In this document: positions 1 to 64,000 of the stretch, one piece after another
Layout of the letters: every line of letters begins with the position of its first letter
How positions within the stretch are numbered: the first letter of the stretch is position 1
From: Mesorhizobium tamadayense
Lineage (GTDB): Bacteria; Pseudomonadota; Alphaproteobacteria; Rhizobiales; Rhizobiaceae
Direction of reading: 5' to 3'
NCBI RefSeq assembly: GCF_003863365.1
Contig: NZ_RQXT01000013.1
Location: 62,001-126,000, forward strand
DNA length: 64,000 nt
Position numbers and translations under genes: made by a program
The notes under the pieces: generated by a model
What the model saw: the letters and a program-made list of their open reading frames with translations, nothing else
Told to the model about the DNA's origin: nothing
Database searches by the model: none

Positions 1-212
1 GTGAAAAGCAGGTCGAAATCGGTCACGCCCGACGCCCGAAGCGCCCGGCCGGCAGGCCGCAGGCCAGAGCCTGCGTCGAACAGAAGCGTATGCTTACCGC
101 ATCGCATCTCAATGCAGATTGTGTTGCCGCCATAGCGAGAGAATTCTGGCCCCGATACCGCAATGCTGCCGCGCACGCCCCAAAACCTGACCAGGAAAAC
201 GTCGTCGTCCAT
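1..212 (-). CDS. MBL-fold metallo-hydrolase, N-terminal part only (cut by window start)
   Basis: The minus strand reads open from an ATG at 212 to the window edge, giving 70 residues. The start is MDDDVFLVRFWGVRGS, followed by SRYGGNT and LLFDAGSGLRP. The GVRGS / YGGNT / FDAGSG series is the recognisable N-terminus of a metallo-beta-lactamase-fold subfamily (RNase Z/PhnP-like hydrolases). The HxHxDH metal motif would lie beyond the edge. A GAAGGGG Shine-Dalgarno stretch precedes the ATG. It is the last visible gene of a minus-strand run with the cyclic-nucleotide-binding protein and the ABC-like protein, 135 bp after the former, so co-transcription is plausible. Substrate unknown; these proteins are often nucleotide or phosphodiester hydrolases, which would suit a cyclic-nucleotide context, but that is inference. 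Confidence 0.85.
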   Translation of the reverse strand, partial: MDDDVFLVRFWGVRGSIAVSGPEFSRYGGNTICIEMRCGKHTLLFDAGSGLRPAGRALRASGVTDFDLLF

Positions 213-347
213 GCTACCCCTTCGCAATCCCCATCGCCCATCGTAGCCAAACAACTGCTGCTAGGCGAGACAGGTTTTTCTCCTGGTGACCTTGTCGGTA
301 AGAGGCCAGTGCCATCACGACTGCGAGCATCGATCGCACGTCATTCG

Positions 348-797
348 TTACTTGGCGCTTCGTGCGTCGATCAGATCCGCGGTCGTATGGTTTAGGCGAT
401 CGGCAAGAACCCGCACCATCTCGATGGTCATTTCCGGGAACTCCTTCATAAGCCTCAGGAAATGATCCTTGCGGATTCTCAAGGCTTCCAGCGGACATGC
501 CGCTTTGACGGTGGCCGTGCGGGTGCTGTTGCACAATATGGCGATCTCGCCAACAATCGAATTTGGCGCCAGTTCGGCAACCTTTATCGGTCCGCTGTCG
601 GAATCGACCAGAATATCCGCTGTGCCTGAAAGGATGACATAGGCGGCGTCTCCCTCGTCGCCCTGCCTGAAAAGGATCTGGCCGGCGCTGTAGCTCACGC
701 GATCGGATGTGAACGCAAGCAGCTTGAGCTTTGTCGGCTCTATGCCAGAGAACAAGGGAACGCGTTGCAGCATTCCAACCTCATCCTTGAGCAGCAT
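348..797 (-). CDS. cyclic nucleotide-binding (CNMP/Crp-like) domain protein, no DNA-binding domain
   Basis: A 149-aa protein that is almost only a cyclic-nucleotide-binding domain: LFSGIEPTKLKLLAF near the N-terminus, a beta-roll, then the phosphate-binding cassette GEIAILCNSTRTATV, whose Gly-Glu and Arg-Thr-Ala positions normally hold the cyclic phosphate. There is no C-terminal helix-turn-helix, so it is not a Crp/Fnr transcription factor by itself. The ATG at 797 is preferred over an in-frame TTG at 815 because GGGAAGG lies upstream of it. It starts 40 bp after the ABC-like gene and precedes the MBL-fold gene. Inference: a cAMP/cGMP sensor acting on the neighbouring membrane protein. Confidence 0.85.
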   Translation of the reverse strand: MLLKDEVGMLQRVPLFSGIEPTKLKLLAFTSDRVSYSAGQILFRQGDEGDAAYVILSGTADILVDSDSGPIKVAELAPNSIVGEIAILCNSTRTATVKAACPLEALRIRKDHFLRLMKEFPEMTIEMVRVLADRLNHTTADLIDARSAK

Positions 798-837
798 TGT
801 CGCAAACCTTCCCAAAGTTCACGTTTGGCAGATTAGT

Positions 838-3552
838 CTAAGACACCAGTTCCTTGAAGATACCGTTTCCTGCCAAAAGCGTCTCGTGTGTTCCGTCCTC
901 CACCAATTGACCCGAGTCGAAGACGATAACGCGATCGAACATCATCGCCATTGCCGGATTCGTCACGACCCACACAATTGCCTGCGAATGGCCGTCGCGC
1001 CTGGCCTCCTCAAGCACGTTTCGCAGCACCTTATCCTGCATGCGCTGGTCGAGCGCCGACAGCGGCCGGTTGAGAATGAGAAAATCGGGACGCTTGAGCA
1101 GGGCCCGGGCAACATCGAGCTTCTGTCGCTGTCCACCGGTGAGCCGCCTGCCGCCGGAGCCGACGTTGAAGTCCAGGCCGACATCCAGAACTTCGGCATA
1201 AAGCCCCAGTTCGTCAAGAATGTCATAGACGATGGAGCGTATGCGGTCCGGCGCGTCGGGATGGTTGTTGCCCACACGCCCGAACAGGACATTGTCCATG
1301 ACGGTAGCCGCGGCAATGTATTTGGCAGGATCATACCGTTCGACCGCATTTTGTAGCTCGGGCGGCAGGTTCTCATAGAATCGGTTGCGTGCAGCGACGA
1401 TCTTGCTCATCAGCTCGTCGCTTAGCAGGCCGAAGCGGTGCCGCGGCTCGATATAGGCAAAGCTCAAGGTGACGATCATGGCGCGGTCGTTCTCCGAAAC
1501 CGCCTCGTAGGGACGGTTCTTGAGCCGTTGCAGCAAGGTTTCGTAGGCGGGTATCTCCTCGGCGCTCATGAAGGCGAGCTGCTGGAAGAACTGGTGATCG
1601 GGCGGCAGGTCGGCAAACAGCTCGATCGCCTGTCGGGCGATTTCCATGCCCATTTCGTAGAGCGTGCGGTCGAGGCCGTCTTGCCTCAGCACAGAAGCGA
1701 AATAGGGATTGGCCGCCAGAGCCCTGTCGGCCAGTTCGGGGCCGGCGGCAGCGCCGAAGAGCAGGTTTTGGCCGATCGTTGCTTCCTTGTTGTAGGCGCC
1801 CGGCTCGAAAGGAACCACCAGTCCACTCAGCCCTTCGTGTTCCAGCCGGGTTCGCAGCGCCGCACGCAGTTCAACGATCCGCCTGGCAAGCTCCGTATGA
1901 CGCGTGAGGTCGGCCGAAGAGCGCAAGCCAAGATCCAGAATGTCGCGCGACAGAACAACCGCGTCGAGCACCCGGCGCACTGCTTCAAAGAGGTCGTGCG
2001 GGCCGGTAGCGCCGGCGGAAGCATAGCTGATCCAGTCGCTGTGGATATCAAGATCCGGATTGCCCGACCGGCGCGCCTCGTGGATGTTCCAGCGGTGCTG
2101 GTCTGCCGCGGCACCGTCATAAGGCACCGATGTCAGCGGCGCATGCTTCAACCCGTAGAGCAGGTTATCGCGGAGGCTTGCCTGGAACAGGAAAACATCC
2201 GACGAGGCATAGGATATGCGCCGGCCGGTCACTGCTTCGGGCAGTTCAAGCAGGTCGTCGGCGCCCGAAGCGACCCTTCCGCTGTGCGGCCAGTTCAGCC
2301 GCGCGAAGGCTTCTGCAAGTGCCTCCGCTCCACCTGTTGCGGTACTCACCAGCGCCACCGTCTCACCCGGCTTGACCTGGAAGGAGATACGGTCGAGGAG
2401 CATTGCACCGCCATCGTCTGCTATGGACAGGCTGATCGCCGACAGGGGGTTGGTCATCGGATCGGGATCGTCGATCGTCAATGCCCCGATTCTCGGCGCA
2501 ATGAGATCCACGACGGTGAACTGTTCAACGACCTGCTGATACTTGACCTGGACATCCTGCCGCGCCTGATCCCAGTCGATCAGTTCCTTCATCGGTCCGG
2601 GCAGGTCCTTGTAGGCGCTGATCACGGCCACGAGCTGGCCGACGTCCAGCCGCCCCTGGATGACCAGATACCCGCCGATCATGTAGAACAGAAAGGGTGT
2701 GAGCTGCGCGAGAATATTGTTGAGGAACTTCACCATGAATTTCCATTGGTAAAGATCGAAGCGGATCTTAAAGATGTGCCCGAGCCGGGCAGCTATGTCG
2801 GCGCGCTCGTAGTTTGATGTATCGTGGACGTGAACCGCGCCGATACCGTCGACGATTTCGCCAACCCGGCCCGAGAGCGCGCGCGCGGTCAACTGCCGTT
2901 CGCGCCCGAGCACGATCAGCCGCCGCCGCATTCGCGGGATGAGCACGATCTGGATCACCACGATCACGACCGCTATCATTCCGAGCCACAAGTTCTGGAC
3001 CATGATGAACAGCATGGCCGTCAGTGCCTGGCCGCCGAGCAGTACCGGCTGCACGAAGGCATCGCCGATGAAGCCGCCCAGCGGCTCCACCTCGTCCTTC
3101 ACCATGGTCGCCACTTCGGCGGATTTCACGCGCTTGAAGTAAACCGGCGGAAACCGCAGCACACGATCGACCAGATCGAAGCGGATACGCCGCAGCATGC
3201 GTTCGCCGAGGCGGCCCTTGTAGGTGTTGATGTAGAGTTTGAACAGGCCGTTGATGATGACTAGCAAGAGGAACACAACGCTCAGGGCAAACAGTGTCGC
3301 CGTGCGGTCGAGCTGAAAACCGGAGAAGAACTGGACCTCTCCAATGAACGGCAGGTCATAATGTAGCTTCATGAATGGCCGGGTCGCGCCCGGTTGCTCG
3401 AAGCCGCGACCTTGGATCGGGCCGTTGACGATCAGCTTCGGCAGGTCGAAGGACAAGAAATACGGGATCATCGAAAGCACGACGATCAGCAATATCCAGA
3501 CCTGCTGCCTCTTGGTGTGCGTCCAGATATAGCGGGCTAGGCTAGGTTCCAT
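838..3552 (-). CDS. ABC-exporter-like membrane protein with a degenerate, expanded nucleotide-binding domain
   Basis: 904 aa from the ATG at 3552; the open frame runs further upstream but that part is low quality. Residues about 15-310 form an exporter-type transmembrane domain (hydrophobic stretches near 18-34, 86-103, 166-185, 188-206 and 283-299). The ATPase domain starts near 370 and is abnormal. The Walker A region (402-412, VSTATGGAEAL) lacks the Lys and Ser/Thr. Walker B ends FLILNRP (824-830), so the Asp and catalytic Glu are Asn828 and Arg829. The H-loop His is Asn865 (VVTNP). The signature LTGGQ (804-808) is intact. About 330 residues are inserted between the N- and C-terminal halves, with three copies of an N-[LV]-L-[YF]-G motif (463-466, 596-600, 754-758). 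It is probably not an ATP-driven transporter. It lies 40 bp before the cyclic-nucleotide-binding gene and overlaps a small upstream frame by 11 bp. Confidence 0.85.
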   Translation of the reverse strand: MEPSLARYIWTHTKRQQVWILLIVVLSMIPYFLSFDLPKLIVNGPIQGRGFEQPGATRPFMKLHYDLPFIGEVQFFSGFQLDRTATLFALSVVFLLLVIINGLFKLYINTYKGRLGERMLRRIRFDLVDRVLRFPPVYFKRVKSAEVATMVKDEVEPLGGFIGDAFVQPVLLGGQALTAMLFIMVQNLWLGMIAVVIVVIQIVLIPRMRRRLIVLGRERQLTARALSGRVGEIVDGIGAVHVHDTSNYERADIAARLGHIFKIRFDLYQWKFMVKFLNNILAQLTPFLFYMIGGYLVIQGRLDVGQLVAVISAYKDLPGPMKELIDWDQARQDVQVKYQQVVEQFTVVDLIAPRIGALTIDDPDPMTNPLSAISLSIADDGGAMLLDRISFQVKPGETVALVSTATGGAEALAEAFARLNWPHSGRVASGADDLLELPEAVTGRRISYASSDVFLFQASLRDNLLYGLKHAPLTSVPYDGAAADQHRWNIHEARRSGNPDLDIHSDWISYASAGATGPHDLFEAVRRVLDAVVLSRDILDLGLRSSADLTRHTELARRIVELRAALRTRLEHEGLSGLVVPFEPGAYNKEATIGQNLLFGAAAGPELADRALAANPYFASVLRQDGLDRTLYEMGMEIARQAIELFADLPPDHQFFQQLAFMSAEEIPAYETLLQRLKNRPYEAVSENDRAMIVTLSFAYIEPRHRFGLLSDELMSKIVAARNRFYENLPPELQNAVERYDPAKYIAAATVMDNVLFGRVGNNHPDAPDRIRSIVYDILDELGLYAEVLDVGLDFNVGSGGRRLTGGQRQKLDVARALLKRPDFLILNRPLSALDQRMQDKVLRNVLEEARRDGHSQAIVWVVTNPAMAMMFDRVIVFDSGQLVEDGTHETLLAGNGIFKELVS

Positions 3553-3940
3553 ATGCGACTGTGGATCGTTCAGTTGGAAGGATGCAGGATGTAAAAGCAC
3601 CTGCTGACGAATGGCGTATCGGCAATTTCTTTGTCGATACGACAAGCTCGAAGCTGCAGCGCACGGAGACTGTCCTGCGCTCAACGATGGAAGGAACCTG
3701 AGAGGCGGCGCGATCCGGTTCCGGCGCATGGTCGATGACAACGACATGGGTATTGTTGATCAGCGAAGAAAACAGCTGGCCAAACCGTTCGCGGCTTCCG
3801 TAGGGTTTTGGCGAATAGCCGAGCAGCACGAGGCTGCAGCTGCGCGGCTGGTGCTGGCGGATGGACACCGACGGTCCGGACAGATGCAACAGGCTCTCTC
3901 CGGCACCGGGCAATGGCGAAGCGGCTTGCAGCATAATCAT
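3542..3940 (-). CDS. hypothetical protein, possible small gene overlapping the ABC-like gene
   Basis: An open frame of 132 aa starting MIMLQAASPL with an internal SLVLLGYSPKPYGSRERF and HVVVIDHAPEPDRA. I do not recognise the family. Its hydrophobic/charged alternation looks more protein-like than the antisense frames over the same bases. It ends with TAG at 3542, 11 bp inside the next gene, which is compatible with translational coupling. The Shine-Dalgarno sequence before the start is weak. It is divergent from the methyltransferase-like gene at 4015, with a short inverted repeat (CTTGC/GCAAG, 3959-3973) in the spacer. It may instead be untranslated leader or a decayed gene. Confidence 0.4.
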   Translation of the reverse strand: MIMLQAASPLPGAGESLLHLSGPSVSIRQHQPRSCSLVLLGYSPKPYGSRERFGQLFSSLINNTHVVVIDHAPEPDRAASQVPSIVERRTVSVRCSFELVVSTKKLPIRHSSAGAFTSCILPTERSTVAYGT

Positions 3941-4014
3941 GTCCGCGAATCAAACAGCCTTGCGGGAGGCAAGATTGCGTTGTGTCGCCCGAAATCCCAA
4001 CATACAAGACGAGT

Positions 4015-4689
4015 ATGATGGATGTCACGCAACCACGCAATGCCGGCATGGACTGGCACGATCAAGCCTTGGACCTCACGCGCGGAATTGCTGCCTATGT
4101 CAACCACCCTCTCGTGGCAGGGCTGGCGCGCGTCATCGCCAAGCATCCGCAGGCCGATATCGCCAACGCCTTTAACCACAAACAGGTCGCCTGCAAGATG
4201 TGGGCGCTCGACAGGCTGTTCGAAAGCTGCGGCGGCCGGTTCGGACGCATATGGGTTCTGGGTGGATGGTACGGCGTGTTGCCGGCAATGCTTTTCAACG
4301 ACGCCCGCTTCGACATCGCGGCGGTCGATAGCATCGACATCGATCCCGAAGTCGCGCCGGTCGCCCGGACCCTCAACCGGGAAGCCGGCGACCGGTTCCG
4401 GGCGCTGACGGCAGATATGTATGCACTCGACTATGCGGCCAGGCGACCCGACCTGACGGTCAATACGAGCTGCGAACACATAGCCGATCTGCGCGCCTGG
4501 CTTGCTCTGCTTCCGCGGGGCACGAATGTTCTCCTGCAATCGAACGATTATTTCAGCGAGCCGACGCACATCAATTGCGTGGCTTCACTTGCAGCCTTCG
4601 AAGCAATGGCGGCGCTACGGGAGGTGCGGTTCTCCGGCGAACTGCCGACAAAAAATTATACGCGCTTCATGCTGATTGGAACTGTCTAA
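4015..4689 (+). CDS. class I SAM-dependent methyltransferase-like protein
   Basis: 224 aa from the ATG at 4015; a second ATG follows directly and a GTG lies 33 bases upstream. VWVLGGWYGVLPAML has the glycine-rich SAM-binding loop character, and VDSIDIDPEVAPVA provides the acidic residue after strand 2. Further on come VNTSCEHIAD and LLQSNDYFSEPTHINC, ending in YTRFMLIG, a set I associate with an uncharacterised methyltransferase-like family found in rhizobia and phages. The methyl acceptor is unknown. It is a lone plus-strand gene between two minus-strand groups, convergent with the glycosyltransferase operon across the repeat at 4690-4914. Confidence 0.75.
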   Translation: MMDVTQPRNAGMDWHDQALDLTRGIAAYVNHPLVAGLARVIAKHPQADIANAFNHKQVACKMWALDRLFESCGGRFGRIWVLGGWYGVLPAMLFNDARFDIAAVDSIDIDPEVAPVARTLNREAGDRFRALTADMYALDYAARRPDLTVNTSCEHIADLRAWLALLPRGTNVLLQSNDYFSEPTHINCVASLAAFEAMAALREVRFSGELPTKNYTRFMLIGTV

Positions 4690-4914
4690 TGCATTTCGCC
4701 CAAATGTGCGTCGCAGCTTTGGGACGACGACATGCATAAAACAAGGACTTGAAGCGCGTCGCACGAATCTTACCAGACACGACGCGCGTCAGAGCAATTC
4801 CAGGAAAAAGTGTGAAACGGTTAGGCTCGGCGACTTCGCCGTAGCCTTCCGTGCGAACTTGCGTCAAAACAAAGAGATAGAGCGGTTCTGCGTTTCCGTG
4901 AAACGATGAACGCT
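4690..4914. repeat. composite rhizobial intergenic repeat element (copy 1)
   Basis: Non-coding DNA between convergent genes. Its first ~80 bp (CGCCCAAATGTG... TTTGGGACGACGACATGCATAAAACAAGGACTTGAAGCGCG, in parts) match, inverted, the sequence at 41406-41520. The distal part includes GAGCAATTCCAGGAAAAAG and GCGGTTCTGCGTTTCCGTGAAAC, phrases I associate from memory with dispersed repeats in Mesorhizobium-like genomes. The copy ends in a hairpin next to the glycosyltransferase stop codon. Confidence 0.7.
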
Positions 4915-4917
4915 CTA
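4878..4917. terminator. hairpin between convergent genes (possible bidirectional terminator)
   Basis: TAGAGCG (4878-4884) pairs with CGCTCTA (4911-4917). Inside the loop, CGTTTC (4891-4896) pairs with GAAACG (4900-4905). The right arm contains the stop codon of the glycosyltransferase at 4915. There is no long T-run, so termination is inferred only from position and structure. Confidence 0.4.
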
Positions 4918-6126
4918 GGCTCCATCGTCTGGTTGATTATGAGCTTTTCTGAAATCGTGCCCCATTTTTAGCGACCATGTTCGATACCGCTCGCGCAGGA
5001 TTTGCGCCGAGCGACGCGCGCCTTCCAGATCGAGACGATGCGCGGATGGTGTCGGTGCCACAAGCGCCTGTTCGATCGCTTGCGCCAAACCTTCAGGCGT
5101 TAGGTCATTTTCCATCAGCACCGTTGCAAGACCGAGTTCTTCGAGCATCAGGGCGCGAACCGTTTGTTCGGTTTCCCCGCCGGCTGCAAATGGAACGAGC
5201 AGGGAGCGACAACCCGCGCGCAGGACATCGCAGACCGTGTTGTAACCCGCCTGCGAGACTGACAGGCGGGCGCCGGTCAGCAGGCTGGCGAAATCCTCGC
5301 GAAACCGGAAGATGGACAGGCCCGGCGTGGCATCGCGTGCGATCGCGTCAAACTCGTCTTTCGGCAGGTTTGGTCCGGTGATCAAACACCATTTCCAACC
5401 GTTGTTGGCATTCCGCGCCGCTGCGATGGTGGAGCTGACAAGGCTCTTTCCGGCAGCTCCGCCGCCAACCGACACCAGAACGTCGAAGCGCTCGGAGGCC
5501 GCGGGCGATGGCGGCGCGGCAACGAGCCCTGTGTAGGTGACCTCGGCCCTGATCGCCCTAGCCAGTGGAAATGACTTGTCGATTGTTGCGAAAGCCGGGT
5601 CGCCGTGGACCATAACAAGGTCGAAATGCCTGTTGACAAGATCGACCGTTTCCTCGTTTCGGCCCGGCTTGACGCGCTCCTGAAGGATATCACGGACGGA
5701 CGTCGCCAGCAGCGGTCTGGGCGACGTTGCGTCGATGGCCTCGATCAGCGGCAAGAGTTCGAAACGCATCTGCCGGCGTCCAAATGGAAACGCCTCGACA
5801 ATGACGATATCAGGCCTGCAATCCCGGAATGCCTGGAGCAGCATCTCTGAACGCCATTTCTTGAAATCATCGTCGATGGGTTTGCCCTGCAAGTCGACAA
5901 GTCCGGAAAATCCTTCATCACCGGAGGTGACAGGTGGCAGGGTTACAGATTTTACCCCCAGTCCCGGAAACCCCGCGACCGGCGCTCCGCCGGTCACGAC
6001 GGTTACGTCAAACTCGTCATCGACCAGAGCCGACGCGACGCGGCTGGAGCGCGCGAGATGGCCGATGCCGAGCAGGTGCTGGACATAGAGGAAGGCGCGC
6101 AGCCGCTTCAATCGGCGGCCCGCCAC
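4915..6126 (-). CDS. MurG/GT28-like glycosyltransferase
   Basis: 403 aa from GTG at 6126; a TTG at 6111 overlapping the previous stop codon (TTGA) is an alternative start giving MKRLRAFLYVQ. The N-terminal lobe has HLLGIGHLARSSRVASAL, the glycine/histidine donor-sugar motif of MurG-like GT-B enzymes. The C-terminal lobe has VLVSVGGGAAGKS and LTGARLSVSQAGYNTVCDVL, the NDP-sugar-binding region of GT28. It is paralogous to the protein encoded at 7354-8568. It is the third gene of a coupled glycosyltransferase operon and probably acts in the cytoplasm on an exported glycan or glycolipid. Acceptor and donor cannot be read from sequence. Confidence 0.85.
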   Translation of the reverse strand: MAGRRLKRLRAFLYVQHLLGIGHLARSSRVASALVDDEFDVTVVTGGAPVAGFPGLGVKSVTLPPVTSGDEGFSGLVDLQGKPIDDDFKKWRSEMLLQAFRDCRPDIVIVEAFPFGRRQMRFELLPLIEAIDATSPRPLLATSVRDILQERVKPGRNEETVDLVNRHFDLVMVHGDPAFATIDKSFPLARAIRAEVTYTGLVAAPPSPAASERFDVLVSVGGGAAGKSLVSSTIAAARNANNGWKWCLITGPNLPKDEFDAIARDATPGLSIFRFREDFASLLTGARLSVSQAGYNTVCDVLRAGCRSLLVPFAAGGETEQTVRALMLEELGLATVLMENDLTPEGLAQAIEQALVAPTPSAHRLDLEGARRSAQILRERYRTWSLKMGHDFRKAHNQPDDGA

Positions 6127-7370
6127 TCGCGCTCGAACAGTTCCTTGAGCTGTCCAATGCTCGCCATATGATCGAAATTGCCGCGCACGCGCCGCTCTGC
6201 GGCGTCGCCGAGGCGGGCGCGCAGCACGGGATCACGGATCAGGCGCTCCAGCGCCTGTGCCAGGGCAATTGGGTTTTCCGTCGGAACCAGCAGCCCGGTT
6301 TCATCCGGCGATATGAGCTCCGGCACGCCGGAAATATCGGTCGACACGCAGGCAAGCCGCTGGCTAGCCGCCTCCACCAGAACATTCGGCAGACCGTCGC
6401 GGTCGCCATTTGCCGTGATCCTGCAGGCCAGGGCGAAGATTTCGGCGCAGCGATAGTGCTCAAGGACCTCCTCCTGCGCAAGCGCGCCTTTCCAAGAGAC
6501 GCGACCATCCAGGCCGAGCTTTTGCGCCAGCGCCTTCAACCGTTCCAGTTCCTCGCCGCCGCCGATATGCTCGAAACGCCACGCCAGATCGCCAGGCAAG
6601 AGGGCAAGGGCCTCCAGCAAGGTATCGTAACCTTTCTTTTCAACGGCGCGCCCGACACTCAGAACGATAACCGGTTCGTCCGGCACCGAGCCGTCATGCT
6701 GTTTTCGCGCCTCGCCGAAACTGCCGAAGCGATCAAGGTCGAGCCCGTGATAGCTCAGATGCACAGACGAGTTGCCGTTGGCGAGTTCTTTCAGACGGTC
6801 GAAGCCGCTTTTCGTGCAAGTGACCGTCCAGCGCGCCGAGGAAAGCTTGCCAGCCAGATCCCAGTCCGCCGAAGTCCAGATGTCCTTGGCATGGGCCGAG
6901 CAACTCCAGGGCAGGCTACGAAGCAGGCTGGCATAGCGCGTCACCGATGCCGGCGTGTGCGCGAAATGTGCATGCAACCATCCCGCGTCTTCCGGCCATT
7001 CGGCCGCCAGCACGAGCGCTTGCCCGAAGCGGCGCACGCGATTGCGCGTAAAGTCGCGGGGGATATCGGCAGCCAGCGATCCGAGCGCGCGCCAGAAGCC
7101 CGGCCGCGGCAGATAAGCAAACAGCGAGCGAAGCACGCGCAGCGGCTCTTCATGCAGATATTCCGGCAGATAATGGACGGACGCTTTGATCTCGTCATGC
7201 ACGGGGTGGCGTTTTGCGTCGGTCGGCCGCCTGAGCGCGACGAGTATCAGGTCGAGCCCCGCACGCTCCAGACCGAGCAGTTCCTGCGCGATGAAGGTTT
7301 CCGACAGCCGCGGATAGCCCTTCAGAACCACGACGATCTTGCGATGTTGCAAGTCAGTTGATTCCTTCAA
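6108..7370 (-). CDS. glycosyltransferase family 4 (GT-B) protein
   Basis: 420 aa. The GT4 hallmarks are present: LKGYPRLSETFIAQELLGLE at the N-terminus, LHAHFAHTPASV, then VLSVGRAVEKKGYDTLLEAL and the E-x7-E-type donor site DGLPNVLVEAASQRLACVSTDISGVPELI. The frame begins with TTG at 7370, overlapping the upstream gene by 17 bp; a second TTG at 7349 is an alternative. It overlaps the downstream glycosyltransferase by 19 bp (or 4 bp if that gene starts at 6111). The overlaps argue for one translationally coupled operon building one glycan. Confidence 0.88.
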   Translation of the reverse strand: MKESTDLQHRKIVVVLKGYPRLSETFIAQELLGLERAGLDLILVALRRPTDAKRHPVHDEIKASVHYLPEYLHEEPLRVLRSLFAYLPRPGFWRALGSLAADIPRDFTRNRVRRFGQALVLAAEWPEDAGWLHAHFAHTPASVTRYASLLRSLPWSCSAHAKDIWTSADWDLAGKLSSARWTVTCTKSGFDRLKELANGNSSVHLSYHGLDLDRFGSFGEARKQHDGSVPDEPVIVLSVGRAVEKKGYDTLLEALALLPGDLAWRFEHIGGGEELERLKALAQKLGLDGRVSWKGALAQEEVLEHYRCAEIFALACRITANGDRDGLPNVLVEAASQRLACVSTDISGVPELISPDETGLLVPTENPIALAQALERLIRDPVLRARLGDAAERRVRGNFDHMASIGQLKELFEREWRAAD

Positions 7371-8568
7371 TGACCGAAAGGTGATGGCCGACTCGCCGGT
7401 CGAGCAGTTCGGCGACGATTTCGGAAATATGAGGCAGCCCTTCCAGCCTCAGATGCGGATTGCTCTGCGATGGGCGGGGCCGGTCCGGCAGTGCCACCAG
7501 TGCATCGGCAAACCGCTGGGAATCCTTGGCTTCTTCCGGCAAAAGCATCTCGATGAGGCCGAGTTCGGCTGCGCGCCGAGCGCGGATCAGTTGTTCCTCG
7601 CGGGGCTCGACGCGCGGCACGATCAGCGCCGGCTTGTCGAAAGACAGTATCTCACAATAGGTGTTGTAACCGCCCATCGCCACTACCGCCTTGGCGCCGG
7701 CAATCAGGTCTTCCATGCGGTTGTCGAACTCGATGATCTTGATGTAGGGGATCTTGGACCCCTTCTTGAGCAGCTTGTTGCGCTTGCGCGCCGGCATGTA
7801 AGGCCCGAGCACGATCAGCGCCCTGTGCTGCAATTGCGGGTCCTGCTGATAGGCATCGATGACGTCGTGAATCAATTCGGCGCCGTCGCCGCCGCCACCG
7901 GTGGTAACGAGGATATAATCGCCCTCGGGCCGGTGGCCGGGCAACTCGTTCCGCTGCAGGCTCCGTTGTAGGAAACCGACGAACCTCATCTTTGCCCTGA
8001 CAGCCGGCGGCACATCCAAGCCGGTCAACGGATCGTAGAAATCCGGCGGGCCATAGGCCCAGACCTTGTCGTAGAACAGGCCTATCTTGCGCATCACATC
8101 CCTGCGTGCCCACTCTGCTTCGAGCAGATGCGGCGCATCCATCACCTCGCGCAGGCCAAGCACAAGCGTGGTGCCCCGCGTCTTGAGGTAGGACAGCGTG
8201 TCCTCGATCTCACCGCGCAGGCCGAGCGGTTCCTTGTCGACGATGAAAATATCCGGCCGGAAGGTCTCGGCTGTGTGGCGGATGATCGACTGGCGCATCC
8301 TTAGCGTCTCATGCAGGTCGATATCCTTTTCCAGCGAGGTGTATTCGCCGTTGCGCAACTTGATGACGCTGGGGATCTTCACGAAGTCGACACGGGCGCG
8401 GTAGTCGAAGGCGCCAGCGATAGGCGCACCCGAAATGATAAGCACCTGAAGTCCGCGGAAATCCTCGACCAGCGAATGCGCGATCGTCCGGCAGCGCTGC
8501 AAGTGGCCGAGCCCGAACGTGTCGTGGCTGTACATGAGAATTCGAGCGTTTTCTGCGTGCTGGGTCAT
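7354..8568 (-). CDS. MurG/GT28-like glycosyltransferase, first gene of the operon
   Basis: 404 aa from the ATG at 8568 (MTQHAENARILMYSH); AAGAGACG upstream may serve as ribosome-binding site. The N-terminal DTFGLGHLQRCRTIAHSLV is the same motif as in the paralogue at 4915-6126. In the C-terminal half YILVTTGGGGDGAEL and GAKAVVAMGGYNTYCEILSF form the GT28-like nucleotide-sugar pocket, followed by PALIVPRVEPREEQLIRA. Two paralogues flanking a GT4 enzyme suggest alternating linkages, which is inference. The upstream region contains a dead nuclease gene, so the promoter must lie within about 100 bp (8569-8671) or inside that relic. Confidence 0.88.
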   Translation of the reverse strand: MTQHAENARILMYSHDTFGLGHLQRCRTIAHSLVEDFRGLQVLIISGAPIAGAFDYRARVDFVKIPSVIKLRNGEYTSLEKDIDLHETLRMRQSIIRHTAETFRPDIFIVDKEPLGLRGEIEDTLSYLKTRGTTLVLGLREVMDAPHLLEAEWARRDVMRKIGLFYDKVWAYGPPDFYDPLTGLDVPPAVRAKMRFVGFLQRSLQRNELPGHRPEGDYILVTTGGGGDGAELIHDVIDAYQQDPQLQHRALIVLGPYMPARKRNKLLKKGSKIPYIKIIEFDNRMEDLIAGAKAVVAMGGYNTYCEILSFDKPALIVPRVEPREEQLIRARRAAELGLIEMLLPEEAKDSQRFADALVALPDRPRPSQSNPHLRLEGLPHISEIVAELLDRRVGHHLSVIEGIN

Positions 8569-8671
8569 TGTTGAACGTCTCTTAGAATTCTCGCGTTGAG
8601 GACCGTGAGCGACCCGCCGGCTTCGAAACCATCCTGGTTTTGAAACATGAGGCCGCAATTTTTAATTTGTA

Positions 8672-9094
8672 TTACTTCTGTGGAATGCCTGTCAGATAGG
8701 CTTTCTGATTGCCAGAGTCCGAAACTAGATGGATTGGCGAATATCGCCTCGGCGGGAGCGGGCCGAGACTCTCTGTTGTTGTTTTGAGATGGATCGAAGG
8801 GGAAAGCGGTGTCCAAATGATCGGCAGAAGTCATCCCTCTTGATTCCAATAAGCTCCGGTCTTTCCGAACTCCATTGGTTTCGGAGCGGTGAAGGCGAAT
8901 TCCGCTATCCTGCCCATATAGCCAATTGCTTGATCGGCATACGAATGGACAAAGTCGCCGGGCGTTGCACGGCGCATATTGTTGTAGAACTCATTTCGCG
9001 CGCCATTGCTCTCGGTCTTGGGGGACCAAAGGTGTTGCCCATCAATCTCTTGACGGGCGGTCTGATTATGATTCGCCGACCAGAACTGAGCCAT
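8672..9094 (-). pseudogene. HNH-type restriction-like endonuclease remnant (nonsense mutation, C-terminus lost)
   Basis: From ATG 9094 the frame reads MAQFWSANHNQTARQEIDG, then HLWSPKTESNGARNEFYNNM, PGDFVHSYADQAIGYMGRIA and GAYWNQEG. This is the N-terminal domain of a family of HNH endonucleases that I know with conserved W-SPK, GARN, PGD-V-S-AD and W-GW motifs. The codon after EG is TGA (8831-8833), where the family has Trp. The same frame continues without shift as LLPIIWTPLSPSIHLK, PPRRYSPIHLV and GNQKAYLTGIPQK and then stops with TAA at 8672. The family's C-terminal HNH catalytic domain is absent. The gene is therefore dead. No partner helicase or methylase is visible. Confidence 0.8.
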
Positions 9095-9836
9095 CTGTCG
9101 CCAAGCTAGCCGGAATTTCGGCAGGAATCGAGTGGATGCCAGCGCTCACAACACACCGCCTGCAGCAGGGTGTGTGTAACACCGGTTGCTTGTCGATCGC
9201 TATGGCCTCTGGCAAATGCCTTAGCTGGGGCGGTGACGGTACTTTTTGAGACGACCTGAGCGCGCCATCGAACGTCGCGAGGTGCAAAAATCGCCCGATT
9301 GGTCCCGATAGTTGGTGAAACCTCAAAATATTTTTCCGGCGATTTTCTCTTTTAAAATCAAAAGCGTAACTTTTTGACGGTCTTGATGTCGGAGGTTGCG
9401 CGATGTTGAAAAATATTTTCTAGTGATTTCAACGGGTTATATGCCATCTGAACAATCGAGTGGGAGTGAGGGCCGGTCGGCAGTGTAGAGCAGCCCGGCG
9501 CCCACTTGGTCTTCGTCCGATGTTGGTTGCTCTTGCGGCTCTCGTCTTCCTTCCAAGCGACTGGACTATCCCCAAGCCCGACTGGAGCCGGGTGTAAAGT
9601 GGCATGCCGTCGTGGAGAGCTACGGCGTAGTCTGGCGTGCAAATCGGCTGGTTGGTCAGCGCCAAAGCAGCTTGGTGCGTTCTGCCTGGGTCTCGACTGA
9701 CCCCGAAGCCGACTTACGCATTGCGTGAAGTGAACGGCAGCTCTGCGCCGCTTATCGGCCTTTCGAGGTAGTGGTCGCCGCGCCCGTATCCAAATTGAGA
9801 CGCGGGCCGCGAGTTGCCTGTCGCGCTACTTGGCCA
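9095..9836. other. 742-bp gene-free region, partly A+T-rich
   Basis: No convincing coding frame on either strand. The part 9320-9430 is clearly more A+T-rich than the surroundings. A plus-strand open stretch near 9575-9725 (reading VKWHAVVESYGVVWRANRLV) has no recognisable family. The region separates the dead nuclease from the downstream end of the catabolic array and looks like decayed accessory DNA. Confidence 0.5.
9324..9430. repeat. pair of similar A+T-rich direct repeats
   Basis: AAATATTTTTCCGGCGATTTTC (in the span 9324-9347) and AAATATTTTCTAGTGATTTC (9408-9430) lie about 84 bp apart in the same orientation. Function unknown; they could belong to a decayed mobile element boundary or an intergenic repeat. 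Confidence 0.35.
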
Positions 9837-10649
9837 TCATGTCGGTTTGTCATCCGGGTGACCGAGTTCGCAAAACCAGCCACCCAGATACTTGACCGAT
9901 GGCTTTGTCGGATCGGGAACGGGCGTCTTCGCCTCGACGGCAGCTCGGAATGGTTCGGCAGTGTCTTGCGGAATAAATCCCAGATGGTTCGCCCCGCTGT
10001 TGTCGACCATCTTCAGCTTGTTGTTGGAAAGACCGAACGAGATGGTGTGGCCGACGCGCGGCGCCGTCAGCGATGCCTCGACCAGGCGCACGCAGTCGGC
10101 GAAGGAGAGATAGGACCACAGCATGCGCCGGTCGGCCGGCTCCGGGAAGGACGAGAAGATGCGCAGGCATACTGTCTCGATGCCGAACTTGTCCCAATAG
10201 AGCCGGCTAAGGCTCTCGACGAAATTCTTCGACACGCCATAGAGGCTGTCGGGCCGCACCGGCGCGTCGACGCCTATATGTGCCTCGACCTCGTGATAGC
10301 CGACGGCATGCACCGAGGAGGCATAGATGACGCGCTTCACGCCGTTTTTCCGGGCGCCTTCGTAAATGTGGTAGGAGCCGCGGATGCTTGAGTCGAGGAT
10401 GGTCTGCCACTCGCATTCGAGCGGCGCGCCGCCGAAATGCACGATCGCGTCGCAGTCCTTGATCGCCGCGATTGTCGCCTCCATGTCGACGAGGTCGAAG
10501 ACTGCTTCTTCCTCGTGCGGCGCCAGATCGCCGAACGGTTCGCGCCCCGCCAGGCGGATCTTGCTTGCCAGCGGCACCAGCCCCTTGCGCAATTGCGAGC
10601 CGAGCCGGCCGGCGGCGCCCGTGATCAGGATACGTTCATAATGCGGCAT
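9837..10649 (-). CDS. NAD(P)-dependent uronate-dehydrogenase-like oxidoreductase (extended SDR)
   Basis: 270 aa from ATG 10649; the open frame extends upstream, but that part overlaps the aminotransferase out of frame. ILITGAAGRLGSQLRKGL is the Rossmann GxxGxxG motif, VIYASSVHAVGYH carries the catalytic Ser, and LYGVSKNFVE the Tyr-x3-Lys pair. The order of motifs and the C-terminus (HLGFIPQDTAEPFRAAVE, VKYLGGWF) closely follow Agrobacterium-type uronate dehydrogenase, which oxidises uronic acids to aldarolactones. It is the last gene of the operon, 4 bp after the aminotransferase stop. Its position suggests a role on the operon's own substrate, so the uronate assignment is by homology only. 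Confidence 0.82.
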   Translation of the reverse strand: MPHYERILITGAAGRLGSQLRKGLVPLASKIRLAGREPFGDLAPHEEEAVFDLVDMEATIAAIKDCDAIVHFGGAPLECEWQTILDSSIRGSYHIYEGARKNGVKRVIYASSVHAVGYHEVEAHIGVDAPVRPDSLYGVSKNFVESLSRLYWDKFGIETVCLRIFSSFPEPADRRMLWSYLSFADCVRLVEASLTAPRVGHTISFGLSNNKLKMVDNSGANHLGFIPQDTAEPFRAAVEAKTPVPDPTKPSVKYLGGWFCELGHPDDKPT

Positions 10650-10653
10650 CACT

Positions 10654-11856
10654 TTACTCCACTTGCGCGACGGCGGCGTTGATCCGCGAGATCGCCTCGG
10701 CCAGCACCTCTTCGCCGGTCGCCGTCGAGATGCGGAAATACGGTGACAGTCCATAGGCGACGCCGGGCACCGACGCCACGCGTGCTTCGTTGAGAAGATA
10801 GTTTGCCACAGCCGCGTCGTCTTCCAGGACGACACCCTTGGGCGTCTTGCGGCCGATCAGACTGGCGCAGCCGATATAGGCATAGAAGGCACCTTCCGGC
10901 GGCGAGAGCGTCAGGCCGTTGATCTTGCGGATGCCGTCCACGACCAGGTTTCGGCGCGCCTCGAAGGCCTGCCGGAAGCGCGCGACTTCATCCTGCGGGC
11001 CGTTGAGCGCGGCGACGGTCGCGGCTTGCGCGATCGAGCAGACGGAGGTGCAGGACTGGCTCTGGATCGTCGACATCGCCTTGACGAGCGGCGCAGGTCC
11101 GGCGGCGTAACCGACGCGCCAGCCGGTCATCGCGTAGGACTTCGAGACGCCGTTGACGATCAGGGTGCGGTCCTTGAGCTCCGGGCACGCCTTGCCGAAG
11201 GACACGAATTCGCGTCCATCGAACAGGATGTGCTCGTAGATCTCGTCGGAGAGGACAAGCACCTGCGGGTGCCTGGCCAGCACCGCTCCAAGCGCCTTGA
11301 GATCAGATTGCGAATAGACCGCGCCGGACGGGTTGCCCGGCATGTTGAGGAAAAGCCATTTCGTACTCGGCGTGATCGTCTTTTCCAGCAGCTCCGGCGT
11401 CAGCCGGAAGCCGGTGGTCTCCGGGCATTCGATGACGACGGGCGTGCCGCCGAGCAGCTTCACCATTTCCGGATAGGAGACGAAATAGGGCGCAGGCAGG
11501 ATCGCCTCGTCGCCGCCCTCCAGCGTCGCCATCAGCGCATTGAAGATGATCTGCTTGGCGCCGTTGGCCACCACGATGTCGTCGGCGGTGTAATTCAGTC
11601 CATTCTCACGGCGGAACTTGCCGGCCACCGCCTCGCGTATTTCGGCCGTGCCGGCGGCGGCGGTATAAAGCGTCTGGCCCGCTTTGGCTGCGAAATGCGC
11701 CGCGTCGATGATGTGGCGAGGTGTGGGAAAATCAGGCTCGCCGAGCCCGAGGTCGATAACATCGACGCCCTTGGCGCGCAGCGCCTTGGCGGCCTGTGAG
11801 GCCGCCATAGAAGCCGAAGGCTTCACCGCCGACAGGCGCGAGGCAACATAGCTCAT
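10654..11856 (-). CDS. class I/II pyridoxal-phosphate aminotransferase (aspartate aminotransferase-like)
   Basis: 400 aa, normal for subgroup I-gamma aminotransferases. VIDLGLGEPDFPTP is the N-terminal signature, VANGAKQIIFNAL the cofactor phosphate region, NMPGNPSGAVYS the substrate/cofactor Asn, and VNGVSKSYAMTGWRVGY carries the PLP-binding Lys in SxxK. The C-terminal FRISTATG holds the carboxylate-binding Arg. Its start overlaps the hydantoinase B stop by 4 bp (ATGA). Such enzymes move amino groups among aspartate, aromatic or other amino acids and 2-oxo acids. In this operon it probably removes or recycles the amino group of the imported compound. Confidence 0.9.
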   Translation of the reverse strand: MSYVASRLSAVKPSASMAASQAAKALRAKGVDVIDLGLGEPDFPTPRHIIDAAHFAAKAGQTLYTAAAGTAEIREAVAGKFRRENGLNYTADDIVVANGAKQIIFNALMATLEGGDEAILPAPYFVSYPEMVKLLGGTPVVIECPETTGFRLTPELLEKTITPSTKWLFLNMPGNPSGAVYSQSDLKALGAVLARHPQVLVLSDEIYEHILFDGREFVSFGKACPELKDRTLIVNGVSKSYAMTGWRVGYAAGPAPLVKAMSTIQSQSCTSVCSIAQAATVAALNGPQDEVARFRQAFEARRNLVVDGIRKINGLTLSPPEGAFYAYIGCASLIGRKTPKGVVLEDDAAVANYLLNEARVASVPGVAYGLSPYFRISTATGEEVLAEAISRINAAVAQVE

Positions 11857-13487
11857 CGGTCGTTCTCCGAGATGTATCCCTTGGATCGGTCGTTGGCCCG
11901 CGCGACGGCGCCGCGCTTGGCCGGATCGCCATAGCCGCCACCGCCCGGCAGTTCGAGGATCAGCCGGCGTCCGGCCGGCACATGCTGCCAGCCCTTTGGG
12001 CGCATCGGCGTGCCGTCGTCCAACCTGACCACGCCGGCGACTCCAGGCTTGCCGCCATTGCGCCCGCGGGCAGGGTGATTGACGCGGTCGAACATCGCCG
12101 AGAAGTCGAATTCATGGCCGTCGGTCGCGGCGATCTCGATGATCTGCCCCAGGCCGCCGCGGAACTCGCCATCGCCGCCGGAATTCGGTCGCAGCTCCTT
12201 GCGCCAGATGACGATCGGACCGGTATGCTCCGTCGCCTCGATCGGCATCGTATGCACACCCGACGGGAAGGCCGTCGCCGACAATCCGTCGAACTCGGGA
12301 CGCGCGCCCATGCCGCCGGAGTTGAACATCAGAACCTCGGCGCGGCGGCCGGAGCCGCCGGCGACCGGGCGTGCCGAGATGTGGATGTTCCACAGCGCGC
12401 CGGCGCCTTCGGCGAGGATCTTGCCGGGCAACGCCTGGGAGATCGCGCCGAGCACGAGATCGGGAACCATGTGGCCGAAGATATGCCTCAGCGCCACCGG
12501 CGCCGGCCGCACGGCATTCAGGATGTTGACCGGCGACGACACGGTGAAGAAGGCGAGCGAGGCAGCATTGTTGGGAATGTCGGGCGCCACCATGCATTTC
12601 AGCGCATAACAGGCATAGGCCTTGCTGTAGATGATCGGGCAGTTGATACCCCAGCGGCTCATCGGGTCGGTGCCGCTAAAATCGACCTCGACATAGTCGT
12701 CGCGGACCGAAACCGTGGCCGCGAGCTTCACGGGCTCATCGTAACCGTCGGTCACCAGCTCGTTCCACCAGCTTCCCTTGGGCAGCGCCTTGATGCGGTC
12801 CAGCATGGCGTCCCGGGTGCGCGAGAAGATGAAGTCGCCGAGCCCGTCCAGCGAGGTCAGGCCGATCTCCTTCATCATGTCGACGAGGCGCCGGTGGCCA
12901 ACTTCGTTGCAGGCGGCGAGCGAATAGAAATCGCCGACGACCTGGTTCGGCTCGCGAACATTGGCGCGCAGGATCCTGACCAGGTCGAGATTGACCTTGC
13001 CCTTTTCCGCGAACTTCATGATCGGGATCTGGATGCCTTCCTCGTAGACCGACTTGCCGTCGGCGCCGAAGCCGCGCCCGCCGACATCGACGACATGCGC
13101 CGTGCAGGCGAAGAAGGCCACGAGCTCGCCGTTCAGGAAGGACGGCGACACCATGGTGATGTCGTGCAGGTGGCCCGTGCCCTGCCAGGGATCGTTGGTG
13201 ACATAGGTGTCGCCCTCGAACATGGTGTCGCGCGGGATCTCGTTCATGAAATGCAGCACCGCCTCGGCCATGGTGTTGACATGGCCGGGTGTGCCGGTCA
13301 CCGCCTGCGCCAGCATCTGGCCGCGCGGGTCGAACACGCCGGCCGACAAGTCGCCGGATTCGCGCACCGAGGTCGAGAAGGCCGTGCGCAGCAAGGTGAG
13401 CGCCTGCTCCTCGACCACCGAGATCAACCGGTTCCACATGACCTGCATGCGGATTTCGGCGATGTTGTTCTTGCCTGGGTCGCTCAT
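11853..13487 (-). CDS. hyuB: hydantoinase B / 5-oxoprolinase family subunit
   Basis: 544 aa from ATG 13487 (MSDPGKNN), the usual length for HyuB. It contains VVEEQALTLLRTAFSTSVRESGD, GTPGHVNTMAEAV and NDPWQGTGHLHDITM in the N-terminal region, and ends with ELPGGGGYGDPAKR, a typical HyuB C-terminal signature. With HyuA it forms an ATP-dependent cyclic-amide hydrolase (N-methylhydantoin, 5-oxoproline or related lactams) or, in some relatives, a carboxylase. The start overlaps the HyuA stop by 4 bp and its stop overlaps the aminotransferase start by 4 bp, so stoichiometric co-translation is likely. The true substrate is not determined. Confidence 0.9.
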   Translation of the reverse strand: MSDPGKNNIAEIRMQVMWNRLISVVEEQALTLLRTAFSTSVRESGDLSAGVFDPRGQMLAQAVTGTPGHVNTMAEAVLHFMNEIPRDTMFEGDTYVTNDPWQGTGHLHDITMVSPSFLNGELVAFFACTAHVVDVGGRGFGADGKSVYEEGIQIPIMKFAEKGKVNLDLVRILRANVREPNQVVGDFYSLAACNEVGHRRLVDMMKEIGLTSLDGLGDFIFSRTRDAMLDRIKALPKGSWWNELVTDGYDEPVKLAATVSVRDDYVEVDFSGTDPMSRWGINCPIIYSKAYACYALKCMVAPDIPNNAASLAFFTVSSPVNILNAVRPAPVALRHIFGHMVPDLVLGAISQALPGKILAEGAGALWNIHISARPVAGGSGRRAEVLMFNSGGMGARPEFDGLSATAFPSGVHTMPIEATEHTGPIVIWRKELRPNSGGDGEFRGGLGQIIEIAATDGHEFDFSAMFDRVNHPARGRNGGKPGVAGVVRLDDGTPMRPKGWQHVPAGRRLILELPGGGGYGDPAKRGAVARANDRSKGYISENDR

Positions 13488-15580
13488 GCCTGGCTGCCTT
13501 TGCGGGTCAGGAGGATCGCGCCGTCGCTCTGGATGACGGCGTCGAAGCTGGTGGTGACGACGGTTGAGGTCTCGCGCTCGACGATGACCGCCGGGCCCGC
13601 GACGCGGTCGCCGGCGCAGAGCGCGTCGCGCTCGACGATGCCGTAGCTGCGCGGCCCGCCGCTGACTGGATCGAAGACCTCGCGTGTCGTCGTCGGCTGG
13701 CTGGTCCGCTTGCCGGTGGTGAGCTCGTGCCTGGTGACAGCGGGCCGAACGTCTGTCGCCTTGACCGACCATGTGACGATCTCGATCTCCAGCCCGTCGA
13801 GCCCTTCGATGGCGCGGCCGAAGAAGCGCTGGTAGTTGGTCTCGAACAGCTCCTTGAGCCTTGCGACCGCGTCGTCGCCGAACGGCTCGTCGGCTAGCGG
13901 CACCGGGATCTCCCAGCCCTGACCGGCGTAGCGCATGAAGGCGGTGATTTCGCAGACGATCTTGCCGCTGGCGCCGGTCCGCACGAAGCTTTCGGCGGAC
14001 GCCTTGAGATCGCCTAGCAAGGCGTTGACTTCAACCGGCTGGAACTTTGACAGCCGAGTCAGCCTCGACGCCAGGGCCTCGTAACCGAACGGAGCCTTGA
14101 GGAAGCCGATCGCCGATCCGACGCCGGCGCCCTTGGGGACCATGCAGCGATCGATGCCGAGTTTCTCGCAAAGCCTTGCGGCGTGGAGAGGGGCCGCGCC
14201 GCCAAAGGCGATCATCAGATTGTCGGAAATGTTCTTGCCGTTCTCGACGGCATGGACGCGCGCGGCGTTCGCCATGTTCTCGTCCACTACCTCGCAGATG
14301 CCGAAGGCCGTCGACATCGCATCGAGCGACAGGCGCTCGCCGACATCGCACATGATGGCCTGCTCGGAAGCGGACGTGTCGAGCCGGATCGCGCCGCCGG
14401 CGAAATTGTGCGCGTCGAGCTTGCCGAGCACCAGGTCGGCGTCGGTGATCGCCGGACGCTTGCCGCCGCGGCCGTAGCAGGCCGGGCCCGGCTCCGAGCC
14501 TGCGCTTTCCGGTCCGGTCTGGATGCGGCCCATCGCGTCGACCCAGGCGATGGAGCCGCCGCCGGCGCCGATCTCGATCATCTCGATCACCGGAATAGAT
14601 ATCGGCATGCCCGAGCCTTTGGAGAAGCGATAAGTGCGCGCCACCTCGAAGGTTCTTGCCGTGCGCGGCGCATAGTCCTCGATCAGGCAAATCTTGGCAG
14701 TGGTTCCGCCCATGTCGTAGGAGACGACCTTTTCCAGGCCGAAGCGCCTGGCGATGTCGGCCGCGAAGATGGCGCCGCCGGCCGGCCCGGATTCGACCAG
14801 CCGCACCGGAAATTCCGAGGCGGTCTCCACCGAGATCAGCCCGCCGCCGGAATGGATCATGAAGACCGGGCACTCGGCGCCCATCTCCTTCAGCCGCGTC
14901 TGCAGGCGGGCGAGATAGTCGGCCATCTGCGGCCGCACATAGGCGTTGGCGCAGACCGTGTTGAAGCGCTCGAACTCGCGCATCTGCGGCGACACTTCGG
15001 CGCCGATCGAAATCGGGATGCTGAGCTTCCTGGAAAGGATCTCGCGAGCTCGCCTTTCGTGGTCCGGATTGGCGTAAGCGTGGATGAAGCCGATCGCCAC
15101 CGAGCCGAAACTGCCGGCTGCGATGCGTTCGGCTATTTCCTCCAGAGCGGCCTCGTCGAGCGGCTGCAGTTCCTGGCCTTCGGCGCCGATGCGGCCCTTG
15201 ACCGTGAAGCGGTCCTCGCGCGGGATCAGCGGCGTCGGCAGTTGCAGATTGAGATCATACTGCTCGAAGCGGTTTTCCGTCCGCATCTCGATCACATCGC
15301 GGAACCCTTCCGTCGTTACCAGCGCGGTCTTCGCGCCACGCCGCTCGATCAGCGCGTTGGTCGCCAGCGTCGTGCCGTGGATGATGATGCCGATTTCGGA
15401 AGGCGAGATTCCGGCATCGCGGATGACGATGGCGATGCCGTCTAGGATCGCCTGCTCGGGAGCAGCGTAGTTGGTCAGCACCTTGGTCGAGAACATCGTT
15501 CCTCTTACGTCGAGGGCGATGTCGGTGAAGGTGCCGCCGATGTCCGCGCCGAGGCGGATGTCGTCAGTTCTGGAGGTCAT
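13484..15580 (-). CDS. hyuA: hydantoinase A / 5-oxoprolinase family subunit
   Basis: 698 aa from ATG 15580. Residues 10-20 (LGADIGGTFTD) form the ATP phosphate-binding loop of the actin-like ATPase fold. IIHGTTLATNALIERRG and VVSYDMGGTTAKICL are further nucleotide-binding motifs, and SEPGPACYGRGG the family signature. The frame stays open well upstream of 15580, but that part is an antiparallel-looking Arg-rich shadow of the ThDP gene, so no fusion exists. Start and stop both overlap neighbours by 4 bp. HyuA supplies the ATP-using half of the HyuAB enzyme, in the cytoplasm. Confidence 0.9.
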   Translation of the reverse strand: MTSRTDDIRLGADIGGTFTDIALDVRGTMFSTKVLTNYAAPEQAILDGIAIVIRDAGISPSEIGIIIHGTTLATNALIERRGAKTALVTTEGFRDVIEMRTENRFEQYDLNLQLPTPLIPREDRFTVKGRIGAEGQELQPLDEAALEEIAERIAAGSFGSVAIGFIHAYANPDHERRAREILSRKLSIPISIGAEVSPQMREFERFNTVCANAYVRPQMADYLARLQTRLKEMGAECPVFMIHSGGGLISVETASEFPVRLVESGPAGGAIFAADIARRFGLEKVVSYDMGGTTAKICLIEDYAPRTARTFEVARTYRFSKGSGMPISIPVIEMIEIGAGGGSIAWVDAMGRIQTGPESAGSEPGPACYGRGGKRPAITDADLVLGKLDAHNFAGGAIRLDTSASEQAIMCDVGERLSLDAMSTAFGICEVVDENMANAARVHAVENGKNISDNLMIAFGGAAPLHAARLCEKLGIDRCMVPKGAGVGSAIGFLKAPFGYEALASRLTRLSKFQPVEVNALLGDLKASAESFVRTGASGKIVCEITAFMRYAGQGWEIPVPLADEPFGDDAVARLKELFETNYQRFFGRAIEGLDGLEIEIVTWSVKATDVRPAVTRHELTTGKRTSQPTTTREVFDPVSGGPRSYGIVERDALCAGDRVAGPAVIVERETSTVVTTSFDAVIQSDGAILLTRKGSQA

Positions 15581-17247
15581 GCCTTGGCTTTCTGGGAAGC
15601 GAGTGCTGCGTCGCGCATCTGGGTGAGGGTCTGCCGGGGCGTGAGCGCTTCGGACGAGATGGCGATGTCGAGAACGGCACCCGTCGTGGAGTTGAGCGCC
15701 CGCTCGAACGCCGCCGCGAAATCCCCAGTGGATTCGACCCGCTCGGCGTGGAAGCCATAGGCCTTCGCCAGGATCACGAAATCCGGGTTCTCGAGCGAGG
15801 TTCCCGAAACGCGGGCCGGATAGCTCCGCTCCTGATGCGCGCGGATCGTGCCGTAAATGCCGTTGTTGATGATCAGCACGATCGGCTGCGCGCCGGCCTG
15901 CATGGCGGTGCCGAGTTCCTGGCAGTTCATCTGAAAGTCGCCGTCGCCGGCAAAGCAGACGACCGTGCGCTTCGGAAAAGCGACCTTGGCGGCAATCGCC
16001 GCGGGGAGGCCGTAGCCCATGGCGCCCGACTGCGGGGCAAGCAGCCGCGCCTGCGGCCCGAACTTGAAGAACTTGTTCGGCCATACGGTGAAATTGCCGG
16101 CGCCGTTGGTGAGGATGACGTCGGCCGGCAGGGTCTCGCGCAACCAGGCGCTGACCGCGACCATGTCGACTGAGCCGGGCTGCACGGGCGCGGCGAAGGT
16201 GCCTTCATAGGCCTTGCGCGCCGCCGCGCGCCATTCTGCCCAGGCGCCTTTGACCGGGGTCAGGGCTTTGGCAAAGGCGTTCGGGCCGGCATGGATGCCG
16301 ATCGCCGGCACATAGATCTTGCCGATCTCGCGGTCGGAGCCATGGACATGGATCAGCTTCTGGCGCGGCTCCGGTACGGAGAGCAACGTGTAGCCGTCCG
16401 TCGTCATCTCGCCGAAGCGGACATTGACGGCCAGTATCACGTCGGCATCGCGGATCAGCTTCTTCACATGCGGCACCACGCCGACGCCGGCCTCGCCGAC
16501 GAAGACAGGCGAATGGTTGTCGAACTGGTCCTGATAGCGGAAGGCGGCGACGACGGGGATGTCGGAAGCCTCGGCGAAGGCCTGCAAGGCCGAGCGCCCG
16601 TCCGCCGTCCAGTTGGCGCCGCCCATGAGCAGGATCGGCCTCTCTGCCGCAGCCAGCATCTTAAGCGCCGCGGCAATCGCATCCTGCGCCGGCGCAGCTT
16701 CGAAAATGCAAGCGGGGCCGCTGAGCGGCGCGGCCTCGGTCATCGTCGTCAGCATGTCCTCCGGCAGCGCAACCACGACGGGACCGGGCCGCCCCGTCAG
16801 GGCGGCCGTCCAAGCCCGCGCCACGATCTCGGGCAGGCGCGAGACATCGTCGATCTCGACCGCCCATTTGGCGACGGTTCCGAACACCGCCCGGTAGTCG
16901 ATCTCCTGGAAAGCCTCGCGCCCCTTCATGTCGGTGCCGACCTGGCCCACGAACAGGATCATCGGCGAACTGTCCTGCATCGCCGTATGAACACCGATGC
17001 TGGCGTTGGTCACGCCCGGGCCGCGCGTCGCGAAACAGATGCCCGGCGATCCGGTCAGCTTGCCATAGGCTGAAGCCATGAACGACGCGCCGCCCTCGTT
17101 GCGGCAGATCACATAGTCCAGCTTTCCGCGGGTGTCGTGCAGTGCATCCAGGACCGCCAGGTAGCTTTCGCCGGGCACGCCGAAGCTCTTGGTCGCGCCA
17201 AGCGCAATCAGGCACTCGACAAGAAGGCGACCGCCATTCCGGATCAT
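15577..17247 (-). CDS. thiamine-diphosphate-dependent enzyme (acetolactate synthase/decarboxylase-like)
   Basis: 556 aa, the standard three-domain length of the ALS/benzoylformate decarboxylase superfamily. Glu51 in CRNEGGASFMASAYGKLTG activates the ThDP ring, RGPGVTNASIGVHTAMQDSSP follows, and the GDG(434-436)-x24-NN(461-462) motif binds Mg-ThDP. It is related to acetolactate synthase large subunits, but no regulatory small subunit is nearby and the catabolic operon argues for a 2-oxo-acid decarboxylase or carboligase. Its stop overlaps HyuA by 4 bp. A 112-bp gap with a direct repeat separates it from the FAD dehydrogenase, so an extra promoter is possible there. Confidence 0.88.
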   Translation of the reverse strand: MIRNGGRLLVECLIALGATKSFGVPGESYLAVLDALHDTRGKLDYVICRNEGGASFMASAYGKLTGSPGICFATRGPGVTNASIGVHTAMQDSSPMILFVGQVGTDMKGREAFQEIDYRAVFGTVAKWAVEIDDVSRLPEIVARAWTAALTGRPGPVVVALPEDMLTTMTEAAPLSGPACIFEAAPAQDAIAAALKMLAAAERPILLMGGANWTADGRSALQAFAEASDIPVVAAFRYQDQFDNHSPVFVGEAGVGVVPHVKKLIRDADVILAVNVRFGEMTTDGYTLLSVPEPRQKLIHVHGSDREIGKIYVPAIGIHAGPNAFAKALTPVKGAWAEWRAAARKAYEGTFAAPVQPGSVDMVAVSAWLRETLPADVILTNGAGNFTVWPNKFFKFGPQARLLAPQSGAMGYGLPAAIAAKVAFPKRTVVCFAGDGDFQMNCQELGTAMQAGAQPIVLIINNGIYGTIRAHQERSYPARVSGTSLENPDFVILAKAYGFHAERVESTGDFAAAFERALNSTTGAVLDIAISSEALTPRQTLTQMRDAALASQKAKA

Positions 17248-17359
17248 TCTTCGACTCTCACTCTGGCGGCAAGCGGACCGAGCCTACCTTCGGTTCTATA
17301 CGTGCACTCTGGCGGATCGAGGCGAAATCAAGAAATGCGGTGTATTCGAAAGTTTTTCT
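17248..17359 (-). promoter_or_regulatory. 112-bp spacer with an 11-bp direct repeat, possible internal promoter
   Basis: CACTCTGGCGG occurs at 17259-17269 and again at 17305-17315, 46 bp apart, in the largest gap inside the operon, just upstream of the ThDP gene. A regulator-binding function is inferred only. Confidence 0.35.
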
Positions 17360-18766
17360 TTACTGAGCGGCGCGCACCAGAACGCCGGGATTCATCGTAT
17401 TCAGCGGATCGAACGCGCCCTTCAGACGCGCCATGAGCTCCCGCTCCACCGTGCTGCGATTCCGCTCGGCCAAGGCGATCTTGGCGCGCCCCAGTCCATG
17501 CTCGGCCGCGAAGCTGCCGCCCATCTCCGTGGCTAAAGATGCCAGCGCCGCGGCGAACTGTCCGGCCCTGCCGTCGAAATCGGCGCGGCCTTCCGGCGGC
17601 GACAGATTGTAGTGGATGTTGCCGTCGCCGAGATGCCCGAACGGGTTGATCCGCACGCCGGGAAGAATGTCGCTGCAGACCTTGTTGCCGGCCTCGATGA
17701 ACCTGGCAATCGCGCCCGGCGGCACCGAGATGTCGTGCTTCAATTGCTCGCCTTCCAGCCGCTGCCCCTCGGGCTGTTCCTCGCGCAGGCGCCAGAACTG
17801 CGCCCGATGCGCGTCAGACCTGGCCAGCGCGCCGTCCACGACCAGGCCTTGCTCCATGCCCCGCTCCAGCGCCGAATTGAGGATGTCGTCCAGAGGAACG
17901 CGCGGCGAACCTGACGCCAGGTCGACCAGCAGGTAGACGTTGCCTCGCGTCTCCATCTGATAGGCGAGATCGGGCAGGTGCTTGAGCGCCAGTGCCAGGC
18001 CGACATCGGAGAAGAATTCGAGGCCGGCAAGGAACTCTCCGGCCTCGCCGCGCAGGAAGGCGCCGAACGAGACGGCGGCGGCGCAGTCGGACATGACCAG
18101 AAGCGCGCTCGCCTGTTGGCGTGGCGTGGGATAGAGCCGCAACACCGCGCGTGTCACGATGCCCAGCGTGCCTTCGGCGCCGCAGAACAGCTTGCGCAGC
18201 TGATAGCCGGCATTGTCCTTCTGCACCGCGCGCAGGCCGTCCCACACCGCGCCGTCCGGGGTCACGACTTCGAGGCCAAGCACAAGATCCTGCATCATGC
18301 CATAGCGAAACGCCTGGCTGCCGCCGGCATTGGTGCCGATCAGGCCGCCGATCCTGGCGCTGCCCTCCGCGCCGAGATGCATCGGAAACATCAGCCCATG
18401 CGGCTCCAGCGCCTGGTGCAACGCGGCGAGCACGACGCCCGCTTCAACCGCGATCGAGCCGCTCTCCGGATCCGGTTCGCCGATCGCCGCCATGCGCGAA
18501 AGCGAGACGATAACCGCGTTGGGCCGATCGGCGACGGCGCCGCCGCACAGGCCCGTATTTCCGCCTTGCGGGATCACCGCCACGCCTGCCTCCCGGCATG
18601 CCTTTACGACTGCGGCAACTTCGGCCGTGTCCGAGGGCCTGGCAACGCCCAGAGGCGCGTCTCCATAGCGGTTCAGCCAGTCACGCTGGTAGGGCTCGGC
18701 GTCGTCGCCCGAAAGCCAGCCTTTCGGTCCGAGAATATCGCGCAAAGTGGTGACGGGGTCGGTCAT
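17360..18766 (-). CDS. FAD-binding dehydrogenase, GlcD / D-2-hydroxyglutarate dehydrogenase type
   Basis: 468 aa from ATG 18766 (MTDPVTTLRDILG); the longer frame to 18823 lacks a better start signal. VIPQGGNTGLCGGAV is the FAD pyrophosphate motif of the PCMH/VAO fold, MHLGAEGSARIGGLIGTNAGGSQAFRYG a second FAD contact, and NPFGHLGDGNIHYN and EHGLGRAK are the C-terminal substrate/metal motifs of the glycolate-oxidase GlcD / D-2-HGDH / D-lactate dehydrogenase group. It oxidises a 2-hydroxy acid and passes electrons to a quinone or flavoprotein. Between the transporter ATPase (53 bp) and the ThDP enzyme, it may produce the 2-oxo acid used by the latter. Confidence 0.88.
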   Translation of the reverse strand: MTDPVTTLRDILGPKGWLSGDDAEPYQRDWLNRYGDAPLGVARPSDTAEVAAVVKACREAGVAVIPQGGNTGLCGGAVADRPNAVIVSLSRMAAIGEPDPESGSIAVEAGVVLAALHQALEPHGLMFPMHLGAEGSARIGGLIGTNAGGSQAFRYGMMQDLVLGLEVVTPDGAVWDGLRAVQKDNAGYQLRKLFCGAEGTLGIVTRAVLRLYPTPRQQASALLVMSDCAAAVSFGAFLRGEAGEFLAGLEFFSDVGLALALKHLPDLAYQMETRGNVYLLVDLASGSPRVPLDDILNSALERGMEQGLVVDGALARSDAHRAQFWRLREEQPEGQRLEGEQLKHDISVPPGAIARFIEAGNKVCSDILPGVRINPFGHLGDGNIHYNLSPPEGRADFDGRAGQFAAALASLATEMGGSFAAEHGLGRAKIALAERNRSTVERELMARLKGAFDPLNTMNPGVLVRAAQ

Positions 18767-18819
18767 TGCGATACCTGCGATGTGTGGCACGCCGCGTATA
18801 GACAGGTGCGTCGCCCGGC

Positions 18820-19575
18820 TCAATGACCAAGCACCTGCGACAAGAACTGTCGCGTGCGCTCGTTCCGGGAAGAGGTGAAGAATTCCTCTGGAGGGGCCTC
18901 TTCGACGATCTCGCCGCCATCCATGAAAATCACCCGATCGGCAACGCGGCGGGCAAAGCCCATCTCATGCGTGACGCAGATCATCGTCATGCCTTCCGAA
19001 GCGAGCGTGACCATGACGTCCAGCACTTCCGCGATCATCTCCGGGTCAAGCGCGGAGGTCGGCTCGTCGAACAGCATGATCTGCGGCTGCATGCAAAGCG
19101 CACGCGCAATCGCGACACGCTGCTGCTGGCCGCCAGAGAGCTGGCCCGGAAACTTCATCGCCTGCTCGGGGATACGGACCTTCTCCAGATAACGCCGGGC
19201 GGTCGCCTCGGCTTCCGCTCGAGGCTGCTTGCGCACGATCATGGGCGCGAGCATGCAATTTTCCAGCACCGTCATGTGCGGGAACAGGTTGAAGTGCTGG
19301 AACACCATCCCGACCTCGCGCCTGATCCCGTCGATGTTGCCGACATCATCGTTGAGCTCGGTGCCGAGCACGGTGATGCGGCCACCATTGTGCTGCTCGA
19401 GCCGGTTGATACAGCGGATCATGGTGGACTTGCCGGAGCCGGAGGGACCGCAGACGACGATCCTTTCGCCCCGCTCCACGGAAAGATTTATCTTCCGCAG
19501 CGCGTGGAACGACCCGTAGTATTTGTCGAGGTTTTCGATGCGCACGGCGGCGCCGGGTGACTGCGTCGAATTCAC
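18820..19575 (-). CDS. aapP: amino-acid ABC transporter ATP-binding protein (AapP-type)
   Basis: 251 aa from GTG 19575, chosen because GGAGG sits 5 bases before it; the frame is open far upstream but overlaps the permease gene. Walker [11 protein letters not shown]-loop [18 protein letters not shown], signature [15 protein letters not shown], Walker [13 protein letters not shown] and H-loop VTHEMGFA are all intact. These are typical of polar-amino-acid importer ATPases. It is the last gene of aapJQMP, 11 bp after the permease stop. It energises uptake of the operon's substrate at the inner membrane. Confidence 0.95.
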
Positions 19576-19586
19576 TTGCGCCTCCA

Positions 19587-20666
19587 CTATCGTTCGCCGA
19601 CCGACATGCGGCGCTCGAGGAAGGCGCCGTAGCGGGACAGGCTGAAGACGAAGACGAAGTAGATGAAGGCGATGAAGGCATAGACCTCGACATAGGCGAA
19701 ACGCCACTCGCCGGTTCCGTAGGCGGCATTGCCGGATGCCAGGATCTCGAAGAATCCGACGATGACCACCAGCGACGTCTCCTTGAACGAGATGACGAAC
19801 TGATTGATCGTCGCCGGCAGCGCGTTGCGCATGGCCTGCGGAAGAAGGATGCGGCCGATGCGCTGCCAGTAACTCATGCCGAGGGCCATCGCGGCCTCTT
19901 CCTGTCCCTTCGGGACGCCCTGCATGCCGCCTCGCACGATCTCCGCCTGATAGGCCGAGAAGAACAGGGCGGAGCCGATGATCACCCGGTAGAGCTTGTC
20001 GCCCGCAAGCCATTGCGGCAGCGCGAAAGGCAGCACGACGGCAAAGGTGAAGAGGATCGAGATCAACGGCAGCGAGCGCACCCCATCGATGATCAGACCG
20101 GTGGTATGCGATATCCAGGGGAGTTCCGATCGGCGCAAGAGAGCCAGGCAGATCGCCAGCGGGAAGCCGATCAGGCAAGTGGTGACGAAGATGAACAGCG
20201 TCAGCGCCAAACCGCCCCATGCTTCCTCGCCGACATAGGCAAGGCCGAGCATGCCGCCTTTCATCAGCACATAATAGAGCGCTGTTCCAACTCCCCACAC
20301 CAGCGCGATGCGGCGACCCGTCCAGAAGGCTGGAATACAGCTCAGCACCGTCATGACCACCACGGCCACGCAGGCGAGCGCCGAACGCCATTGCTCCTCA
20401 AAGGGATAGAGGCCGAATAGGATGATCCGCCACCTGGCAGCGATGACCGACCAGCAGGCGCCGGCCGCCGCCTGGCACGCCTCCGGTCCGCCGCTTGTGG
20501 TGAAGACGGCCGAGAAGATCGCCCAGTTGAGCAGCTTCCAGGCGAGAAAGACCATAGTCGCGAGGGAGACCAGTGACAATAATGCCTGAAGCGGCCTCGC
20601 GAAGAAGCGTCGCCTCAGGTCCTCGATCCGTCCCGGAGCAGAGGGAGCAACAACGATCATCTCCAT
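19587..20666 (-). CDS. aapM: amino-acid ABC transporter permease (AapM-type)
   Basis: 359 aa with long hydrophobic segments from residue about 25 on. The EAA-type cytoplasmic loop [56 protein letters not shown] (split here only by reading) is characteristic of His/Glu/Gln/Arg-family permeases, and the periplasmic cysteine-containing insert after the first helix is typical of AapM. It follows AapQ by 3 bp. With AapQ it forms the membrane channel for the amino-acid-like substrate. Confidence 0.93.
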
Positions 20667-20669
20667 CTC

Positions 20670-21833
20670 TCATCCCCTCAGTTGATTGCCCTTGAGGGCA
20701 ATGGCTTTGTTGATCCGGTTGAAAACGGCAGCCAGGCTGAGGTTGATCGTGAGGAAGCCTGCCATCAGGATTCCGATCGCTTCCAGCGTCTGGCCGGAAT
20801 GGTTGATCGTCAGCGCCACGATCATGAAGAAGTCCGTGAAGCCCACCGCGATGCCCATCGTCGTTGCCTTGATCAGCCACACATACTGGTTGGCGAGGAT
20901 CGGCAGCATAGCCCGGAGCGCAAGCGGTAGTCTGACCAGCGTGAAGACCCGCCATGGGCTGAGCCCCAGCGAAAGTGCGGCCTCCATCTGGCCCTTGCCG
21001 ACCGCCTTGAAGCCGCCGCGCACGATCTCGGCGATATAGGAGCCGCCATAGATGGCGATGGCGATAGCAAGCGCGGAAAACTCCGGTGGAATGCGCAGAC
21101 CGCCCTTGAGATTGAGACCTTGCAAAGCGGGGAAATCCACGAGCGGCAGGTCCGGGAGGCGGCCGATTGCCAGAATGATGGCCGCGCCGGCCAGCGCCGC
21201 CGCCGCGCCGGCGAGTTGGATGGCGAGGCGCTCGCCGATCGGCTGGCTCAGACGCGATGTCCTGCCCAGCCAGACCGGCAGCGCGATGGCGGCGATCAAG
21301 GCGAATATAGCCAGCGTCATTGCTGGGCCGCCGACATTCGGGACCGGCACGTAGAGCCCGCGGCTTGTGAGCAGCATGCCCCAGGCTTCGTATGCGCTGC
21401 GCGGTGTCGGAAGGTGGGTGATGACCGCGTACCAGAAGAAGACCTGGAGGATCAGCGGGATGTTGCGGAAGATGTCGACATAGGTGCGGCCAAGCAGTCG
21501 CGCCAACTCATTCGAGGAGGTTCGCGCCAGGCCGACGATCGTTCCAACGATCGTCGCGAGCATCAGCCCGACGCTCCCCAGGAAGAGCGTGTTGATGATG
21601 CCGATGAGGAAGAACCACCAGTAGGGATCATTGGCCGTGGCAGGCAGGAGCGAGAAGTTCACGTCCCATCCCGTCGACTTCGACAGGAAGTCGAATCCGG
21701 AGGTGATCCCTTGCTCAGCCAGGTTCTGCCGGGCAATCGCAACGCCGGCAAGCACAAGTGCTGCGATCGAGCCGACATAGAGAAGCTGCAACAGCGCGTT
21801 GCGGACCTTCTGATTTCTCAGCAGGCTGCTCAT
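20670..21833 (-). CDS. aapQ: amino-acid ABC transporter permease (AapQ-type)
   Basis: 387 aa from ATG 21833 (MSSLLRNQKVRN). An N-terminal helix (about 15-30) is followed by a large periplasmic segment with NFSLLPATANDPYWWFF, then permease helices with RTYVDIFRNIPLILQVFFWY and the EAA loop IVRGGFKAVGKGQMEAALSLGLSPW. Length and architecture match AapQ rather than the short HisM type. It is encoded between the binding protein (82 bp) and AapM (3 bp). Confidence 0.93.
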   Translation of the reverse strand: MSSLLRNQKVRNALLQLLYVGSIAALVLAGVAIARQNLAEQGITSGFDFLSKSTGWDVNFSLLPATANDPYWWFFLIGIINTLFLGSVGLMLATIVGTIVGLARTSSNELARLLGRTYVDIFRNIPLILQVFFWYAVITHLPTPRSAYEAWGMLLTSRGLYVPVPNVGGPAMTLAIFALIAAIALPVWLGRTSRLSQPIGERLAIQLAGAAAALAGAAIILAIGRLPDLPLVDFPALQGLNLKGGLRIPPEFSALAIAIAIYGGSYIAEIVRGGFKAVGKGQMEAALSLGLSPWRVFTLVRLPLALRAMLPILANQYVWLIKATTMGIAVGFTDFFMIVALTINHSGQTLEAIGILMAGFLTINLSLAAVFNRINKAIALKGNQLRG

Positions 21834-21915
21834 TGACCAATCTTTCCCGAGTTTGTCGCCAGCTCCGCCCGGCAAAAGCCGAGCAGAACCCACAGCGAGC
21901 CGCGTTAAGAACGGA

Positions 21916-22944
21916 TCAGTCGATCACCAGCGGGAACAGGACGCCGCCATTGTTCCACAGGTTGGTCAGCTCGCGGTCCATCTTGTAGGGCGAGTCCTTG
22001 CCGAGATCGCGCTCGAAGATTTCGCCGTAATTGCCGACCTTCTTGATCACGTTGTAGGCCCAGTCGTCGGCAAGCCCGAGACCCTTGCCCATGCCGGGCG
22101 ACACGCCGAGGAATTTCGCCACCTGCGGCGATGTCGGCTTGGCCTTGATCTCGTCGACGTTCTTGGAGGTGATACCTTCCTGCTCAGCAAAGATCAGGGC
22201 GCTGAGCGTCCAATTTGCGATGTCGACCCAGTTGTCGTCGCCCTGCCGCATGATCATGACTTCGGGCTCGACGGCGAGCACGTCGGGCAGGATGACATGG
22301 TCTTCGACCTTGCCCTTGGCGATGCGGGCGATGGCGAGCGTCGGGCCCCACTGCGCATAGAGATCGCAGCGTCCGGAGAAATAGGCCTGTTCGAGCTCTT
22401 CCGTCTTTTCGATGAGCACCGGTTCGAGCTTGATGCCGAGCTTGGCCGTATAGGCCGCGACCTGCTGTTCCTGCGAGGTGCCGGCGGGAATGCAGATCGT
22501 GCCGCCGGCGGCGTCCTTGAGCGACTTCAGATTGAGCTCCTTGTGCGCCATCACCTTGGTCGTTCCGAGGTAATAGGAGGTGGAGAACTGCAGGCCGAGC
22601 TCGGTGTCGCGGCTGAGCGTGCCGCCCGACGCCTTGATGATGATGTCGACATCGCCCGACTGCAGAGCCGGCCAGCGTTGGGCCCAGCTGATCGGAACGA
22701 CCTTCAGCTTTGCTGGATCGCCGAACACGGCCGCGGCCACTGCCTTGCAGAGGTCGATATCCATGCCCTTCCAACTGCCTTTGTTGTCCACCTCGGCGAA
22801 GCCGAGATAGGAGCCGTCATGGCCGGTACAGTTCAGCACGCCGCGCGCCTTGACGGTTTCGAGCGTCTTGCCGCCCGCTGCTTCGGCCGGCGCTGCAAAA
22901 TGCACGAGGCCAAGGGCCAGGGCCCCCCATTTCATCATTTTCAT
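21916..22944 (-). CDS. aapJ: periplasmic amino-acid-binding protein (AapJ-type)
   Basis: 342 aa. A short signal peptide (MKMMKWGALALGLVHFAAPAEA, cleaved near residue 22) precedes the mature GGKTLETVKARGVLNCTGH. DIDLCKAVAAAVFGD, TLSRDTELGLQFSTSYYLG and GTICIPAGTSQEQQVAAY are the ligand-cleft elements of the general L-amino-acid-binding protein family. A GGAGA ribosome-binding site lies 7 bases before the ATG. It is the first transporter gene, 87 bp after the LysR gene on the same strand. Aap systems are broad-specificity, so the ligand cannot be read from sequence. Confidence 0.93.
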   Translation of the reverse strand: MKMMKWGALALGLVHFAAPAEAAGGKTLETVKARGVLNCTGHDGSYLGFAEVDNKGSWKGMDIDLCKAVAAAVFGDPAKLKVVPISWAQRWPALQSGDVDIIIKASGGTLSRDTELGLQFSTSYYLGTTKVMAHKELNLKSLKDAAGGTICIPAGTSQEQQVAAYTAKLGIKLEPVLIEKTEELEQAYFSGRCDLYAQWGPTLAIARIAKGKVEDHVILPDVLAVEPEVMIMRQGDDNWVDIANWTLSALIFAEQEGITSKNVDEIKAKPTSPQVAKFLGVSPGMGKGLGLADDWAYNVIKKVGNYGEIFERDLGKDSPYKMDRELTNLWNNGGVLFPLVID

Positions 22945-23031
22945 GTTGTTGTCTCCACTGTTGAGATTGTTCCGTTTCTTGTTGTTGGAGTCCGGAAGAA
23001 GCCTTTCGGAACTCGGTCGCGAAGCCGCTCC

Positions 23032-23982
23032 CTAGTCGGAGAGCGGGGTCGGTTTCGGCAAAGAGGAAATCTTCAGATCGCTCCGCCAATCCTGCTTGAC
23101 GAGCCATCGATGGAGCGCTGCCACTGCCTTCACGCGCAGATGCCCGCGCGGAACGACAAGGTAAAATCCCGGGACTTCCTCCGGCCTCATATCGGCCAGC
23201 GCATCGCGGCCGATCGGCGCGACCAGCGCGCCCGACCTGAGGTCTTCTTCGGCGTCGATGACAGAGACCAGGCCCACGCCTATGCCTTGAAGGGTTGCTC
23301 TGCGCATGGTCGCCGCGTCGTCGAAGCTGATGCTTCGGTCGCCCTCGGTCTGCTCCACGGCGAGGTGCCGCAATATGTCGGGCCACAGGCGCTTCGACTT
23401 GACGGTGTCGAGCAGCGTGAACTGCGTCAGGTCATGCGCCGACTTGATCTTCTCGCCGATCGCCGGCGTGCAACAAATGACCTTCGGATCCGGCACCAGG
23501 AGCGTGGTCTCATAGTCCGGCCAGTTGCCGTAGCCCCACTGCACCGTCATATCGATGTCGTCGCGCCCGAAGTCGGGCAGGTCGACCATCGTCGTCAGGC
23601 GCAGATCCGCGCCCGGCAGGATTTCTCTGAACAGGGAAAGGCGCGGCAGCAGATAGTGGGTGGCGAAATAGGGACTCGCATTGAGGTTGATGCGGTCCCG
23701 GTAGGTCGACTTGGTGACGCGGCGAACGCCTTCGGCAAACTCGTCGAAGCCGGCCTTGACGTAGTGCGAAAGCAGGATCGCCTGCTCGGTCAATTCGATC
23801 GAGCGGCCCTTGCGCTCGAACAGCGTCACTTGAAGCGTGTCCTCGAGAAGCTTGATCTGCTGGCCGACGGCCTGCGGCGTCACCAAGAGCTCGTCGGCGG
23901 CCTGCCGGAAGCTCTTGTGCTCCGCGACGGCGTGGAAGACTCGAAGTGCATTGAGCGAAGGAAGGCGAAGCTTGCCGGCCAT
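23032..23982 (-). CDS. LysR-family transcriptional regulator (GcvA-like)
   Basis: 316 aa from ATG 23982, preceded by a strong GAGGAGG site; a longer frame to 24039 exists. The N-terminal winged helix reads LPSLNALRVFHAVAEHKSFRQAADELLVTPQAVGQQIKLLEDTL, with the GcvA-like PSLNALR start. The C-terminal part is a type 2 periplasmic-binding-like effector domain. It lies between two SDR genes and the Aap operon, all on one strand, so it probably controls the transporter and the downstream catabolic genes. Its effector is probably the imported compound or a breakdown product. Confidence 0.9.
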   Translation of the reverse strand: MAGKLRLPSLNALRVFHAVAEHKSFRQAADELLVTPQAVGQQIKLLEDTLQVTLFERKGRSIELTEQAILLSHYVKAGFDEFAEGVRRVTKSTYRDRINLNASPYFATHYLLPRLSLFREILPGADLRLTTMVDLPDFGRDDIDMTVQWGYGNWPDYETTLLVPDPKVICCTPAIGEKIKSAHDLTQFTLLDTVKSKRLWPDILRHLAVEQTEGDRSISFDDAATMRRATLQGIGVGLVSVIDAEEDLRSGALVAPIGRDALADMRPEEVPGFYLVVPRGHLRVKAVAALHRWLVKQDWRSDLKISSLPKPTPLSD

Positions 23983-24065
23983 GGTGAATTCCGCCTCCTC
24001 TGGTTCGAGACTCCGTCGATCAGGCACTGCCGTATTCAACCGCCGCCGGCGGCTTGGAAACTGGT

Positions 24066-24815
24066 TCAGGCGTATATGTAACCGCCTGAGACAATTACGT
24101 TTTCACCGGTCATATAGGTGTTCTTCGGGCCACCCGTCATCAGCACCCACTCGGCGATTTCCGCCGGCTCGGCGCCGCGGCCGAGCGGGCTGGCCTTGGC
24201 CAGTTCCTCGAGGAAGCCGAGGGCTTTGGCCTTCTCCGTGGCCATGCCTGCGGGCGCCACCGAGTTCACCAGGATCCCATCCTTTGCGACGTGATGGGCA
24301 AAGGAACGCGTAAGGCTGACGACGGCCGCCTTGGTCGCCGCATAATGGGCGTTCTGCGGATGCGCCTTGAAGGCGTCGACCGAGGTCAGGTTAACGATCC
24401 GCCCGCGCACATAGCTCTTCGGTTCCTGCGACTGCATGTGGCGCACGGCCGCCACCATCATGTGGTAGGTGCCCTTGATGTTGATGCCATTGGAGGCATC
24501 CCACTCGGCGTCGGTGATCTCGAGGAGAGGACGGCGAGGATAGATCGCGGCGCAATTGATCAGCGTGTCGACGCGCCCGAGCTTCGCAGCAATGGTATCG
24601 AAGGCGGCATGGCATTGAGGGCCGACCTGGATATCGCAGACGGCGGTGGCGGTCAGCAGGCCCTTGGCCCGTGCCGGTTCAAGCACGCCCTCGGCGGCGT
24701 CTTGGTTGATGTCGATGACGCCGATCTTTGCCGCCCCGGCCTCGACAGCCATGCGAGCCAAAAGCGCGCCGAGGCCAGAGCCGCCGCCAACGATGAGAAC
24801 GGAAAGATCCTTCAT
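24066..24815 (-). CDS. short-chain dehydrogenase/reductase
   Basis: 249 aa from ATG 24815, preceded by [28 protein letters not shown] is the cofactor loop, with a Gly-Gly-Gly-Ser-Gly variation of the TGxxxGxG motif. [11 protein letters not shown] replaces the usual NNAG by [13 protein letters not shown] carries Ser, and HYAATKAAV the catalytic Tyr-x3-Lys. Classical SDR of unknown substrate; Asp in [10 protein letters not shown] suggests NAD(H) preference. It starts 1 bp after the stop of the preceding SDR, so both are co-transcribed. Confidence 0.88.
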
Positions 24816-24816
24816 C

Positions 24817-25539
24817 CTATTTTCCTTGCTTGCTGCCGCTCGGCGTCGTCGGCCGGGTCGGCATGATGTCGAAGCGGGTAACGTCGGCCCATGTGGGGAG
24901 TGCGAGCAGGGCGACGACCATCTTGGCCACGTCGTCCGGCTGCACGGCGACATTGCCAGCGTACATCGCCGCCCGCGCCTCGGCGTCGAGTATATCCTTG
25001 TAGAGCTGCGTCTCGACGCGGCCGGGAACGATCTCGGTCACGCGAATGCCGAATTGCGAGAGGTCGGCGCGCAAGGCGGCGGCAAAGCCGGAGATCGCCG
25101 CCTTCGTCGCCGAATAGACGGCGACGTTGGGAAAAGAGGCGTGGCCGGCGGAAGAGCCGGTGAACAGGATGTGCCCCGACTGCCGCTCGCGCATCTGCGG
25201 CACGACGAGGCGGGTAAGCAGGACCGCCGCGCTGAGGTTCACCTCCAGCGTGGTGTCTATGTCGGCGATCTTCATGTCGGCGAAGTTGCCGAGCGGCGGC
25301 ATGATGCCGGCATTGTTGACCAGCACATCGATGGTGAGATCGGCAAGGACCGATTCCAGCGCCTCGCGGTCGGTGACGTCGACCGCAATGGGAACGATAC
25401 CCGGCCGCCCGGCCTGCAACTCCTTGAGCGCGGCCTGGCTGCGGCCGACCGCGTAGACGTCATAGCCCGCGTCGCTCAGCGCTATGGCGATGGCTCGCCC
25501 TATGCCGCTTGTCGCTCCTGTGATGAAGGCTGTCGTCAC
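24817..25539 (-). CDS. short-chain dehydrogenase/reductase
   Basis: 240 aa from GTG 25539, with GGGGAAG just upstream. [21 protein letters not shown] is the canonical TGxxxGxG loop, [11 protein letters not shown] the NNAG motif, LFTGSSAGH the catalytic Ser and VYSATKAAI the Tyr-x3-Lys. RSQAALKEL after strand 2 suggests NADP(H) use. The PGRVET segment and length resemble YdfG-like 3-hydroxy-acid or serine dehydrogenases, but the substrate is unassigned. First gene of the SDR-SDR-LysR-Aap run. Confidence 0.88.
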
Positions 25540-25819
25540 GTGGGCTTCCCCAATTGCCTGGCGTCAGTGTGCGGCCTTGGCCGATGCCGCGAAACCAAGA
25601 AAAGCAGCAAAAAGGAAAGATGAACTTTCGAAAGCCATTTCGGCGTTTGAAACTTTCCACTTTGCCAACGTGATCCGGAAAGCCGCAAACCGAAGGAAAA
25701 CAATACCTTCGGCGCGCTGGAACGGCTACTTGCCCGCCGATGGAGCAAAAATATGGCTTTCGCATTCGATGGCCGGTCCGTCTTCGGCGCGAGGGTGCAG
25801 GGATCAAAGCCGCCGCCGT
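25540..25819 (-). promoter_or_regulatory. 280-bp spacer, likely promoter of the SDR-Aap run
   Basis: No gene is seen. A perfect 10-bp palindrome CTTTCGAAAG lies at 25625-25634, directly followed by CCATTTCGG; a similar CTTTC/GAAAG plus CCATTTCGG arrangement is at 50142-50168. A half-site-like GAAACTTTCC follows near 25650. The position about 90 bp upstream of the GTG at 25539 suits an operator. Confidence 0.4.
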
Positions 25820-26608
25820 TTATCCGCCTGTCGATACCGGCCTTTTCATCTTGGTGAAGAGAGAGGCCGCGGCGGCCTTTTGCTCGGCGTCCGTCGCCTC
25901 GACGCCCGAAGCCCTGGCCAGGGCGCGCACGCGTCCCAGGCTGTTGTGCAGATGCTTGCGCATGGCCTGGCGGGCCTTGCTGCCGTCCTGCCTTTCGATG
26001 GCATCGACGATGGCTTTGTGCTCGCTGTGGATGCGCGCGTAGTAGCTGTCCTTGAGCGCCGGCTCGACCACATAGCCGAGCCGGAAGCGCGGCACGATCA
26101 TCGGCCCGAGATAGGCCAGGAAGCCGTGGATGAATTCGTTGCGCGCAGCCTTGGCGATCGCGAGATGGAAATCGTAATCGTAGTGGATCTGGACGGCGGC
26201 GGGATCCGCCTGCTGGGCGTCGATTTGCTCCATCATCGACCGGATATCGCTGGCCTCCTCGTCGGTGCGGCGCTCAGCGCAGAGCCCCGCGGATTCCACT
26301 TCGACGCTCAACCTGAGCTCGAGCAGCGCGATGGTTTCCGGCAAGGTCCGGAGCGCCTCGTCCGGGATCGAGAAATTGCGCGGCGCGGGCGTTTCGCTGA
26401 CGAACATGCCGCGCCCCTGCTGCGGCACCACCATGCCTTCGGAGCGCAGCCGCGCGACCGCTTCGCGCACGACCGTGCGGCTGACGTCATATTCGGCGCA
26501 AAGCTCCGCCTCGGTCGGCAATTGCGCGCCAGGCTGCAACTGTCCGGAACGGATTTTTTCGGCCAGGCTCTCCGCTACGACGGTGGAAAGCGGCTTGCGC
26601 TTCGTCAT
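25820..26608 (-). CDS. GntR-family transcriptional regulator, FadR/FCD subfamily
   Basis: 262 aa. The N-terminal winged helix is VVAESLAEKIRSGQLQPGAQLPTEAELCAEYDVSRTVVREAVARLRSEGMV, with the diagnostic SRTVVREA. It is followed by GRGMFVSE and an all-helical FCD domain with DYDFHLAIAKAARN and HSEHKAIVDAIERQD, whose Asp and His residues usually bind a metal and a carboxylate effector. It is the last gene of the reductase/AroE-like/SDR/GntR run, 56 bp after the SDR. It probably binds the palindrome at 29218-29238 and thereby controls its own operon and the divergent aldolase (inference). Confidence 0.92.
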   Translation of the reverse strand: MTKRKPLSTVVAESLAEKIRSGQLQPGAQLPTEAELCAEYDVSRTVVREAVARLRSEGMVVPQQGRGMFVSETPAPRNFSIPDEALRTLPETIALLELRLSVEVESAGLCAERRTDEEASDIRSMMEQIDAQQADPAAVQIHYDYDFHLAIAKAARNEFIHGFLAYLGPMIVPRFRLGYVVEPALKDSYYARIHSEHKAIVDAIERQDGSKARQAMRKHLHNSLGRVRALARASGVEATDAEQKAAAASLFTKMKRPVSTGG

Positions 26609-26664
26609 TTAGGTCCTTCCGTTCAAGTTCAGATTCGGGATGATGCCCGAACCGGCAAGACCAT

Positions 26665-27468
26665 TCAAACCGACGTTTGCCGGATGGGGTTGCCCTGCAG
26701 ATACTGCGCGTAGGGCGCCTGGACGAGCCAGCCGGCATCGATGGGGAGGGTGACGCCGGTGATCGAGGCGGCACGATCGGAGCAGAGGAACAAGGCCGCC
26801 TCGGCCACATCGCGCGGCTCGACGAAGCGGCGGAGCGCCGTGGTGGCCTGGATCGCTTCCGGATTACGCTCGCCGCTGGCGATCCTGGCCTTCAGCCCGT
26901 CGGTGAGCGTATAGCCGGGCGCCACGGCGTTGACGCGGACCCCATGCGGGCCGAGCTCGGCGGCAAGGATCTGCGTCAGGGCCAGAACCGCATGCTTTCC
27001 GGGCGTGTAGGCCGGCAGCGACAGCGGCGCGAAAGAGGCAAGCGAGCCGACATTGAGGATCGCGCCCCGCCTGGCGGCCGACATCAGCCGCCCGAACACC
27101 TGGCAGCCGAGCAGCGTGCCGCGATAGTTGATCCGCCACATCCGCTCGTCTTCGTCGAGGTCCTGGTCGAGCACGTGCTTGCCGCTCTGCAGGATGCCGG
27201 CGCAGTTGACCACGACCTGAGGCGTGCCGAACGAATCCACGACATCCCGCGCCAGCGCTTCGACGGAAGCGGGATCGCCAACATCGGTCTGGACGAAGCG
27301 GGCGCGCGGGGCGCCCGCGCTCTCGCAGGCGCCGGTTGCCTCCTTGCCTCGAACGGCGTCGCGGCCTGCGACGGCCACCTGATAGCCGTCCTCGGCGAAG
27401 CGCTGCGCGATCGCGCGGCCGATGCCGGACGTGCCGCCGATGACGACGGCGGTTGTTGCATCAGCCAT
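26665..27468 (-). CDS. short-chain dehydrogenase/reductase
   Basis: 267 aa. [21 protein letters not shown] is the cofactor loop (first Thr of TGxxxGxG replaced by Gly), VVNCAGILQSG the NNAG equivalent, LNVGSLASF the Ser and AYTPGKHAVLAL the Tyr-x3-Lys. GRDAVRG after strand 2 suggests NADP(H). The C-terminus SITGVTLPIDAGWLVQAPY is classical. Its start overlaps the AroE-like gene by 8 bp, so the two are coupled. Substrate unknown; probably a hydroxy/oxo acid or polyol in the pathway under the neighbouring GntR regulator. Confidence 0.88.
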   Translation of the reverse strand: MADATTAVVIGGTSGIGRAIAQRFAEDGYQVAVAGRDAVRGKEATGACESAGAPRARFVQTDVGDPASVEALARDVVDSFGTPQVVVNCAGILQSGKHVLDQDLDEDERMWRINYRGTLLGCQVFGRLMSAARRGAILNVGSLASFAPLSLPAYTPGKHAVLALTQILAAELGPHGVRVNAVAPGYTLTDGLKARIASGERNPEAIQATTALRRFVEPRDVAEAALFLCSDRAASITGVTLPIDAGWLVQAPYAQYLQGNPIRQTSV

Positions 27469-28273
27469 TGCGGCGATCCTTCCGCTCGATGTCGAAGAAT
27501 GCGGACATGGCCTCGACCTGGAAATCCATCATCGGACGCCCGGGCTGGATGCGACAGCCGATCTCTTTCGCCGCCTTGAGCAGGGCCGTCTCGGCCGGCT
27601 CCATGATGATGTCGACCACCGTCATCTCCGGCGTGAGCCTGCTCACGTCCATAGGCAGTGGGTCGCCGGCTTTCAGTCCGGACGGCGTGGCGTTGATCGC
27701 CATGTCCATTCCGGATGGATCGGGATCACCGACCTCGATGCGGCAATTGGGGAAGGACCTGTTGACCAGCGAAGCGAGCTTTGCGGCGCGACCCCTGTCG
27801 ATGTCGGCCAGGCGGATTTCCGCCGCGCCTTCTTCGGCCAGGCAGTAAGTCAGCGAGGAGCCGGCGCCGCCGGCGCCGACCTGGAGGATGCGCCGGCCCG
27901 CGATCTGGTGCCCGCCTGCCTCCAACCCGTCGATGAAGCCGACGCCGTCGAAATTGTCGGCATACCAGGTGCCGTCCGCCTGGCGGCGCACGGAGTTCGC
28001 GCTCTGCACGCGGGCGGCGCGGTCATGGGCGGCCGCGCATTTGTGGTAGACCGCCGTTTTGTAAGGCACCGAAATGATGACGCCCCGGATGTTCTCGGCC
28101 GCGGTGATGCCGGCCCAAAAAGTGTCGAAATCTTGCGGACGGCAGCTCAGCGGCACCATCAAGCTGTCGAGACCCTTCTGCTCGAATATCTCGTTGAATA
28201 TGCCGGGGCTCTTCGCATGACCCACGGGATGGGCCAGCATGACGAAGATTTCGGCCTTTCCGGTTCCGCGCAT
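27461..28273 (-). CDS. shikimate-dehydrogenase-like oxidoreductase
   Basis: 270 aa of the AroE fold. N-terminal domain: FVMLAHPVGHAKSP, where the usual shikimate-binding Ser-x-Ser of GHSLSP is replaced by AKS; GVIISVPYK retains the catalytic Lys; NFDGVGFIDGL has Phe in place of the usual NTDG Thr. The NAD(P) domain begins QVGAGGAGSSLTYCL. These changes argue against true shikimate dehydrogenase and for a catabolic paralogue using another cyclic or hydroxy acid. AAGGAG precedes the ATG; 4 bp separate it from the upstream reductase and it overlaps the SDR by 8 bp. Possible alternatives are quinate/shikimate catabolism or an amino-acid dehydrogenase-like role. Confidence 0.85.
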   Translation of the reverse strand: MRGTGKAEIFVMLAHPVGHAKSPGIFNEIFEQKGLDSLMVPLSCRPQDFDTFWAGITAAENIRGVIISVPYKTAVYHKCAAAHDRAARVQSANSVRRQADGTWYADNFDGVGFIDGLEAGGHQIAGRRILQVGAGGAGSSLTYCLAEEGAAEIRLADIDRGRAAKLASLVNRSFPNCRIEVGDPDPSGMDMAINATPSGLKAGDPLPMDVSRLTPEMTVVDIIMEPAETALLKAAKEIGCRIQPGRPMMDFQVEAMSAFFDIERKDRRNG

Positions 28274-28277
28274 CGGT

Positions 28278-29168
28278 TCACTCCTTTTTCTTTGACAGTT
28301 CGTGATCGCTCAGGACCTCAAGGGCCCGCACCAGGGACGAGTGGTCGGCGTCCGCGCCGTCCGCTCGGGCCGAGCAGGCATTCATCAGCTGCTGCGCGAT
28401 CGCCGTGCTCGGGAGCGACACGCCAAGCGCGCGGGCGCTTTCGAGCGCGAGATTGAGGTCCTTCTGGTGGAGCCGGATGCGGAAGCCCGGCGCGAAGGTG
28501 CGGGCGATCATGCGCTCGCCATGCACTTCGAGCACGCGGGACGAGGCGAAGCCGCCCATCAGCGCGGTGCGCACTTTCGCCGGATCGCAACCCGCTTTGC
28601 TGGCGAAAACCAGCGCCTCGGCAACAGCTTCGATGTTGAGCGCGACGATGATCTGGTTGGCGATCTTGCAGGTCTGGCCGGCGCCGTTGTTTTCGCCAAT
28701 GAGGGTGATGTTCTTGCCGAGCTTCTCAAGGATCGGCAGCGCGCGCTCGAACTCGGCGGCAGGCCCGCCGACCATGATGGTGAGGCTCGCCGCCTTGGCG
28801 CCGACCTCGCCGCCGGAAACCGGCGCATCGAGACAGCCGGCGCCGGCTTCCCTGAACTTCGCCGCGAACTCGGCCGTGGCGATCGGGCTGATCGAGCTCA
28901 TGTCTATGACCAGCTTGCCGGCCGAAATTCCTTCGAGCACGCCGTTCCGTCCGATCAGGACGCGTTCCACGTCTGGCGTGTCGGGCAGCATTGTGATGAC
29001 GATCTCGGACAGCCGCGCCACCTCGGCGGGGGAGGCGACGGCCGATGCCTTCAGATCCATTGGGAGAGGCGAGCGGTTCAGGACCGTGACGATCTCGTGC
29101 CCGGCATCCGCCAGATGCCCTGCCATCGGCGCGCCCATGACGCCGAGCCCGATGAAGCCGATTTTCAT
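28278..29168 (-). CDS. 3-hydroxyisobutyrate dehydrogenase-family reductase (GarR/GlxR-like)
   Basis: 296 aa from ATG 29168 (GGGAG upstream). GFIGLGVMGAPMAGHLADAGH is the N-terminal dinucleotide motif, DAPVSGGEVGA (114-124) the substrate loop, and Lys168 in GQTCKIANQ the catalytic Lys. Length and motifs suit 2-hydroxy-3-oxopropionate (tartronate semialdehyde) reductase or 3-hydroxyisobutyrate dehydrogenase. It is divergent from an HpaI/GarL-type aldolase at 29281. In aldarate catabolism GarL produces pyruvate plus tartronate semialdehyde, which GarR reduces to glycerate, so the pairing supports a GarR-like role (inference). Confidence 0.88.
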   Translation of the reverse strand: MKIGFIGLGVMGAPMAGHLADAGHEIVTVLNRSPLPMDLKASAVASPAEVARLSEIVITMLPDTPDVERVLIGRNGVLEGISAGKLVIDMSSISPIATAEFAAKFREAGAGCLDAPVSGGEVGAKAASLTIMVGGPAAEFERALPILEKLGKNITLIGENNGAGQTCKIANQIIVALNIEAVAEALVFASKAGCDPAKVRTALMGGFASSRVLEVHGERMIARTFAPGFRIRLHQKDLNLALESARALGVSLPSTAIAQQLMNACSARADGADADHSSLVRALEVLSDHELSKKKE

Positions 29169-29217
29169 GCGCAACTCCCGTGTGGCGTCCCGAGCCATCT
29201 TGCAGCTCAAGTCAGGC

Positions 29218-29238
29218 GTATGATATAGGACATCATAC
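29218..29238. promoter_or_regulatory. perfect inverted repeat GTATGAT-N7-ATCATAC, GntR-type operator candidate
   Basis: A 21-bp palindrome with 7-bp perfect arms is centred in the 112-bp divergent promoter between 29168 and 29281. Size and symmetry match FadR/FCD-type GntR operators, and a GntR/FCD gene ends the minus-strand operon. The binding itself is inferred. Confidence 0.7.
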
Positions 29239-29280
29239 AAATTTCAATGCACCTTCTTCCCGCTGGAGACCGATCACAAA

Positions 29281-30045
29281 ATGCAGGAGCGCGTCAATTC
29301 GCTGAAGGCGGCCACGCAGGCCGGCCGGCCCCATATCGGCATCTGGTGTTCGCTGGCGTCGGCGCTCACCACCGAAGTCATGGCTGGCTCCGGGGCGGGC
29401 TGGTTGCTAGTCGACGGCGAGCACAGCCCGAACGATCTGCGCAGCATCATGGCGCAGTTGCAGGTCGCAGCGGCATTTCCGTGCGAAGCGGTGGTGCGCC
29501 TGCCGTCGGACGATCCCAATCTGATGAAGCAGGCGTTGGACGTCGGCGCCCGCAGCCTGATGATCCCGAACGTGCGGACGGCGCATCAGGCGCGCAGTAT
29601 CGTCGCGGCGATGACCTATGCCCCGGGCGGTTTCCGCGGCTTCTCGGTCGGCCACCGTGCCAACGCATTCGGCCGCATCGCCGGCTATCATGCAAAAGCA
29701 CGCGAGCAGCAGCTGCTGGCTTTGCAGATCGAGGATGAAGCTGCTGTGGCCAATGCGGCTGAGATTGCAGCGGTGGATGGCGTGGACGTCCTGTTCGTCG
29801 GACCGGGCGACCTCTCCACGAACATGGGCGCGATGGGCAACTCCGGCGCCGCGCATGTGCAGGAGGCGATCGCCTCGGTGCGCAAAGCCGCCGCTGCGGC
29901 AGGGAAGGCGAGCGGCATCCTAGCTCCCGCGAAGGCCGATGCGGACCGCTATCTCGCGGACGGCTTCACCATGGTGGCGGTCGGATCCGACCTCGGCCTG
30001 CTGGCGCGAGGCTCCGATGCCCTGATCGCCTCGTTCCACCAGTAG
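29281..30045 (+). CDS. HpcH/HpaI-family class II aldolase (GarL-like)
   Basis: 254 aa, the family's usual length. GIWCSLASALTTEVMAGSGAGWLLVDGEHSPND contains the substrate/metal-region DGEHSPND, MIPNVRTAHQAR the conserved Arg/His part, LQIEDEAAV the metal-binding Glu and VLFVGPGDLSTNMG the metal-binding Asp. Members cleave 4-hydroxy-2-oxo acids (HpaI) or 5-keto-4-deoxyglucarate (GarL) to pyruvate and an aldehyde. It is divergent from a GarR-like reductase and followed after 14 bp by an FAD oxidase. Substrate not proven. Confidence 0.88.
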   Translation: MQERVNSLKAATQAGRPHIGIWCSLASALTTEVMAGSGAGWLLVDGEHSPNDLRSIMAQLQVAAAFPCEAVVRLPSDDPNLMKQALDVGARSLMIPNVRTAHQARSIVAAMTYAPGGFRGFSVGHRANAFGRIAGYHAKAREQQLLALQIEDEAAVANAAEIAAVDGVDVLFVGPGDLSTNMGAMGNSGAAHVQEAIASVRKAAAAAGKASGILAPAKADADRYLADGFTMVAVGSDLGLLARGSDALIASFHQ

Positions 30046-30059
30046 AGCGGAGAACAGCC

Positions 30060-31277
30060 GTGGCGATTCCACCCTACAAAGCACCTTCGCGCAGCGCCTA
30101 TGACGTCGTCATCGTCGGCGGTGCGGTCATCGGCTCCTCGACTGCCTACTGGCTGAGCCAGGCGCTGGGCGACCGCGCCTCGATCCTCGTGGTCGAGCGC
30201 GACTCAAGCTACGAGTTCTCCTCGACCGCGCTCTCCACCAGCGCCATCCGCCAGCAATATTCCAATCCGATCAATGTGAAGATCAGCCAGTTCGGCATCG
30301 AGATCATCCGCGGCTTCCAGGAGCGCATGGCGCCCTTCTACAAGAACGAGCCGGCGCCCGATCTCGGCTTCAAGGAACACGGATATCTCTACTGCTGCTC
30401 GCCCGAAGGCGTGGAAGCGGCCCGGGAGCGGGTCGAATTGCAGCGCAGCCTCGGCGCCCACACCGTCTTCCTCGAGCCGGGTCCGCTGAAGGAGCGCTTC
30501 CCCTGGCTGAATGTCAACGATCTCGGCGGCGGCTCCTGGGGCGCTCGCGAAGAGGGCTGGTTCGATTCCATGGGCCTGCTGAACGGCTTCCGCCGCGCCG
30601 CGCGCGCGAGCGGCGTCGAATATATCGACAATGCCGTGACGGGGCTGGACGTTGCCGATGGGCGGGTCGTCTCGGCCCGCCTCGCAACCGGTCAGACTGT
30701 CGCCTGCGGAACCTTGGTCAATGCCACAGGCCCGAGGGCGCAGCAGGTCGCCGCGATGGCCGGGCTGTCCATCCCGGTCGCGCCCTATAAGCGCTACAGC
30801 TTCGTCTTCGCCAGCGCCAACCCCATCCCAGGCCGCATGCCCAATGTCATCGATCTTTCGGGCACCTTCGTTCGTCCGGAAGGCGAGCTTTTCCTCACCG
30901 GCAACACGCCGCAGGGCGACGGGCCGGCCGACTACGACGACTTCGAAATGCATTTCGAGGAGTTCGACGACTATATCTGGCCGGCGCTGTGGCACCGCAT
31001 TCCGGCCTTTGACGCCCTGAAGGTGCAGACAAGCTGGACCGGTCATTACGAATACAACATGCTCGACCACAACGGCATCGTCGGCTTCCACCCGGAGGTG
31101 ACCAATTTCATGTTCGCCAACGGTTTCTCGGGGCACGGCCTGCAGCAGTCGCCTGCCGTCGGCCGGGCGGTGTCGGAACTGATCGTCCACGGCGCCTTCC
31201 AGACGCTCGACCTGTCGCCGTTTTGTTACGAGCGCATAGAGCGCAATGAGCCGTTCCTGGAAGAAGCGGTGATCTGA
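30060..31277 (+). CDS. FAD-dependent amino-acid/amine oxidoreductase (DAO family)
   Basis: 405 aa from GTG 30060, 14 bp after the aldolase, with a GGAG stretch upstream. YDVVIVGGAVIGSSTAYWLSQAL is the FAD Rossmann motif. The DAO-family C-terminal NGFSGHGLQQSPAVGRAVSELI is present, and residues 60-75 (ALSTSAIRQQYSNPINVKIS) form the substrate/FAD cap. It resembles FOXRED1/sarcosine-dehydrogenase-like and DadA-like enzymes that oxidise secondary or D-amino acids to imino acids. With the aldolase it forms a plus-strand two-gene unit probably under the GntR operator. Confidence 0.87.
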   Translation: MAIPPYKAPSRSAYDVVIVGGAVIGSSTAYWLSQALGDRASILVVERDSSYEFSSTALSTSAIRQQYSNPINVKISQFGIEIIRGFQERMAPFYKNEPAPDLGFKEHGYLYCCSPEGVEAARERVELQRSLGAHTVFLEPGPLKERFPWLNVNDLGGGSWGAREEGWFDSMGLLNGFRRAARASGVEYIDNAVTGLDVADGRVVSARLATGQTVACGTLVNATGPRAQQVAAMAGLSIPVAPYKRYSFVFASANPIPGRMPNVIDLSGTFVRPEGELFLTGNTPQGDGPADYDDFEMHFEEFDDYIWPALWHRIPAFDALKVQTSWTGHYEYNMLDHNGIVGFHPEVTNFMFANGFSGHGLQQSPAVGRAVSELIVHGAFQTLDLSPFCYERIERNEPFLEEAVI

Positions 31278-31369
31278 GCAGATTTCGGTACCGCTCGCCT
31301 CGCGCCCGCAACCGCCAACATAAGCGGTCAAAAGGAAGCATGGAGCGCGGATGGTCGGCAGATATTTCA

Positions 31370-32488
31370 TTAAGCGGCGCGGCTGAAGCGATCGATCCTG
31401 AAATCATCAAGCGGCGTTTCGCAACGGCCGGTCATGATGAGTTCGGCCATGGCGTCGCCCACGCCCGGGCCGATCTGGAAGCCGTGTCCGCTGAAGCCGA
31501 AGGCGTGGAACAGGCCTGGCGTCGTCGCCGAGCGTCCCATGACCGGCAGCATGTCCCGCACATAGCCCTCGCAGCCGGACCAGGTGCGGATGACCGCGAC
31601 CTTTGCGATTGCCGGCAGCAGCCGCGCGACGGCGCGCAACTGCGTCGGCAGGCGCATGGGGTCGGCGGTCGCATGGCCAGGATCTAGATCTACCGGCACC
31701 CTTTCCGCCGCGCCGCCGAAGACGATGTTGCCCCGTTCGACCTGACGCAGATAGGCGCCATGGCCCTTGTCGCGCGTCCAGACGCCGACCACCGGCAGGA
31801 TCCGATGCGGCAGCGGCTCGGTCACGCCCATCTGCGGGCCGCGGGCGTCGAGCGGAACCTCTTCGCCGAACTGCGCGGCGACGCGCGCGCCCCAGGCGCC
31901 GGCGGTGTTGAGCAGGCATTCGGCAGCGAACGAACCCTTTGAACTGGCGACGAGGAACCCGGAGCCGGTGTGTTCGATCGTCTTGACCTCAGTTCCCTCG
32001 ACGATGTCCGCGCCCAGCCTGCGGGCAGCGTCAGCGAAGGCAGGCGCGATCAGCCGTGGGTTGCCGCTGCCGTCGTGCGGCGAGAACGACGCCGCGATCG
32101 CGTCGGGACCGAGGCCGGGAAAACGGGCGCGAATCTCGCTCTGTCCGAGTTCCTCCAGCTCGAGCCCCCAGGGCCGCGCCGCCTCGGCATAAGCCCGCAT
32201 GTCGGTAAGACCGCCTTCATCGAAGATCAGGCGGATGTGACCATGGGCACGAAATTCCACGTCGCGGCCAAGCATCTTCTCGGCCTCGCCCCACAGCTTG
32301 AGTGAGCGGTGGGCCAGCGGAAGCTGGGACAGATGACGCCCCGTGCGCCGGATGTTGCCGAAAGAGGCGACGGTTGCCCCGGTACCGACGCGGTTGCGTT
32401 CGATCAGCGTCACGCGTGCGCCGCGCTTGGCGAGGAAATAGGCCGATGCCGTCCCCATCAGTCCGCCGCCCAGCACGATCACGTCCAT
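31370..32488 (-). CDS. FAD-dependent oxidoreductase (D-amino-acid dehydrogenase/sarcosine-oxidase-like)
   Basis: 372 aa. DVIVLGGGLMGTASAYFLAKRGARVTLIERNRVGTGAT (read as GxGxxG plus the acidic residue ending strand 2) binds FAD. FGNIRRTGRHLSQLPLA lies at the isoalloxazine site, and FHAFGFSGHGFQIGPGVGDAMAELI is the DAO C-terminal FAD motif. Divergent from the LysR gene at 32604, sharing a promoter region with an ATA-N9-TAT box, so it is probably a target of that regulator. Substrate unknown; the neighbouring hydantoinase/oxidase operon suggests a related N-substituted amino acid. Confidence 0.88.
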   Translation of the reverse strand: MDVIVLGGGLMGTASAYFLAKRGARVTLIERNRVGTGATVASFGNIRRTGRHLSQLPLAHRSLKLWGEAEKMLGRDVEFRAHGHIRLIFDEGGLTDMRAYAEAARPWGLELEELGQSEIRARFPGLGPDAIAASFSPHDGSGNPRLIAPAFADAARRLGADIVEGTEVKTIEHTGSGFLVASSKGSFAAECLLNTAGAWGARVAAQFGEEVPLDARGPQMGVTEPLPHRILPVVGVWTRDKGHGAYLRQVERGNIVFGGAAERVPVDLDPGHATADPMRLPTQLRAVARLLPAIAKVAVIRTWSGCEGYVRDMLPVMGRSATTPGLFHAFGFSGHGFQIGPGVGDAMAELIMTGRCETPLDDFRIDRFSRAA

Positions 32489-32577
32489 AGTCGTTCCTTC
32501 AGCTCAGAGCGGCTGATCGTTGATGCGCCATCTTGTTCGCGCCGCGGCATTGCGTCAAAGATGGGTTTGGACAAGAG

Positions 32578-32596
32578 CCATAAGCTTTACCTATGG
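32578..32596. promoter_or_regulatory. LysR-type box (T-N11-A) in the divergent promoter
   Basis: CCATA and TATGG (32578-32582, 32592-32596) form a perfect inverted repeat enclosing ATAAGCTTTACCTAT (32580-32594). The same ATAAGC-N6-TAT layout recurs at 33506-33520. It lies just before the LysR start at 32604, fitting autorepression and control of the divergent oxidase. Binding is inferred. Confidence 0.55.
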
Positions 32597-32603
32597 AGCG
32601 GCA

Positions 32604-33509
32604 ATGCGCGCCCGACAGCTCGAAGTGTTCATCGCCGTCATGCGCGCGGGCACCGTGACAGCCGCGGCGCGGATGCTGAACATCTCCCAGCCCGCCCTGA
32701 GCCAACTGCTGCTTCACGCCGAGGATGAACTGGGCTTCACCCTGTTCGAGCGGGTGAAGGGCCGGCTGCGGCCGACCCCGGAGGCGATCGAGATCTTCCC
32801 CGATGCCGAGAGGCTGTCGGCGGGGCTCGAGGGCTTGCGCCGAAAGACCACCGACCTGCGCCTGGGGCGGGCGGGGCTGGTGCGGGTCGCCGCCTCGCCG
32901 CCGCCGGCCATGGCAATATTACCGCGCGCCTTCACCAAATTCCGGGCGCAGCATCCCAATATATTGCTGCGCTCCAATAGCGCGCCGATCGCCGCGATCA
33001 TCGACATGCTGCGCGCGGGCGATGCCAGCCTCGGCGTGGCGATGGACGACCGCCTGCCTCCCGACATCGAGGCGGAGGTGATCGGGAGTGTTGGGTTCGC
33101 ATGCCTGCTTCCCGCCGGTCACGCGTTGCGAAGGAAGACCGAGCTGACGCTTGCAGACCTCGTTGGAGAAGAGTTGATATCCTATCGCGGCAACACCCGC
33201 CCTGCCGACGAACTGGCTCACGCAGCCCGCGCCCAGGGTGTCACGCTTTCGCTGTCGCTCGAGATCGACGTGTCCATTTCCGCGGCCGGATTCGTCCAGG
33301 CCGGCATGGGTATCGCCCTGGTCGATGCGCTGCTGCCGTGGCACCAGTTTGCCGGGCTCGCCGTCAGGCCGCTCGCGAATGGCCCGGAATTCCCGGTCGC
33401 GCTGCTCACCTCGCGCACACGGGCGCTTTCACGGGCCGACGAGATGATGCGCGATGAAATCCGCGCGGCCTGTTCCACCGTCCTGGATGAACATCGCGCG
33501 AAGGCATAA
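32604..33509 (+). CDS. LysR-family transcriptional regulator
   Basis: 301 aa from ATG 32604 (MRARQLEVFIAVMRAG). The winged helix reads GTVTAAARMLNISQPALSQLLLHAEDELGFTLFERVKGRLRPT; the rest is a LysR effector domain, including GMGIALVDALLPWH. It lies between a divergent FAD oxidase and the same-strand hyuAB-oxidase operon. Both its own promoter and the downstream operon's promoter carry related ATAAGC-N6-TAT boxes, so it probably controls all three units. Confidence 0.92.
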   Translation: MRARQLEVFIAVMRAGTVTAAARMLNISQPALSQLLLHAEDELGFTLFERVKGRLRPTPEAIEIFPDAERLSAGLEGLRRKTTDLRLGRAGLVRVAASPPPAMAILPRAFTKFRAQHPNILLRSNSAPIAAIIDMLRAGDASLGVAMDDRLPPDIEAEVIGSVGFACLLPAGHALRRKTELTLADLVGEELISYRGNTRPADELAHAARAQGVTLSLSLEIDVSISAAGFVQAGMGIALVDALLPWHQFAGLAVRPLANGPEFPVALLTSRTRALSRADEMMRDEIRAACSTVLDEHRAKA

Positions 33510-33520
33510 GCAAGGCTTAT
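33506..33520 (+). promoter_or_regulatory. second LysR-type box, upstream of the hyuAB/oxidase operon
   Basis: ATAAGC-AAG-GCTTAT is a perfect inverted repeat fitting T-N11-A. It overlaps the LysR stop codon (TAA, 33507-33509) and ends 78 bp before the hyuA start, a normal activation distance. Confidence 0.6.
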
Positions 33521-33598
33521 ATCCTTGCTCATCATCCATCTTGGACGCGAACCATCCGGTCGTGCCAGCATTTGTTGGCAGACAGGAAGGGACGCATC

Positions 33599-35677
33599 AT
33601 GGATGGTGCCATCGCGGCGGATGAGGCGCGGAACGAAACCGATTGGAAGGTCGGCGTCGATATCGGCGGGACATTCATCGATTTCTGTGCGCTCGAGACC
33701 CGTACCGGACGGCTCGCCTCGCTGAAGGTGCTGACGACGCCGGAAGATCCGGGCGCCGAGCTGATGACGGGTCTCACCATTCTGGCCGAACGCGAAGGCC
33801 TTGATCCTACCCATATGACGCGCTTCGTGCACGGCACGACCGTCGGCATCAATACGATCATCCAGCGCAAGGGCGCGCCGCTCGCGCTGTTCACCAATGC
33901 CGGCTTCGAGGACGTGATCGAACTCGCGCGGCTTCGGATGCCGGACATGTATTCGCTGTTCTGCTCGCGGCCCGACCCGCTGATCTCGCGCGACATGGTC
34001 TTCGGCATTCCGGCTCGCATGCGCGCCGATGGGAATGAATCCCAGGCGCCGGACATGGCGGCCGTCGAGAGGGCGGTCGCGGCGGCGAAAGCGAACGGGG
34101 CGCAAGGGATTATCGTGTCCTTCCTCCATGCCTGGCGCAACGCCGCGCAGGAGGCCTCCGTCAGGGCGGCGATCGCGCGTCTTGCGCCCGACCTCTTCGT
34201 CTTCTCCTCGGCCGAGGTCTGGCCGGTCATCCGCGAATACGAGCGCAGCTCGACCGCCATCCTCAATGGCTATGTCCATCCGCGCGTCTCAGGCTATCTC
34301 ACGGCGCTGGAAGAGCGGCTGAAAGCCCGCGGCGTGCCGGCCCGCCCGATGCTGACGAAATCGAACGGCGGGCTGATGAACGCCGCCGAAGGCAAGCGCG
34401 CCTGCGTGAACATGCTGCTGTCGGGAACGGCCTCCGGGGTCATCGGCGCGTCGTGGCTGGCGCGCCAGGCCGGAGAGGACAAGGTTCTTACCCTCGACAT
34501 CGGCGGGACCTCGGCCGACTTCGCGCTCATCATCGGCGGCGAGCCACAGTTCGGCACCGGCGAGCTTATCGGCGAATTTCCGCTCCATATCCCATCGGTG
34601 TCGGTCAGCTCGATCGGTGTCGGCGGCGGCTCGATCGCCAGCGTCGACGCGCAAGGAGTGCTGCGCGTCGGGCCGGAGTCGGCCGGCTCGACGCCGGGAC
34701 CGGCATGCTACGGCCGTGGCGGCGAGCAAGCGACGGTCACGGACGCCATGGTGGTGTGCGGATGGCTCGGTCATAGCGAGATGGCCTATGGGCAGCTTCG
34801 GATCGATACCCAACTGGCGCATCGCGCGGTCGGAGACCTTGCCGCCAAGCTCGGCCGTCCGGTCGAGCAGGCCGCGCAGGCGATCCTCGGCATCGCGGTG
34901 TCGGAGATGTTCGTCGAGGTCGAGAAGCTCGCCTCGCGCGCCGGCGTGGACTTGCGCGATTTCACGCTGATGCCCTTCGGCGGCGGCGGCCCTATGCTCG
35001 GAGCCTTCCTTGCCCGCGAGCTCGGGATGACGCGCGTCCTGGCGCCGCGCCGCCCCGGCGTGGTGTCGGCGCTGGGCGGACTGGTGGCGGATCTGCGCGG
35101 AGACTTCATCCGCACCATCTTCAGCCCGCTCTCGGGCGCGTCGCTTCCCGCAATCCGCGAGACCTTCGAGGCGCTTGCGCGAGAAGGCCGTGACTGGCTC
35201 GCGGCGCAGGGGCATGATGCGGCGGCGGAACTCAATCTCTCCTGCGACATGCGCTATGTCGGGCAGAGCTATGAGATCGAGGTCGTTCTTTCGCCGGATT
35301 GGCTGTCGGGCGGCAATGTGGCGGCAATCGAGCAAGCCTTCCACCTCACCCATGAGCGGCTCTACGATTTCCACGACCCGGACGGCGAGATCGAGCTTGT
35401 GAACGTCCGGCTGTCGGTCGTCGGCGCGGGTCCGGCGCTCTCCTTCCCAGAGATCGACGAGATAGAGGTTCCGGTCGTTCCGGCGCGGCGGCTGCCGGTC
35501 TATACGGGCCTCGGCGTCGAGACCGTCGACCTCCACGACCGGCAGAGCCTCGTGCCGGGCAGCACATTTCATGGGCCTGCCGTGGTCGTTCAGGAAGACA
35601 CCACCTTTGCCATTCCCGCGGGAGCGCAGGCACGGGTCGACCGCCATCTCAACCTTCTGCTGACCTTCGCGGAGTGA
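33599..35677 (+). CDS. hyuA: hydantoinase A / 5-oxoprolinase family subunit (second copy)
   Basis: 692 aa from ATG 33599 with AGGAAGGG upstream; an in-frame TTG 27 bases earlier is less likely. KVGVDIGGTFIDFCALE (17-33) is the nucleotide-binding loop, VHGTTVGINTIIQRKGA, TLDIGGTSADFALI and STPGPACYGRGGE the other ATPase and family motifs. It is only distantly similar to the copy at 13484, so the two probably act on different substrates. First gene of a four-gene plus-strand operon with hyuB and an opine-oxidase-like pair. Confidence 0.9.
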   Translation: MDGAIAADEARNETDWKVGVDIGGTFIDFCALETRTGRLASLKVLTTPEDPGAELMTGLTILAEREGLDPTHMTRFVHGTTVGINTIIQRKGAPLALFTNAGFEDVIELARLRMPDMYSLFCSRPDPLISRDMVFGIPARMRADGNESQAPDMAAVERAVAAAKANGAQGIIVSFLHAWRNAAQEASVRAAIARLAPDLFVFSSAEVWPVIREYERSSTAILNGYVHPRVSGYLTALEERLKARGVPARPMLTKSNGGLMNAAEGKRACVNMLLSGTASGVIGASWLARQAGEDKVLTLDIGGTSADFALIIGGEPQFGTGELIGEFPLHIPSVSVSSIGVGGGSIASVDAQGVLRVGPESAGSTPGPACYGRGGEQATVTDAMVVCGWLGHSEMAYGQLRIDTQLAHRAVGDLAAKLGRPVEQAAQAILGIAVSEMFVEVEKLASRAGVDLRDFTLMPFGGGGPMLGAFLARELGMTRVLAPRRPGVVSALGGLVADLRGDFIRTIFSPLSGASLPAIRETFEALAREGRDWLAAQGHDAAAELNLSCDMRYVGQSYEIEVVLSPDWLSGGNVAAIEQAFHLTHERLYDFHDPDGEIELVNVRLSVVGAGPALSFPEIDEIEVPVVPARRLPVYTGLGVETVDLHDRQSLVPGSTFHGPAVVVQEDTTFAIPAGAQARVDRHLNLLLTFAE

Positions 35678-37668
35678 CTGCCTTGTTCGACCGGACAAAC
35701 CTGCAGGTTCTCGCAAACCATGCCCGCGCGGCCGCCGAGAACATGGCCCACACGCTGCACCGCACCGCGCATTCCGCCTTCGTCAAGGAGACGCAGGACT
35801 TCACGGTGATGCTTATGGACCGTTCAGGAGCGACCTTCGCCGTCCCGATGGAGCTCGGCGCCACTTGGTACCCGGGGCTTTCCTATCAGCGCGCGATCGC
35901 GATGGTGGGCGACTACCGGCCGGGGGACGTTGCCTTCACCAACGATCCCTATTCGGGCCACGTCGCCACGCACGCGCCCGACACGCATCTGTGGAAGCCG
36001 GTCTTCGTCGACGGCGAGATCGTCGCCTGGACCGGAGGGCACATCCACAACACCGACATGGGCGGGGCGGTGCCGGCTTCGCTTAGCCGGGCGCTGACCG
36101 AAATCCACCAGGAAGGCATTCGGTTTCCGCCCATGAAGCTGGTGAGGGAGGGCGTCTTCGACGAGACGATCCTGCGGATCATGAGCACCAACGTGCGCAA
36201 GCCCGACCTCAACATTGGCGACATCAAGGCGCTGGTTGGCGCGCTCAACACAGGCGAGCGCAAGGTCCAGGCGATGGTGAGGAAGTTCGGCAAGGCCGGC
36301 TTCATCGAAGGCGTGGCCGCGCTTCTCGACCATGCCGAAGCGCAGGCGCGCGATGTGCTGCGCTCCATGCCCGACGGCACATGGGAATTCGCCGACTATG
36401 CCGACGAGGATTCGGTCGAGGCCAATCCCTGCCGGCTGAAGCTGACGTTGACGATCAGGGGTGACGAGGCGGTGCTCGACTTCACCGGCTCCGATCCGCA
36501 GCTCGGCTCCTCGCTCAACGTGCCTTCGGGTGGCGACCCGCGCCACACCATGCTGCTGGTGGGCGTCTACTACGTGCTCTACACGCTCAACCCGAAGATC
36601 CTGCTCAACACGGGCCTCACCCGACCCTTCATCTGCATCACGCCTCAAGGATCGGTGCTGAACCCGGTCCACCCCGCCGCTGTGGGCATGCGCTCGCTGA
36701 CCTGCGCCCGGCTGCGATCGGTCATCTTCGGCGCCTTCTCGCAGGCAGTGCCGGAGCGGCTGCCGGCGGCTCCGGCCGGCAACAACTGCATCCTCAACGT
36801 CATGACCACCGACGAGCGCACCAGCCGGAGCGTGATCGCGGCGGTGAACCCGGTGGTGGGCGGCGGCGGCGCGATGCCCCATCGCGACGGGACCAACGGC
36901 TCGGGCGCCGATGCCGCCTATCTCAAGAACACGCCGATCGAGATCACCGAGACCGAGACCCCTGTCGAGTTTGTGAAATACGGGCTTGCGAAGGACAGCG
37001 GCGGCGCGGGCCGCTGGCGCGGCGGGTTGGCGACCGAGATGGCGTTCCGCGTCTTTGCCCCGGACTCCAGGATCACGGCGCGCAACCGCGACCGCAGTTT
37101 CTTTCGTCCCTGGGGCGTGCTGGGCGGCAAGGCGGCCGGCCTGTCGGATATGGTCGTCAATCCGGGGACCGAGCACGAGCGGCGGTTGGGCAACATCGAC
37201 ACGGCGGTGCTGCAGCCCGGCGATGTGCTCGAAATCCGCTCCGCCGGGGGAGGGGGACGCGGCGATCCGCATGAACGCGAGCCCTGGCGTGTCGCGCAGG
37301 ATGTGCGGCGTGGCTATGTCTCGCCGATAGCTGCCGAGCGTGACTATGGCGTCGTCATCCGCGGCGGCGAGATTGATGCGCAGGCGACGGAACGGCTGCG
37401 CGCGTCGCAGCAACCGCCCCCCGGCCATTTCCATTTCGGTCCGGAGCGCGAGAGCTACGAAGCGCAGTGGACCCCGGCCGCCTATGACCGGCTCCACGCA
37501 GTGCTGGACGCCTTGCCGATCCACTGGCGGTTCTTCGCCAAGACGGAAATCTTCCGCCGCATGAAGGGGCGCTCCGGGCCGGACGGTGTCCAGGCGGCCT
37601 TCGATGCAGTCTGCCAACGCTTCCCCGAATTGCCTCGTCCTCGCCCGGTGCGAGAGGCCGCGGAATGA
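35674..37668 (+). CDS. hyuB: hydantoinase B / 5-oxoprolinase family subunit with C-terminal extension
   Basis: 664 aa from GTG 35674, overlapping the hyuA stop by 4 bp (GTGA). Core motifs: NHARAAAENMAHTLHRTAHSAFVKE (in parts), NDPYSGHVATHAPD, GGHIHNTDMGG with a metal-type His pair, and SAGGGGRGDP near residue 530. The usual HyuB ends about there; here about 130 further residues follow, including HFGPERESYEAQW and IHWRFFAKTEIFRRM, absent from the copy at 11853. The extension may contact the downstream oxidase subunits or mark a distinct HyuB class. Its stop overlaps the ferredoxin-like gene by 4 bp. Confidence 0.9.
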   Translation: MTALFDRTNLQVLANHARAAAENMAHTLHRTAHSAFVKETQDFTVMLMDRSGATFAVPMELGATWYPGLSYQRAIAMVGDYRPGDVAFTNDPYSGHVATHAPDTHLWKPVFVDGEIVAWTGGHIHNTDMGGAVPASLSRALTEIHQEGIRFPPMKLVREGVFDETILRIMSTNVRKPDLNIGDIKALVGALNTGERKVQAMVRKFGKAGFIEGVAALLDHAEAQARDVLRSMPDGTWEFADYADEDSVEANPCRLKLTLTIRGDEAVLDFTGSDPQLGSSLNVPSGGDPRHTMLLVGVYYVLYTLNPKILLNTGLTRPFICITPQGSVLNPVHPAAVGMRSLTCARLRSVIFGAFSQAVPERLPAAPAGNNCILNVMTTDERTSRSVIAAVNPVVGGGGAMPHRDGTNGSGADAAYLKNTPIEITETETPVEFVKYGLAKDSGGAGRWRGGLATEMAFRVFAPDSRITARNRDRSFFRPWGVLGGKAAGLSDMVVNPGTEHERRLGNIDTAVLQPGDVLEIRSAGGGGRGDPHEREPWRVAQDVRRGYVSPIAAERDYGVVIRGGEIDAQATERLRASQQPPPGHFHFGPERESYEAQWTPAAYDRLHAVLDALPIHWRFFAKTEIFRRMKGRSGPDGVQAAFDAVCQRFPELPRPRPVREAAE

Positions 37669-37967
37669 TCACGGCCGGCCGTATCGTCCGGCTGGCCGAG
37701 CGCGACCGGGCACAGGTGCAGTTCTTTCTCGACGGTGAGATGCGTCGCGCGCTGGCGGGCGACACCGTGCTGACCGCCATGCTGGCGTCGGAGCAAGCCT
37801 TGCGAAGGTCCGAGTTCGGACCCGAGCCGCGTGCCGGTTTCTGCCTGATGGGAGCGTGCCAGGATTGCTGGGTGTGGCAGGAGGAAGGACCGCGCCTGCG
37901 GGCGTGTTCGACCCCTGTCACCGAAGGTATGCGGTTACGCACGACGCAGCCGGAGAGCTGGCCATGA
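37665..37967 (+). CDS. [2Fe-2S] ferredoxin-like subunit of an opine/amine oxidase (HcnA-like)
   Basis: 100 aa, ferredoxin fold. Cys60, Cys65, Cys68 and Cys81 give the pattern C-x4-C-x2-C-x12-C of plant-type [2Fe-2S] proteins, in GFCLMGACQDCWV and RACST. The small size and position before an FAD subunit match HcnA and the small subunits of bacterial opine oxidases and hydroxyproline/proline dehydrogenases. Start and stop overlap neighbours by 4 bp (ATGA), implying equimolar synthesis. It probably relays electrons between FAD sites at the membrane. Confidence 0.88.
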   Translation: MITAGRIVRLAERDRAQVQFFLDGEMRRALAGDTVLTAMLASEQALRRSEFGPEPRAGFCLMGACQDCWVWQEEGPRLRACSTPVTEGMRLRTTQPESWP

Positions 37968-39331
37968 GCGAGACCTCGTCGCCGCGGATCGTGATCGTTG
38001 GAGCCGGCCCCGCCGGCATAAGGGCCGCCGTGACGCTGATCGAAGCCGGACTGCATCCGGTGGTGATCGACGAAGGGCATAGCGCGGGAGGGCAGATTTA
38101 TCGCCGGCCGCCTGCCGGGTTCATCCGCACGCCGGAACAGCTCTACGCCTCGGAGGCCGCGAAGGCGCGCGCGCTGCATGCGCACTTCGATCGGCTGGCA
38201 GAAGAGAGGCGGCTCACTTATTGCGCACGCAGCTCCGTCATCGCCACGCACGGGGGTCGGCTGCACGTGCTGGGGGAGGGCGGCGTGCAAGTGATCGGCT
38301 ATGACCGCCTGATCCTTGCCACCGGCGCGGCCGACCGCGTCGCCCCGGTCCCCGGCTGGCAGAGCGCCGGCGTCTACAGCCTTGGCGCGGCGCAGATCGC
38401 GCTGAAGGCGCAGGGCGTGGCGCTCGGGCGGCGGATCGTCCTGATGGGATCGGGACCTTTACTGACGCTGGTCGGCGCGCAGCTCCTCAAGGCTGGAGCG
38501 GATGTGGCGGCAGTGCTCGACACCTCCCCCTGGCGTCAGCAGATGCGGGGGCTCTGGCAGCTTGCCGCCCGTCCGATCGTCGCGTTGCGCGGCCTGGCCC
38601 TGCGGGCGAGGCTCGGCGGCCGCTATCATGCAGGCGTGGCGCTCGAGCTGATCGAAGCCGACGGATCGGGTGTCACGGCGCTGCGCTGGCGCGATGCCGG
38701 CGGCCGGCAGCGCCTCACTCCATGCGACATGGTCGGCATGGGCTGGCACCTGCGGGCGGAGACGCATCTGGCCGACCTCGCGGGTTGCGCCTTCACCTAT
38801 GACGAGCAGTGGCGGCAATGGCTGCCGAAGACCGACCTGATGGGGCGGGCCGGCAACGGCGTCTATCTCGCGGGCGACGGGGTGCGTCTGCTTGGGGCGG
38901 ACGGCGCGGAGATCGCGGGACGCCTTGCCGCGGCGGCGTGCCTTGCCGATCTCGGACGTCCGGCGCCCTCGTTGAGCGCCGATCTGCGCAAGCTCGCGCG
39001 GCTCGAGCGCTTTGCCCGCGGTCTGGCTTGCGCCTTTCCCTGGCCGTCCCAGATGGTGCGCGCACTCCCTGACGACGCGATCGTCTGCCGCTGCGAGAAC
39101 GTGACTGCCGGGGCCGTGCGCGAGAGCGCGGATTTCGGCGGCGGCGAGGCCAACAGAGTGAAATCGCTCGCACGCGTCGGCATGGGGCGGTGCCAAGGGC
39201 GCTATTGTCAGTTGGCGGCCGTCGAACTGGTCGCGGCGCAGGCCGGCTGCGCGCCCGGCGCTGTCGGTCGGTTCCGCGGGCAGGCTCCGGTCCGACCGGC
39301 GCCTATCGGCGCCTTTCTTGGGAAAGGCTGA
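37964..39331 (+). CDS. FAD/[2Fe-2S] oxidoreductase subunit (opine oxidase A / HcnB-like)
   Basis: 455 aa from ATG 37964; the longer frame upstream overlaps the ferredoxin gene. IVIVGAGPAGIRAAVTLIEAG is the FAD motif, VVIDEGHSAGGQIYRRP the typical HcnB/OoxA/NoxA loop, and VLMGSGPLLTLVGAQLL a second nucleotide-binding motif. Near the C-terminus Cys375-x-Cys377 and Cys410-x4-Cys415 (CRCENVT, GRCQGRYC) form a BFD-like [2Fe-2S] site. In opine oxidases this subunit works with a DadA-like catalytic subunit; a candidate lies just downstream on the opposite strand. Confidence 0.9.
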   Translation: MSETSSPRIVIVGAGPAGIRAAVTLIEAGLHPVVIDEGHSAGGQIYRRPPAGFIRTPEQLYASEAAKARALHAHFDRLAEERRLTYCARSSVIATHGGRLHVLGEGGVQVIGYDRLILATGAADRVAPVPGWQSAGVYSLGAAQIALKAQGVALGRRIVLMGSGPLLTLVGAQLLKAGADVAAVLDTSPWRQQMRGLWQLAARPIVALRGLALRARLGGRYHAGVALELIEADGSGVTALRWRDAGGRQRLTPCDMVGMGWHLRAETHLADLAGCAFTYDEQWRQWLPKTDLMGRAGNGVYLAGDGVRLLGADGAEIAGRLAAAACLADLGRPAPSLSADLRKLARLERFARGLACAFPWPSQMVRALPDDAIVCRCENVTAGAVRESADFGGGEANRVKSLARVGMGRCQGRYCQLAAVELVAAQAGCAPGAVGRFRGQAPVRPAPIGAFLGKG

Positions 39332-39381
39332 TGCGATTGCGTGGACCACACTCGCCAACGGATGCCGGGATCCGTCGCACT

Positions 39382-40707
39382 CTAGAAATCGGCGACCTTC
39401 CCCCATGCCGAAGCGTCGAAGCGCCGCGGATCGTAAGATTGCGGGTCGACGATCGGTTCCGATCCGGTCACCAGATCGGCGACGAGATGCCCGGCGCCGG
39501 GCCCGATGCCGAAGCCGTGTCCCGAAAATCCGGCAGCCAGGAAGAAACCCGGAACGGTGTGGACCTCGCCGATGGCAGGCACGCCGTCCGGCGTGCTGTC
39601 GATGTAGCCGGCCCAGGCCGCGCTGATCGTTGTTTCGCGCAGGGCGGGCAGCAGCTCGATCGCCCGGGCGTGGGTCAGGCGTATGGTCGCCCGGTCCGGG
39701 GCAGGATCGAGGATGCGCATGCGCTCCATCGGCGTCGGCCGGTCGAGCCGCCAGCGTCGGAGCGTTTCGTGGCCCGAGCGCATGCCTTGCAGCCCGCCCG
39801 GCGCGAGGCTTCGCCAGCGCTTCAGGAACATGGGCAGGAACTGCGAGGAGAAGCGCAGCTGCTGCGGGGTCACGTCCACGCGCCCGCGTCCGCTAATGGC
39901 GAGCGTGTAGCCGCCGTCGCCGCGACGCGTGGCCGAGATTCGTGCCGTGTGCAGTGCATCGGGCAGTCCCTCGGCGCCGGGCGAGACCGACAGGATGGAG
40001 GAGCGGATCGACGCCTGCGGAAAGCGGAAACCGAACTGATGGCAAAAGGAGGACGCCCAGGCGCCGCCGGCCAGCACCGCCGCCTTGGTCCGGATCGTCC
40101 CGCTTTCCGTGACCACGGCGCTCAGGCGCCCGCCCTCGGTCTCGATACCGCGCGCGGCGCAATCCTGGTGCACCGTCCCCCCGAGCGTGAGGATGGCGCG
40201 GGCGACCGCAGGCGCGGCCCGCGACGGATCGGCGGTGCCGTCGCTCGGCGAGAAAACACCGCCCTTCCAGGTCCGGCCGGTGGCGCGGCCGCGCTCGCTG
40301 GCCTCGGCGCTGTCGAGCATATGCGTGGTCACGCCGGCCGTCCTGGCGAATTCACGCCAGCGCGCCCAGCCGGCCAGTTCCGCCTCGTCATTGCTGAGAT
40401 AGAGCAGGCCGCAGCGGCGAAAGCCCGTGTCCTCGCCGGTTTCGGCCGCAAGGCGCTCCCACAGGTCGAGGCTTCGGGTCGACATCGGCAATTCGCGGGC
40501 GTCGCGATTCTGCTGGCGGCACCATCCCCAGTTCCTGCTGGACTGCTCGGCGCCGATGCGTCCCTTTTCGACAAGCGCGACCTTCATGCCGCGCCTCGCC
40601 AGGTAATATGCGGCGAAGACACCTACGATGCCGCCGCCGATCACCACCGCGTCCGCGGATTGCGGCAATTCTTCGGACGTCTCGATTTGCTGGAGCGGCG
40701 CGCGCAT
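39382..40707 (-). CDS. FAD-dependent amino-acid oxidase/dehydrogenase (DadA / opine oxidase B / HcnC-like)
   Basis: 441 aa from ATG 40707 (AGAGAAG upstream). DAVVIGGGIVGVFAAYYLARRG is the FAD motif, QSSRNWGWCRQQNRDARELP lies at the flavin site, and FLAAGFSGHGFGIGPGAGHLVADLV is the DAO C-terminus. It is convergent with the HcnB-like subunit (50 bp apart), so the likely third subunit of the complex is transcribed separately under the Lrp-type regulator at 40929. The expected reaction is oxidation of an opine, secondary amine or imino acid to a 2-oxo acid plus amine. Confidence 0.88.
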   Translation of the reverse strand: MRAPLQQIETSEELPQSADAVVIGGGIVGVFAAYYLARRGMKVALVEKGRIGAEQSSRNWGWCRQQNRDARELPMSTRSLDLWERLAAETGEDTGFRRCGLLYLSNDEAELAGWARWREFARTAGVTTHMLDSAEASERGRATGRTWKGGVFSPSDGTADPSRAAPAVARAILTLGGTVHQDCAARGIETEGGRLSAVVTESGTIRTKAAVLAGGAWASSFCHQFGFRFPQASIRSSILSVSPGAEGLPDALHTARISATRRGDGGYTLAISGRGRVDVTPQQLRFSSQFLPMFLKRWRSLAPGGLQGMRSGHETLRRWRLDRPTPMERMRILDPAPDRATIRLTHARAIELLPALRETTISAAWAGYIDSTPDGVPAIGEVHTVPGFFLAAGFSGHGFGIGPGAGHLVADLVTGSEPIVDPQSYDPRRFDASAWGKVADF

Positions 40708-40776
40708 GATCTTCTCTGTCTCTTGCTCCAATCTAGCGCGTTGCGCAGGCAGCCGCTGCTGCAGTTGAGGTCGACG

Positions 40777-40791
40777 CAGAATTTTATTCCG
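40777..40791. promoter_or_regulatory. Lrp-type box 1 (CAGAATTTTATTCCG)
   Basis: Matches 13 of 15 positions of the E. coli Lrp consensus YAGHAWATTWTDCTR. It lies 70 bp upstream of the oxidase start in the 221-bp spacer shared with the Lrp/AsnC gene. Function inferred from match and context. Confidence 0.55.
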
Positions 40792-40887
40792 GAAGCTCGG
40801 TCGAAATCGGGAGCCGCTGCGTTTCAAATGGGTCCGCTCGGATGGACAGACCGGCAGGCCGTGGTACTGTCGATGCTCGTTGGCAAG

Positions 40888-40904
40888 ACAGCATTTTGTG
40901 CTGT
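40888..40904. promoter_or_regulatory. Lrp-type box 2 (ACAGCA-TTTTG-TGCTGT)
   Basis: A perfect 6-bp-arm inverted repeat whose inner 15 bases match 13 of 15 positions of the Lrp consensus. It lies 25-40 bp before the Lrp/AsnC start, a position suited to autorepression. Confidence 0.6.
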
Positions 40905-40928
40905 GGCGTGCTTTCTCTGGAGATGGCC

Positions 40929-41405
40929 GTGAAACTGGATCGGATCGACATCAAGATTCTCTACGAACTGCAGAAGAACGGCCGCGTCACCAACGTGGAA
41001 TTGGCAGAGCTGGTGCATCTGTCGCCGAGCCCGTGCCTGATGCGGGTCAAGAAACTCCAGTCGGAGGGCTACATCGAGGGCTATTCGGCGCAGGTCAATC
41101 TCGGCAAGCTCGGCCAGACGCTGACCGTGTTCACCGAAATCACCTTGAAGAACCATCGCCAGGTGGACTTCGCCCGCTTTCTCGCGGTCGTTGAGAAGAT
41201 CGACCAGGTCATCGAATGCCACCTCGTGTCGGGCGGCTACGACTATTTGATGAAATTCGTGACCGCCGGGATCGGCGAGTACCAGACCATCATGGAGCGG
41301 CTGACCGACATGGATATCGGCATCGACAAGTATTTCAGCTTCGTGGTGCTGAAGTCTCCCATCGTCAAGGCGCACATGCCCCTGCCCAGCCTGTTTCCGA
41401 TGTGA
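40929..41405 (+). CDS. Lrp/AsnC-family transcriptional regulator
   Basis: 158 aa from GTG 40929, chosen because GGAG lies 6 bases before it; an in-frame ATG at 40923 is too close to that site. IDIKILYELQKNGRVTNVELAELVHLSPSPCLMRVKKLQ is the AsnC helix-turn-helix; the C-terminal RAM domain includes VIECHLVSGGYDYLMKFVTAGI, the effector-binding turn. It is divergent from a DadA/HcnC-like oxidase, the classical arrangement for a specific activator of amino-acid catabolism (as in BkdR or PutR). Two near-consensus boxes lie between the genes. Confidence 0.93.
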   Translation: MKLDRIDIKILYELQKNGRVTNVELAELVHLSPSPCLMRVKKLQSEGYIEGYSAQVNLGKLGQTLTVFTEITLKNHRQVDFARFLAVVEKIDQVIECHLVSGGYDYLMKFVTAGIGEYQTIMERLTDMDIGIDKYFSFVVLKSPIVKAHMPLPSLFPM

Positions 41406-41520
41406 GGCTCGGCCCCGTCAGAGCGCGGCGCATCGAAACGGACTCGGGCGAGGCGCTTTAAGTCCCCTGCTTTATGCACGTCGTTGTCCCAAAACCGCTG
41501 CACAGTCTTGGGCGACAAGC
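41406..41520. repeat. rhizobial intergenic repeat element (copy 2, inverted)
   Basis: The complement contains TTTTGGGACAACGACGTGCA and ACTTAAAGCGCC, matching copy 1 (4690-4790) over about 80 bp in the opposite orientation. It fills the gap between convergent genes and may act as a transcription boundary. It spans the end of the Lrp gene region to just before the ATPase stop. Confidence 0.65.
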
Positions 41521-41525
41521 GTTCG

Positions 41526-43177
<1,652 letters not shown>

Positions 43178-43181
<4 letters not shown>

Positions 43182-44029
43182 GCGTTCCGGTCCCTGATCT
43201 TCTGCGGCAGGTTGTCGATCAGCAGGTTGATGCTGATGGTGAGGCTGGCGATCGCCAGCGAAGGCACGATGACGGCGGGGGCCGCGAAGGGCAGGCCGCC
43301 GATGTTCTCGCGCACCAGCGCGCCCCAGTCGGCGAGCGGCGGCTGGAGGCCGAGCCCAAGGAAGGACAGGCCGGAGAGCAAAAGCACGATGAAGACGAAG
43401 CGCAGGCCGAAGTCGGCCAGCACGGGCCGGATGATATTGGGCAGGATTTCGGACCCGATGAGATAAACGGTGCTTTCGCCGCGGACGCGGGCGACGGTCA
43501 TGAAGTCCATGGTGTTGATGTTGACGGCAAGCGCCCGCGTAAAGCGGTAGGCGCCCGGGATATAGATGACGGCGAGCGTCAGGATCAGCACCGGGATCGA
43601 GGAACCGACCGCCGCAACCACGACAAGGCCGAACAGCTTGCTGGGAATCGAGGTCATGGCGTCCAGGAAGCGGCTGAGGCAGGTGTCGAGCCAGCCGCCG
43701 GTGACGGCCGCTGTCATTCCCAGCACGACGCCGGAAAAGCAGGCGATGGAGACGGCGGCGAGCGATATGCCGACGGTGTAGCGCGCGCCCATCAGGACCC
43801 GCGAAAGCATATCGCGACCCAGATAGTCAGAGCCGAGCCACAGTCCCTGGCGCATTGGCCCGAAATAGTCGTCGTCGACGATGTTGCCGATCGGATGGGG
43901 AACGATGTAAGGCGCGAAGATGGCGATGAGCGTCCACGCCAGGATGACCAGCGAGGCCGCCACGCCCACGAGGTTGTAGCTGTGGCCCAGGAAGGACCGT
44001 CGGGAGGATGCCGCGCGGACCATTGTCAT
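43178..44029 (-). CDS. Opp/Dpp-type ABC transporter permease (DppC-like)
   Basis: 283 aa from ATG 44029 (MTMVRAASSRRSF), overlapping the DppB-like stop by 4 bp. The N-terminal helix (VVASLVILAWTLIAIFAPYIV region), the DppC landmark GSDYLGRDMLSRVLMGARYTVGISL, and the cytoplasmic EAA loop TVARVRGESTVYLIGSEILPNIIRP identify the family. The frame stays open upstream but overlaps the neighbouring permease. Confidence 0.93.
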
Positions 44030-44976
44030 CTGAGCCTCGGGTTGGACATGATGGCGACGATGTCGGCGGCCGTTATGAGGAAGAGATAGCCGAGGCAGAA
44101 GATCATCGCGCAGCTTTGGATCAGCGGCAGGTCGCGGGTCGCGACCGCATCGACCATCAGCTTGGCGATGCCGGGATAGTTGAAGATCGTCTCCACAATG
44201 ATGACGCCGCCAACCAGATAGGACAGCGAGAGCGCGACCGCGTTGACGATCGGCCCGAGCGCGTTGGGAAGTGCGTGCCTGAACACCATGCGGCTGCGCG
44301 AGGCGCCCTTGAGAAGGGCCATCTCGACATAGGGCGTGGAGAGTGTTTCGATCACCGCGGCGCGGGTCATGCGGATCATCTGGGCGGAGATGACGAAGAT
44401 GAGCGTGATCACCGGCATCGCGTAGATGCGCACGAGGTCGGCAAGCGAATGCGCTTCGTTGACCGAGGACAGCGCCGGCAGCCATTTGAGATAGACTGCG
44501 AACACCAGGACCGCCAGCGTCGCGACCATGAACTCCGGCACGGAGATGACCCCGATCGAAAGGATGGTGACGGTGCGGTCGTAGAGGGAGCCGCGCAACA
44601 TCGCGGCGGTGATGCCGAGCGTCAGGGCCAGCGGCACCGATAGCAGGGTGGTGATGCCGGCGAGCTTCACGGTGTTCAGCAGGCGCCCGCCGATCAGCGC
44701 CGCGACCGGCATGTCGTTGGCATAGGATGTACCGAGGTCGCCGTGGAGCAGGCCGAGAAGCCAGCGCAGGAAACGCAGGATCGCCGGATCGTTGAGATGC
44801 ATGGCCTCGCGCAGGCCGGCGACCGCCTCAGGCGTCGCCGCCTGGCCGAGCAACATTGACGCGGTGTCGCCGGGCAGCATGCTGGTGGCGAAAAACACGG
44901 CGAACAGGACGATTAGAAGGGTGACGGCCGCGACCGCCAGCCGCTTCAGCACGAGGTTGAAAACCCCAGACTTCAT
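44026..44976 (-). CDS. Opp/Dpp-type ABC transporter permease (DppB-like)
   Basis: 316 aa from ATG 44976, with AGGGAGCG upstream. VLKRLAVAAVTLLIVLFAVFFATSMLPGD is the typical DppB N-terminus, followed by HGDLGTSYANDMPVAALI and the EAA loop VEMALLKGASRSRMVFRHALPNALGPI. It starts 88 bp after the binding-protein stop and is coupled to the second permease. Confidence 0.93.
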   Translation of the reverse strand: MKSGVFNLVLKRLAVAAVTLLIVLFAVFFATSMLPGDTASMLLGQAATPEAVAGLREAMHLNDPAILRFLRWLLGLLHGDLGTSYANDMPVAALIGGRLLNTVKLAGITTLLSVPLALTLGITAAMLRGSLYDRTVTILSIGVISVPEFMVATLAVLVFAVYLKWLPALSSVNEAHSLADLVRIYAMPVITLIFVISAQMIRMTRAAVIETLSTPYVEMALLKGASRSRMVFRHALPNALGPIVNAVALSLSYLVGGVIIVETIFNYPGIAKLMVDAVATRDLPLIQSCAMIFCLGYLFLITAADIVAIMSNPRLR

Positions 44977-45064
44977 GGAAGCGCTCCCTGCGGTTGCGTT
45001 TGGCCGAACAATCTTGCGCAATGCAGTGCCGGGGGCCGGCTGACCGGTCCCCGGCAAGCGCCTC

Positions 45065-46675
45065 TTAGGCTTCGAGCCAGAGGTATTCCGCCATTGCGTA
45101 GCCCATCATGCCACCGAGCGGGTTCGGCTCCAAACCCTTCACCTTGCTGGAGAGGGCATCGACGTTGGAAATATAGGCCGGGATGATGGTGCCGGCCTCC
45201 TCGGAGACCATGGTCTGCATTACGCCATAGATTTCCTTGCGCTTGGCCTGGTCGAGCGAGCCGCGCGCCTCGACGAGCAGCTTGTCGAACTTCTCCGACT
45301 TGTACTGGCTTTCATTCCAGGGCGCGTTGGAGGCGTAGAGGAGCGAGAACAGGATGTCCGGCGTCGGGCGCGGATTGATGTTGCCGAAATGGACCGGGGC
45401 TTTGAGCCAGTAATTGTCCCAGTAGCCGTCGGACGGGACGCGCTGGACGTCTAGCTTCATGCCGATATCCGCACCGGCGGCCTGGATGATCACCGCCATG
45501 TCGATCGACGAAGTCGCGGCGTCGGAGGCGACCACGGGGATGGACTGGCCGAGCAGACCCGCCTTCTGGAAGTGGAACTTCGCCTTGTCCGGGTCGAAAG
45601 CCTTCGGCTTGAGGTCGGCATTGTGGAAGATATTCGCGGGCGAGACAGGCTGGTCGTTGCCGATTTCGCCGAGGCCGCGCAATGCCGATTTCACGATCTG
45701 CTCGCGGTTGACGAGATACTTCATGCCGGCCACGAAGTCGGCCTTGCTGCCCGGGTCCATGTCGAGCCGGATGTTGAGGTCCGTGTAATTGCCTGAGGTC
45801 GTCTTCGACAGTTCGAAACCTTGCTGGCCTGCGATGAGCTTCATGGCGCGCGGATTGATCGCGGCCGCCAGATTGATGTCGCCGGAAAGCAGGGCGTTCA
45901 CCCGGGCGCTATCGTCGCTGATGGCGATGAATTCGAAGGAGTCGAGATAGGGTTTGCCCGACTTCCAGTAGTTCTTGTTCTTGGTGACGACCGAACGAAC
46001 GCCCGGTTCGAACGTCTCAAGCACAAAGGCTCCCGTGCCATTGCCCTTGGAGAAGTCGGTGGTGCCGTCGGCCACGATCAAGAAGTGGTGCAGCGACAGG
46101 ATGGTCGGGAGGTCGGCATTCGGATCGGCGAGCGTGATTTCGACGGTCGACTTGTCGAGCGCCTTGAAGCCGGTCATCTGCGCGGCGATCTTGGCGACCT
46201 TGGAGCCGACAGATTTGTCGAGATGCCGCTTCAGCGAGAAGATCACGTCGTCGGCGGTGAGGTCCTTGCCGTCGTGGAAGGTGACGCCTTTGCGCAGCTT
46301 CACGGTCCAGGTCTTGGCGTCCTTACTGTCGAAGCTTTCGGCCAGCTCCATCTGCGTGACGCCCTCCTTGTCGAGGAAAGTCAGGCGATTGTAGAGCGAG
46401 CAGCAGCGGACATAGTCGGTGGAGAGCGACGCCTTTGCCGGATCGAGCGTATCGGCGGTCGAGGACGACCAGCCGGCGGCCTTGAAGTTCCCACCGGACA
46501 CGGGTGTGGCGGCGACGGCCTGCGTGGCACGGCCGAGCACCATGCTGCCCGCGGCAACCGCGGCGCCGCCGGCCAGCAGCATCTTGAGGAGCTCGCGGCG
46601 GCTCGCGCCCCGCCGAATGGCGTTCTCGACCATGGCATCGTCTGCTCCGGTCCAGTTCGTGATCTTGTCGGTCAT
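45065..46675 (-). CDS. Opp/Dpp-type ABC transporter substrate-binding protein with Tat signal
   Basis: 536 aa, SBP family 5. A twin-arginine signal SRRELLKMLLAGG (Arg26-Arg27) with cleavage near AVA-A (about residue 56) indicates export of the folded protein by Tat. WTVKLRKGVTFHDGKDLTADDVIFSLKRH is the family signature. A long pre-Tat N-region of 24 residues is unusual but seen in rhizobial members. First gene of the transporter operon; the HAD gene upstream ends 64 bp before it on the same strand and may be co-transcribed. The family binds peptides, opines, nickel or plant compounds, so the ligand is open. Confidence 0.93.
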   Translation of the reverse strand: MTDKITNWTGADDAMVENAIRRGASRRELLKMLLAGGAAVAAGSMVLGRATQAVAATPVSGGNFKAAGWSSSTADTLDPAKASLSTDYVRCCSLYNRLTFLDKEGVTQMELAESFDSKDAKTWTVKLRKGVTFHDGKDLTADDVIFSLKRHLDKSVGSKVAKIAAQMTGFKALDKSTVEITLADPNADLPTILSLHHFLIVADGTTDFSKGNGTGAFVLETFEPGVRSVVTKNKNYWKSGKPYLDSFEFIAISDDSARVNALLSGDINLAAAINPRAMKLIAGQQGFELSKTTSGNYTDLNIRLDMDPGSKADFVAGMKYLVNREQIVKSALRGLGEIGNDQPVSPANIFHNADLKPKAFDPDKAKFHFQKAGLLGQSIPVVASDAATSSIDMAVIIQAAGADIGMKLDVQRVPSDGYWDNYWLKAPVHFGNINPRPTPDILFSLLYASNAPWNESQYKSEKFDKLLVEARGSLDQAKRKEIYGVMQTMVSEEAGTIIPAYISNVDALSSKVKGLEPNPLGGMMGYAMAEYLWLEA

Positions 46676-46739
46676 GTCATTCCCCTTTCTGTTGGTTTGG
46701 TCGGTATGCTCGTCTTGCTGCGGCTTTCCGGGCTTGGGT

Positions 46740-47462
46740 TCAGGTTCGTTCCTTCAGGCTTTCCCGCACGGCCGCTGCCAAGGCGGCCATCGACGTGAAA
46801 TGGTAGTCCGGCACGGTGAAGCGCTCGGGCTCGATCGTGCCGCCGTAGCCCTTCTGAGCGTGCCGCCGCTCGATCCAGCAGTTGGTCAGGCCAAGCGCCC
46901 GGGATATGCCGATGTCGTGATACTGACTTTGCGCGACGTGCAGGATGTCGTCCTTGCTGTCGCCGCGGGGGGCCACGAAGTCGAACACTTTCTGGAAGAA
47001 GCCCGGATCCGGTTTTTCCGTGCCGGTATCGTCGGCCGTGAAGGTGGCGAAGAAGGGCGATCCGACCTGCTTCTCGAAATGGTCGAGCGCCCAGCGCCGG
47101 GCATTGGTCATGGCAATCAGCTTGTGGGTTTTCGCGAGCCCGGCCAATGCCGCCGCGCTGTCCGGGAAGCCTTGCCAGATGCTGGCCGAATCCCGCAGGC
47201 GGAGGCCGTATTTCTCCTCGGCCGGCAGGCCGAGGCGCGGCGCAATGACCATGTAGACGCGCGCGAGATCGTCGGGAAACAGGCTCGCGTCGGGCATATA
47301 GCGGGCCTGCCGGTAAAGGGCCAGCGCTGCCTCGCCGTCGATGGAAACGCCGGTCTCGGCGGCAATGCCCGCCAGGCAATTCGTGATGCCGCCTTCGAAG
47401 TCGATAAGCGTGCCGACCACATCGAAGGTCATGTATTTGAATTCGCTAAAGCCCCTGGCCAA
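46740..47462 (-). CDS. haloacid dehalogenase type II-like HAD hydrolase
   Basis: 240 aa from TTG 47462, supported by AGGAGA 7 bases upstream; an ATG 10 codons later is the alternative. FDVVGTLIDFEGG contains the nucleophile Asp of motif I, IAMTNARRWALDHF the Thr of motif II, GTEKPDPGFFQKVF the Lys of motif III and HVAQSQYHDIGISRALGL a motif IV typical of the type II subgroup. Whether it is a dehalogenase or phosphatase is unknown. It lies 64 bp before the binding-protein gene. A terminator-like hairpin at 47550 separates it from the aminotransferase unit. A paralogue-like HAD is at 50246. Confidence 0.85.
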   Translation of the reverse strand: MARGFSEFKYMTFDVVGTLIDFEGGITNCLAGIAAETGVSIDGEAALALYRQARYMPDASLFPDDLARVYMVIAPRLGLPAEEKYGLRLRDSASIWQGFPDSAAALAGLAKTHKLIAMTNARRWALDHFEKQVGSPFFATFTADDTGTEKPDPGFFQKVFDFVAPRGDSKDDILHVAQSQYHDIGISRALGLTNCWIERRHAQKGYGGTIEPERFTVPDYHFTSMAALAAAVRESLKERT

Positions 47463-47505
47463 AACTGGCTCTCCTCTGCGCGTGGCCGAATTGCATCATG
47501 CTGAA

Positions 47506-47520
47506 CAGAACAAAATTCCG
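47506..47520 (-). promoter_or_regulatory. possible weak Lrp-like site (CAGAACAAAATTCCG)
   Basis: The complement CGGAATTTTGTTCTG matches 12 of 15 positions of the Lrp consensus and shares GAAYAAAATTCYG with box 1 at 40777. It lies about 45-60 bp upstream of the HAD-transporter unit, which fits joint control with the oxidase under the Lrp/AsnC protein. Weak evidence. Confidence 0.3.
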
Positions 47521-47549
47521 TGCTATCCGGGGCATCGGCCTTCTTCAAA

Positions 47550-47567
47550 AGCCCGGAAATTCGGGCT
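47550..47567 (-). terminator. rho-independent terminator after the acetyltransferase-aminotransferase unit
   Basis: On the minus strand AGCCCG-AATTTC-CGGGCT forms a perfect 6-bp stem followed by TTTT. It lies about 135 bp beyond the aminotransferase stop codon and upstream of the HAD gene. Confidence 0.6.
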
Positions 47568-47700
47568 CTCTGGCCTTGTCGTAAAAGCAGTCTGGCACTT
47601 CCCCCGCGCTGGATTCGCCGAAAAGGCGCGAGGTTGCGGCACAAAATTGCGAAATCATCGGCCCCGGCGATATTTCGAAATGCGAAATCTCCGTCGCTCG

Positions 47701-49074
47701 TCATGCCAGGGCCTGGCGGACATCCGCGTCGTCCAGCGTCTGGTCAAGCGTTCGGCGCGTGCGCTCGACGATTGCGTCGATATCGCTGTCGGTGCAGCAG
47801 AGCGGCGGCGCGTAGCCGAGAACCCCATGCGCGAAGGCACGGATGATGAGGCCGTTGTCCCACGCCCTGTCGAAGATCCGTCGCGATGGCATCGCCGATG
47901 CCGGAAGCGGTGTCTTCTTCTCCTTATCGACCACAAGCTCGATCGCCGCAAGCATACCGCGACCGCGCACCTCGCCGACGAGCGGGTGGTCGCTCAGGCC
48001 CGTCAATCCCGTCATCAGGCGGGCGCCGGCCTTGATGCCGTTCTCCAGCAGGCCGTCTTCGTAGAGCTTCAACACCTCGAGTGCGACGGCGGCGCTGACG
48101 GGATGGGCGGAATAGGTGTAGCCGTGGCCGACGGCCGAACTGCCCGCGCCATCGGCGATGACGTTGTAGACATGATCGGTCATGAAGACGGCGCCCATTG
48201 GAACATAGCCCGAAGTCAGGCCCTTCGCAGTGGTCATGAAATCGGGAACGATGTCCTCTTCCGTGCAGGCAAACAGTGGCCCCGTGCGGCCGAAGCCGGT
48301 GATCACCTCGTCGGCGATGAACAGGATGCCGTACTCCCGGCAGAGGTCGCGGATCGCCTTGATCCAACCCTTCGGCGGGACGATGACGCCGCCCGAACCC
48401 TGGATCGGCTCGGCATAGAAGGCGGCGACCCGCTCCGGCCCGATCTCCTCGATCTTGGCCCTCAGCCCGGCGAGCGATGCGGCGATGATTGCGTTCCCGT
48501 CCTCGCCAACCGGATTGCGATAGGGATAGGGGGAGGGGATCTTGTGCTGCCATTCGAAGGGAATGCCGAAGCCGGCGTGAAAGGCGGGCAGCGCGGTCAA
48601 GCCCGCGCCGACCACCGACGACCCGTGATAGCCCTGCTCGATGGAAATGAACTGATCGCGTTGCGGCTCTCGCTTGGCATTCCAGTAATAGCGGACGAAA
48701 CGGATCGTGCTGTCGACCGCGTCCGACCCCCCAAGCGTGAAGTAGACGTGATTGAGATCCCCCGGCGCGCGCTCGGCCAGTTCGGAGGCGAGCCGGATGG
48801 CCGGCTCCGAGCCGAGGTCGAAATAGGCGGTGGCGTAGGGAAGCTCGCGCATCTGCCGAGCCGCCGCCTCGACGATGCTGTCGTGGCCGTAGCCGGCATT
48901 GACGCACCACAGCCCAGCAAAACCGTCGAGGAGTTGCCGCCCGGACGCATCGGTCACAGTCGCCCCCTTCGCCGATTTCAAGACGCGCGCGCCGAGTGCC
49001 TCATGGCCGCGATATGATGAGACCGGATGGATGAGATGGGCGCGGTCGAGTTCGATCAGGGAATTGGCGAGCAT
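47701..49074 (-). CDS. class III pyridoxal-phosphate aminotransferase (omega-amino acid/polyamine type)
   Basis: 457 aa from ATG 49074 with GGAGG upstream. GLWCVNAGYGHDSIVEAAARQM, TLGGSDAVDSTIRFVRYYW (phosphate binding), YHGSSVVGAGLT, ADEVITGFGRTG and the PLP-Lys in TTAKGLTSGYVPMGAV are the class III signature. Closest in character to pyruvate- or 2-oxoglutarate-linked omega-aminotransferases acting on putrescine, beta-alanine or taurine. It follows the double-GNAT gene by 14 bp. In context it would convert a terminal amine to an aldehyde for the aldehyde dehydrogenases downstream. Confidence 0.92.
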   Translation of the reverse strand: MLANSLIELDRAHLIHPVSSYRGHEALGARVLKSAKGATVTDASGRQLLDGFAGLWCVNAGYGHDSIVEAAARQMRELPYATAYFDLGSEPAIRLASELAERAPGDLNHVYFTLGGSDAVDSTIRFVRYYWNAKREPQRDQFISIEQGYHGSSVVGAGLTALPAFHAGFGIPFEWQHKIPSPYPYRNPVGEDGNAIIAASLAGLRAKIEEIGPERVAAFYAEPIQGSGGVIVPPKGWIKAIRDLCREYGILFIADEVITGFGRTGPLFACTEEDIVPDFMTTAKGLTSGYVPMGAVFMTDHVYNVIADGAGSSAVGHGYTYSAHPVSAAVALEVLKLYEDGLLENGIKAGARLMTGLTGLSDHPLVGEVRGRGMLAAIELVVDKEKKTPLPASAMPSRRIFDRAWDNGLIIRAFAHGVLGYAPPLCCTDSDIDAIVERTRRTLDQTLDDADVRQALA

Positions 49075-49088
49075 TGTTGTCCTCCGGA

Positions 49089-49928
49089 CTAGCCGAGCGC
49101 CTGGTTGGCGAGGGCGTAAACTTTTGGCCTGGCCTGTTCGGCACTCTTCTTGGGCGGACGGTCCATGGCCACGCCGCCGCCGACATGGGCAAGGCCGATT
49201 TCCTTTAGCCAGCCGGCGATGCCGGTCCTGCTGTCGGTATCGACGCGCAGGAAGGCGCCCGGGCGGGCCGCGGCGAAGAAGCTAATGAGAGCCCTGGCTT
49301 CCAATGCACTTTCCGCAATGACCGGACCGATCACCTCGCCGCGTCCGAACGGGCGGATCGCGGCATAGGCCTCGATAGCGCCGTTGCGGCGGATGACGGC
49401 GAATTCACCGCGCTCGGCCAGAGCATCGATCAGGGCTTCACGGTCGGCGCCATAGGCGTCGCGGTCCAGCGCCTTGATTTCGGGCAGATCATTCGCGCTT
49501 GCCGCCTCCACGTCGTCGGGTGCGCCAAGCTCCGTCACGTTGCCCTGATGTTGCATGATCGTACCGGAGGGCACGAAGCCAAGTTTCTGATAGAGAGGCA
49601 TGCCGTCGGCCGTCGCGACGAGCCGCAGCGGACGGTTTCCGGCAAGGGCGAAGGCCTGTTCCATGAGCCGGCGCCCAAGCCCCTTGCCCCGCACGTTCCT
49701 GTCGACGATCACCATATTGATCATGGCGCAATCCGCACCGTAGGGCGTTACCAGGATGGTTCCGGTGACCCGGCCCTGGTCGTCGAGCGTGACCGCGCCG
49801 CTCGAGAGCTGCAGCGCCATTTGCCAGTCCTGCGAGCGATGCGGCCAATTCTCCTGGCAAGAAAGTGCGACCGCGCCCTCAATATGGTCCGGTCCTAAGG
49901 CCTGGAGCTCGATCTCGTCCTGCTGCAT
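49089..49928 (-). CDS. GNAT-family N-acetyltransferase, tandem-domain type (copy 1)
   Basis: 279 aa. NWPHRSQDWQMAL, then MINMVIVDRNVRGKGLGRRLM with the acetyl-CoA loop R-G-x-G-x-G/A. YQKLGFVPSGT closes the first GNAT fold. A second, degenerate GNAT-like half follows with YGADREALIDALAERGEFA and IRPFGRGEVIGPVIAE. It is a clear paralogue of the protein at 59045, which shares the same motifs in order. First gene of the GNAT-aminotransferase unit and divergent from the HAD/PuuB-like pair. The acceptor is probably an amine of the pathway (inference). Confidence 0.87.
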   Translation of the reverse strand: MQQDEIELQALGPDHIEGAVALSCQENWPHRSQDWQMALQLSSGAVTLDDQGRVTGTILVTPYGADCAMINMVIVDRNVRGKGLGRRLMEQAFALAGNRPLRLVATADGMPLYQKLGFVPSGTIMQHQGNVTELGAPDDVEAASANDLPEIKALDRDAYGADREALIDALAERGEFAVIRRNGAIEAYAAIRPFGRGEVIGPVIAESALEARALISFFAAARPGAFLRVDTDSRTGIAGWLKEIGLAHVGGGVAMDRPPKKSAEQARPKVYALANQALG

Positions 49929-50245
49929 GAGTCATCCTTCCGTCGACGCCAAGTCTCGGCCATCGGCGCGCCGCAGATCGTCTGAAGGTTTCGGTTTCGG
50001 CGGTATCTTTCGCCGTAGCGCAGGGCGCGCGCCGCATCTTGTGCTGGACTGCTCCCGGCGGGTGCGTTTCACGGCACTGGGTGGCACTGGCGTCGACAGT
50101 CAAGATGCTACAGCGTGCCAAACCGGACGGCGGATACGGAACTTTCTGCTTTTGAAAGGGCCATTTCGGTCAGGCGGCTCGCTGCCTGCCGGCCTATGAT
50201 GAAATACATCCAACACGGGATTGCTTCCACCGGAGACCGACGGAC
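49929..50245. promoter_or_regulatory. 317-bp divergent promoter region
   Basis: No gene is seen. CTTTC (50142-50146) and GAAAG (50154-50158) can pair and are followed by CCATTTCGG (50161-50169), resembling the CTTTCGAAAG-CCATTTCGG block at 25625. Both the GNAT (49928) and HAD (50246) promoters must lie here. Confidence 0.45.
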
Positions 50246-50914
50246 ATGGCTTCTTTCAGGCCCAAATACATCACCTTCGACTGCTACGGCACGTTGACCA
50301 ATTTCCAGATGGCGGAAGCGGCGCGTGACCTCTATGGCAGCCGGCTGGACGAGCCGCGCATGCAGGAGTTCATCAAGAACTTCGCGGCGTACCGGCTCGA
50401 CGAGATACTGGGCGACTGGAAGCCCTATGCCGACGTCATCTACAGCGCGCTCGAGCGCGCCTGCAAGCGCAACGGCGTCGCCTTCAGCCCTGACGACGCC
50501 AGAATGGTCTATGAGCGCGTTCCGACCTGGGGACCGCATGCGGACGTTCCGGCCGGCCTGGCCAAGGTTGCCAGGGAAATTCCGCTGGTCGTCCTCTCCA
50601 ACGCCATGAACGCGCAGATCATGTCCAATGTCGAGAAGCTGGGTGCGCCGTTCCATGCCGTCTACACGGCCGAGCAGGCACAGGCCTACAAGCCACGTTT
50701 CAGGGCTTTCGAATACATGTTCGACATGCTGGGCTGCGGCCCGCAAGACATCCTTCACTGCTCGTCTTCGTTCCGCTACGACCTGATGTCGGCGCACGAT
50801 CTCGGCATCAAGAACAAGGTCTGGGTCAACCGCGGCCACGAACCGGCCAATCCTTACTACGGCTACGTCGAGATCGCCGATATTTCTGGTCTTCCGGGCG
50901 TGGTCGGGCTTTGA
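50246..50914 (+). CDS. haloacid dehalogenase type II-like HAD hydrolase
   Basis: 222 aa from ATG 50246 (CGGAG upstream). ITFDCYGTLTNFQ is motif I with the Asp nucleophile, LVVLSNAMNAQIM motif II, and QAYKPRFRAFEYMFDMLGC contains the motif III Lys; HCSSSFRYDLMSAHDLGI takes the place of motif IV. These match L-2-haloacid dehalogenase-like proteins, whose activity in catabolic operons is often uncertain. 16 bp separate it from the PuuB-like oxidase, so they form a unit. Confidence 0.86.
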   Translation: MASFRPKYITFDCYGTLTNFQMAEAARDLYGSRLDEPRMQEFIKNFAAYRLDEILGDWKPYADVIYSALERACKRNGVAFSPDDARMVYERVPTWGPHADVPAGLAKVAREIPLVVLSNAMNAQIMSNVEKLGAPFHAVYTAEQAQAYKPRFRAFEYMFDMLGCGPQDILHCSSSFRYDLMSAHDLGIKNKVWVNRGHEPANPYYGYVEIADISGLPGVVGL

Positions 50915-50930
50915 AACAGGCGGATTGCCG

Positions 50931-52205
50931 ATGAAACTGGTCTCCTACTGGCACGACACGGCACCCGTCTTTTCCGGCGGCGCGCAAGGCCCTGTCGAGG
51001 GACACTACGATGCCGCCATCATCGGCGGCGGGTTCACCGGCCTTGCGGCTGCGCGCCAGTTGGCGAAGGCCGGCGCCAAGGTGGTGGTGCTGGAGGCGGA
51101 GCGGGTGGGCTGGGGCGCATCCGGGCGCAATGGCGGGCACCTGAACAACGGCCTCGCCCACAGCTACCTTTCGGCCAAGGCGGAACTCGGCAAGGAACGC
51201 GCAATCGCGCTCTATCGGGCTCTGGACGACGCCGTCGACACCATCGAGGCGCTGGTGGGCGAGGAAGGCATCGACTGCAATTTCCGCCGTGCCGGCAAGC
51301 TGAAGCTCGCCTCCAAGCCGCAGCATTTCGAGGCGATCGCCCGCAACTTCGAAGTCCTCCATGCCGAGGTGGATCCGGATACGGCGCTGCTGTCGGCGGC
51401 AGATCTCAAATCCGAGATCGGCTCGCCCTTTTATGGCGCGATGCTGTCGAAAAAGAGCGCCATGATGCATATGGGCCGCTATGTGGCCGGCATGGCCACG
51501 GCCGCGGCCCGCCACGGCGCCGTCATCCACGAGAACGCGGCGGTGACGGATCGCAAGCAGGCCGGCAACAGGCATGAGTTGACAACGTCCCGCGGCCACA
51601 TCAGCGCCGACAACGTGCTGGTGGCGACCGGCGCCTACACCACCCCGAATTTCGGCTATTTCCGCCGCAGGATCATCTCCGTCGGCAGTTTCATCATCGC
51701 CACGCGGCCGTTGAGCGAGGAGGAGATCGCCGCGACCATGCCCGGCAACCGGACATGCGTGACCTCGATGAACATCGGCAACTACTTCAGGCTCTCACCC
51801 GACAAGCGCCTGATCTTTGGTGGGCGCGCACGCTTCTCGGCGACATCGGACCAGCGCTCCGACGCCAGGAGCGGACAGATATTGCGGGCAAGTCTCGCTG
51901 CGATCTTCCCGCAACTCGCCAAGGTCGAGATCGACTATTGCTGGGGCGGGCTGGTCGACATGACCAAGGACCGATTCCCGCGCGCCGGCTACCATGACGG
52001 GGTCTGGTACGCGATGGGCTATTCCGGCCACGGTGCGCAGCTTTCCACTCATCTCGGCATGGTCATGGCCGATGCCATGCTCGGCCGCGAGGACCGAAAT
52101 CCGATGAAGGGGCTCGAGTGGCCTGCCATCCCCGGCTATTCCGGCAAGCCTTGGTTCCTGCCGATGGTCGGCCTCTACTACAAGGCGCTGGACCGGATTC
52201 AGTGA
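50931..52205 (+). CDS. FAD-dependent oxidoreductase, PuuB/OrdL-like (gamma-glutamylputrescine oxidase family)
   Basis: 424 aa from ATG 50931 with AGGCGG upstream. YDAAIIGGGFTGLAAARQLAKAG and VLEAERVGWGASGRNGGHLNNG are the FAD and flavin-site motifs distinctive of PuuB/OrdL enzymes; the C-terminus has WYAMGYSGHGAQLSTHLG. Family members oxidise N-substituted amines such as gamma-glutamylputrescine to aldehydes. No gamma-glutamylputrescine synthetase is in the window, so the true substrate may be an N-acyl or N-acetyl amine. Convergent with the succinate-semialdehyde dehydrogenase gene. Confidence 0.9.
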   Translation: MKLVSYWHDTAPVFSGGAQGPVEGHYDAAIIGGGFTGLAAARQLAKAGAKVVVLEAERVGWGASGRNGGHLNNGLAHSYLSAKAELGKERAIALYRALDDAVDTIEALVGEEGIDCNFRRAGKLKLASKPQHFEAIARNFEVLHAEVDPDTALLSAADLKSEIGSPFYGAMLSKKSAMMHMGRYVAGMATAAARHGAVIHENAAVTDRKQAGNRHELTTSRGHISADNVLVATGAYTTPNFGYFRRRIISVGSFIIATRPLSEEEIAATMPGNRTCVTSMNIGNYFRLSPDKRLIFGGRARFSATSDQRSDARSGQILRASLAAIFPQLAKVEIDYCWGGLVDMTKDRFPRAGYHDGVWYAMGYSGHGAQLSTHLGMVMADAMLGREDRNPMKGLEWPAIPGYSGKPWFLPMVGLYYKALDRIQ

Positions 52206-52217
52206 TCTTTCCGGCGC

Positions 52218-52232
52218 GGCCGGGCTTCGGCC
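52218..52232. terminator. hairpin between convergent genes
   Basis: GGCCG-GGCTT-CGGCC forms a short G+C-rich stem-loop in the 34-bp gap between two convergent genes. No T-run, so a weak or bidirectional terminator at best. Confidence 0.4.
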
Positions 52233-52239
52233 AATTGCC

Positions 52240-53697
52240 TCAGCCCAGCCCGCCCATGTGGAAGCTCTTCGTCTCGAGATACTCCTCGATGCCGGCCTGC
52301 GCGCCCTCGCGCCCGAGGCCGGACTGCTTGACGCCGCCGAAGGGCGCCACCTCCATCGAGACCGAGCCGGTGTTGAGCCCCACCATGCCGAACTCCAGCG
52401 CTTCGCCGACGCGCCAGGCGCGTTTCAAATTTTCGGTGTAGAAATAGGAGGCGAGCCCGTAGGGCGTCCCGTTGGCCAGCGCGATCGCTTCCTCTTCCGT
52501 CTCAAAGCGGAAAAGCGGCGCGACCGGGCCGAAGGTTTCCTCGTCGGCGAGCTGCATTTCTTTTGTGGCGCCCGTCAGCACCAGCGGCGCGACATATTGA
52601 GGGCCGTCCGGCAACGTCGGCTTTTCGGTGACGATCGCCGCGCCTTTGGCGAGCGCATCCTCGACGTGGCGGTTGATCTTCTCGACCGCCGCCATGTTGA
52701 TCATCGGTCCGATGGCGACTCCGGGCTGCGTGCCGGGTCCGACCGTCAAGGCGTTGACGCGGGCGCTGAGCTTCGCGGCGAAGGCTTCATAAACTCCGGC
52801 CTGGACGAGGATGCGGTTGGCGCAGACGCAGGTCTGGCCGCCGTTGCGGAACTTCGAGGCGAGCGCGCCCTCGACCGCGAGGTCGAGATCGGCGTCGTTG
52901 AAGACGATGAAGGGTGCGTTGCCGCCGAGCTCGAGGCTGAGCCGCTTGACGCTGTCGGCCGCCCCGCGCATCAGCAGCGAACCGACGCGCGTCGAGCCGG
53001 TGAAGGAGATCTTGCGCACGGTCTCGTTCGCCATGATCTCGTTGCCGATCTCGGCCGGCATGCCGGTGACGATGTTGATGACGCCGGCCGGGATGCCCGC
53101 CCGCTCGGCGAGCACGCCGAGCGCGAGCGCCGAATAGGGCGTGAACTCGGACGGCTTGATGACGACCGTGCAGCCGGCCGCCAGCGCCGGCGCGACCTTG
53201 CGGGTGATCATCGCATTGGGAAAATTCCACGGCGTGATGATGCCGCATACGCCGACCGGCTCCTTCAGGATGATGATGCGGCGGTCGGTGGTAGGCGAGG
53301 GGATGGTGTGGCCGTTGATGCGACGCGCCTCCTCCGCGAACCATTTGACGAAGGAGGCGCCGTAGCGGATCTCGCCTTTGGCTTCGTCCAGCGGCTTGCC
53401 CTGTTCCGTCGTCAGGATCAGCGCGAGATCGTCCAGATGCGTAAGCATCAGGCCATGCCAGGCTTCCAGCAGGGCAGCGCGTTCGGCATGGGTCTTCTTC
53501 CTCCAGTCGCCATAGGCGGAAGCCGCGGCGTCTATGGCCGCGCGGGTTTCCGATCCGGCCATGTCGGGCACGGTGCCGATCGCTGCCTGGGTCGCGGGAT
53601 CGACGACATCGACCGTCCTGCCGGAGCCGGCCGCGACCCATTTGCCGCCGATCAGTCCGGCCTCGCGGAAGAGACTTTTGTCTTTCAAGCTTTTCAT
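52240..53697 (-). CDS. gabD: NAD(P)-dependent succinate-semialdehyde dehydrogenase
   Basis: 485 aa, standard GabD length. GIITPWNFPNAMITRK is the cofactor region, SFTGSTRVGSLL the Rossmann contact, LELGGNAPFIVF contains the catalytic Glu, and FRNGGQTCVCANRILVQ the nucleophile Cys. The motif set (NAMITRKVAPALAAG, GGVKQSGLGREG) matches GabD. It oxidises succinate semialdehyde, the end of GABA and putrescine breakdown, to succinate in the cytoplasm. First product needed after the aminotransferase and amine-oxidase steps nearby. 17 bp separate it from the tartrate-dehydrogenase-like gene upstream. Confidence 0.93.
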   Translation of the reverse strand: MKSLKDKSLFREAGLIGGKWVAAGSGRTVDVVDPATQAAIGTVPDMAGSETRAAIDAAASAYGDWRKKTHAERAALLEAWHGLMLTHLDDLALILTTEQGKPLDEAKGEIRYGASFVKWFAEEARRINGHTIPSPTTDRRIIILKEPVGVCGIITPWNFPNAMITRKVAPALAAGCTVVIKPSEFTPYSALALGVLAERAGIPAGVINIVTGMPAEIGNEIMANETVRKISFTGSTRVGSLLMRGAADSVKRLSLELGGNAPFIVFNDADLDLAVEGALASKFRNGGQTCVCANRILVQAGVYEAFAAKLSARVNALTVGPGTQPGVAIGPMINMAAVEKINRHVEDALAKGAAIVTEKPTLPDGPQYVAPLVLTGATKEMQLADEETFGPVAPLFRFETEEEAIALANGTPYGLASYFYTENLKRAWRVGEALEFGMVGLNTGSVSMEVAPFGGVKQSGLGREGAQAGIEEYLETKSFHMGGLG

Positions 53698-53714
53698 CGA
53701 AAACGACCTTCAAA

Positions 53715-54758
53715 TCAGGTGAGCGCCGCGACGACGGCGGCTGTGATGGCGTCCGTGCTATCCTTGCCGGAGATGGTTCCAACGCTCCGCGCGGTCGTCG
53801 CTTCGAGCGCCTTCATGACGCCGCCGGCTGCGTCTTTTTCGCCAAGATGATGAAGCATCATCGCGCCTGACCAGATGGCTGCGATCGGATTGGCGATGCC
53901 GAGATGGGCGATGTCGGGCGCGGAACCGTGCACCGGCTCGAACATGGATGGCGCCGAGCGATCGGGATTGATGTTGGCGGAGGCGGCGTAGCCTAGGCCG
54001 CCCTGGATCGCCGCGCCGATGTCGGTCAGTATGTCCCCGAACAGGTTAGAGGCGACGACCACATCGAGGCTCTCCGGCGCCATGATCATGCGCGCCGCGA
54101 GCGCGTCGACGTGATAGCTGGTTACGGTGACATCGGAATACTCAGCGGCCAGCATCCGCGTGATCTCGTCCCAGAAGACCATCGAGTATTTCTGCGCGTT
54201 GGACTTGGTCACGGAAGCTAGCTTCCCGCGCCGTGCCCGCGCCTGCTCGAAGCCGAAGCGCAGGATGCGCTCGACGCCGGCACGGGTGAAGATCGAGGTC
54301 TCCACAGCAACCTCGTCCAGCGTGCCTTGATGCACGCGCCCGCCGGCGCCCGAATATTCGCCTTCGGTGTTCTCGCGGATGCACAGGATGTCGAAGCTCT
54401 CGGTCCGCAGCGGGCCCGTCACGCCCTGCAGCAGGCGGTGCGGCCGGATATTGGCGTATTGCACGAACGCCTTGCGGATCGGCAGAAGCAGGCCGTGGAG
54501 CGAGACCGAATCCGGCACCTCCGCCGGCCAGCCGACCGCGCCGAGCAGGATGGCATCGAAGCCGCGCAAGGTCTCGATGCCATCCTCGGGCATCATGCGG
54601 CCGGTTTCCTTGAAGAAACGGCATGACCAGGGGAACTCGGTTCCCGTGAGAGCAAAACCGGAGTGTCTGGCCGCTGTTTCCAGCACCGTCCAGGCGGCGG
54701 CTGTGACATCGCGGCCGATGCCGTCACCGGGGATCAGGGCAATCGAGTAGGACTTCAT
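53715..54758 (-). CDS. tartrate dehydrogenase/decarboxylase or D-malate dehydrogenase (isocitrate/isopropylmalate family)
   Basis: 347 aa from ATG 54758; an ATG two codons earlier sits too close to the AAGAG site. IALIPGDGIGRDVT is the N-terminus, RENTEGEYSGAGGRVHQGT the substrate-binding loop, TKSNAQKYSMVFWDEI contains the catalytic Lys, and SNLFGDILTDIGAAIQGGLGYAASANI the metal-binding Asp residues. The RENTEGEYSGAGGR loop is typical of TtuC/DmlA rather than LeuB or Icd. It oxidises tartrate or D-malate with NAD and Mn/Mg. Between two aldehyde dehydrogenase genes. Confidence 0.88.
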   Translation of the reverse strand: MKSYSIALIPGDGIGRDVTAAAWTVLETAARHSGFALTGTEFPWSCRFFKETGRMMPEDGIETLRGFDAILLGAVGWPAEVPDSVSLHGLLLPIRKAFVQYANIRPHRLLQGVTGPLRTESFDILCIRENTEGEYSGAGGRVHQGTLDEVAVETSIFTRAGVERILRFGFEQARARRGKLASVTKSNAQKYSMVFWDEITRMLAAEYSDVTVTSYHVDALAARMIMAPESLDVVVASNLFGDILTDIGAAIQGGLGYAASANINPDRSAPSMFEPVHGSAPDIAHLGIANPIAAIWSGAMMLHHLGEKDAAGGVMKALEATTARSVGTISGKDSTDAITAAVVAALT

Positions 54759-54768
54759 CGGCATCTCT

Positions 54769-56232
54769 TCACAGGCTGATCAGGACGCTTTTCGTCCTGC
54801 GGTTGGCGAGATAGGCCTCGCGGCCGAGGTCCTTGCCGATGCCGGAGCGCTTGTAGCCGCCGGTCGGCAGGATGTGATCGCCCGAGCGGCTGTAGCGGTT
54901 GACCCAGACGGTGCCCGCTTCGAGCCTGCGCGCGAAACGGATGGTGCGCGACAGATCGGAGGTGAACAGGCCGGAGGCCAGCCCGTAGGTCGGATGGCTG
55001 GACAGCGCCAGCGCCTCATCCTCGGTCTCGAAAGTCTGAATGGTCAGGACCGGGCCGAAGATTTCTTCGACGATCGCCGGATTGGCCTGGTCTACATCGG
55101 CGATCAGCGTTGGCTCGTAGAAATAGCCGGGGTAATCCATCGCGCGGCCGCCGGTGAGGCATTTGCCGCCGGCCTCGACCGCGGCCCGCACGATGCCGTC
55201 GACACGCGCTCGCTGCCGCTCCGAAATGATCGGCGAATACTGCGTCGCCTCATCCCAGGTCGGGCCGGGCCGCACCGCCTTCATCCGCTTCAGGATGGCG
55301 GCCGTCAGCCTGTCGGCGGCGCTTTTTTCGACGATCAGGCGCGTGCCCGCCACGCAGGCCTGCCCTGCGTTGAAGGTGACGCTGCCGGCGATCGCCGTCG
55401 CCGCCCTGTCGAGATCGGCATCGGCAAAGACGATCTGCGGGCTCTTGCCGCCGAGCTCCAGCGTCATCGGCTTGACGCCGGTGCGGGCGATGTTCTCCAT
55501 GATGGCCGAGCCCGCGCGGGTCGAACCGGTGAAGCTGATCTTGGCGATCTCGGGATGGCCGGTCAGCGCCGTGCCGGTGGTCGGACCGTCGCCGAGAACC
55601 ACGTTGATCAGTCCAGCGGGAAGCCCCGCTTGGACGGCGAGTTGCGCCAAATAGACGGCCGAGAAGGGTGTCATCTCGGAAGGCTTCAAAACGACCGCAT
55701 TGCCTGCGGCCAGTGCCGGGCCGAGCTTCCACCCGGCCATCGAGATCGGGAAATTCCACGGCGTGATCGCGCCGACCACGCCATAGGGCTCGCTCATGAT
55801 CATGCCGAGACTGGTGTCGTCCGTTGGTACCAACTCGCTGCCTTCCTTGTCGGCGAATTCGGCGAAGAAGCGGATCTGCTCGGCGGTGACCGCGATGTCG
55901 CCGGCAACGAGCTGGCCCACGGGCCGGGTCGAGCACAATGCCTCGATCCGGGCGAGCGTTGCGGCTTCCGCCTCGATCAAGTCTGCCCAGGCGTGAAGCG
56001 CTCTTGTGCGCTCGCGCGGCCGAACGCCGCCCCAGTTGCTGGCCTTCAGCGCCGCCTTGGCGCTTTCCACAGCGCGGTCGACCATATCGACATCGGCCAC
56101 GGGGCAGGCGGCGTATCCCTTCCCATCCGACGGGCGGCGCATCTCGACCCCGCTCTCAGCCGAAATCAGTTCCCCGTCGATGAAGTGACCGACGGGAAGG
56201 GCGATCGTGTCCGGATCGAAGCTCAGGCTCAT
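54769..56232 (-). CDS. NAD-dependent aldehyde dehydrogenase
   Basis: 487 aa. GAITPWNFPISMAGWK, SFTGSTRAGSAIMENIA, LELGGKSPQIVF (catalytic Glu) and FNAGQACVAGTRLIVE (nucleophile Cys) are the family motifs. The C-terminus VWVNRYSRSGDHILPTGGYKRSGIGKDLG resembles gamma-glutamyl-gamma-aminobutyraldehyde (PuuC-like) and betaine-aldehyde dehydrogenases. It would take the aldehyde from the PuuB-like oxidase or aminotransferase. First gene of the aldehyde dehydrogenase/TtuC/GabD run, which is one operon by spacing (10 and 17 bp). The 138-bp spacer before it holds the promoter. Confidence 0.92.
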   Translation of the reverse strand: MSLSFDPDTIALPVGHFIDGELISAESGVEMRRPSDGKGYAACPVADVDMVDRAVESAKAALKASNWGGVRPRERTRALHAWADLIEAEAATLARIEALCSTRPVGQLVAGDIAVTAEQIRFFAEFADKEGSELVPTDDTSLGMIMSEPYGVVGAITPWNFPISMAGWKLGPALAAGNAVVLKPSEMTPFSAVYLAQLAVQAGLPAGLINVVLGDGPTTGTALTGHPEIAKISFTGSTRAGSAIMENIARTGVKPMTLELGGKSPQIVFADADLDRAATAIAGSVTFNAGQACVAGTRLIVEKSAADRLTAAILKRMKAVRPGPTWDEATQYSPIISERQRARVDGIVRAAVEAGGKCLTGGRAMDYPGYFYEPTLIADVDQANPAIVEEIFGPVLTIQTFETEDEALALSSHPTYGLASGLFTSDLSRTIRFARRLEAGTVWVNRYSRSGDHILPTGGYKRSGIGKDLGREAYLANRRTKSVLISL

Positions 56233-56370
56233 GGGCGACCACCTTGCAGTATCTTCCGAAGCCTAGCGCGTGCAGGCGCGCAGCATGCGCTGTTGGGTGG
56301 TTCGCGACCGACGAATGTTGCGTGCCAGGCGCGCATGACGGCAAAATCTTCCGCGGAGGTCACGGGACCC

Positions 56371-56723
56371 TTAACCCACTGTCACGTAGATCTTGCGCAC
56401 CGTCTCGATGGTCTTCCAGATACCGGTAAATCCCGGCTTCATCACGAAGCTGTCGCCGGCGCGATAGGTCACCGTCTCGCCGGCGTCGGGCGTGATTTCC
56501 ACCACGCCGGAAAGGATGTGGCAGAACTCGAAAGTGTCGCCCTTGATCGAGCGCGTCTCGCCCGGTGTCGCTTCCCAGACGCCGGTACGGACGAGGTCGC
56601 CCTTGGCAGCGTCCTGCGCCCAGGTCTTGAAGGCGGGGTTGCCGGCAATCAGCCGTTCGGGCAGCGCCGTGGATTCGCGCGGCGGGAAACCGGGTTGGTG
56701 TCGACGGTTTTGAGCAGGGACAA
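56371..56723 (-). CDS. cupin-domain protein with an apparent N-terminal frameshift
   Basis: The cupin core is intact: GDLVRTGVWEATPGETRSIKG, FEFCHILSGVVEITPDAGE and YRAGDSFVMKPGFTGIWK, a DUF861/EutQ-like single cupin with the first His in EFCHILSG. In its own frame the N-terminus reads PAQNRRHQPGFPPRES and lacks a sensible start; an ATG at 56772 would place the start 26 bp inside the neighbouring gene. Another frame gives a much better beginning: TTG 56723 after AAAAGG, reading SLLKTVDTNPVSRRANP, which meets the core ALPERLIAG if one base is added near 56670. So the gene is either frameshifted by one base or misread. Small cupins of this type often accompany amine/FAD-oxidase clusters; function unknown. 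Confidence 0.65.
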
Positions 56724-56746
56724 GGGATGGCCTTTTCGCTTGGGTT

Positions 56747-57670
56747 TCAATAGCCACGGGTTCGGTCGACAAGCCCGATGAGATCGAGCCCGGCGCGGTG
56801 ACGCTTGATGTTGTCGATGACGGTCTGCGCGGCAGTCGCTGGCTGGGTAACGCTGGCGATGTGCGGGGTCAGGATGATCTTCGGATGCGACCAGAATGGA
56901 TGGCCCGCGGGCAGCGGTTCGGGATCGGTGACGTCGATCATCGCGGCCGAGAGGTGACCGCCGTCGAGCGCGGCGACAAGCGCGTCGTGGTCGAGTTGCG
57001 GCCCCCGTCCGGTGTGGACGAGCGCCGCGCCCTTGGGCAGTTTCGCGAACAGGTCGGCATCGAGGAAGCCGCGCGTATCTTCGGTCAGCGGCAAGAGGCA
57101 GATCAGTATATCGCTGGCCGCGAGCATCTCCGCCAGCCCCTGCTCGCCATGATGACAGATCACGCCCTCGATCTGCCGCGGCGACCGGCTCCAGCCGGCG
57201 AGCGGGAAGCCGAAGGGCTTCAGCCGGTCGAGGACGGCTTGGCCGAGCTGCCCGAGGCCGAGCACGCCGGCCCGCCGCGATCCGGCCTGGAGCTGCGGGA
57301 TGTCGCGCCATTCGCCGGCGCGTTGCTGTATGAGATAGGCTGGCAGATTGCGGTGCAGAGCAAGCACGGCAAGGGTCACATATTCCTGCATCATGCGCAC
57401 GATGCCTTCCTCGATCATGCGCACGATCTTGACGTTCGCGGGTACTGCTTCGAAGCGGAACTGATCGACGCCGGCACCCATGGAAAACAGGATTTCAAGG
57501 TTCCTGTAGCGGGCGAGGTTATCCGGCACAGTCCAGGTGATCAGATAGCGCACGGCGTCCGGGTCGACCGTCGCAGTGTCCGTGGTGAAAGGGAGGTCCG
57601 GCAATTCCTGGGCGAACGCCTCGGCGAAGACCGCGCCGCGTCGCGCATCGGAGTTGAACAGGAACGTCAT
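56747..57670 (-). CDS. D-2-hydroxyacid dehydrogenase (GhrA-like glyoxylate/hydroxypyruvate reductase)
   Basis: 307 aa, GhrA length. [12 protein letters not shown] and a short N-terminal domain typical of GhrA precede [31 protein letters not shown], the dinucleotide motif ending in Arg residues that favour [19 protein letters not shown] carries the catalytic Arg, [12 protein letters not shown] the Glu and [11 protein letters not shown] the His. It reduces glyoxylate or hydroxypyruvate. AAGGAG precedes the ATG, and 13 bp separate it from the ArgE-like gene. It overlaps the cupin frame only if that starts at 56772. Confidence 0.9.
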
Positions 57671-57683
57671 CCCGGTTGCTCCT

Positions 57684-58808
57684 TCACGCCGCGCAGCGCG
57701 TGCCCAGCGCCTCGATCATCCGCTGGCAGGCGGCGAGTTCGCTGGCGAGGATGTATTCGTCCGGCCTATGGGCGCGGCCGATATCGCCGGGGCCGCAGAT
57801 GATCGCATCGAACCCGGCGACCTGGTAGAGCCCGGCCTCCGTGCCGTAGCTGACGGCGGCAAGCGGCGCTTCGCCGGTCAGCTCGCGCAACAGCGTTGCC
57901 AGGTCTGCATCTTGCGGCAACGCCAGCGCCGGATAGGCGCTCATCGGCGTCCACTCGATCCGAAAGCCATCGGCCGCAAGGGCCTCGGCCCGCGCCTTGA
58001 CGGGTGCGAGCAGGCTGGCCGGATCGACGCCGGGTATGGCGCGCGCCTCCAGATCCAGCGTGCAGGTGTCGGGGATGATATTGACCGACTGTCCACCCGC
58101 CACCACGCCTGCCTGCAGCGAGGAGTAGGGCGGCTCGAAGGCCGGGTCGAACGGACCATGCGTCAGCCGCTCGGCTTCGCTCACGGCTGCGCTCAGCACA
58201 TCGGCCATGGCATGGATGGCATTGAGCCCGAGGTCGGGCCGCGAGGAATGGCCGGCGCGGCCCCGGATCGTCACGCGGGCGGCCGCCTTGCCCTTGTGGC
58301 CGCGCACGGCGCGCATGCCGCTCGGCTCGCCGATGATAGCGCCGAGCGGCTTCGCGCAAAGCTCGGGAAGGCGAGCGATCAGATGCGGCACGCCGCGGCA
58401 TCCGACCTCCTCATCATAGGAAAAGGCGAGGTGGATCGGTCTGGCCAGGCGCAGTTTCGTCAGGTGAGGCACAGCGGCGAGCGCAGCGGCAAGGAACCCC
58501 TTCATGTCCGTGGTGCCGCGTCCGTAAAGATGTTCGCCCTCCCGGCGCAGCGCGAAAGGGTCCGAACTCCACTGCGGCTCGCCGGCGGGGACGACGTCCA
58601 TGTGGCCCGACAGGATATAGCCCGGGACATCGGCTGGGCCGATCGTCGCGAAAAGGTTGGAACGGTCGCCTTCCGGCCCTGGGAGCAGGGTGACCTGCGT
58701 TCCGTGTTGCGCAAGATGGGCCTCGATCCAGCCGGCGATGTCACCGTTCGGCCTGCCGGCGACCGATGGAAAAGCAACGAGACGGTCGAGGATCTCTAGG
58801 ACGTCCAT
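57684..58808 (-). CDS. argE: acetylornithine deacetylase-like M20 metallopeptidase
   Basis: 374 aa from ATG 58808 (GAGGA upstream), the exact size class of rhizobial Arg[16 protein letters not shown] has the first metal ligand His and the Asp, [16 protein letters not shown] the bridging Asp, and [16 protein letters not shown] the catalytic Glu pair. ArgE removes acetyl from N-acetylornithine and other N-acetyl amino acids. Here it is divergent from a double-GNAT acetyltransferase and next to catabolic genes, so it may deacetylate a catabolic intermediate rather than serve arginine synthesis. The symbol reflects homology only. Confidence 0.88.
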
Positions 58809-59044
58809 TCCAGTCCTCAAAACCATTTTCAAGTTCGCCGCGATCGCCCGTCGACCGAATGCCGCAACAATTCGGAAGAGGATGTGCGCTTTCTTTCGCG
58901 ATTGCGTGCCGAAAGCAGAAATGTTTCAGTCGAATCTTGCGTTGGCGCGCGGCTTTCGAGCAAATCGTATCGGTCTGGTTGTTTAGCGTTGGCAGGAGGC
59001 GGGGCGGCCATTGTGTGTCACCCGTTACGCGATCTTTCAGAGGC

Positions 59045-59947
59045 ATGAAATTGAAGCCGTCCGGAAGCTTGAAAATCGATGCCTTCTCGATGCGCATCGG
59101 CGACATCGATGGCATCGAACTCGACCGGTTGCACGCGCACTCCCTGGCCGTGGGATGGCCGCACCGAGCCGAAGACTGGCAGTTCCTGCGTGAATCGGGA
59201 CACGGGTTCGTGGCGCTCGATGAGATCGGCCGCGTTCTCGGTTCGGCCATGTGGTTCGCGCACGGCGCCGATTTCGCGACGGTCGGAATGGTCATCACCT
59301 CGCCGCGACTGCAGACGCTGGGAGCCGGTCAATGGCTGATGAAGCGGGTCTTCGAGAAGGTCGCCGGGCGCGATCTGCGCCTCAATGCGACCCGGGCGGC
59401 CAGACGGCTCTATCTTTCCCTCGACTTTCAGCCGGAGAAGACCGTCTACCAATGCCAGGGCATCGCCCGTGCGGAGACGATGGGTGGACTGGCGGAGACA
59501 CGGGGCGATATCCGGGCCTTGCACGCAAGCGACATTCCCGCGGCGATCGCGCTCGATGCGGCAGGATTTGGCGTGAGGCGTGAGGCGCTCATCGAAAAGC
59601 TCTTCGCGCACTCGGCCGCCTATGGTCTTTTCAAGGGCGACAGGCTGAACGCCTTCGCGCTCTGTCGGCCGTTCGGTCGGGGCCATGTGGTGGGGCCGGT
59701 CGTGGCGGGAAGCGACGCCGACGCCGTGGCGGTCGTCCGGCCGCACGTGGTCGACCATTCAGGATCTTTTCTCAGGATCGACACGCACATGGACAGTGGC
59801 GAGTTCGCCGCCTTTGTGTCGCATAGCGGAATGCCGGTCTTCGACACGGTGCTGACCATGTCCAGGGGCAAACGCCTCGCCGATTTTGTCGTCGCCGGCG
59901 CAGCCACGCCGACGACCTATGCCCTTGCCAGTCAAACTCTCGGGTAG
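59045..59947 (+). CDS. GNAT-family N-acetyltransferase, tandem-domain type (copy 2)
   Basis: 300 aa from ATG 59045, with AGAGG close upstream; an ATG at 59090 is an alternative. GWPHRAEDWQFLRESGHGFVALDEIGRVLGS parallels the copy at 49089. GMVITSPRLQTLGAGQWLM has the acetyl-CoA loop Q-x-x-G-x-G, and LDFQPEKTVYQC closes the first domain. The second half shares FGVRREALIEKLFAHSAAY and CRPFGRGHVVGPVVAG. Divergent from the ArgE-like deacetylase over 236 bp without other genes. Acceptor unknown. Confidence 0.86.
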   Translation: MKLKPSGSLKIDAFSMRIGDIDGIELDRLHAHSLAVGWPHRAEDWQFLRESGHGFVALDEIGRVLGSAMWFAHGADFATVGMVITSPRLQTLGAGQWLMKRVFEKVAGRDLRLNATRAARRLYLSLDFQPEKTVYQCQGIARAETMGGLAETRGDIRALHASDIPAAIALDAAGFGVRREALIEKLFAHSAAYGLFKGDRLNAFALCRPFGRGHVVGPVVAGSDADAVAVVRPHVVDHSGSFLRIDTHMDSGEFAAFVSHSGMPVFDTVLTMSRGKRLADFVVAGAATPTTYALASQTLG

Positions 59948-60000
59948 TTCAGCCGGGCACGCGCGCCGATAGTCTGTCGACAAAAGAGCCGGCCGGACAT

Positions 60001-60951
60001 TCAACCCGGTTGCCAGACGTCCGGCCGCAATATCGGGTGCAAAGCCTTCAGCTCGGTTTGCATCTCAGCGATCATCCAGGCGCAGATCTCGGAGACGACA
60101 GGCCGAACCGGCCTCGAGCGCGGCGCAATCAAGTGGTGGGTCCGGCCGGTGTTGATCTGGCGGTCCGAAGCAGGGACAAGCGCGCCCTGAAGCAAGGCAC
60201 GTGAAATATTGCTGAGCCAGCCGAGCGCGACGCCTTCCCCGTTCATTGCGGCCTGAAGCACCACCGCGTAGTCCGAGAATTCGAGCCGCTTTGCCTTGCT
60301 GGTCCTGCGGTCGGCTACTCGGCCCCAGGCATCCGGCCATTGAACCTTGGCATCGGTGAGATGAAGCAAGACATGGCCTTCGCCGTCCGCGTCGTGCTTC
60401 AACCGGCCATGAGCTGCCAGATAGGACGGGCTGCAGACGGGAACGATGATTTCCGGGGAGAACTCCCAACGGTGATAGCCCTTGTCGTCATCGGCCAGGA
60501 TCCTGGTGGCCAGGTCGACGTTCTCGGCCGGTCCGCGCAGAACGCCCGCGATCAGTTCGAATCTCAGGTCCACATCTGGAAATCTTGTCGTGAAGGCTCC
60601 CAGCCTCGGAACGAACCAATGCGTCACCAGCGAGCTTGAAAGGGAGAGCGTGACGACCGGCTTTGCGGCATTCTTCTCCTTGATCCTGCGGATGACCTCC
60701 TCGATGCCGTCAAATCCTTCGCGCACTGCCGAATAGAGCGCGCGGCCATCCGCGGTCGGGGTCAATCCCGTCGATTTCCGGGAAAAGAGGGCGACGCCAA
60801 AATCGGCCTCGAGCTGGGCGATGCTGCGGCTGACGGACGGCTGCGTGACGTTGAACTCCCGAGCAGCGGCCGTAAAGCTTGCCAGCCGGACAGCCGCCTC
60901 GAAGACCAGAAGTCCACGTGCGGAAGGAACCAGTTTTGCGAAGCCAGCCAT
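60001..60951 (-). CDS. LysR-family transcriptional regulator (GcvA-like)
   Basis: 316 aa. VPSARGLLVFEAAVRLASFTAAAREFNVTQPSVSRSIAQLEADFGVALFSR is the winged helix; the effector domain begins VVTLSLSSSLVTHWFVPRL. It is divergent from the FMN/Fe-S/FAD enzyme at 61024 with only 72 bp between, so it almost certainly controls that gene. The spacer contains CCCCA and TGGGG arms around an A+T-rich centre, a possible LysR site. Confidence 0.92.
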   Translation of the reverse strand: MAGFAKLVPSARGLLVFEAAVRLASFTAAAREFNVTQPSVSRSIAQLEADFGVALFSRKSTGLTPTADGRALYSAVREGFDGIEEVIRRIKEKNAAKPVVTLSLSSSLVTHWFVPRLGAFTTRFPDVDLRFELIAGVLRGPAENVDLATRILADDDKGYHRWEFSPEIIVPVCSPSYLAAHGRLKHDADGEGHVLLHLTDAKVQWPDAWGRVADRRTSKAKRLEFSDYAVVLQAAMNGEGVALGWLSNISRALLQGALVPASDRQINTGRTHHLIAPRSRPVRPVVSEICAWMIAEMQTELKALHPILRPDVWQPG

Positions 60952-61023
60952 ACGTCCAGCGTATAGCTACCCCAAGAATTTTCAAGCTTTCTGGGGCTCC
61001 GCAAATGGCAGACTATAATTTTC

Positions 61024-63051
61024 ATGAATGGTTCGGATCCTCTGCTTCAGCCGTTTAAGCTCAAGGGACTGGTGCTGCGCAACCGCGTCATAAGCACCAG
61101 TCACGCTTCGATGCTGGACGATGGCGGCCTGCCGCTCGAGCGCTACCGGCGCTACCATGAGGAGAAGGCGCGCGGCGGTCTCGCCATGACCATGGCTGGC
61201 GGATCGGCGATGATGTCGCCCGATTCCAGCTGGGGTGGCGGTCAACTGGATCTTTCGAGCGATCGCATCGTCCCGCATCTCCAGTCGCTGTCGCAGCGAA
61301 TCCATCGCCACGGCGCCGCCGTCATGTGCCAAGTATCGCATCTTGGGCGGCGCGCCACCGCCTATGCCGGCAACTGGCTCCCGCCGGTCGCGCCGTCTCG
61401 CGTGCGCGAGACGCGAAACCGGAATTTTCCGAAGGAGATGGACGACTCGGACATCGGCAGGATCGTCAGCGACTACGCAAGCGCCGCCAGGCGCTGCCGC
61501 GATGGCGATCTCGACGGCGTCGAGACGGTGACCGGCGGGCATCTGATCGGCCAATTCCTTTCGCGCAGAACCAACAGGCGCACGGATGCCTTCGGCGGTT
61601 CGCTGGAAAATCGCGCCCGCTTCGGTCTGATGGTCCACGAAGCGATCCGTCGGGCGGTTGGCGACGACTTCGCTGTCGGCATCCGGTTCGTGATCGACGA
61701 GGCGGTCGAGGATGGGTCGGACTTCGAGGAATGCCTTGCATTCGCCCGGCTGTTCGAACGCGAAGGCCATATCGATTTCTTCAACTGCATCTTCGGCCGG
61801 ATGGACACGGACTTGGCCCTGGCCGAGCAGAACATGCCCGGCATGTTCAGCCAGAGCGCGCCGTTCTTGCCGCTGGTCGGGCAATTCAAGAGGGAAACCA
61901 GGCTGCCCGTCATCCACGCGGCAGGCATTCGCGACGTAGCCACGGCGCGGCATGCGATCCGCGAGAATCTTGTCGACCTGGTCGGCATGACGCGGGCGCA
62001 TATCGCCGACCCGCATATCGTCAACAAGGTGATGCAAAGACAAGAAGAACGCATCCGCCCTTGCGTCGGCGCATCCTACTGCCTCTACAAGAAGGTCCAG
62101 TGCATCCACAACCCGGCCAGCGGCCACGAGACGATCGTCAGCCACATCATCGGCCGGGCCGAAACGCCGAGACGGGTGGTCGTGGTCGGCGGTGGTCCGG
62201 GAGGGATGGAGGCGGCGCGGGTTGCAGCCGAGCGCGGGCACGGTGTGACCCTGCTCGAAGCCGGAGCGCGGCTTGGTGGTCAGGTGCTGGTCGCCGCCTC
62301 TGCCTCGGACCGCAAGGATCTCATCGGCATCGTCGACTGGCGTGTCGAAGAACTCGCCCGCCTCGGTGTGGATGTCCGCCTCAGCACCTATGCTGATGCG
62401 GAGACCATTCTTGCCGGCAACCCTGACGTGGTGATCGTCGCCACGGGCGGCATTCCGGACATGGAATGGCTGGACGGCGCTGAGCACTGCGACAGCGTCT
62501 GGGACGTGCTGACCGGTGTCGTGCCGGCGAAGGACGACATCCTCATCTATGACGAGACCGGACGCCAGGCCGCTGTTTCCTGCGCCCTTCATCTCGCCCT
62601 CCGGGGGCGCACGGTCACTCTCGCCATTGCGGACGATACGCTGGCGCTCGAGACCCCCTACCCGGACAGGGTAAGTTTCCGCAAGCGCGTGTCGGAACTC
62701 GGCATCCGGGTCGTCAGCGACGTCCGGTTGGTCAAAGCAATGCTCCATGACAACCGGGCGGTCGCCCGGTTCCGGCATGAGCTCACCGGTGCGGAAACTG
62801 AGATGAGCGCCGCCCAACTCATCGTCGAGCGTGGCACGGTCCCCATGGAGGACGTTTATCAGGAATTACGTGCCCGCTCTTCCAACAACGGCGTCACCGA
62901 CATTGCGCTGATGACGGGAGTGAGGGCGAAGGGGGATACCCCTTCCCCAATCGCGGGATCGTTCGAGTTACACCGCATTGGCGACGCGGTTGCGAGCCGA
63001 GACATCTACTCTTCGATCTATGAGGCCTACCGTCTTTGTTCGCAATTGTAG
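61024..63051 (+). CDS. FMN/Fe-S/FAD oxidoreductase (N-methylproline demethylase / 2,4-dienoyl-CoA reductase family)
   Basis: 675 aa with the architecture of trimethylamine dehydrogenase and dienoyl-CoA reductase. Residues 1-340 form an FMN-binding TIM barrel (HLGRRA near 107, NRRTDAFGGSLENRARFGLMV near 184, HAAGIRD near 298). The Fe-S segment is IRPCVGASYCLYKKVQCIHNP: Cys347, Cys353 and Cys360, with Ala350 where a Cys is expected. VVVVGGGPGGMEAARVAAERGH (385-406) binds FAD/NAD. Rhizobial members are annotated as N-methylproline (stachydrine) demethylases, and proline betaine or related N-methyl compounds are possible substrates. No clear Shine-Dalgarno site is seen. Controlled presumably by the divergent LysR. 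Confidence 0.88.
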   Translation: MNGSDPLLQPFKLKGLVLRNRVISTSHASMLDDGGLPLERYRRYHEEKARGGLAMTMAGGSAMMSPDSSWGGGQLDLSSDRIVPHLQSLSQRIHRHGAAVMCQVSHLGRRATAYAGNWLPPVAPSRVRETRNRNFPKEMDDSDIGRIVSDYASAARRCRDGDLDGVETVTGGHLIGQFLSRRTNRRTDAFGGSLENRARFGLMVHEAIRRAVGDDFAVGIRFVIDEAVEDGSDFEECLAFARLFEREGHIDFFNCIFGRMDTDLALAEQNMPGMFSQSAPFLPLVGQFKRETRLPVIHAAGIRDVATARHAIRENLVDLVGMTRAHIADPHIVNKVMQRQEERIRPCVGASYCLYKKVQCIHNPASGHETIVSHIIGRAETPRRVVVVGGGPGGMEAARVAAERGHGVTLLEAGARLGGQVLVAASASDRKDLIGIVDWRVEELARLGVDVRLSTYADAETILAGNPDVVIVATGGIPDMEWLDGAEHCDSVWDVLTGVVPAKDDILIYDETGRQAAVSCALHLALRGRTVTLAIADDTLALETPYPDRVSFRKRVSELGIRVVSDVRLVKAMLHDNRAVARFRHELTGAETEMSAAQLIVERGTVPMEDVYQELRARSSNNGVTDIALMTGVRAKGDTPSPIAGSFELHRIGDAVASRDIYSSIYEAYRLCSQL

Positions 63052-63052
63052 A

Positions 63053-63066
63053 CGGGCGAAAGCCCG
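63053..63066 (+). terminator. GAAA-tetraloop hairpin after the demethylase-like gene
   Basis: CGGGC-GAAA-GCCCG is a perfect stem with a stable tetraloop, one base after the TAG stop codon. It lies between convergent genes. No T-tract, so termination is probable rather than certain. Confidence 0.5.
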
Positions 63067-63097
63067 ACAGCCGCAGTGGGAGGCCGAATCGAGGATG

Positions 63098-63796
63098 TCA
63101 GGCTGCGGGGCTCGTGGCGGCGCGGGAGACCGGCCTGATGCCCGCGAACATGCTGCGCGCGTTCCAGGTTGGGAAGGCTCTTACTAGCGACGGCGGACCG
63201 TCGAGTTGGATTCGGCCCCCGCCGATGGCTTGGGCCCAGGTAAGCTGGCCGGCGTGCCATTTGACGAAGGCTTCGGCCTCCGCCGTGATGTAGAGGTCCT
63301 CGTCGAAGCCGGGGTATCTCTTGCAGATTTCAGTGTCTCCGAACTCGATGAGTAGCCAGTAGCGCTCACGATGCGGCCGGCCGGTGAAGTCGAAACGTAT
63401 GACGACGCGTCGATTCGGCAGCCGCTCTCGCCGGAGCGCATTGCACATGGACCACAGGGCCACAAAGGGGTCGAGATGCTCGGGGGCGATCTCGAGCCAA
63501 CGCGCACCCCACTCACCGAGCGACTGGCAGACCGCGAACAGGTCGTGGCCCGCCGAAGTGAGCTCGTAGTGGTGCCCGCGCCCGCCAGACTTGGGCGCTG
63601 ACTCGATGACACCGAGCCGTTCTAGCTGCTTGAGCCGTTGTGACAGCAGCGTATGAGAGAGTCCCGGCGCGCCCTCCAGGATTTCGCTGAAGTTTCTGCA
63701 GCCAAGGTGCAGGTTGCGGATGATCAGCGGTGTCCAGCGCTCGGCGAAGATCTCGGCGCCGCGAGCGATGGGGCAGTACTGACCGTATGTCCTCAT
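63098..63796 (-). CDS. HxlR-family transcriptional regulator with C-terminal extension
   Basis: 232 aa from ATG 63796 (MRTYGQYCPIARGAEIFAERW). CPIARGAEIFAERWTPLIIRNLHLGCRNFSEILEGAPGLSHTLLSQRLKQLERLGVIE is the HxlR winged helix with the conserved Cys (here Cys8) and W-x-LLI region. The typical protein is about 110-130 aa; here roughly 100 more residues follow, containing VVIRFDFTGRPHRERYWLLIEFGD and a SCP2-like or ligand-binding character. It is divergent from the truncated gene at 63903 and presumably represses it. Confidence 0.88.
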   Translation of the reverse strand: MRTYGQYCPIARGAEIFAERWTPLIIRNLHLGCRNFSEILEGAPGLSHTLLSQRLKQLERLGVIESAPKSGGRGHHYELTSAGHDLFAVCQSLGEWGARWLEIAPEHLDPFVALWSMCNALRRERLPNRRVVIRFDFTGRPHRERYWLLIEFGDTEICKRYPGFDEDLYITAEAEAFVKWHAGQLTWAQAIGGGRIQLDGPPSLVRAFPTWNARSMFAGIRPVSRAATSPAA

Positions 63797-63851
63797 AAGC
63801 CCAGTGTTGCGCGCCCGCCTTCGGTTGTGAAGTCCAGATTTTTGACTATAC

Positions 63852-63893
63852 GACCGCGGTCCGCCGTGGTCCGATGTGGCCTCTCGACGAGAG
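63852..63893. promoter_or_regulatory. two palindromes in the HxlR divergent promoter
   Basis: GACCGCGGTC (63852-63861) is a perfect 10-bp palindrome, and CTCTCG-A-CGAGAG (63881-63893) a perfect 13-bp inverted repeat just before the Shine-Dalgarno site of the plus-strand gene. A TTGACT hexamer at 63842-63847 may be its -35 region. The palindromes are operator candidates for HxlR. Confidence 0.5.
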
Positions 63894-63902
63894 GAGGACA
63901 CG

Positions 63903-64000
63903 ATGACGACACCTACGACGACAACAACGCACGCAGAAGCCCACCACGGGAGCATGCAGCCAACCGTCGTGGAAATCGACGGGTTCCGAGGCTGGCTGAT
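63903..64000 (+). CDS. unidentified gene, N-terminal part only (cut by window end)
   Basis: ATG 63903 follows a strong GAGGAGG site by 5 bases. The visible 32 residues begin MTTPTTTTTHAEAHHGS, a Thr-rich low-complexity start, then MQPTVVEIDGFRGWL. An internal ATG at 63952 is less well placed for translation. I do not recognise the family. It is divergent from and probably controlled by the HxlR regulator. Confidence 0.65.
   Translation, partial: MTTPTTTTTHAEAHHGSMQPTVVEIDGFRGWL

Follow-up and report, generated by a model that had tools for sequence, protein, structure and literature searches.

Overlapping genes for HyuAB and an OdhABC-type dehydrogenase in a putative catabolic island of Mesorhizobium tamadayense

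Introduction

Could a single gene set open a cyclic amide and then oxidise the amino acid released from it, and which proteins would such a set comprise? This question is raised by a window of the Mesorhizobium tamadayense genome (the whole stretch of 64,000 nucleotides analysed here, from contig NZ_RQXT01000013.1), in which the hyuA and hyuB genes run into genes for [2Fe-2S] and FAD proteins. The original prediction held such a coupling to be undescribed, whereas related proposals had already been made. The opening of lactam opines by HyuAB encoded beside Nox-type dehydrogenase genes was proposed in 2019 for Ti plasmids (PMC6733357), and a similar proposal exists for the rideopine lactam (PMC8554961); in addition, the N-methylpyrrolidone genes include those for an N-methylhydantoin amidohydrolase (nmpAB) and an amino acid oxidase, nmpC (PMC6987047). 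A shared hyuAB-OdhABC operon together with its island was not met in the literature searched, in which subscription journals are thinly covered.

Results

The hyuA, hyuB, [2Fe-2S] and FAD/BFD genes had been described as overlapping by 4 bp each, and the coordinates bear this out at all three junctions (Table 1): the ATG of the FAD/BFD gene at 37964, for example, lies inside the [2Fe-2S] gene, which ends at 37967. A LysR gene, absent from the earlier description, stands before hyuA; we read its start, from the family match, at 32604. For comparison, we used the best 80 genome loci of 317 relatives, found with HyuB; the labels hcnB, hcnC, PuuB, LAAD and Dpp were chosen in this analysis. When the window is added to these best 80 loci, the 4-bp overlap of hyuB and fer2 recurs together with the gamma motif in 77 of 81; in 75 of 81 the fer2/hcnB overlap is kept as well, along with the GxGxxG and BFD motifs. 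A hyuA/hyuB overlap was found by a loose test in only 42 of 81.

Table 1. Predicted genes of the locus, with positions counted in the window
Feature	Position	Strand	Basis
Beta subunit (catalytic, FAD) of OdhABC-type dehydrogenase, very probable	31370..32488	-	1y56_B; R-T-W; synteny
LysR regulator, between beta and hyuA	ORF 32520..33509	+	Pfam HTH_1, LysR_substrate
hyuA, putative ATP-binding subunit	33599..35677	+	Pfam Hydant_A_N, Hydantoinase_A, Hydant_A_C; two DIGGT and GSTPGP
hyuB, putative metal-site subunit (D42, H100, D103, H125)	35674..37668	+	Pfam Hydantoinase_B
Predicted gamma subunit, [2Fe-2S], 100 aa	37665..37967	+	Pfam Fer2_4; C-X4-C-X2-C-X12-C
Predicted alpha subunit, FAD and BFD [2Fe-2S]	37964..39331	+	Pfam Pyr_redox_2, Fer2_BFD, SO_alpha_A3; C-X-C-X32-C-X4-C
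LAAD-like FAD oxidase, very probably a separate linked enzyme	39382..40707	-	best PDB match L-amino acid deaminase; AAW
Lrp/AsnC-type regulator	40842..41405	+	divergent from the 39382-40707 gene; at 66/80 best loci
ABC transporter double ATPase, Dpp type	41526..43181	-	named by eye; synteny
ABC permease, DppC-like	43178..44083	-	named by eye; start guessed, open frame reaches 44485
ABC permease, DppB-like	44026..45057	-	named by eye; at 49/80 best loci
SBP_bac_5 solute-binding protein	45065..46675	-	Pfam; 26% to SacA-like protein of Ti-plasmid stretch L095
HAD-like hydrolase	46740..47462	-	by eye; without NCBIfam match at E 1e-30 or better
Class-III aminotransferase (omega-type is our reading)	47701..49074	-	PRK05965 above cut-off
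GNAT acetyltransferase	49089..49928	-	54% to P. denitrificans
Haloacid dehalogenase type II	50246..50914	+	NCBIfam above cut-off
PuuB-like FAD amine oxidase	50925..52205	+	best NCBIfam L-pipecolate oxidase, below cut-off; 69% to P. denitrificans
Succinate-semialdehyde dehydrogenase (SSADH)	52240..53697	-	TIGR01780 above cut-off
Tartrate/D-malate dehydrogenase (TTC)	53715..54764	-	TIGR02089 above cut-off
Aldehyde dehydrogenase (ALDH)	54769..56232	-	
Cupin_3 protein	56371..56772	-	
GhrA-like 2-hydroxyacid dehydrogenase	56747..57670	-	below cut-off
ArgE-like M20 deacylase	57684..58832	-	TIGR01892 above cut-off (acetylornithine deacetylase)
Second GNAT-like protein	58766..59947	+	family by eye; start uncertain

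Judged by their motifs, HyuA carries the predicted ATP site and HyuB the predicted metal site of a lactamase. The motifs tested in HyuA (DxGGT twice, GxxPGP) are known from caprolactamase (PMC8453981), and its phosphate and adenosine motifs stand at residues 30, 309 (DIGGT) and 372 (GSTPGP), counted from the longer frame start at 33572. The Asp-His-Asp-His metal ligands of HyuB are conserved in all 85 rows of an alignment of 81 clade members and the loci L087, L090, L094 and L095. In these tested motifs the pair is like the ATP-dependent caprolactamase CapAB, 5-oxoprolinase and hydantoinase alike, but the NCBIfam scores of 426.4/1000 and 244.2/1000 bits stay far below the CapAB equivalog cut-offs; the family names would allow lactam, hydantoin or imide substrates.

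The two downstream proteins had been named as [2Fe-2S] and FAD subunits of an opine-oxidase type, which agrees with their resemblance to two subunits, gamma and alpha respectively, of an opine-dehydrogenase-like enzyme. The gamma motif C-X4-C-X2-C-X11-12-C is present with X12 as its last spacing. The alpha product has GAGPAG at residue 13 and a CXC-X32-CX4C arrangement, compared with the printed C-X-C-X15-20-C-X4-C; the corresponding BFD spacing is X33 in Ti-plasmid NoxA and X32 in SacG.

The position of the third subunit had been given to the convergent DadA/HcnC-like gene 39382-40707, on the opposite strand under the Lrp-type regulator. This gene is adjacent, its product belongs to the DAO family, it occurs at 67 of the best 80 of 317 loci by tblastn (a figure we prefer to the 50/80 obtained from complete open frames), and against the beta chain 1y56_B alone its product (E 9.1e-45) is matched about as well as that of 31370-32488 (E 1.2e-43). 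Nevertheless, such an assignment is highly improbable: the protein has AAW where the FMN motif R-x-W is expected, AxW stands in 56/56 orthologues read (88 loci scanned), the best PDB match is an L-amino acid deaminase (E 2.3e-53), and the gene is missing at 13 of the best 80 loci. Of these 13, two (L010 and L073) lie close to contig ends, and 12 retain the 31370 gene. The product of 39382-40707 is very probably a separate enzyme and not the third subunit.

The better candidate for this role is very probably the product of 31370-32488, chosen because of motif and synteny and not of the 1y56_B score, although 1y56_B is its best PDB match. Both beta motifs, GxGxxG (GGGLMG at residue 7) and R-x-W (RTW), are present; R-x-W stands in all 86 beta orthologues read (88 loci scanned) and also in NoxB, SacE and 1y56_B. 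The bit scores, 153 on 1y56_B (phmmer) and 94 on NoxB (blastp), come from different programs. The gene is found at 79 of the best 80 of 317 loci and is divergent from lysR-hyuA, with LysR lying between beta and hyuA at 48 of these 79, while at L090 and L153 beta directly follows alpha in a tandem fer2-hcnB-hcnC. Because 31370-32488 is the better beta candidate, we read the gene set as encoding HyuAB and a predicted OdhABC-type (opine-dehydrogenase-like) enzyme.

A survey for the same set in other genomes gave a divided answer: pairing is the rule in the near clade and mostly absent outside it. fer2 and hcnB are present at 80/80 of the best loci of the 317 relatives, which speaks against a chance arrangement, and HyuAB occurs with OdhABC-type genes in 11 of 12 orthologue genomes of the family survey, while hcnB accompanies only 1 of 18 sister-clade HyuB loci. 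In three class genomes (G071, G087 and G122), hcnB was not seen beside a HyuB of 64-69% identity on contigs that continue downstream for 1.7 kb, about 14.8 kb and 0.2 kb, respectively. One genome (G410) keeps hyuAB and beta, with the adjacent gamma and alpha missing. Mapping the OdhABC label onto the HyuB tree takes four changes.

The two enzymes appear to attach to one downstream set, since this set occurs with either of them. Related HyuAB genes of P. denitrificans and S. fredii are accompanied by the same ALDH, TTC, SSADH, PuuB-like, cupin and ArgE genes, and OdhABC was not found in the HyuAB stretches examined there; a further genome (G514) has OdhABC with Dpp, TTC, SSADH and PuuB-like genes without a close HyuAB. 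In the window, the island extends over about 31.4-59.9 kb and links HyuAB and OdhABC to a Dpp-type transporter, a class-III aminotransferase (PDB relatives: aspartate aminotransferase family, polyamine:pyruvate transaminase), SSADH, ALDH and TTC. Among the 12 orthologue genomes, which cover seven genera, ALDH lies no more than 23 kb from hyuB in 11, and TTC no more than 22 kb from it in 10. The genes left of 31370 (aroE-like, 3-hydroxyisobutyrate-dehydrogenase-like, HpaI aldolase and a DAO gene at 30060-31277) were set outside the island because at 50% identity or more they are conserved at none of the best 80 loci.

Discussion

We consider it fairly probable that the locus is a catabolic island in which HyuAB acts first, opening an N-substituted lactam, and OdhABC, with the 31370 product as beta subunit, then oxidises the freed secondary amine, the order of the steps and the substrate being inferred. 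The Dpp-type transporter would import the N-substituted cyclic amide; HyuAB would spend ATP to hydrolyse the lactam to a secondary amino acid; OdhABC would oxidise the C-N bond of this amino acid via FAD, FMN and [2Fe-2S]; and the resulting imine would decompose into an oxo acid plus a primary amino acid. Through an aminotransferase or an amine oxidase, then SSADH/ALDH and TTC, a product of the (hydroxy)succinate type may reach central metabolism. The amine step could alternatively be performed by the aminotransferase or by the PuuB-like or LAAD-like oxidase. Our guess for the natural substrate is a gamma-lactam; GABOB or 4-hydroxy-2-pyrrolidone, phytosiderophores and pyroglutamate-type opines were considered as candidates.

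The occurrence of HyuAB and OdhABC apart from each other means that they need not act in series. They may belong to a common regulon and take different substrates of one family, converging on the aminotransferase, SSADH and TTC with no product handed over, as one could suppose from loci that have the downstream genes with HyuAB alone (L087, L093, L144, L147) or with OdhABC alone (L153); the overlapping genes of the window's clade and their joint presence at 80/80 of the best loci speak against such parallel steps, which we regard as unlikely, yet worth keeping in view. A quite improbable reading would turn to hydantoin- or creatinine-type chemistry: HyuAB, whose HyuB subunit has an N-methylhydantoinase as its best PDB match, would open an N-substituted hydantoin, an M20 carbamoylase would release an N-alkyl amino acid (sarcosine, for instance), and this would be oxidised by OdhABC. 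The island does contain an M20 enzyme, but this scores above cut-off as an acetylornithine deacetylase, and the hydantoin route would have no need for SSADH, TTC and the aminotransferase.

If serial lactam opening and amine oxidation is right, the proposal drawn from Ti-plasmid annotation, in which lactam opines would be opened by HyuAB and then oxidised, would gain a clean genetic system outside tumours, in which the third subunit is named on better grounds. A catabolic island conserved among rhizobia, azospirilla and marine bacteria would also be marked out. More tentatively, and with considerable doubt, one can suggest that a pathway dedicated to some natural gamma-lactam, N-substituted and perhaps hydroxylated, is widespread in rhizobia, Azospirillum, Bosea and marine Rhodobacterales. 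In it, ATP-driven ring opening and C-N dehydrogenation would be co-translated and operate as one unit, and an uncharted route of ring opening, secondary amine oxidation, transamination, SSADH/ALDH and D-malate dehydrogenase would end in succinate and pyruvate.

HyuAB genes near Nox-type genes recur on Agrobacterium Ti plasmids, where hyuAB lies close to noxB-noxC-noxA (nopaline) and to sac genes. As in the window, one catabolic region there combines HyuAB, a Nox-type dehydrogenase with alpha, beta and gamma subunits encoded on the opposite strand, a LysR regulator and an ABC transporter. On the Ti plasmids, however, the dehydrogenase genes form a row of their own, whereas here gamma and alpha directly follow hyuB. 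Identities are low (HyuB 33-35%, NoxA 35% for alpha, NoxB 30% for beta), HyuB of the lactam-opine region forms a separate branch outside the clade of the window, and the annotation of the 20-kb Ti-plasmid stretches L094 and L095 shows no ALDH, TTC or SSADH. With OdhABC (Watanabe 2015, PMC4575208), the locus has in common the three-subunit layout, overlapping genes and the gamma and beta motifs, while the gene order differs. Likened by gene list, nmpABCDEF (PMC6987047) shares an N-methylhydantoin amidohydrolase, an amino acid oxidase and SSADH. The oxidase there is one listed gene, in contrast to three subunits here. The primary study of N-methylpyrrolidone was reportedly performed with Alicycliphilus BQ1.

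Gene Arrangement and Subunit Assignment

The predicted four-gene set was borne out: hyuA, hyuB, the 100-aa Fer2_4 gene and the FAD/BFD gene share 4 bp at every junction, and the opposite-strand oxidase gene and the Lrp gene are both present. The four-gene set is real and conserved inside its clade. A LysR gene lies immediately 5' of hyuA, and the 31370–32488 gene is divergent from it. The genome is 7.53 Mb in size, with the window on its contig C34; Mesorhizobium provides the best named HyuB matches (95% identity) in a relatives search that perhaps left out the window's own genome.

Positions of the genes discussed, in window coordinates
Feature	Position	Strand	Remark
Aminotransferase-like	10654-11856		named by eye
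Second HyuA/HyuB pair	11853-16084	-	
Island-adjacent genes	27461-29240	-	
Island-adjacent gene	29281-30045	+	
Island-adjacent gene	30060-31277	+	
Beta (hcnC) candidate	31370-32488	-	
hyuA	33599-35677	+	
hyuB	35674-37668	+	
Gamma (fer2)	37665-37967	+	
Alpha (hcnB)	37964-39331	+	
LAAD-like oxidase	39382-40707	-	
Lrp	40842-41405		
TTC	53715-54764	-	tartrate/D-malate dehydrogenase
ALDH	54769-56232	-	
LysR, OYE/FAD enzyme	60001-63051		

The original prediction took the 39382 protein as the third subunit of the dehydrogenase. In the available text of PMC4575208, the beta subunit of OdhABC, D-hydroxyproline dehydrogenase and L-proline dehydrogenase carries GxGxxG and an R-x-W (FMN) motif. The best solved relative of the 31370 protein is 1y56 chain B (E 1.2e-43), named “sarcosine oxidase” in the structure file, and an R-T-W stands at the position aligned to the motif of this chain. 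We take 1y56 to be the P. horikoshii L-proline dehydrogenase. This score cannot decide the assignment because the 39382 protein matches the same chain about as well (E 9.1e-45, its fourth match), its best solved relative being L-amino acid deaminase (E 2.3e-53). In the alignment, RxW occurs in the 31370 protein and in the Ti-plasmid proteins NoxB and SacE, and the 39382 protein has AAW; among 88 loci scanned, RxW was found in 86/86 readable orthologues of the former and AxW in 56/56 of the latter. The 31370 gene is kept at 79 of the 80 near-clade loci (the exception, L073, is a 6.8-kb contig), and the 39382 gene at 67. Among the 13 loci lacking the latter, the sequence flanking hyuB is shorter than 3 kb on one or both sides at L010 and L073, and its right flank measures 3.1 kb at L071. 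Seven Azospirillum loci (L046, L048, L056, L058, L069, L078, L080) keep beta and lack the 39382 gene within 10 kb either side. Tandem fer2-hcnB-hcnC occurs in Paraburkholderia L090 and in genome G514 (L153). From motif, synteny and tandem order we therefore conclude that 31370–32488 is the probable beta subunit, and the earlier choice of the 39382 protein is very probably wrong.

HyuA has two phosphate motifs and an adenosine motif, and HyuB has the Asp-His-Asp-His site in 85/85 alignment rows; alanine mutants of these residues inactivate caprolactamase (PMC8453981, partial text). The gamma cysteine motif agrees with the published one. The BFD motif spacing of alpha is X32, printed as X15–20 in the accessible part of PMC4575208; since Ti-plasmid NoxA has X33 and SacG X32, this may not count against the alpha assignment. 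These motifs suggest that a cyclic amide ring would be opened first and the C–N bond dehydrogenated afterwards; transamination or amine oxidation and then semialdehyde oxidation may follow. The presence of TTC suggests a 2-hydroxysuccinate-type intermediate.

Relation to Known Pathways

The coupling idea, thought undescribed, is already published. In the available portions of these papers, the pTiEU6 succinamopine region and the nopaline region carry hyuA/hyuB, suggested to open lactam opines (PMC6733357), the same role is suggested for the rideopine lactam (PMC8554961), and some plasmids lack these genes (PMC10410297). The part of PMC4192606 available describes a common pathway and spontaneous interconversion for nopaline and pyronopaline and does not mention hydantoinase. 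For N-methylpyrrolidone, nmpA/nmpB are given as N-methylhydantoin amidohydrolase, nmpC as amino acid oxidase and nmpF as SSADH (PMC6987047, in part), and an nmpB mutant lost degradation (PMC12866759, in part). Neither the shared operon nor the island was met in the literature searched.

In the nopaline-type region L094, hyuAB directly faces a noxB-2Fe2S-noxA set; in L095, which agrees in gene order with the published sac region, hyuAB is separated from the dehydrogenase set by a LysR gene and a gene for a binding protein. The HyuB of both is only 33–35% identical to that of the window and belongs to a different branch. In the HyuB tree, which covers 52 of the 112 proteins, has several long branches and leaves L136–L138 unlabelled (two on short contigs), the OdhABC label requires four changes, probably three gains and a single loss. 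This repeated pairing supports functional coupling of HyuAB and OdhABC.

Occurrence of the Pairing

The 80 loci, the best of 317 relatives, describe the near clade (HyuB identity 81–95%) and come from Mesorhizobium, Rhizobium, Neorhizobium, Bosea, Azospirillum, Phyllobacterium, Paracoccus and others. The survey for the same fusion, proposed originally, shows fer2 and hcnB at all 80 of these loci; in the sister clade, hcnB was found at 1 of 18 loci examined (L090). In the family survey, HyuB at E 1e-200 or better occurred in 18/297 genomes, 12 of them with at least 77% identity; 11 of these 12 have an alpha match 300–490 bp downstream. The twelfth, G410 (L135), retains hyuAB and beta and lacks adjacent gamma and alpha; its sole alpha-like gene at E 1e-30 is ~12 kb away and 35% identical, which may reflect subunit exchange. 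In the remaining six of the 18, with 50–53% HyuB, alpha was absent at 1e-120. In the class survey, HyuB at 1e-150 was found in 7/289 genomes (own genome counted), and hcnB was not seen next to the 64–69% HyuB of G087, G071 and G122, whose contigs extend ~14.8, 1.7 and 0.2 kb downstream. The pairing therefore characterizes a single clade plus a few others rather than HyuB generally.

The Catabolic Island

The window block also includes HAD, aminotransferase, GNAT, HAD type II, PuuB-like oxidase, SSADH, TTC, ALDH, cupin, GhrA-like and ArgE-like genes. By genome coordinates, among the 12 genomes with at least 77% HyuB, the orthologue of the window's TTC gene is no more than 22 kb from hyuB in 10 (409 kb away in G426; none at 1e-120 in G410) and that of its ALDH gene no more than 23 kb in 11 (408 kb in G426). 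Within 10 kb, the reach of the 80 loci, ALDH was found at 16 and TTC at 8, greater distances being covered by those 12 genomes.

P. denitrificans PD1222 has in a single row argE, GNAT, hyuA (52%), hyuB (51%), LysR, ALDH (70%), TTC (78%), SSADH, HAD, PuuB-like (69%), cupin (69%), GNAT (54%) and aminotransferase genes, with OdhABC absent from this 20-kb stretch; S. fredii L093, G490 and G524 are arranged similarly. G514 is the reverse case: OdhABC accompanies Dpp, TTC, SSADH, PuuB-like, cupin and ArgE-like genes, and HyuB at 1e-60 occurs only as 30–31% paralogues elsewhere in the genome. HyuAB and OdhABC therefore both accompany one downstream gene set, yet are separable.

The LysR and 675-aa OYE/FAD genes occur near hyuB at 18/80 loci and possibly add a pathway step; 2,4-dienoyl-CoA reductase and trimethylamine dehydrogenase are among the PDB relatives of the enzyme. 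The island-adjacent genes (further DAO oxidase, HpaI-type aldolase, shikimate-DH-like and hydroxyisobutyrate-DH-like) are probably outside the island because they are kept at 0/80 loci.

The whole genome has six HyuA matches. In the second HyuA/HyuB pair of the window, which adjoins the aminotransferase-like gene, HyuB shares 28% identity with that of the first pair. Directly behind hyuAB-fer2-hcnB in G584, at ~13.1–17 kb of L150, stands another opine dehydrogenase set, of Nox-like type (noxA 40%, noxC 41%, noxB 41%, one more beta-like gene 34%).
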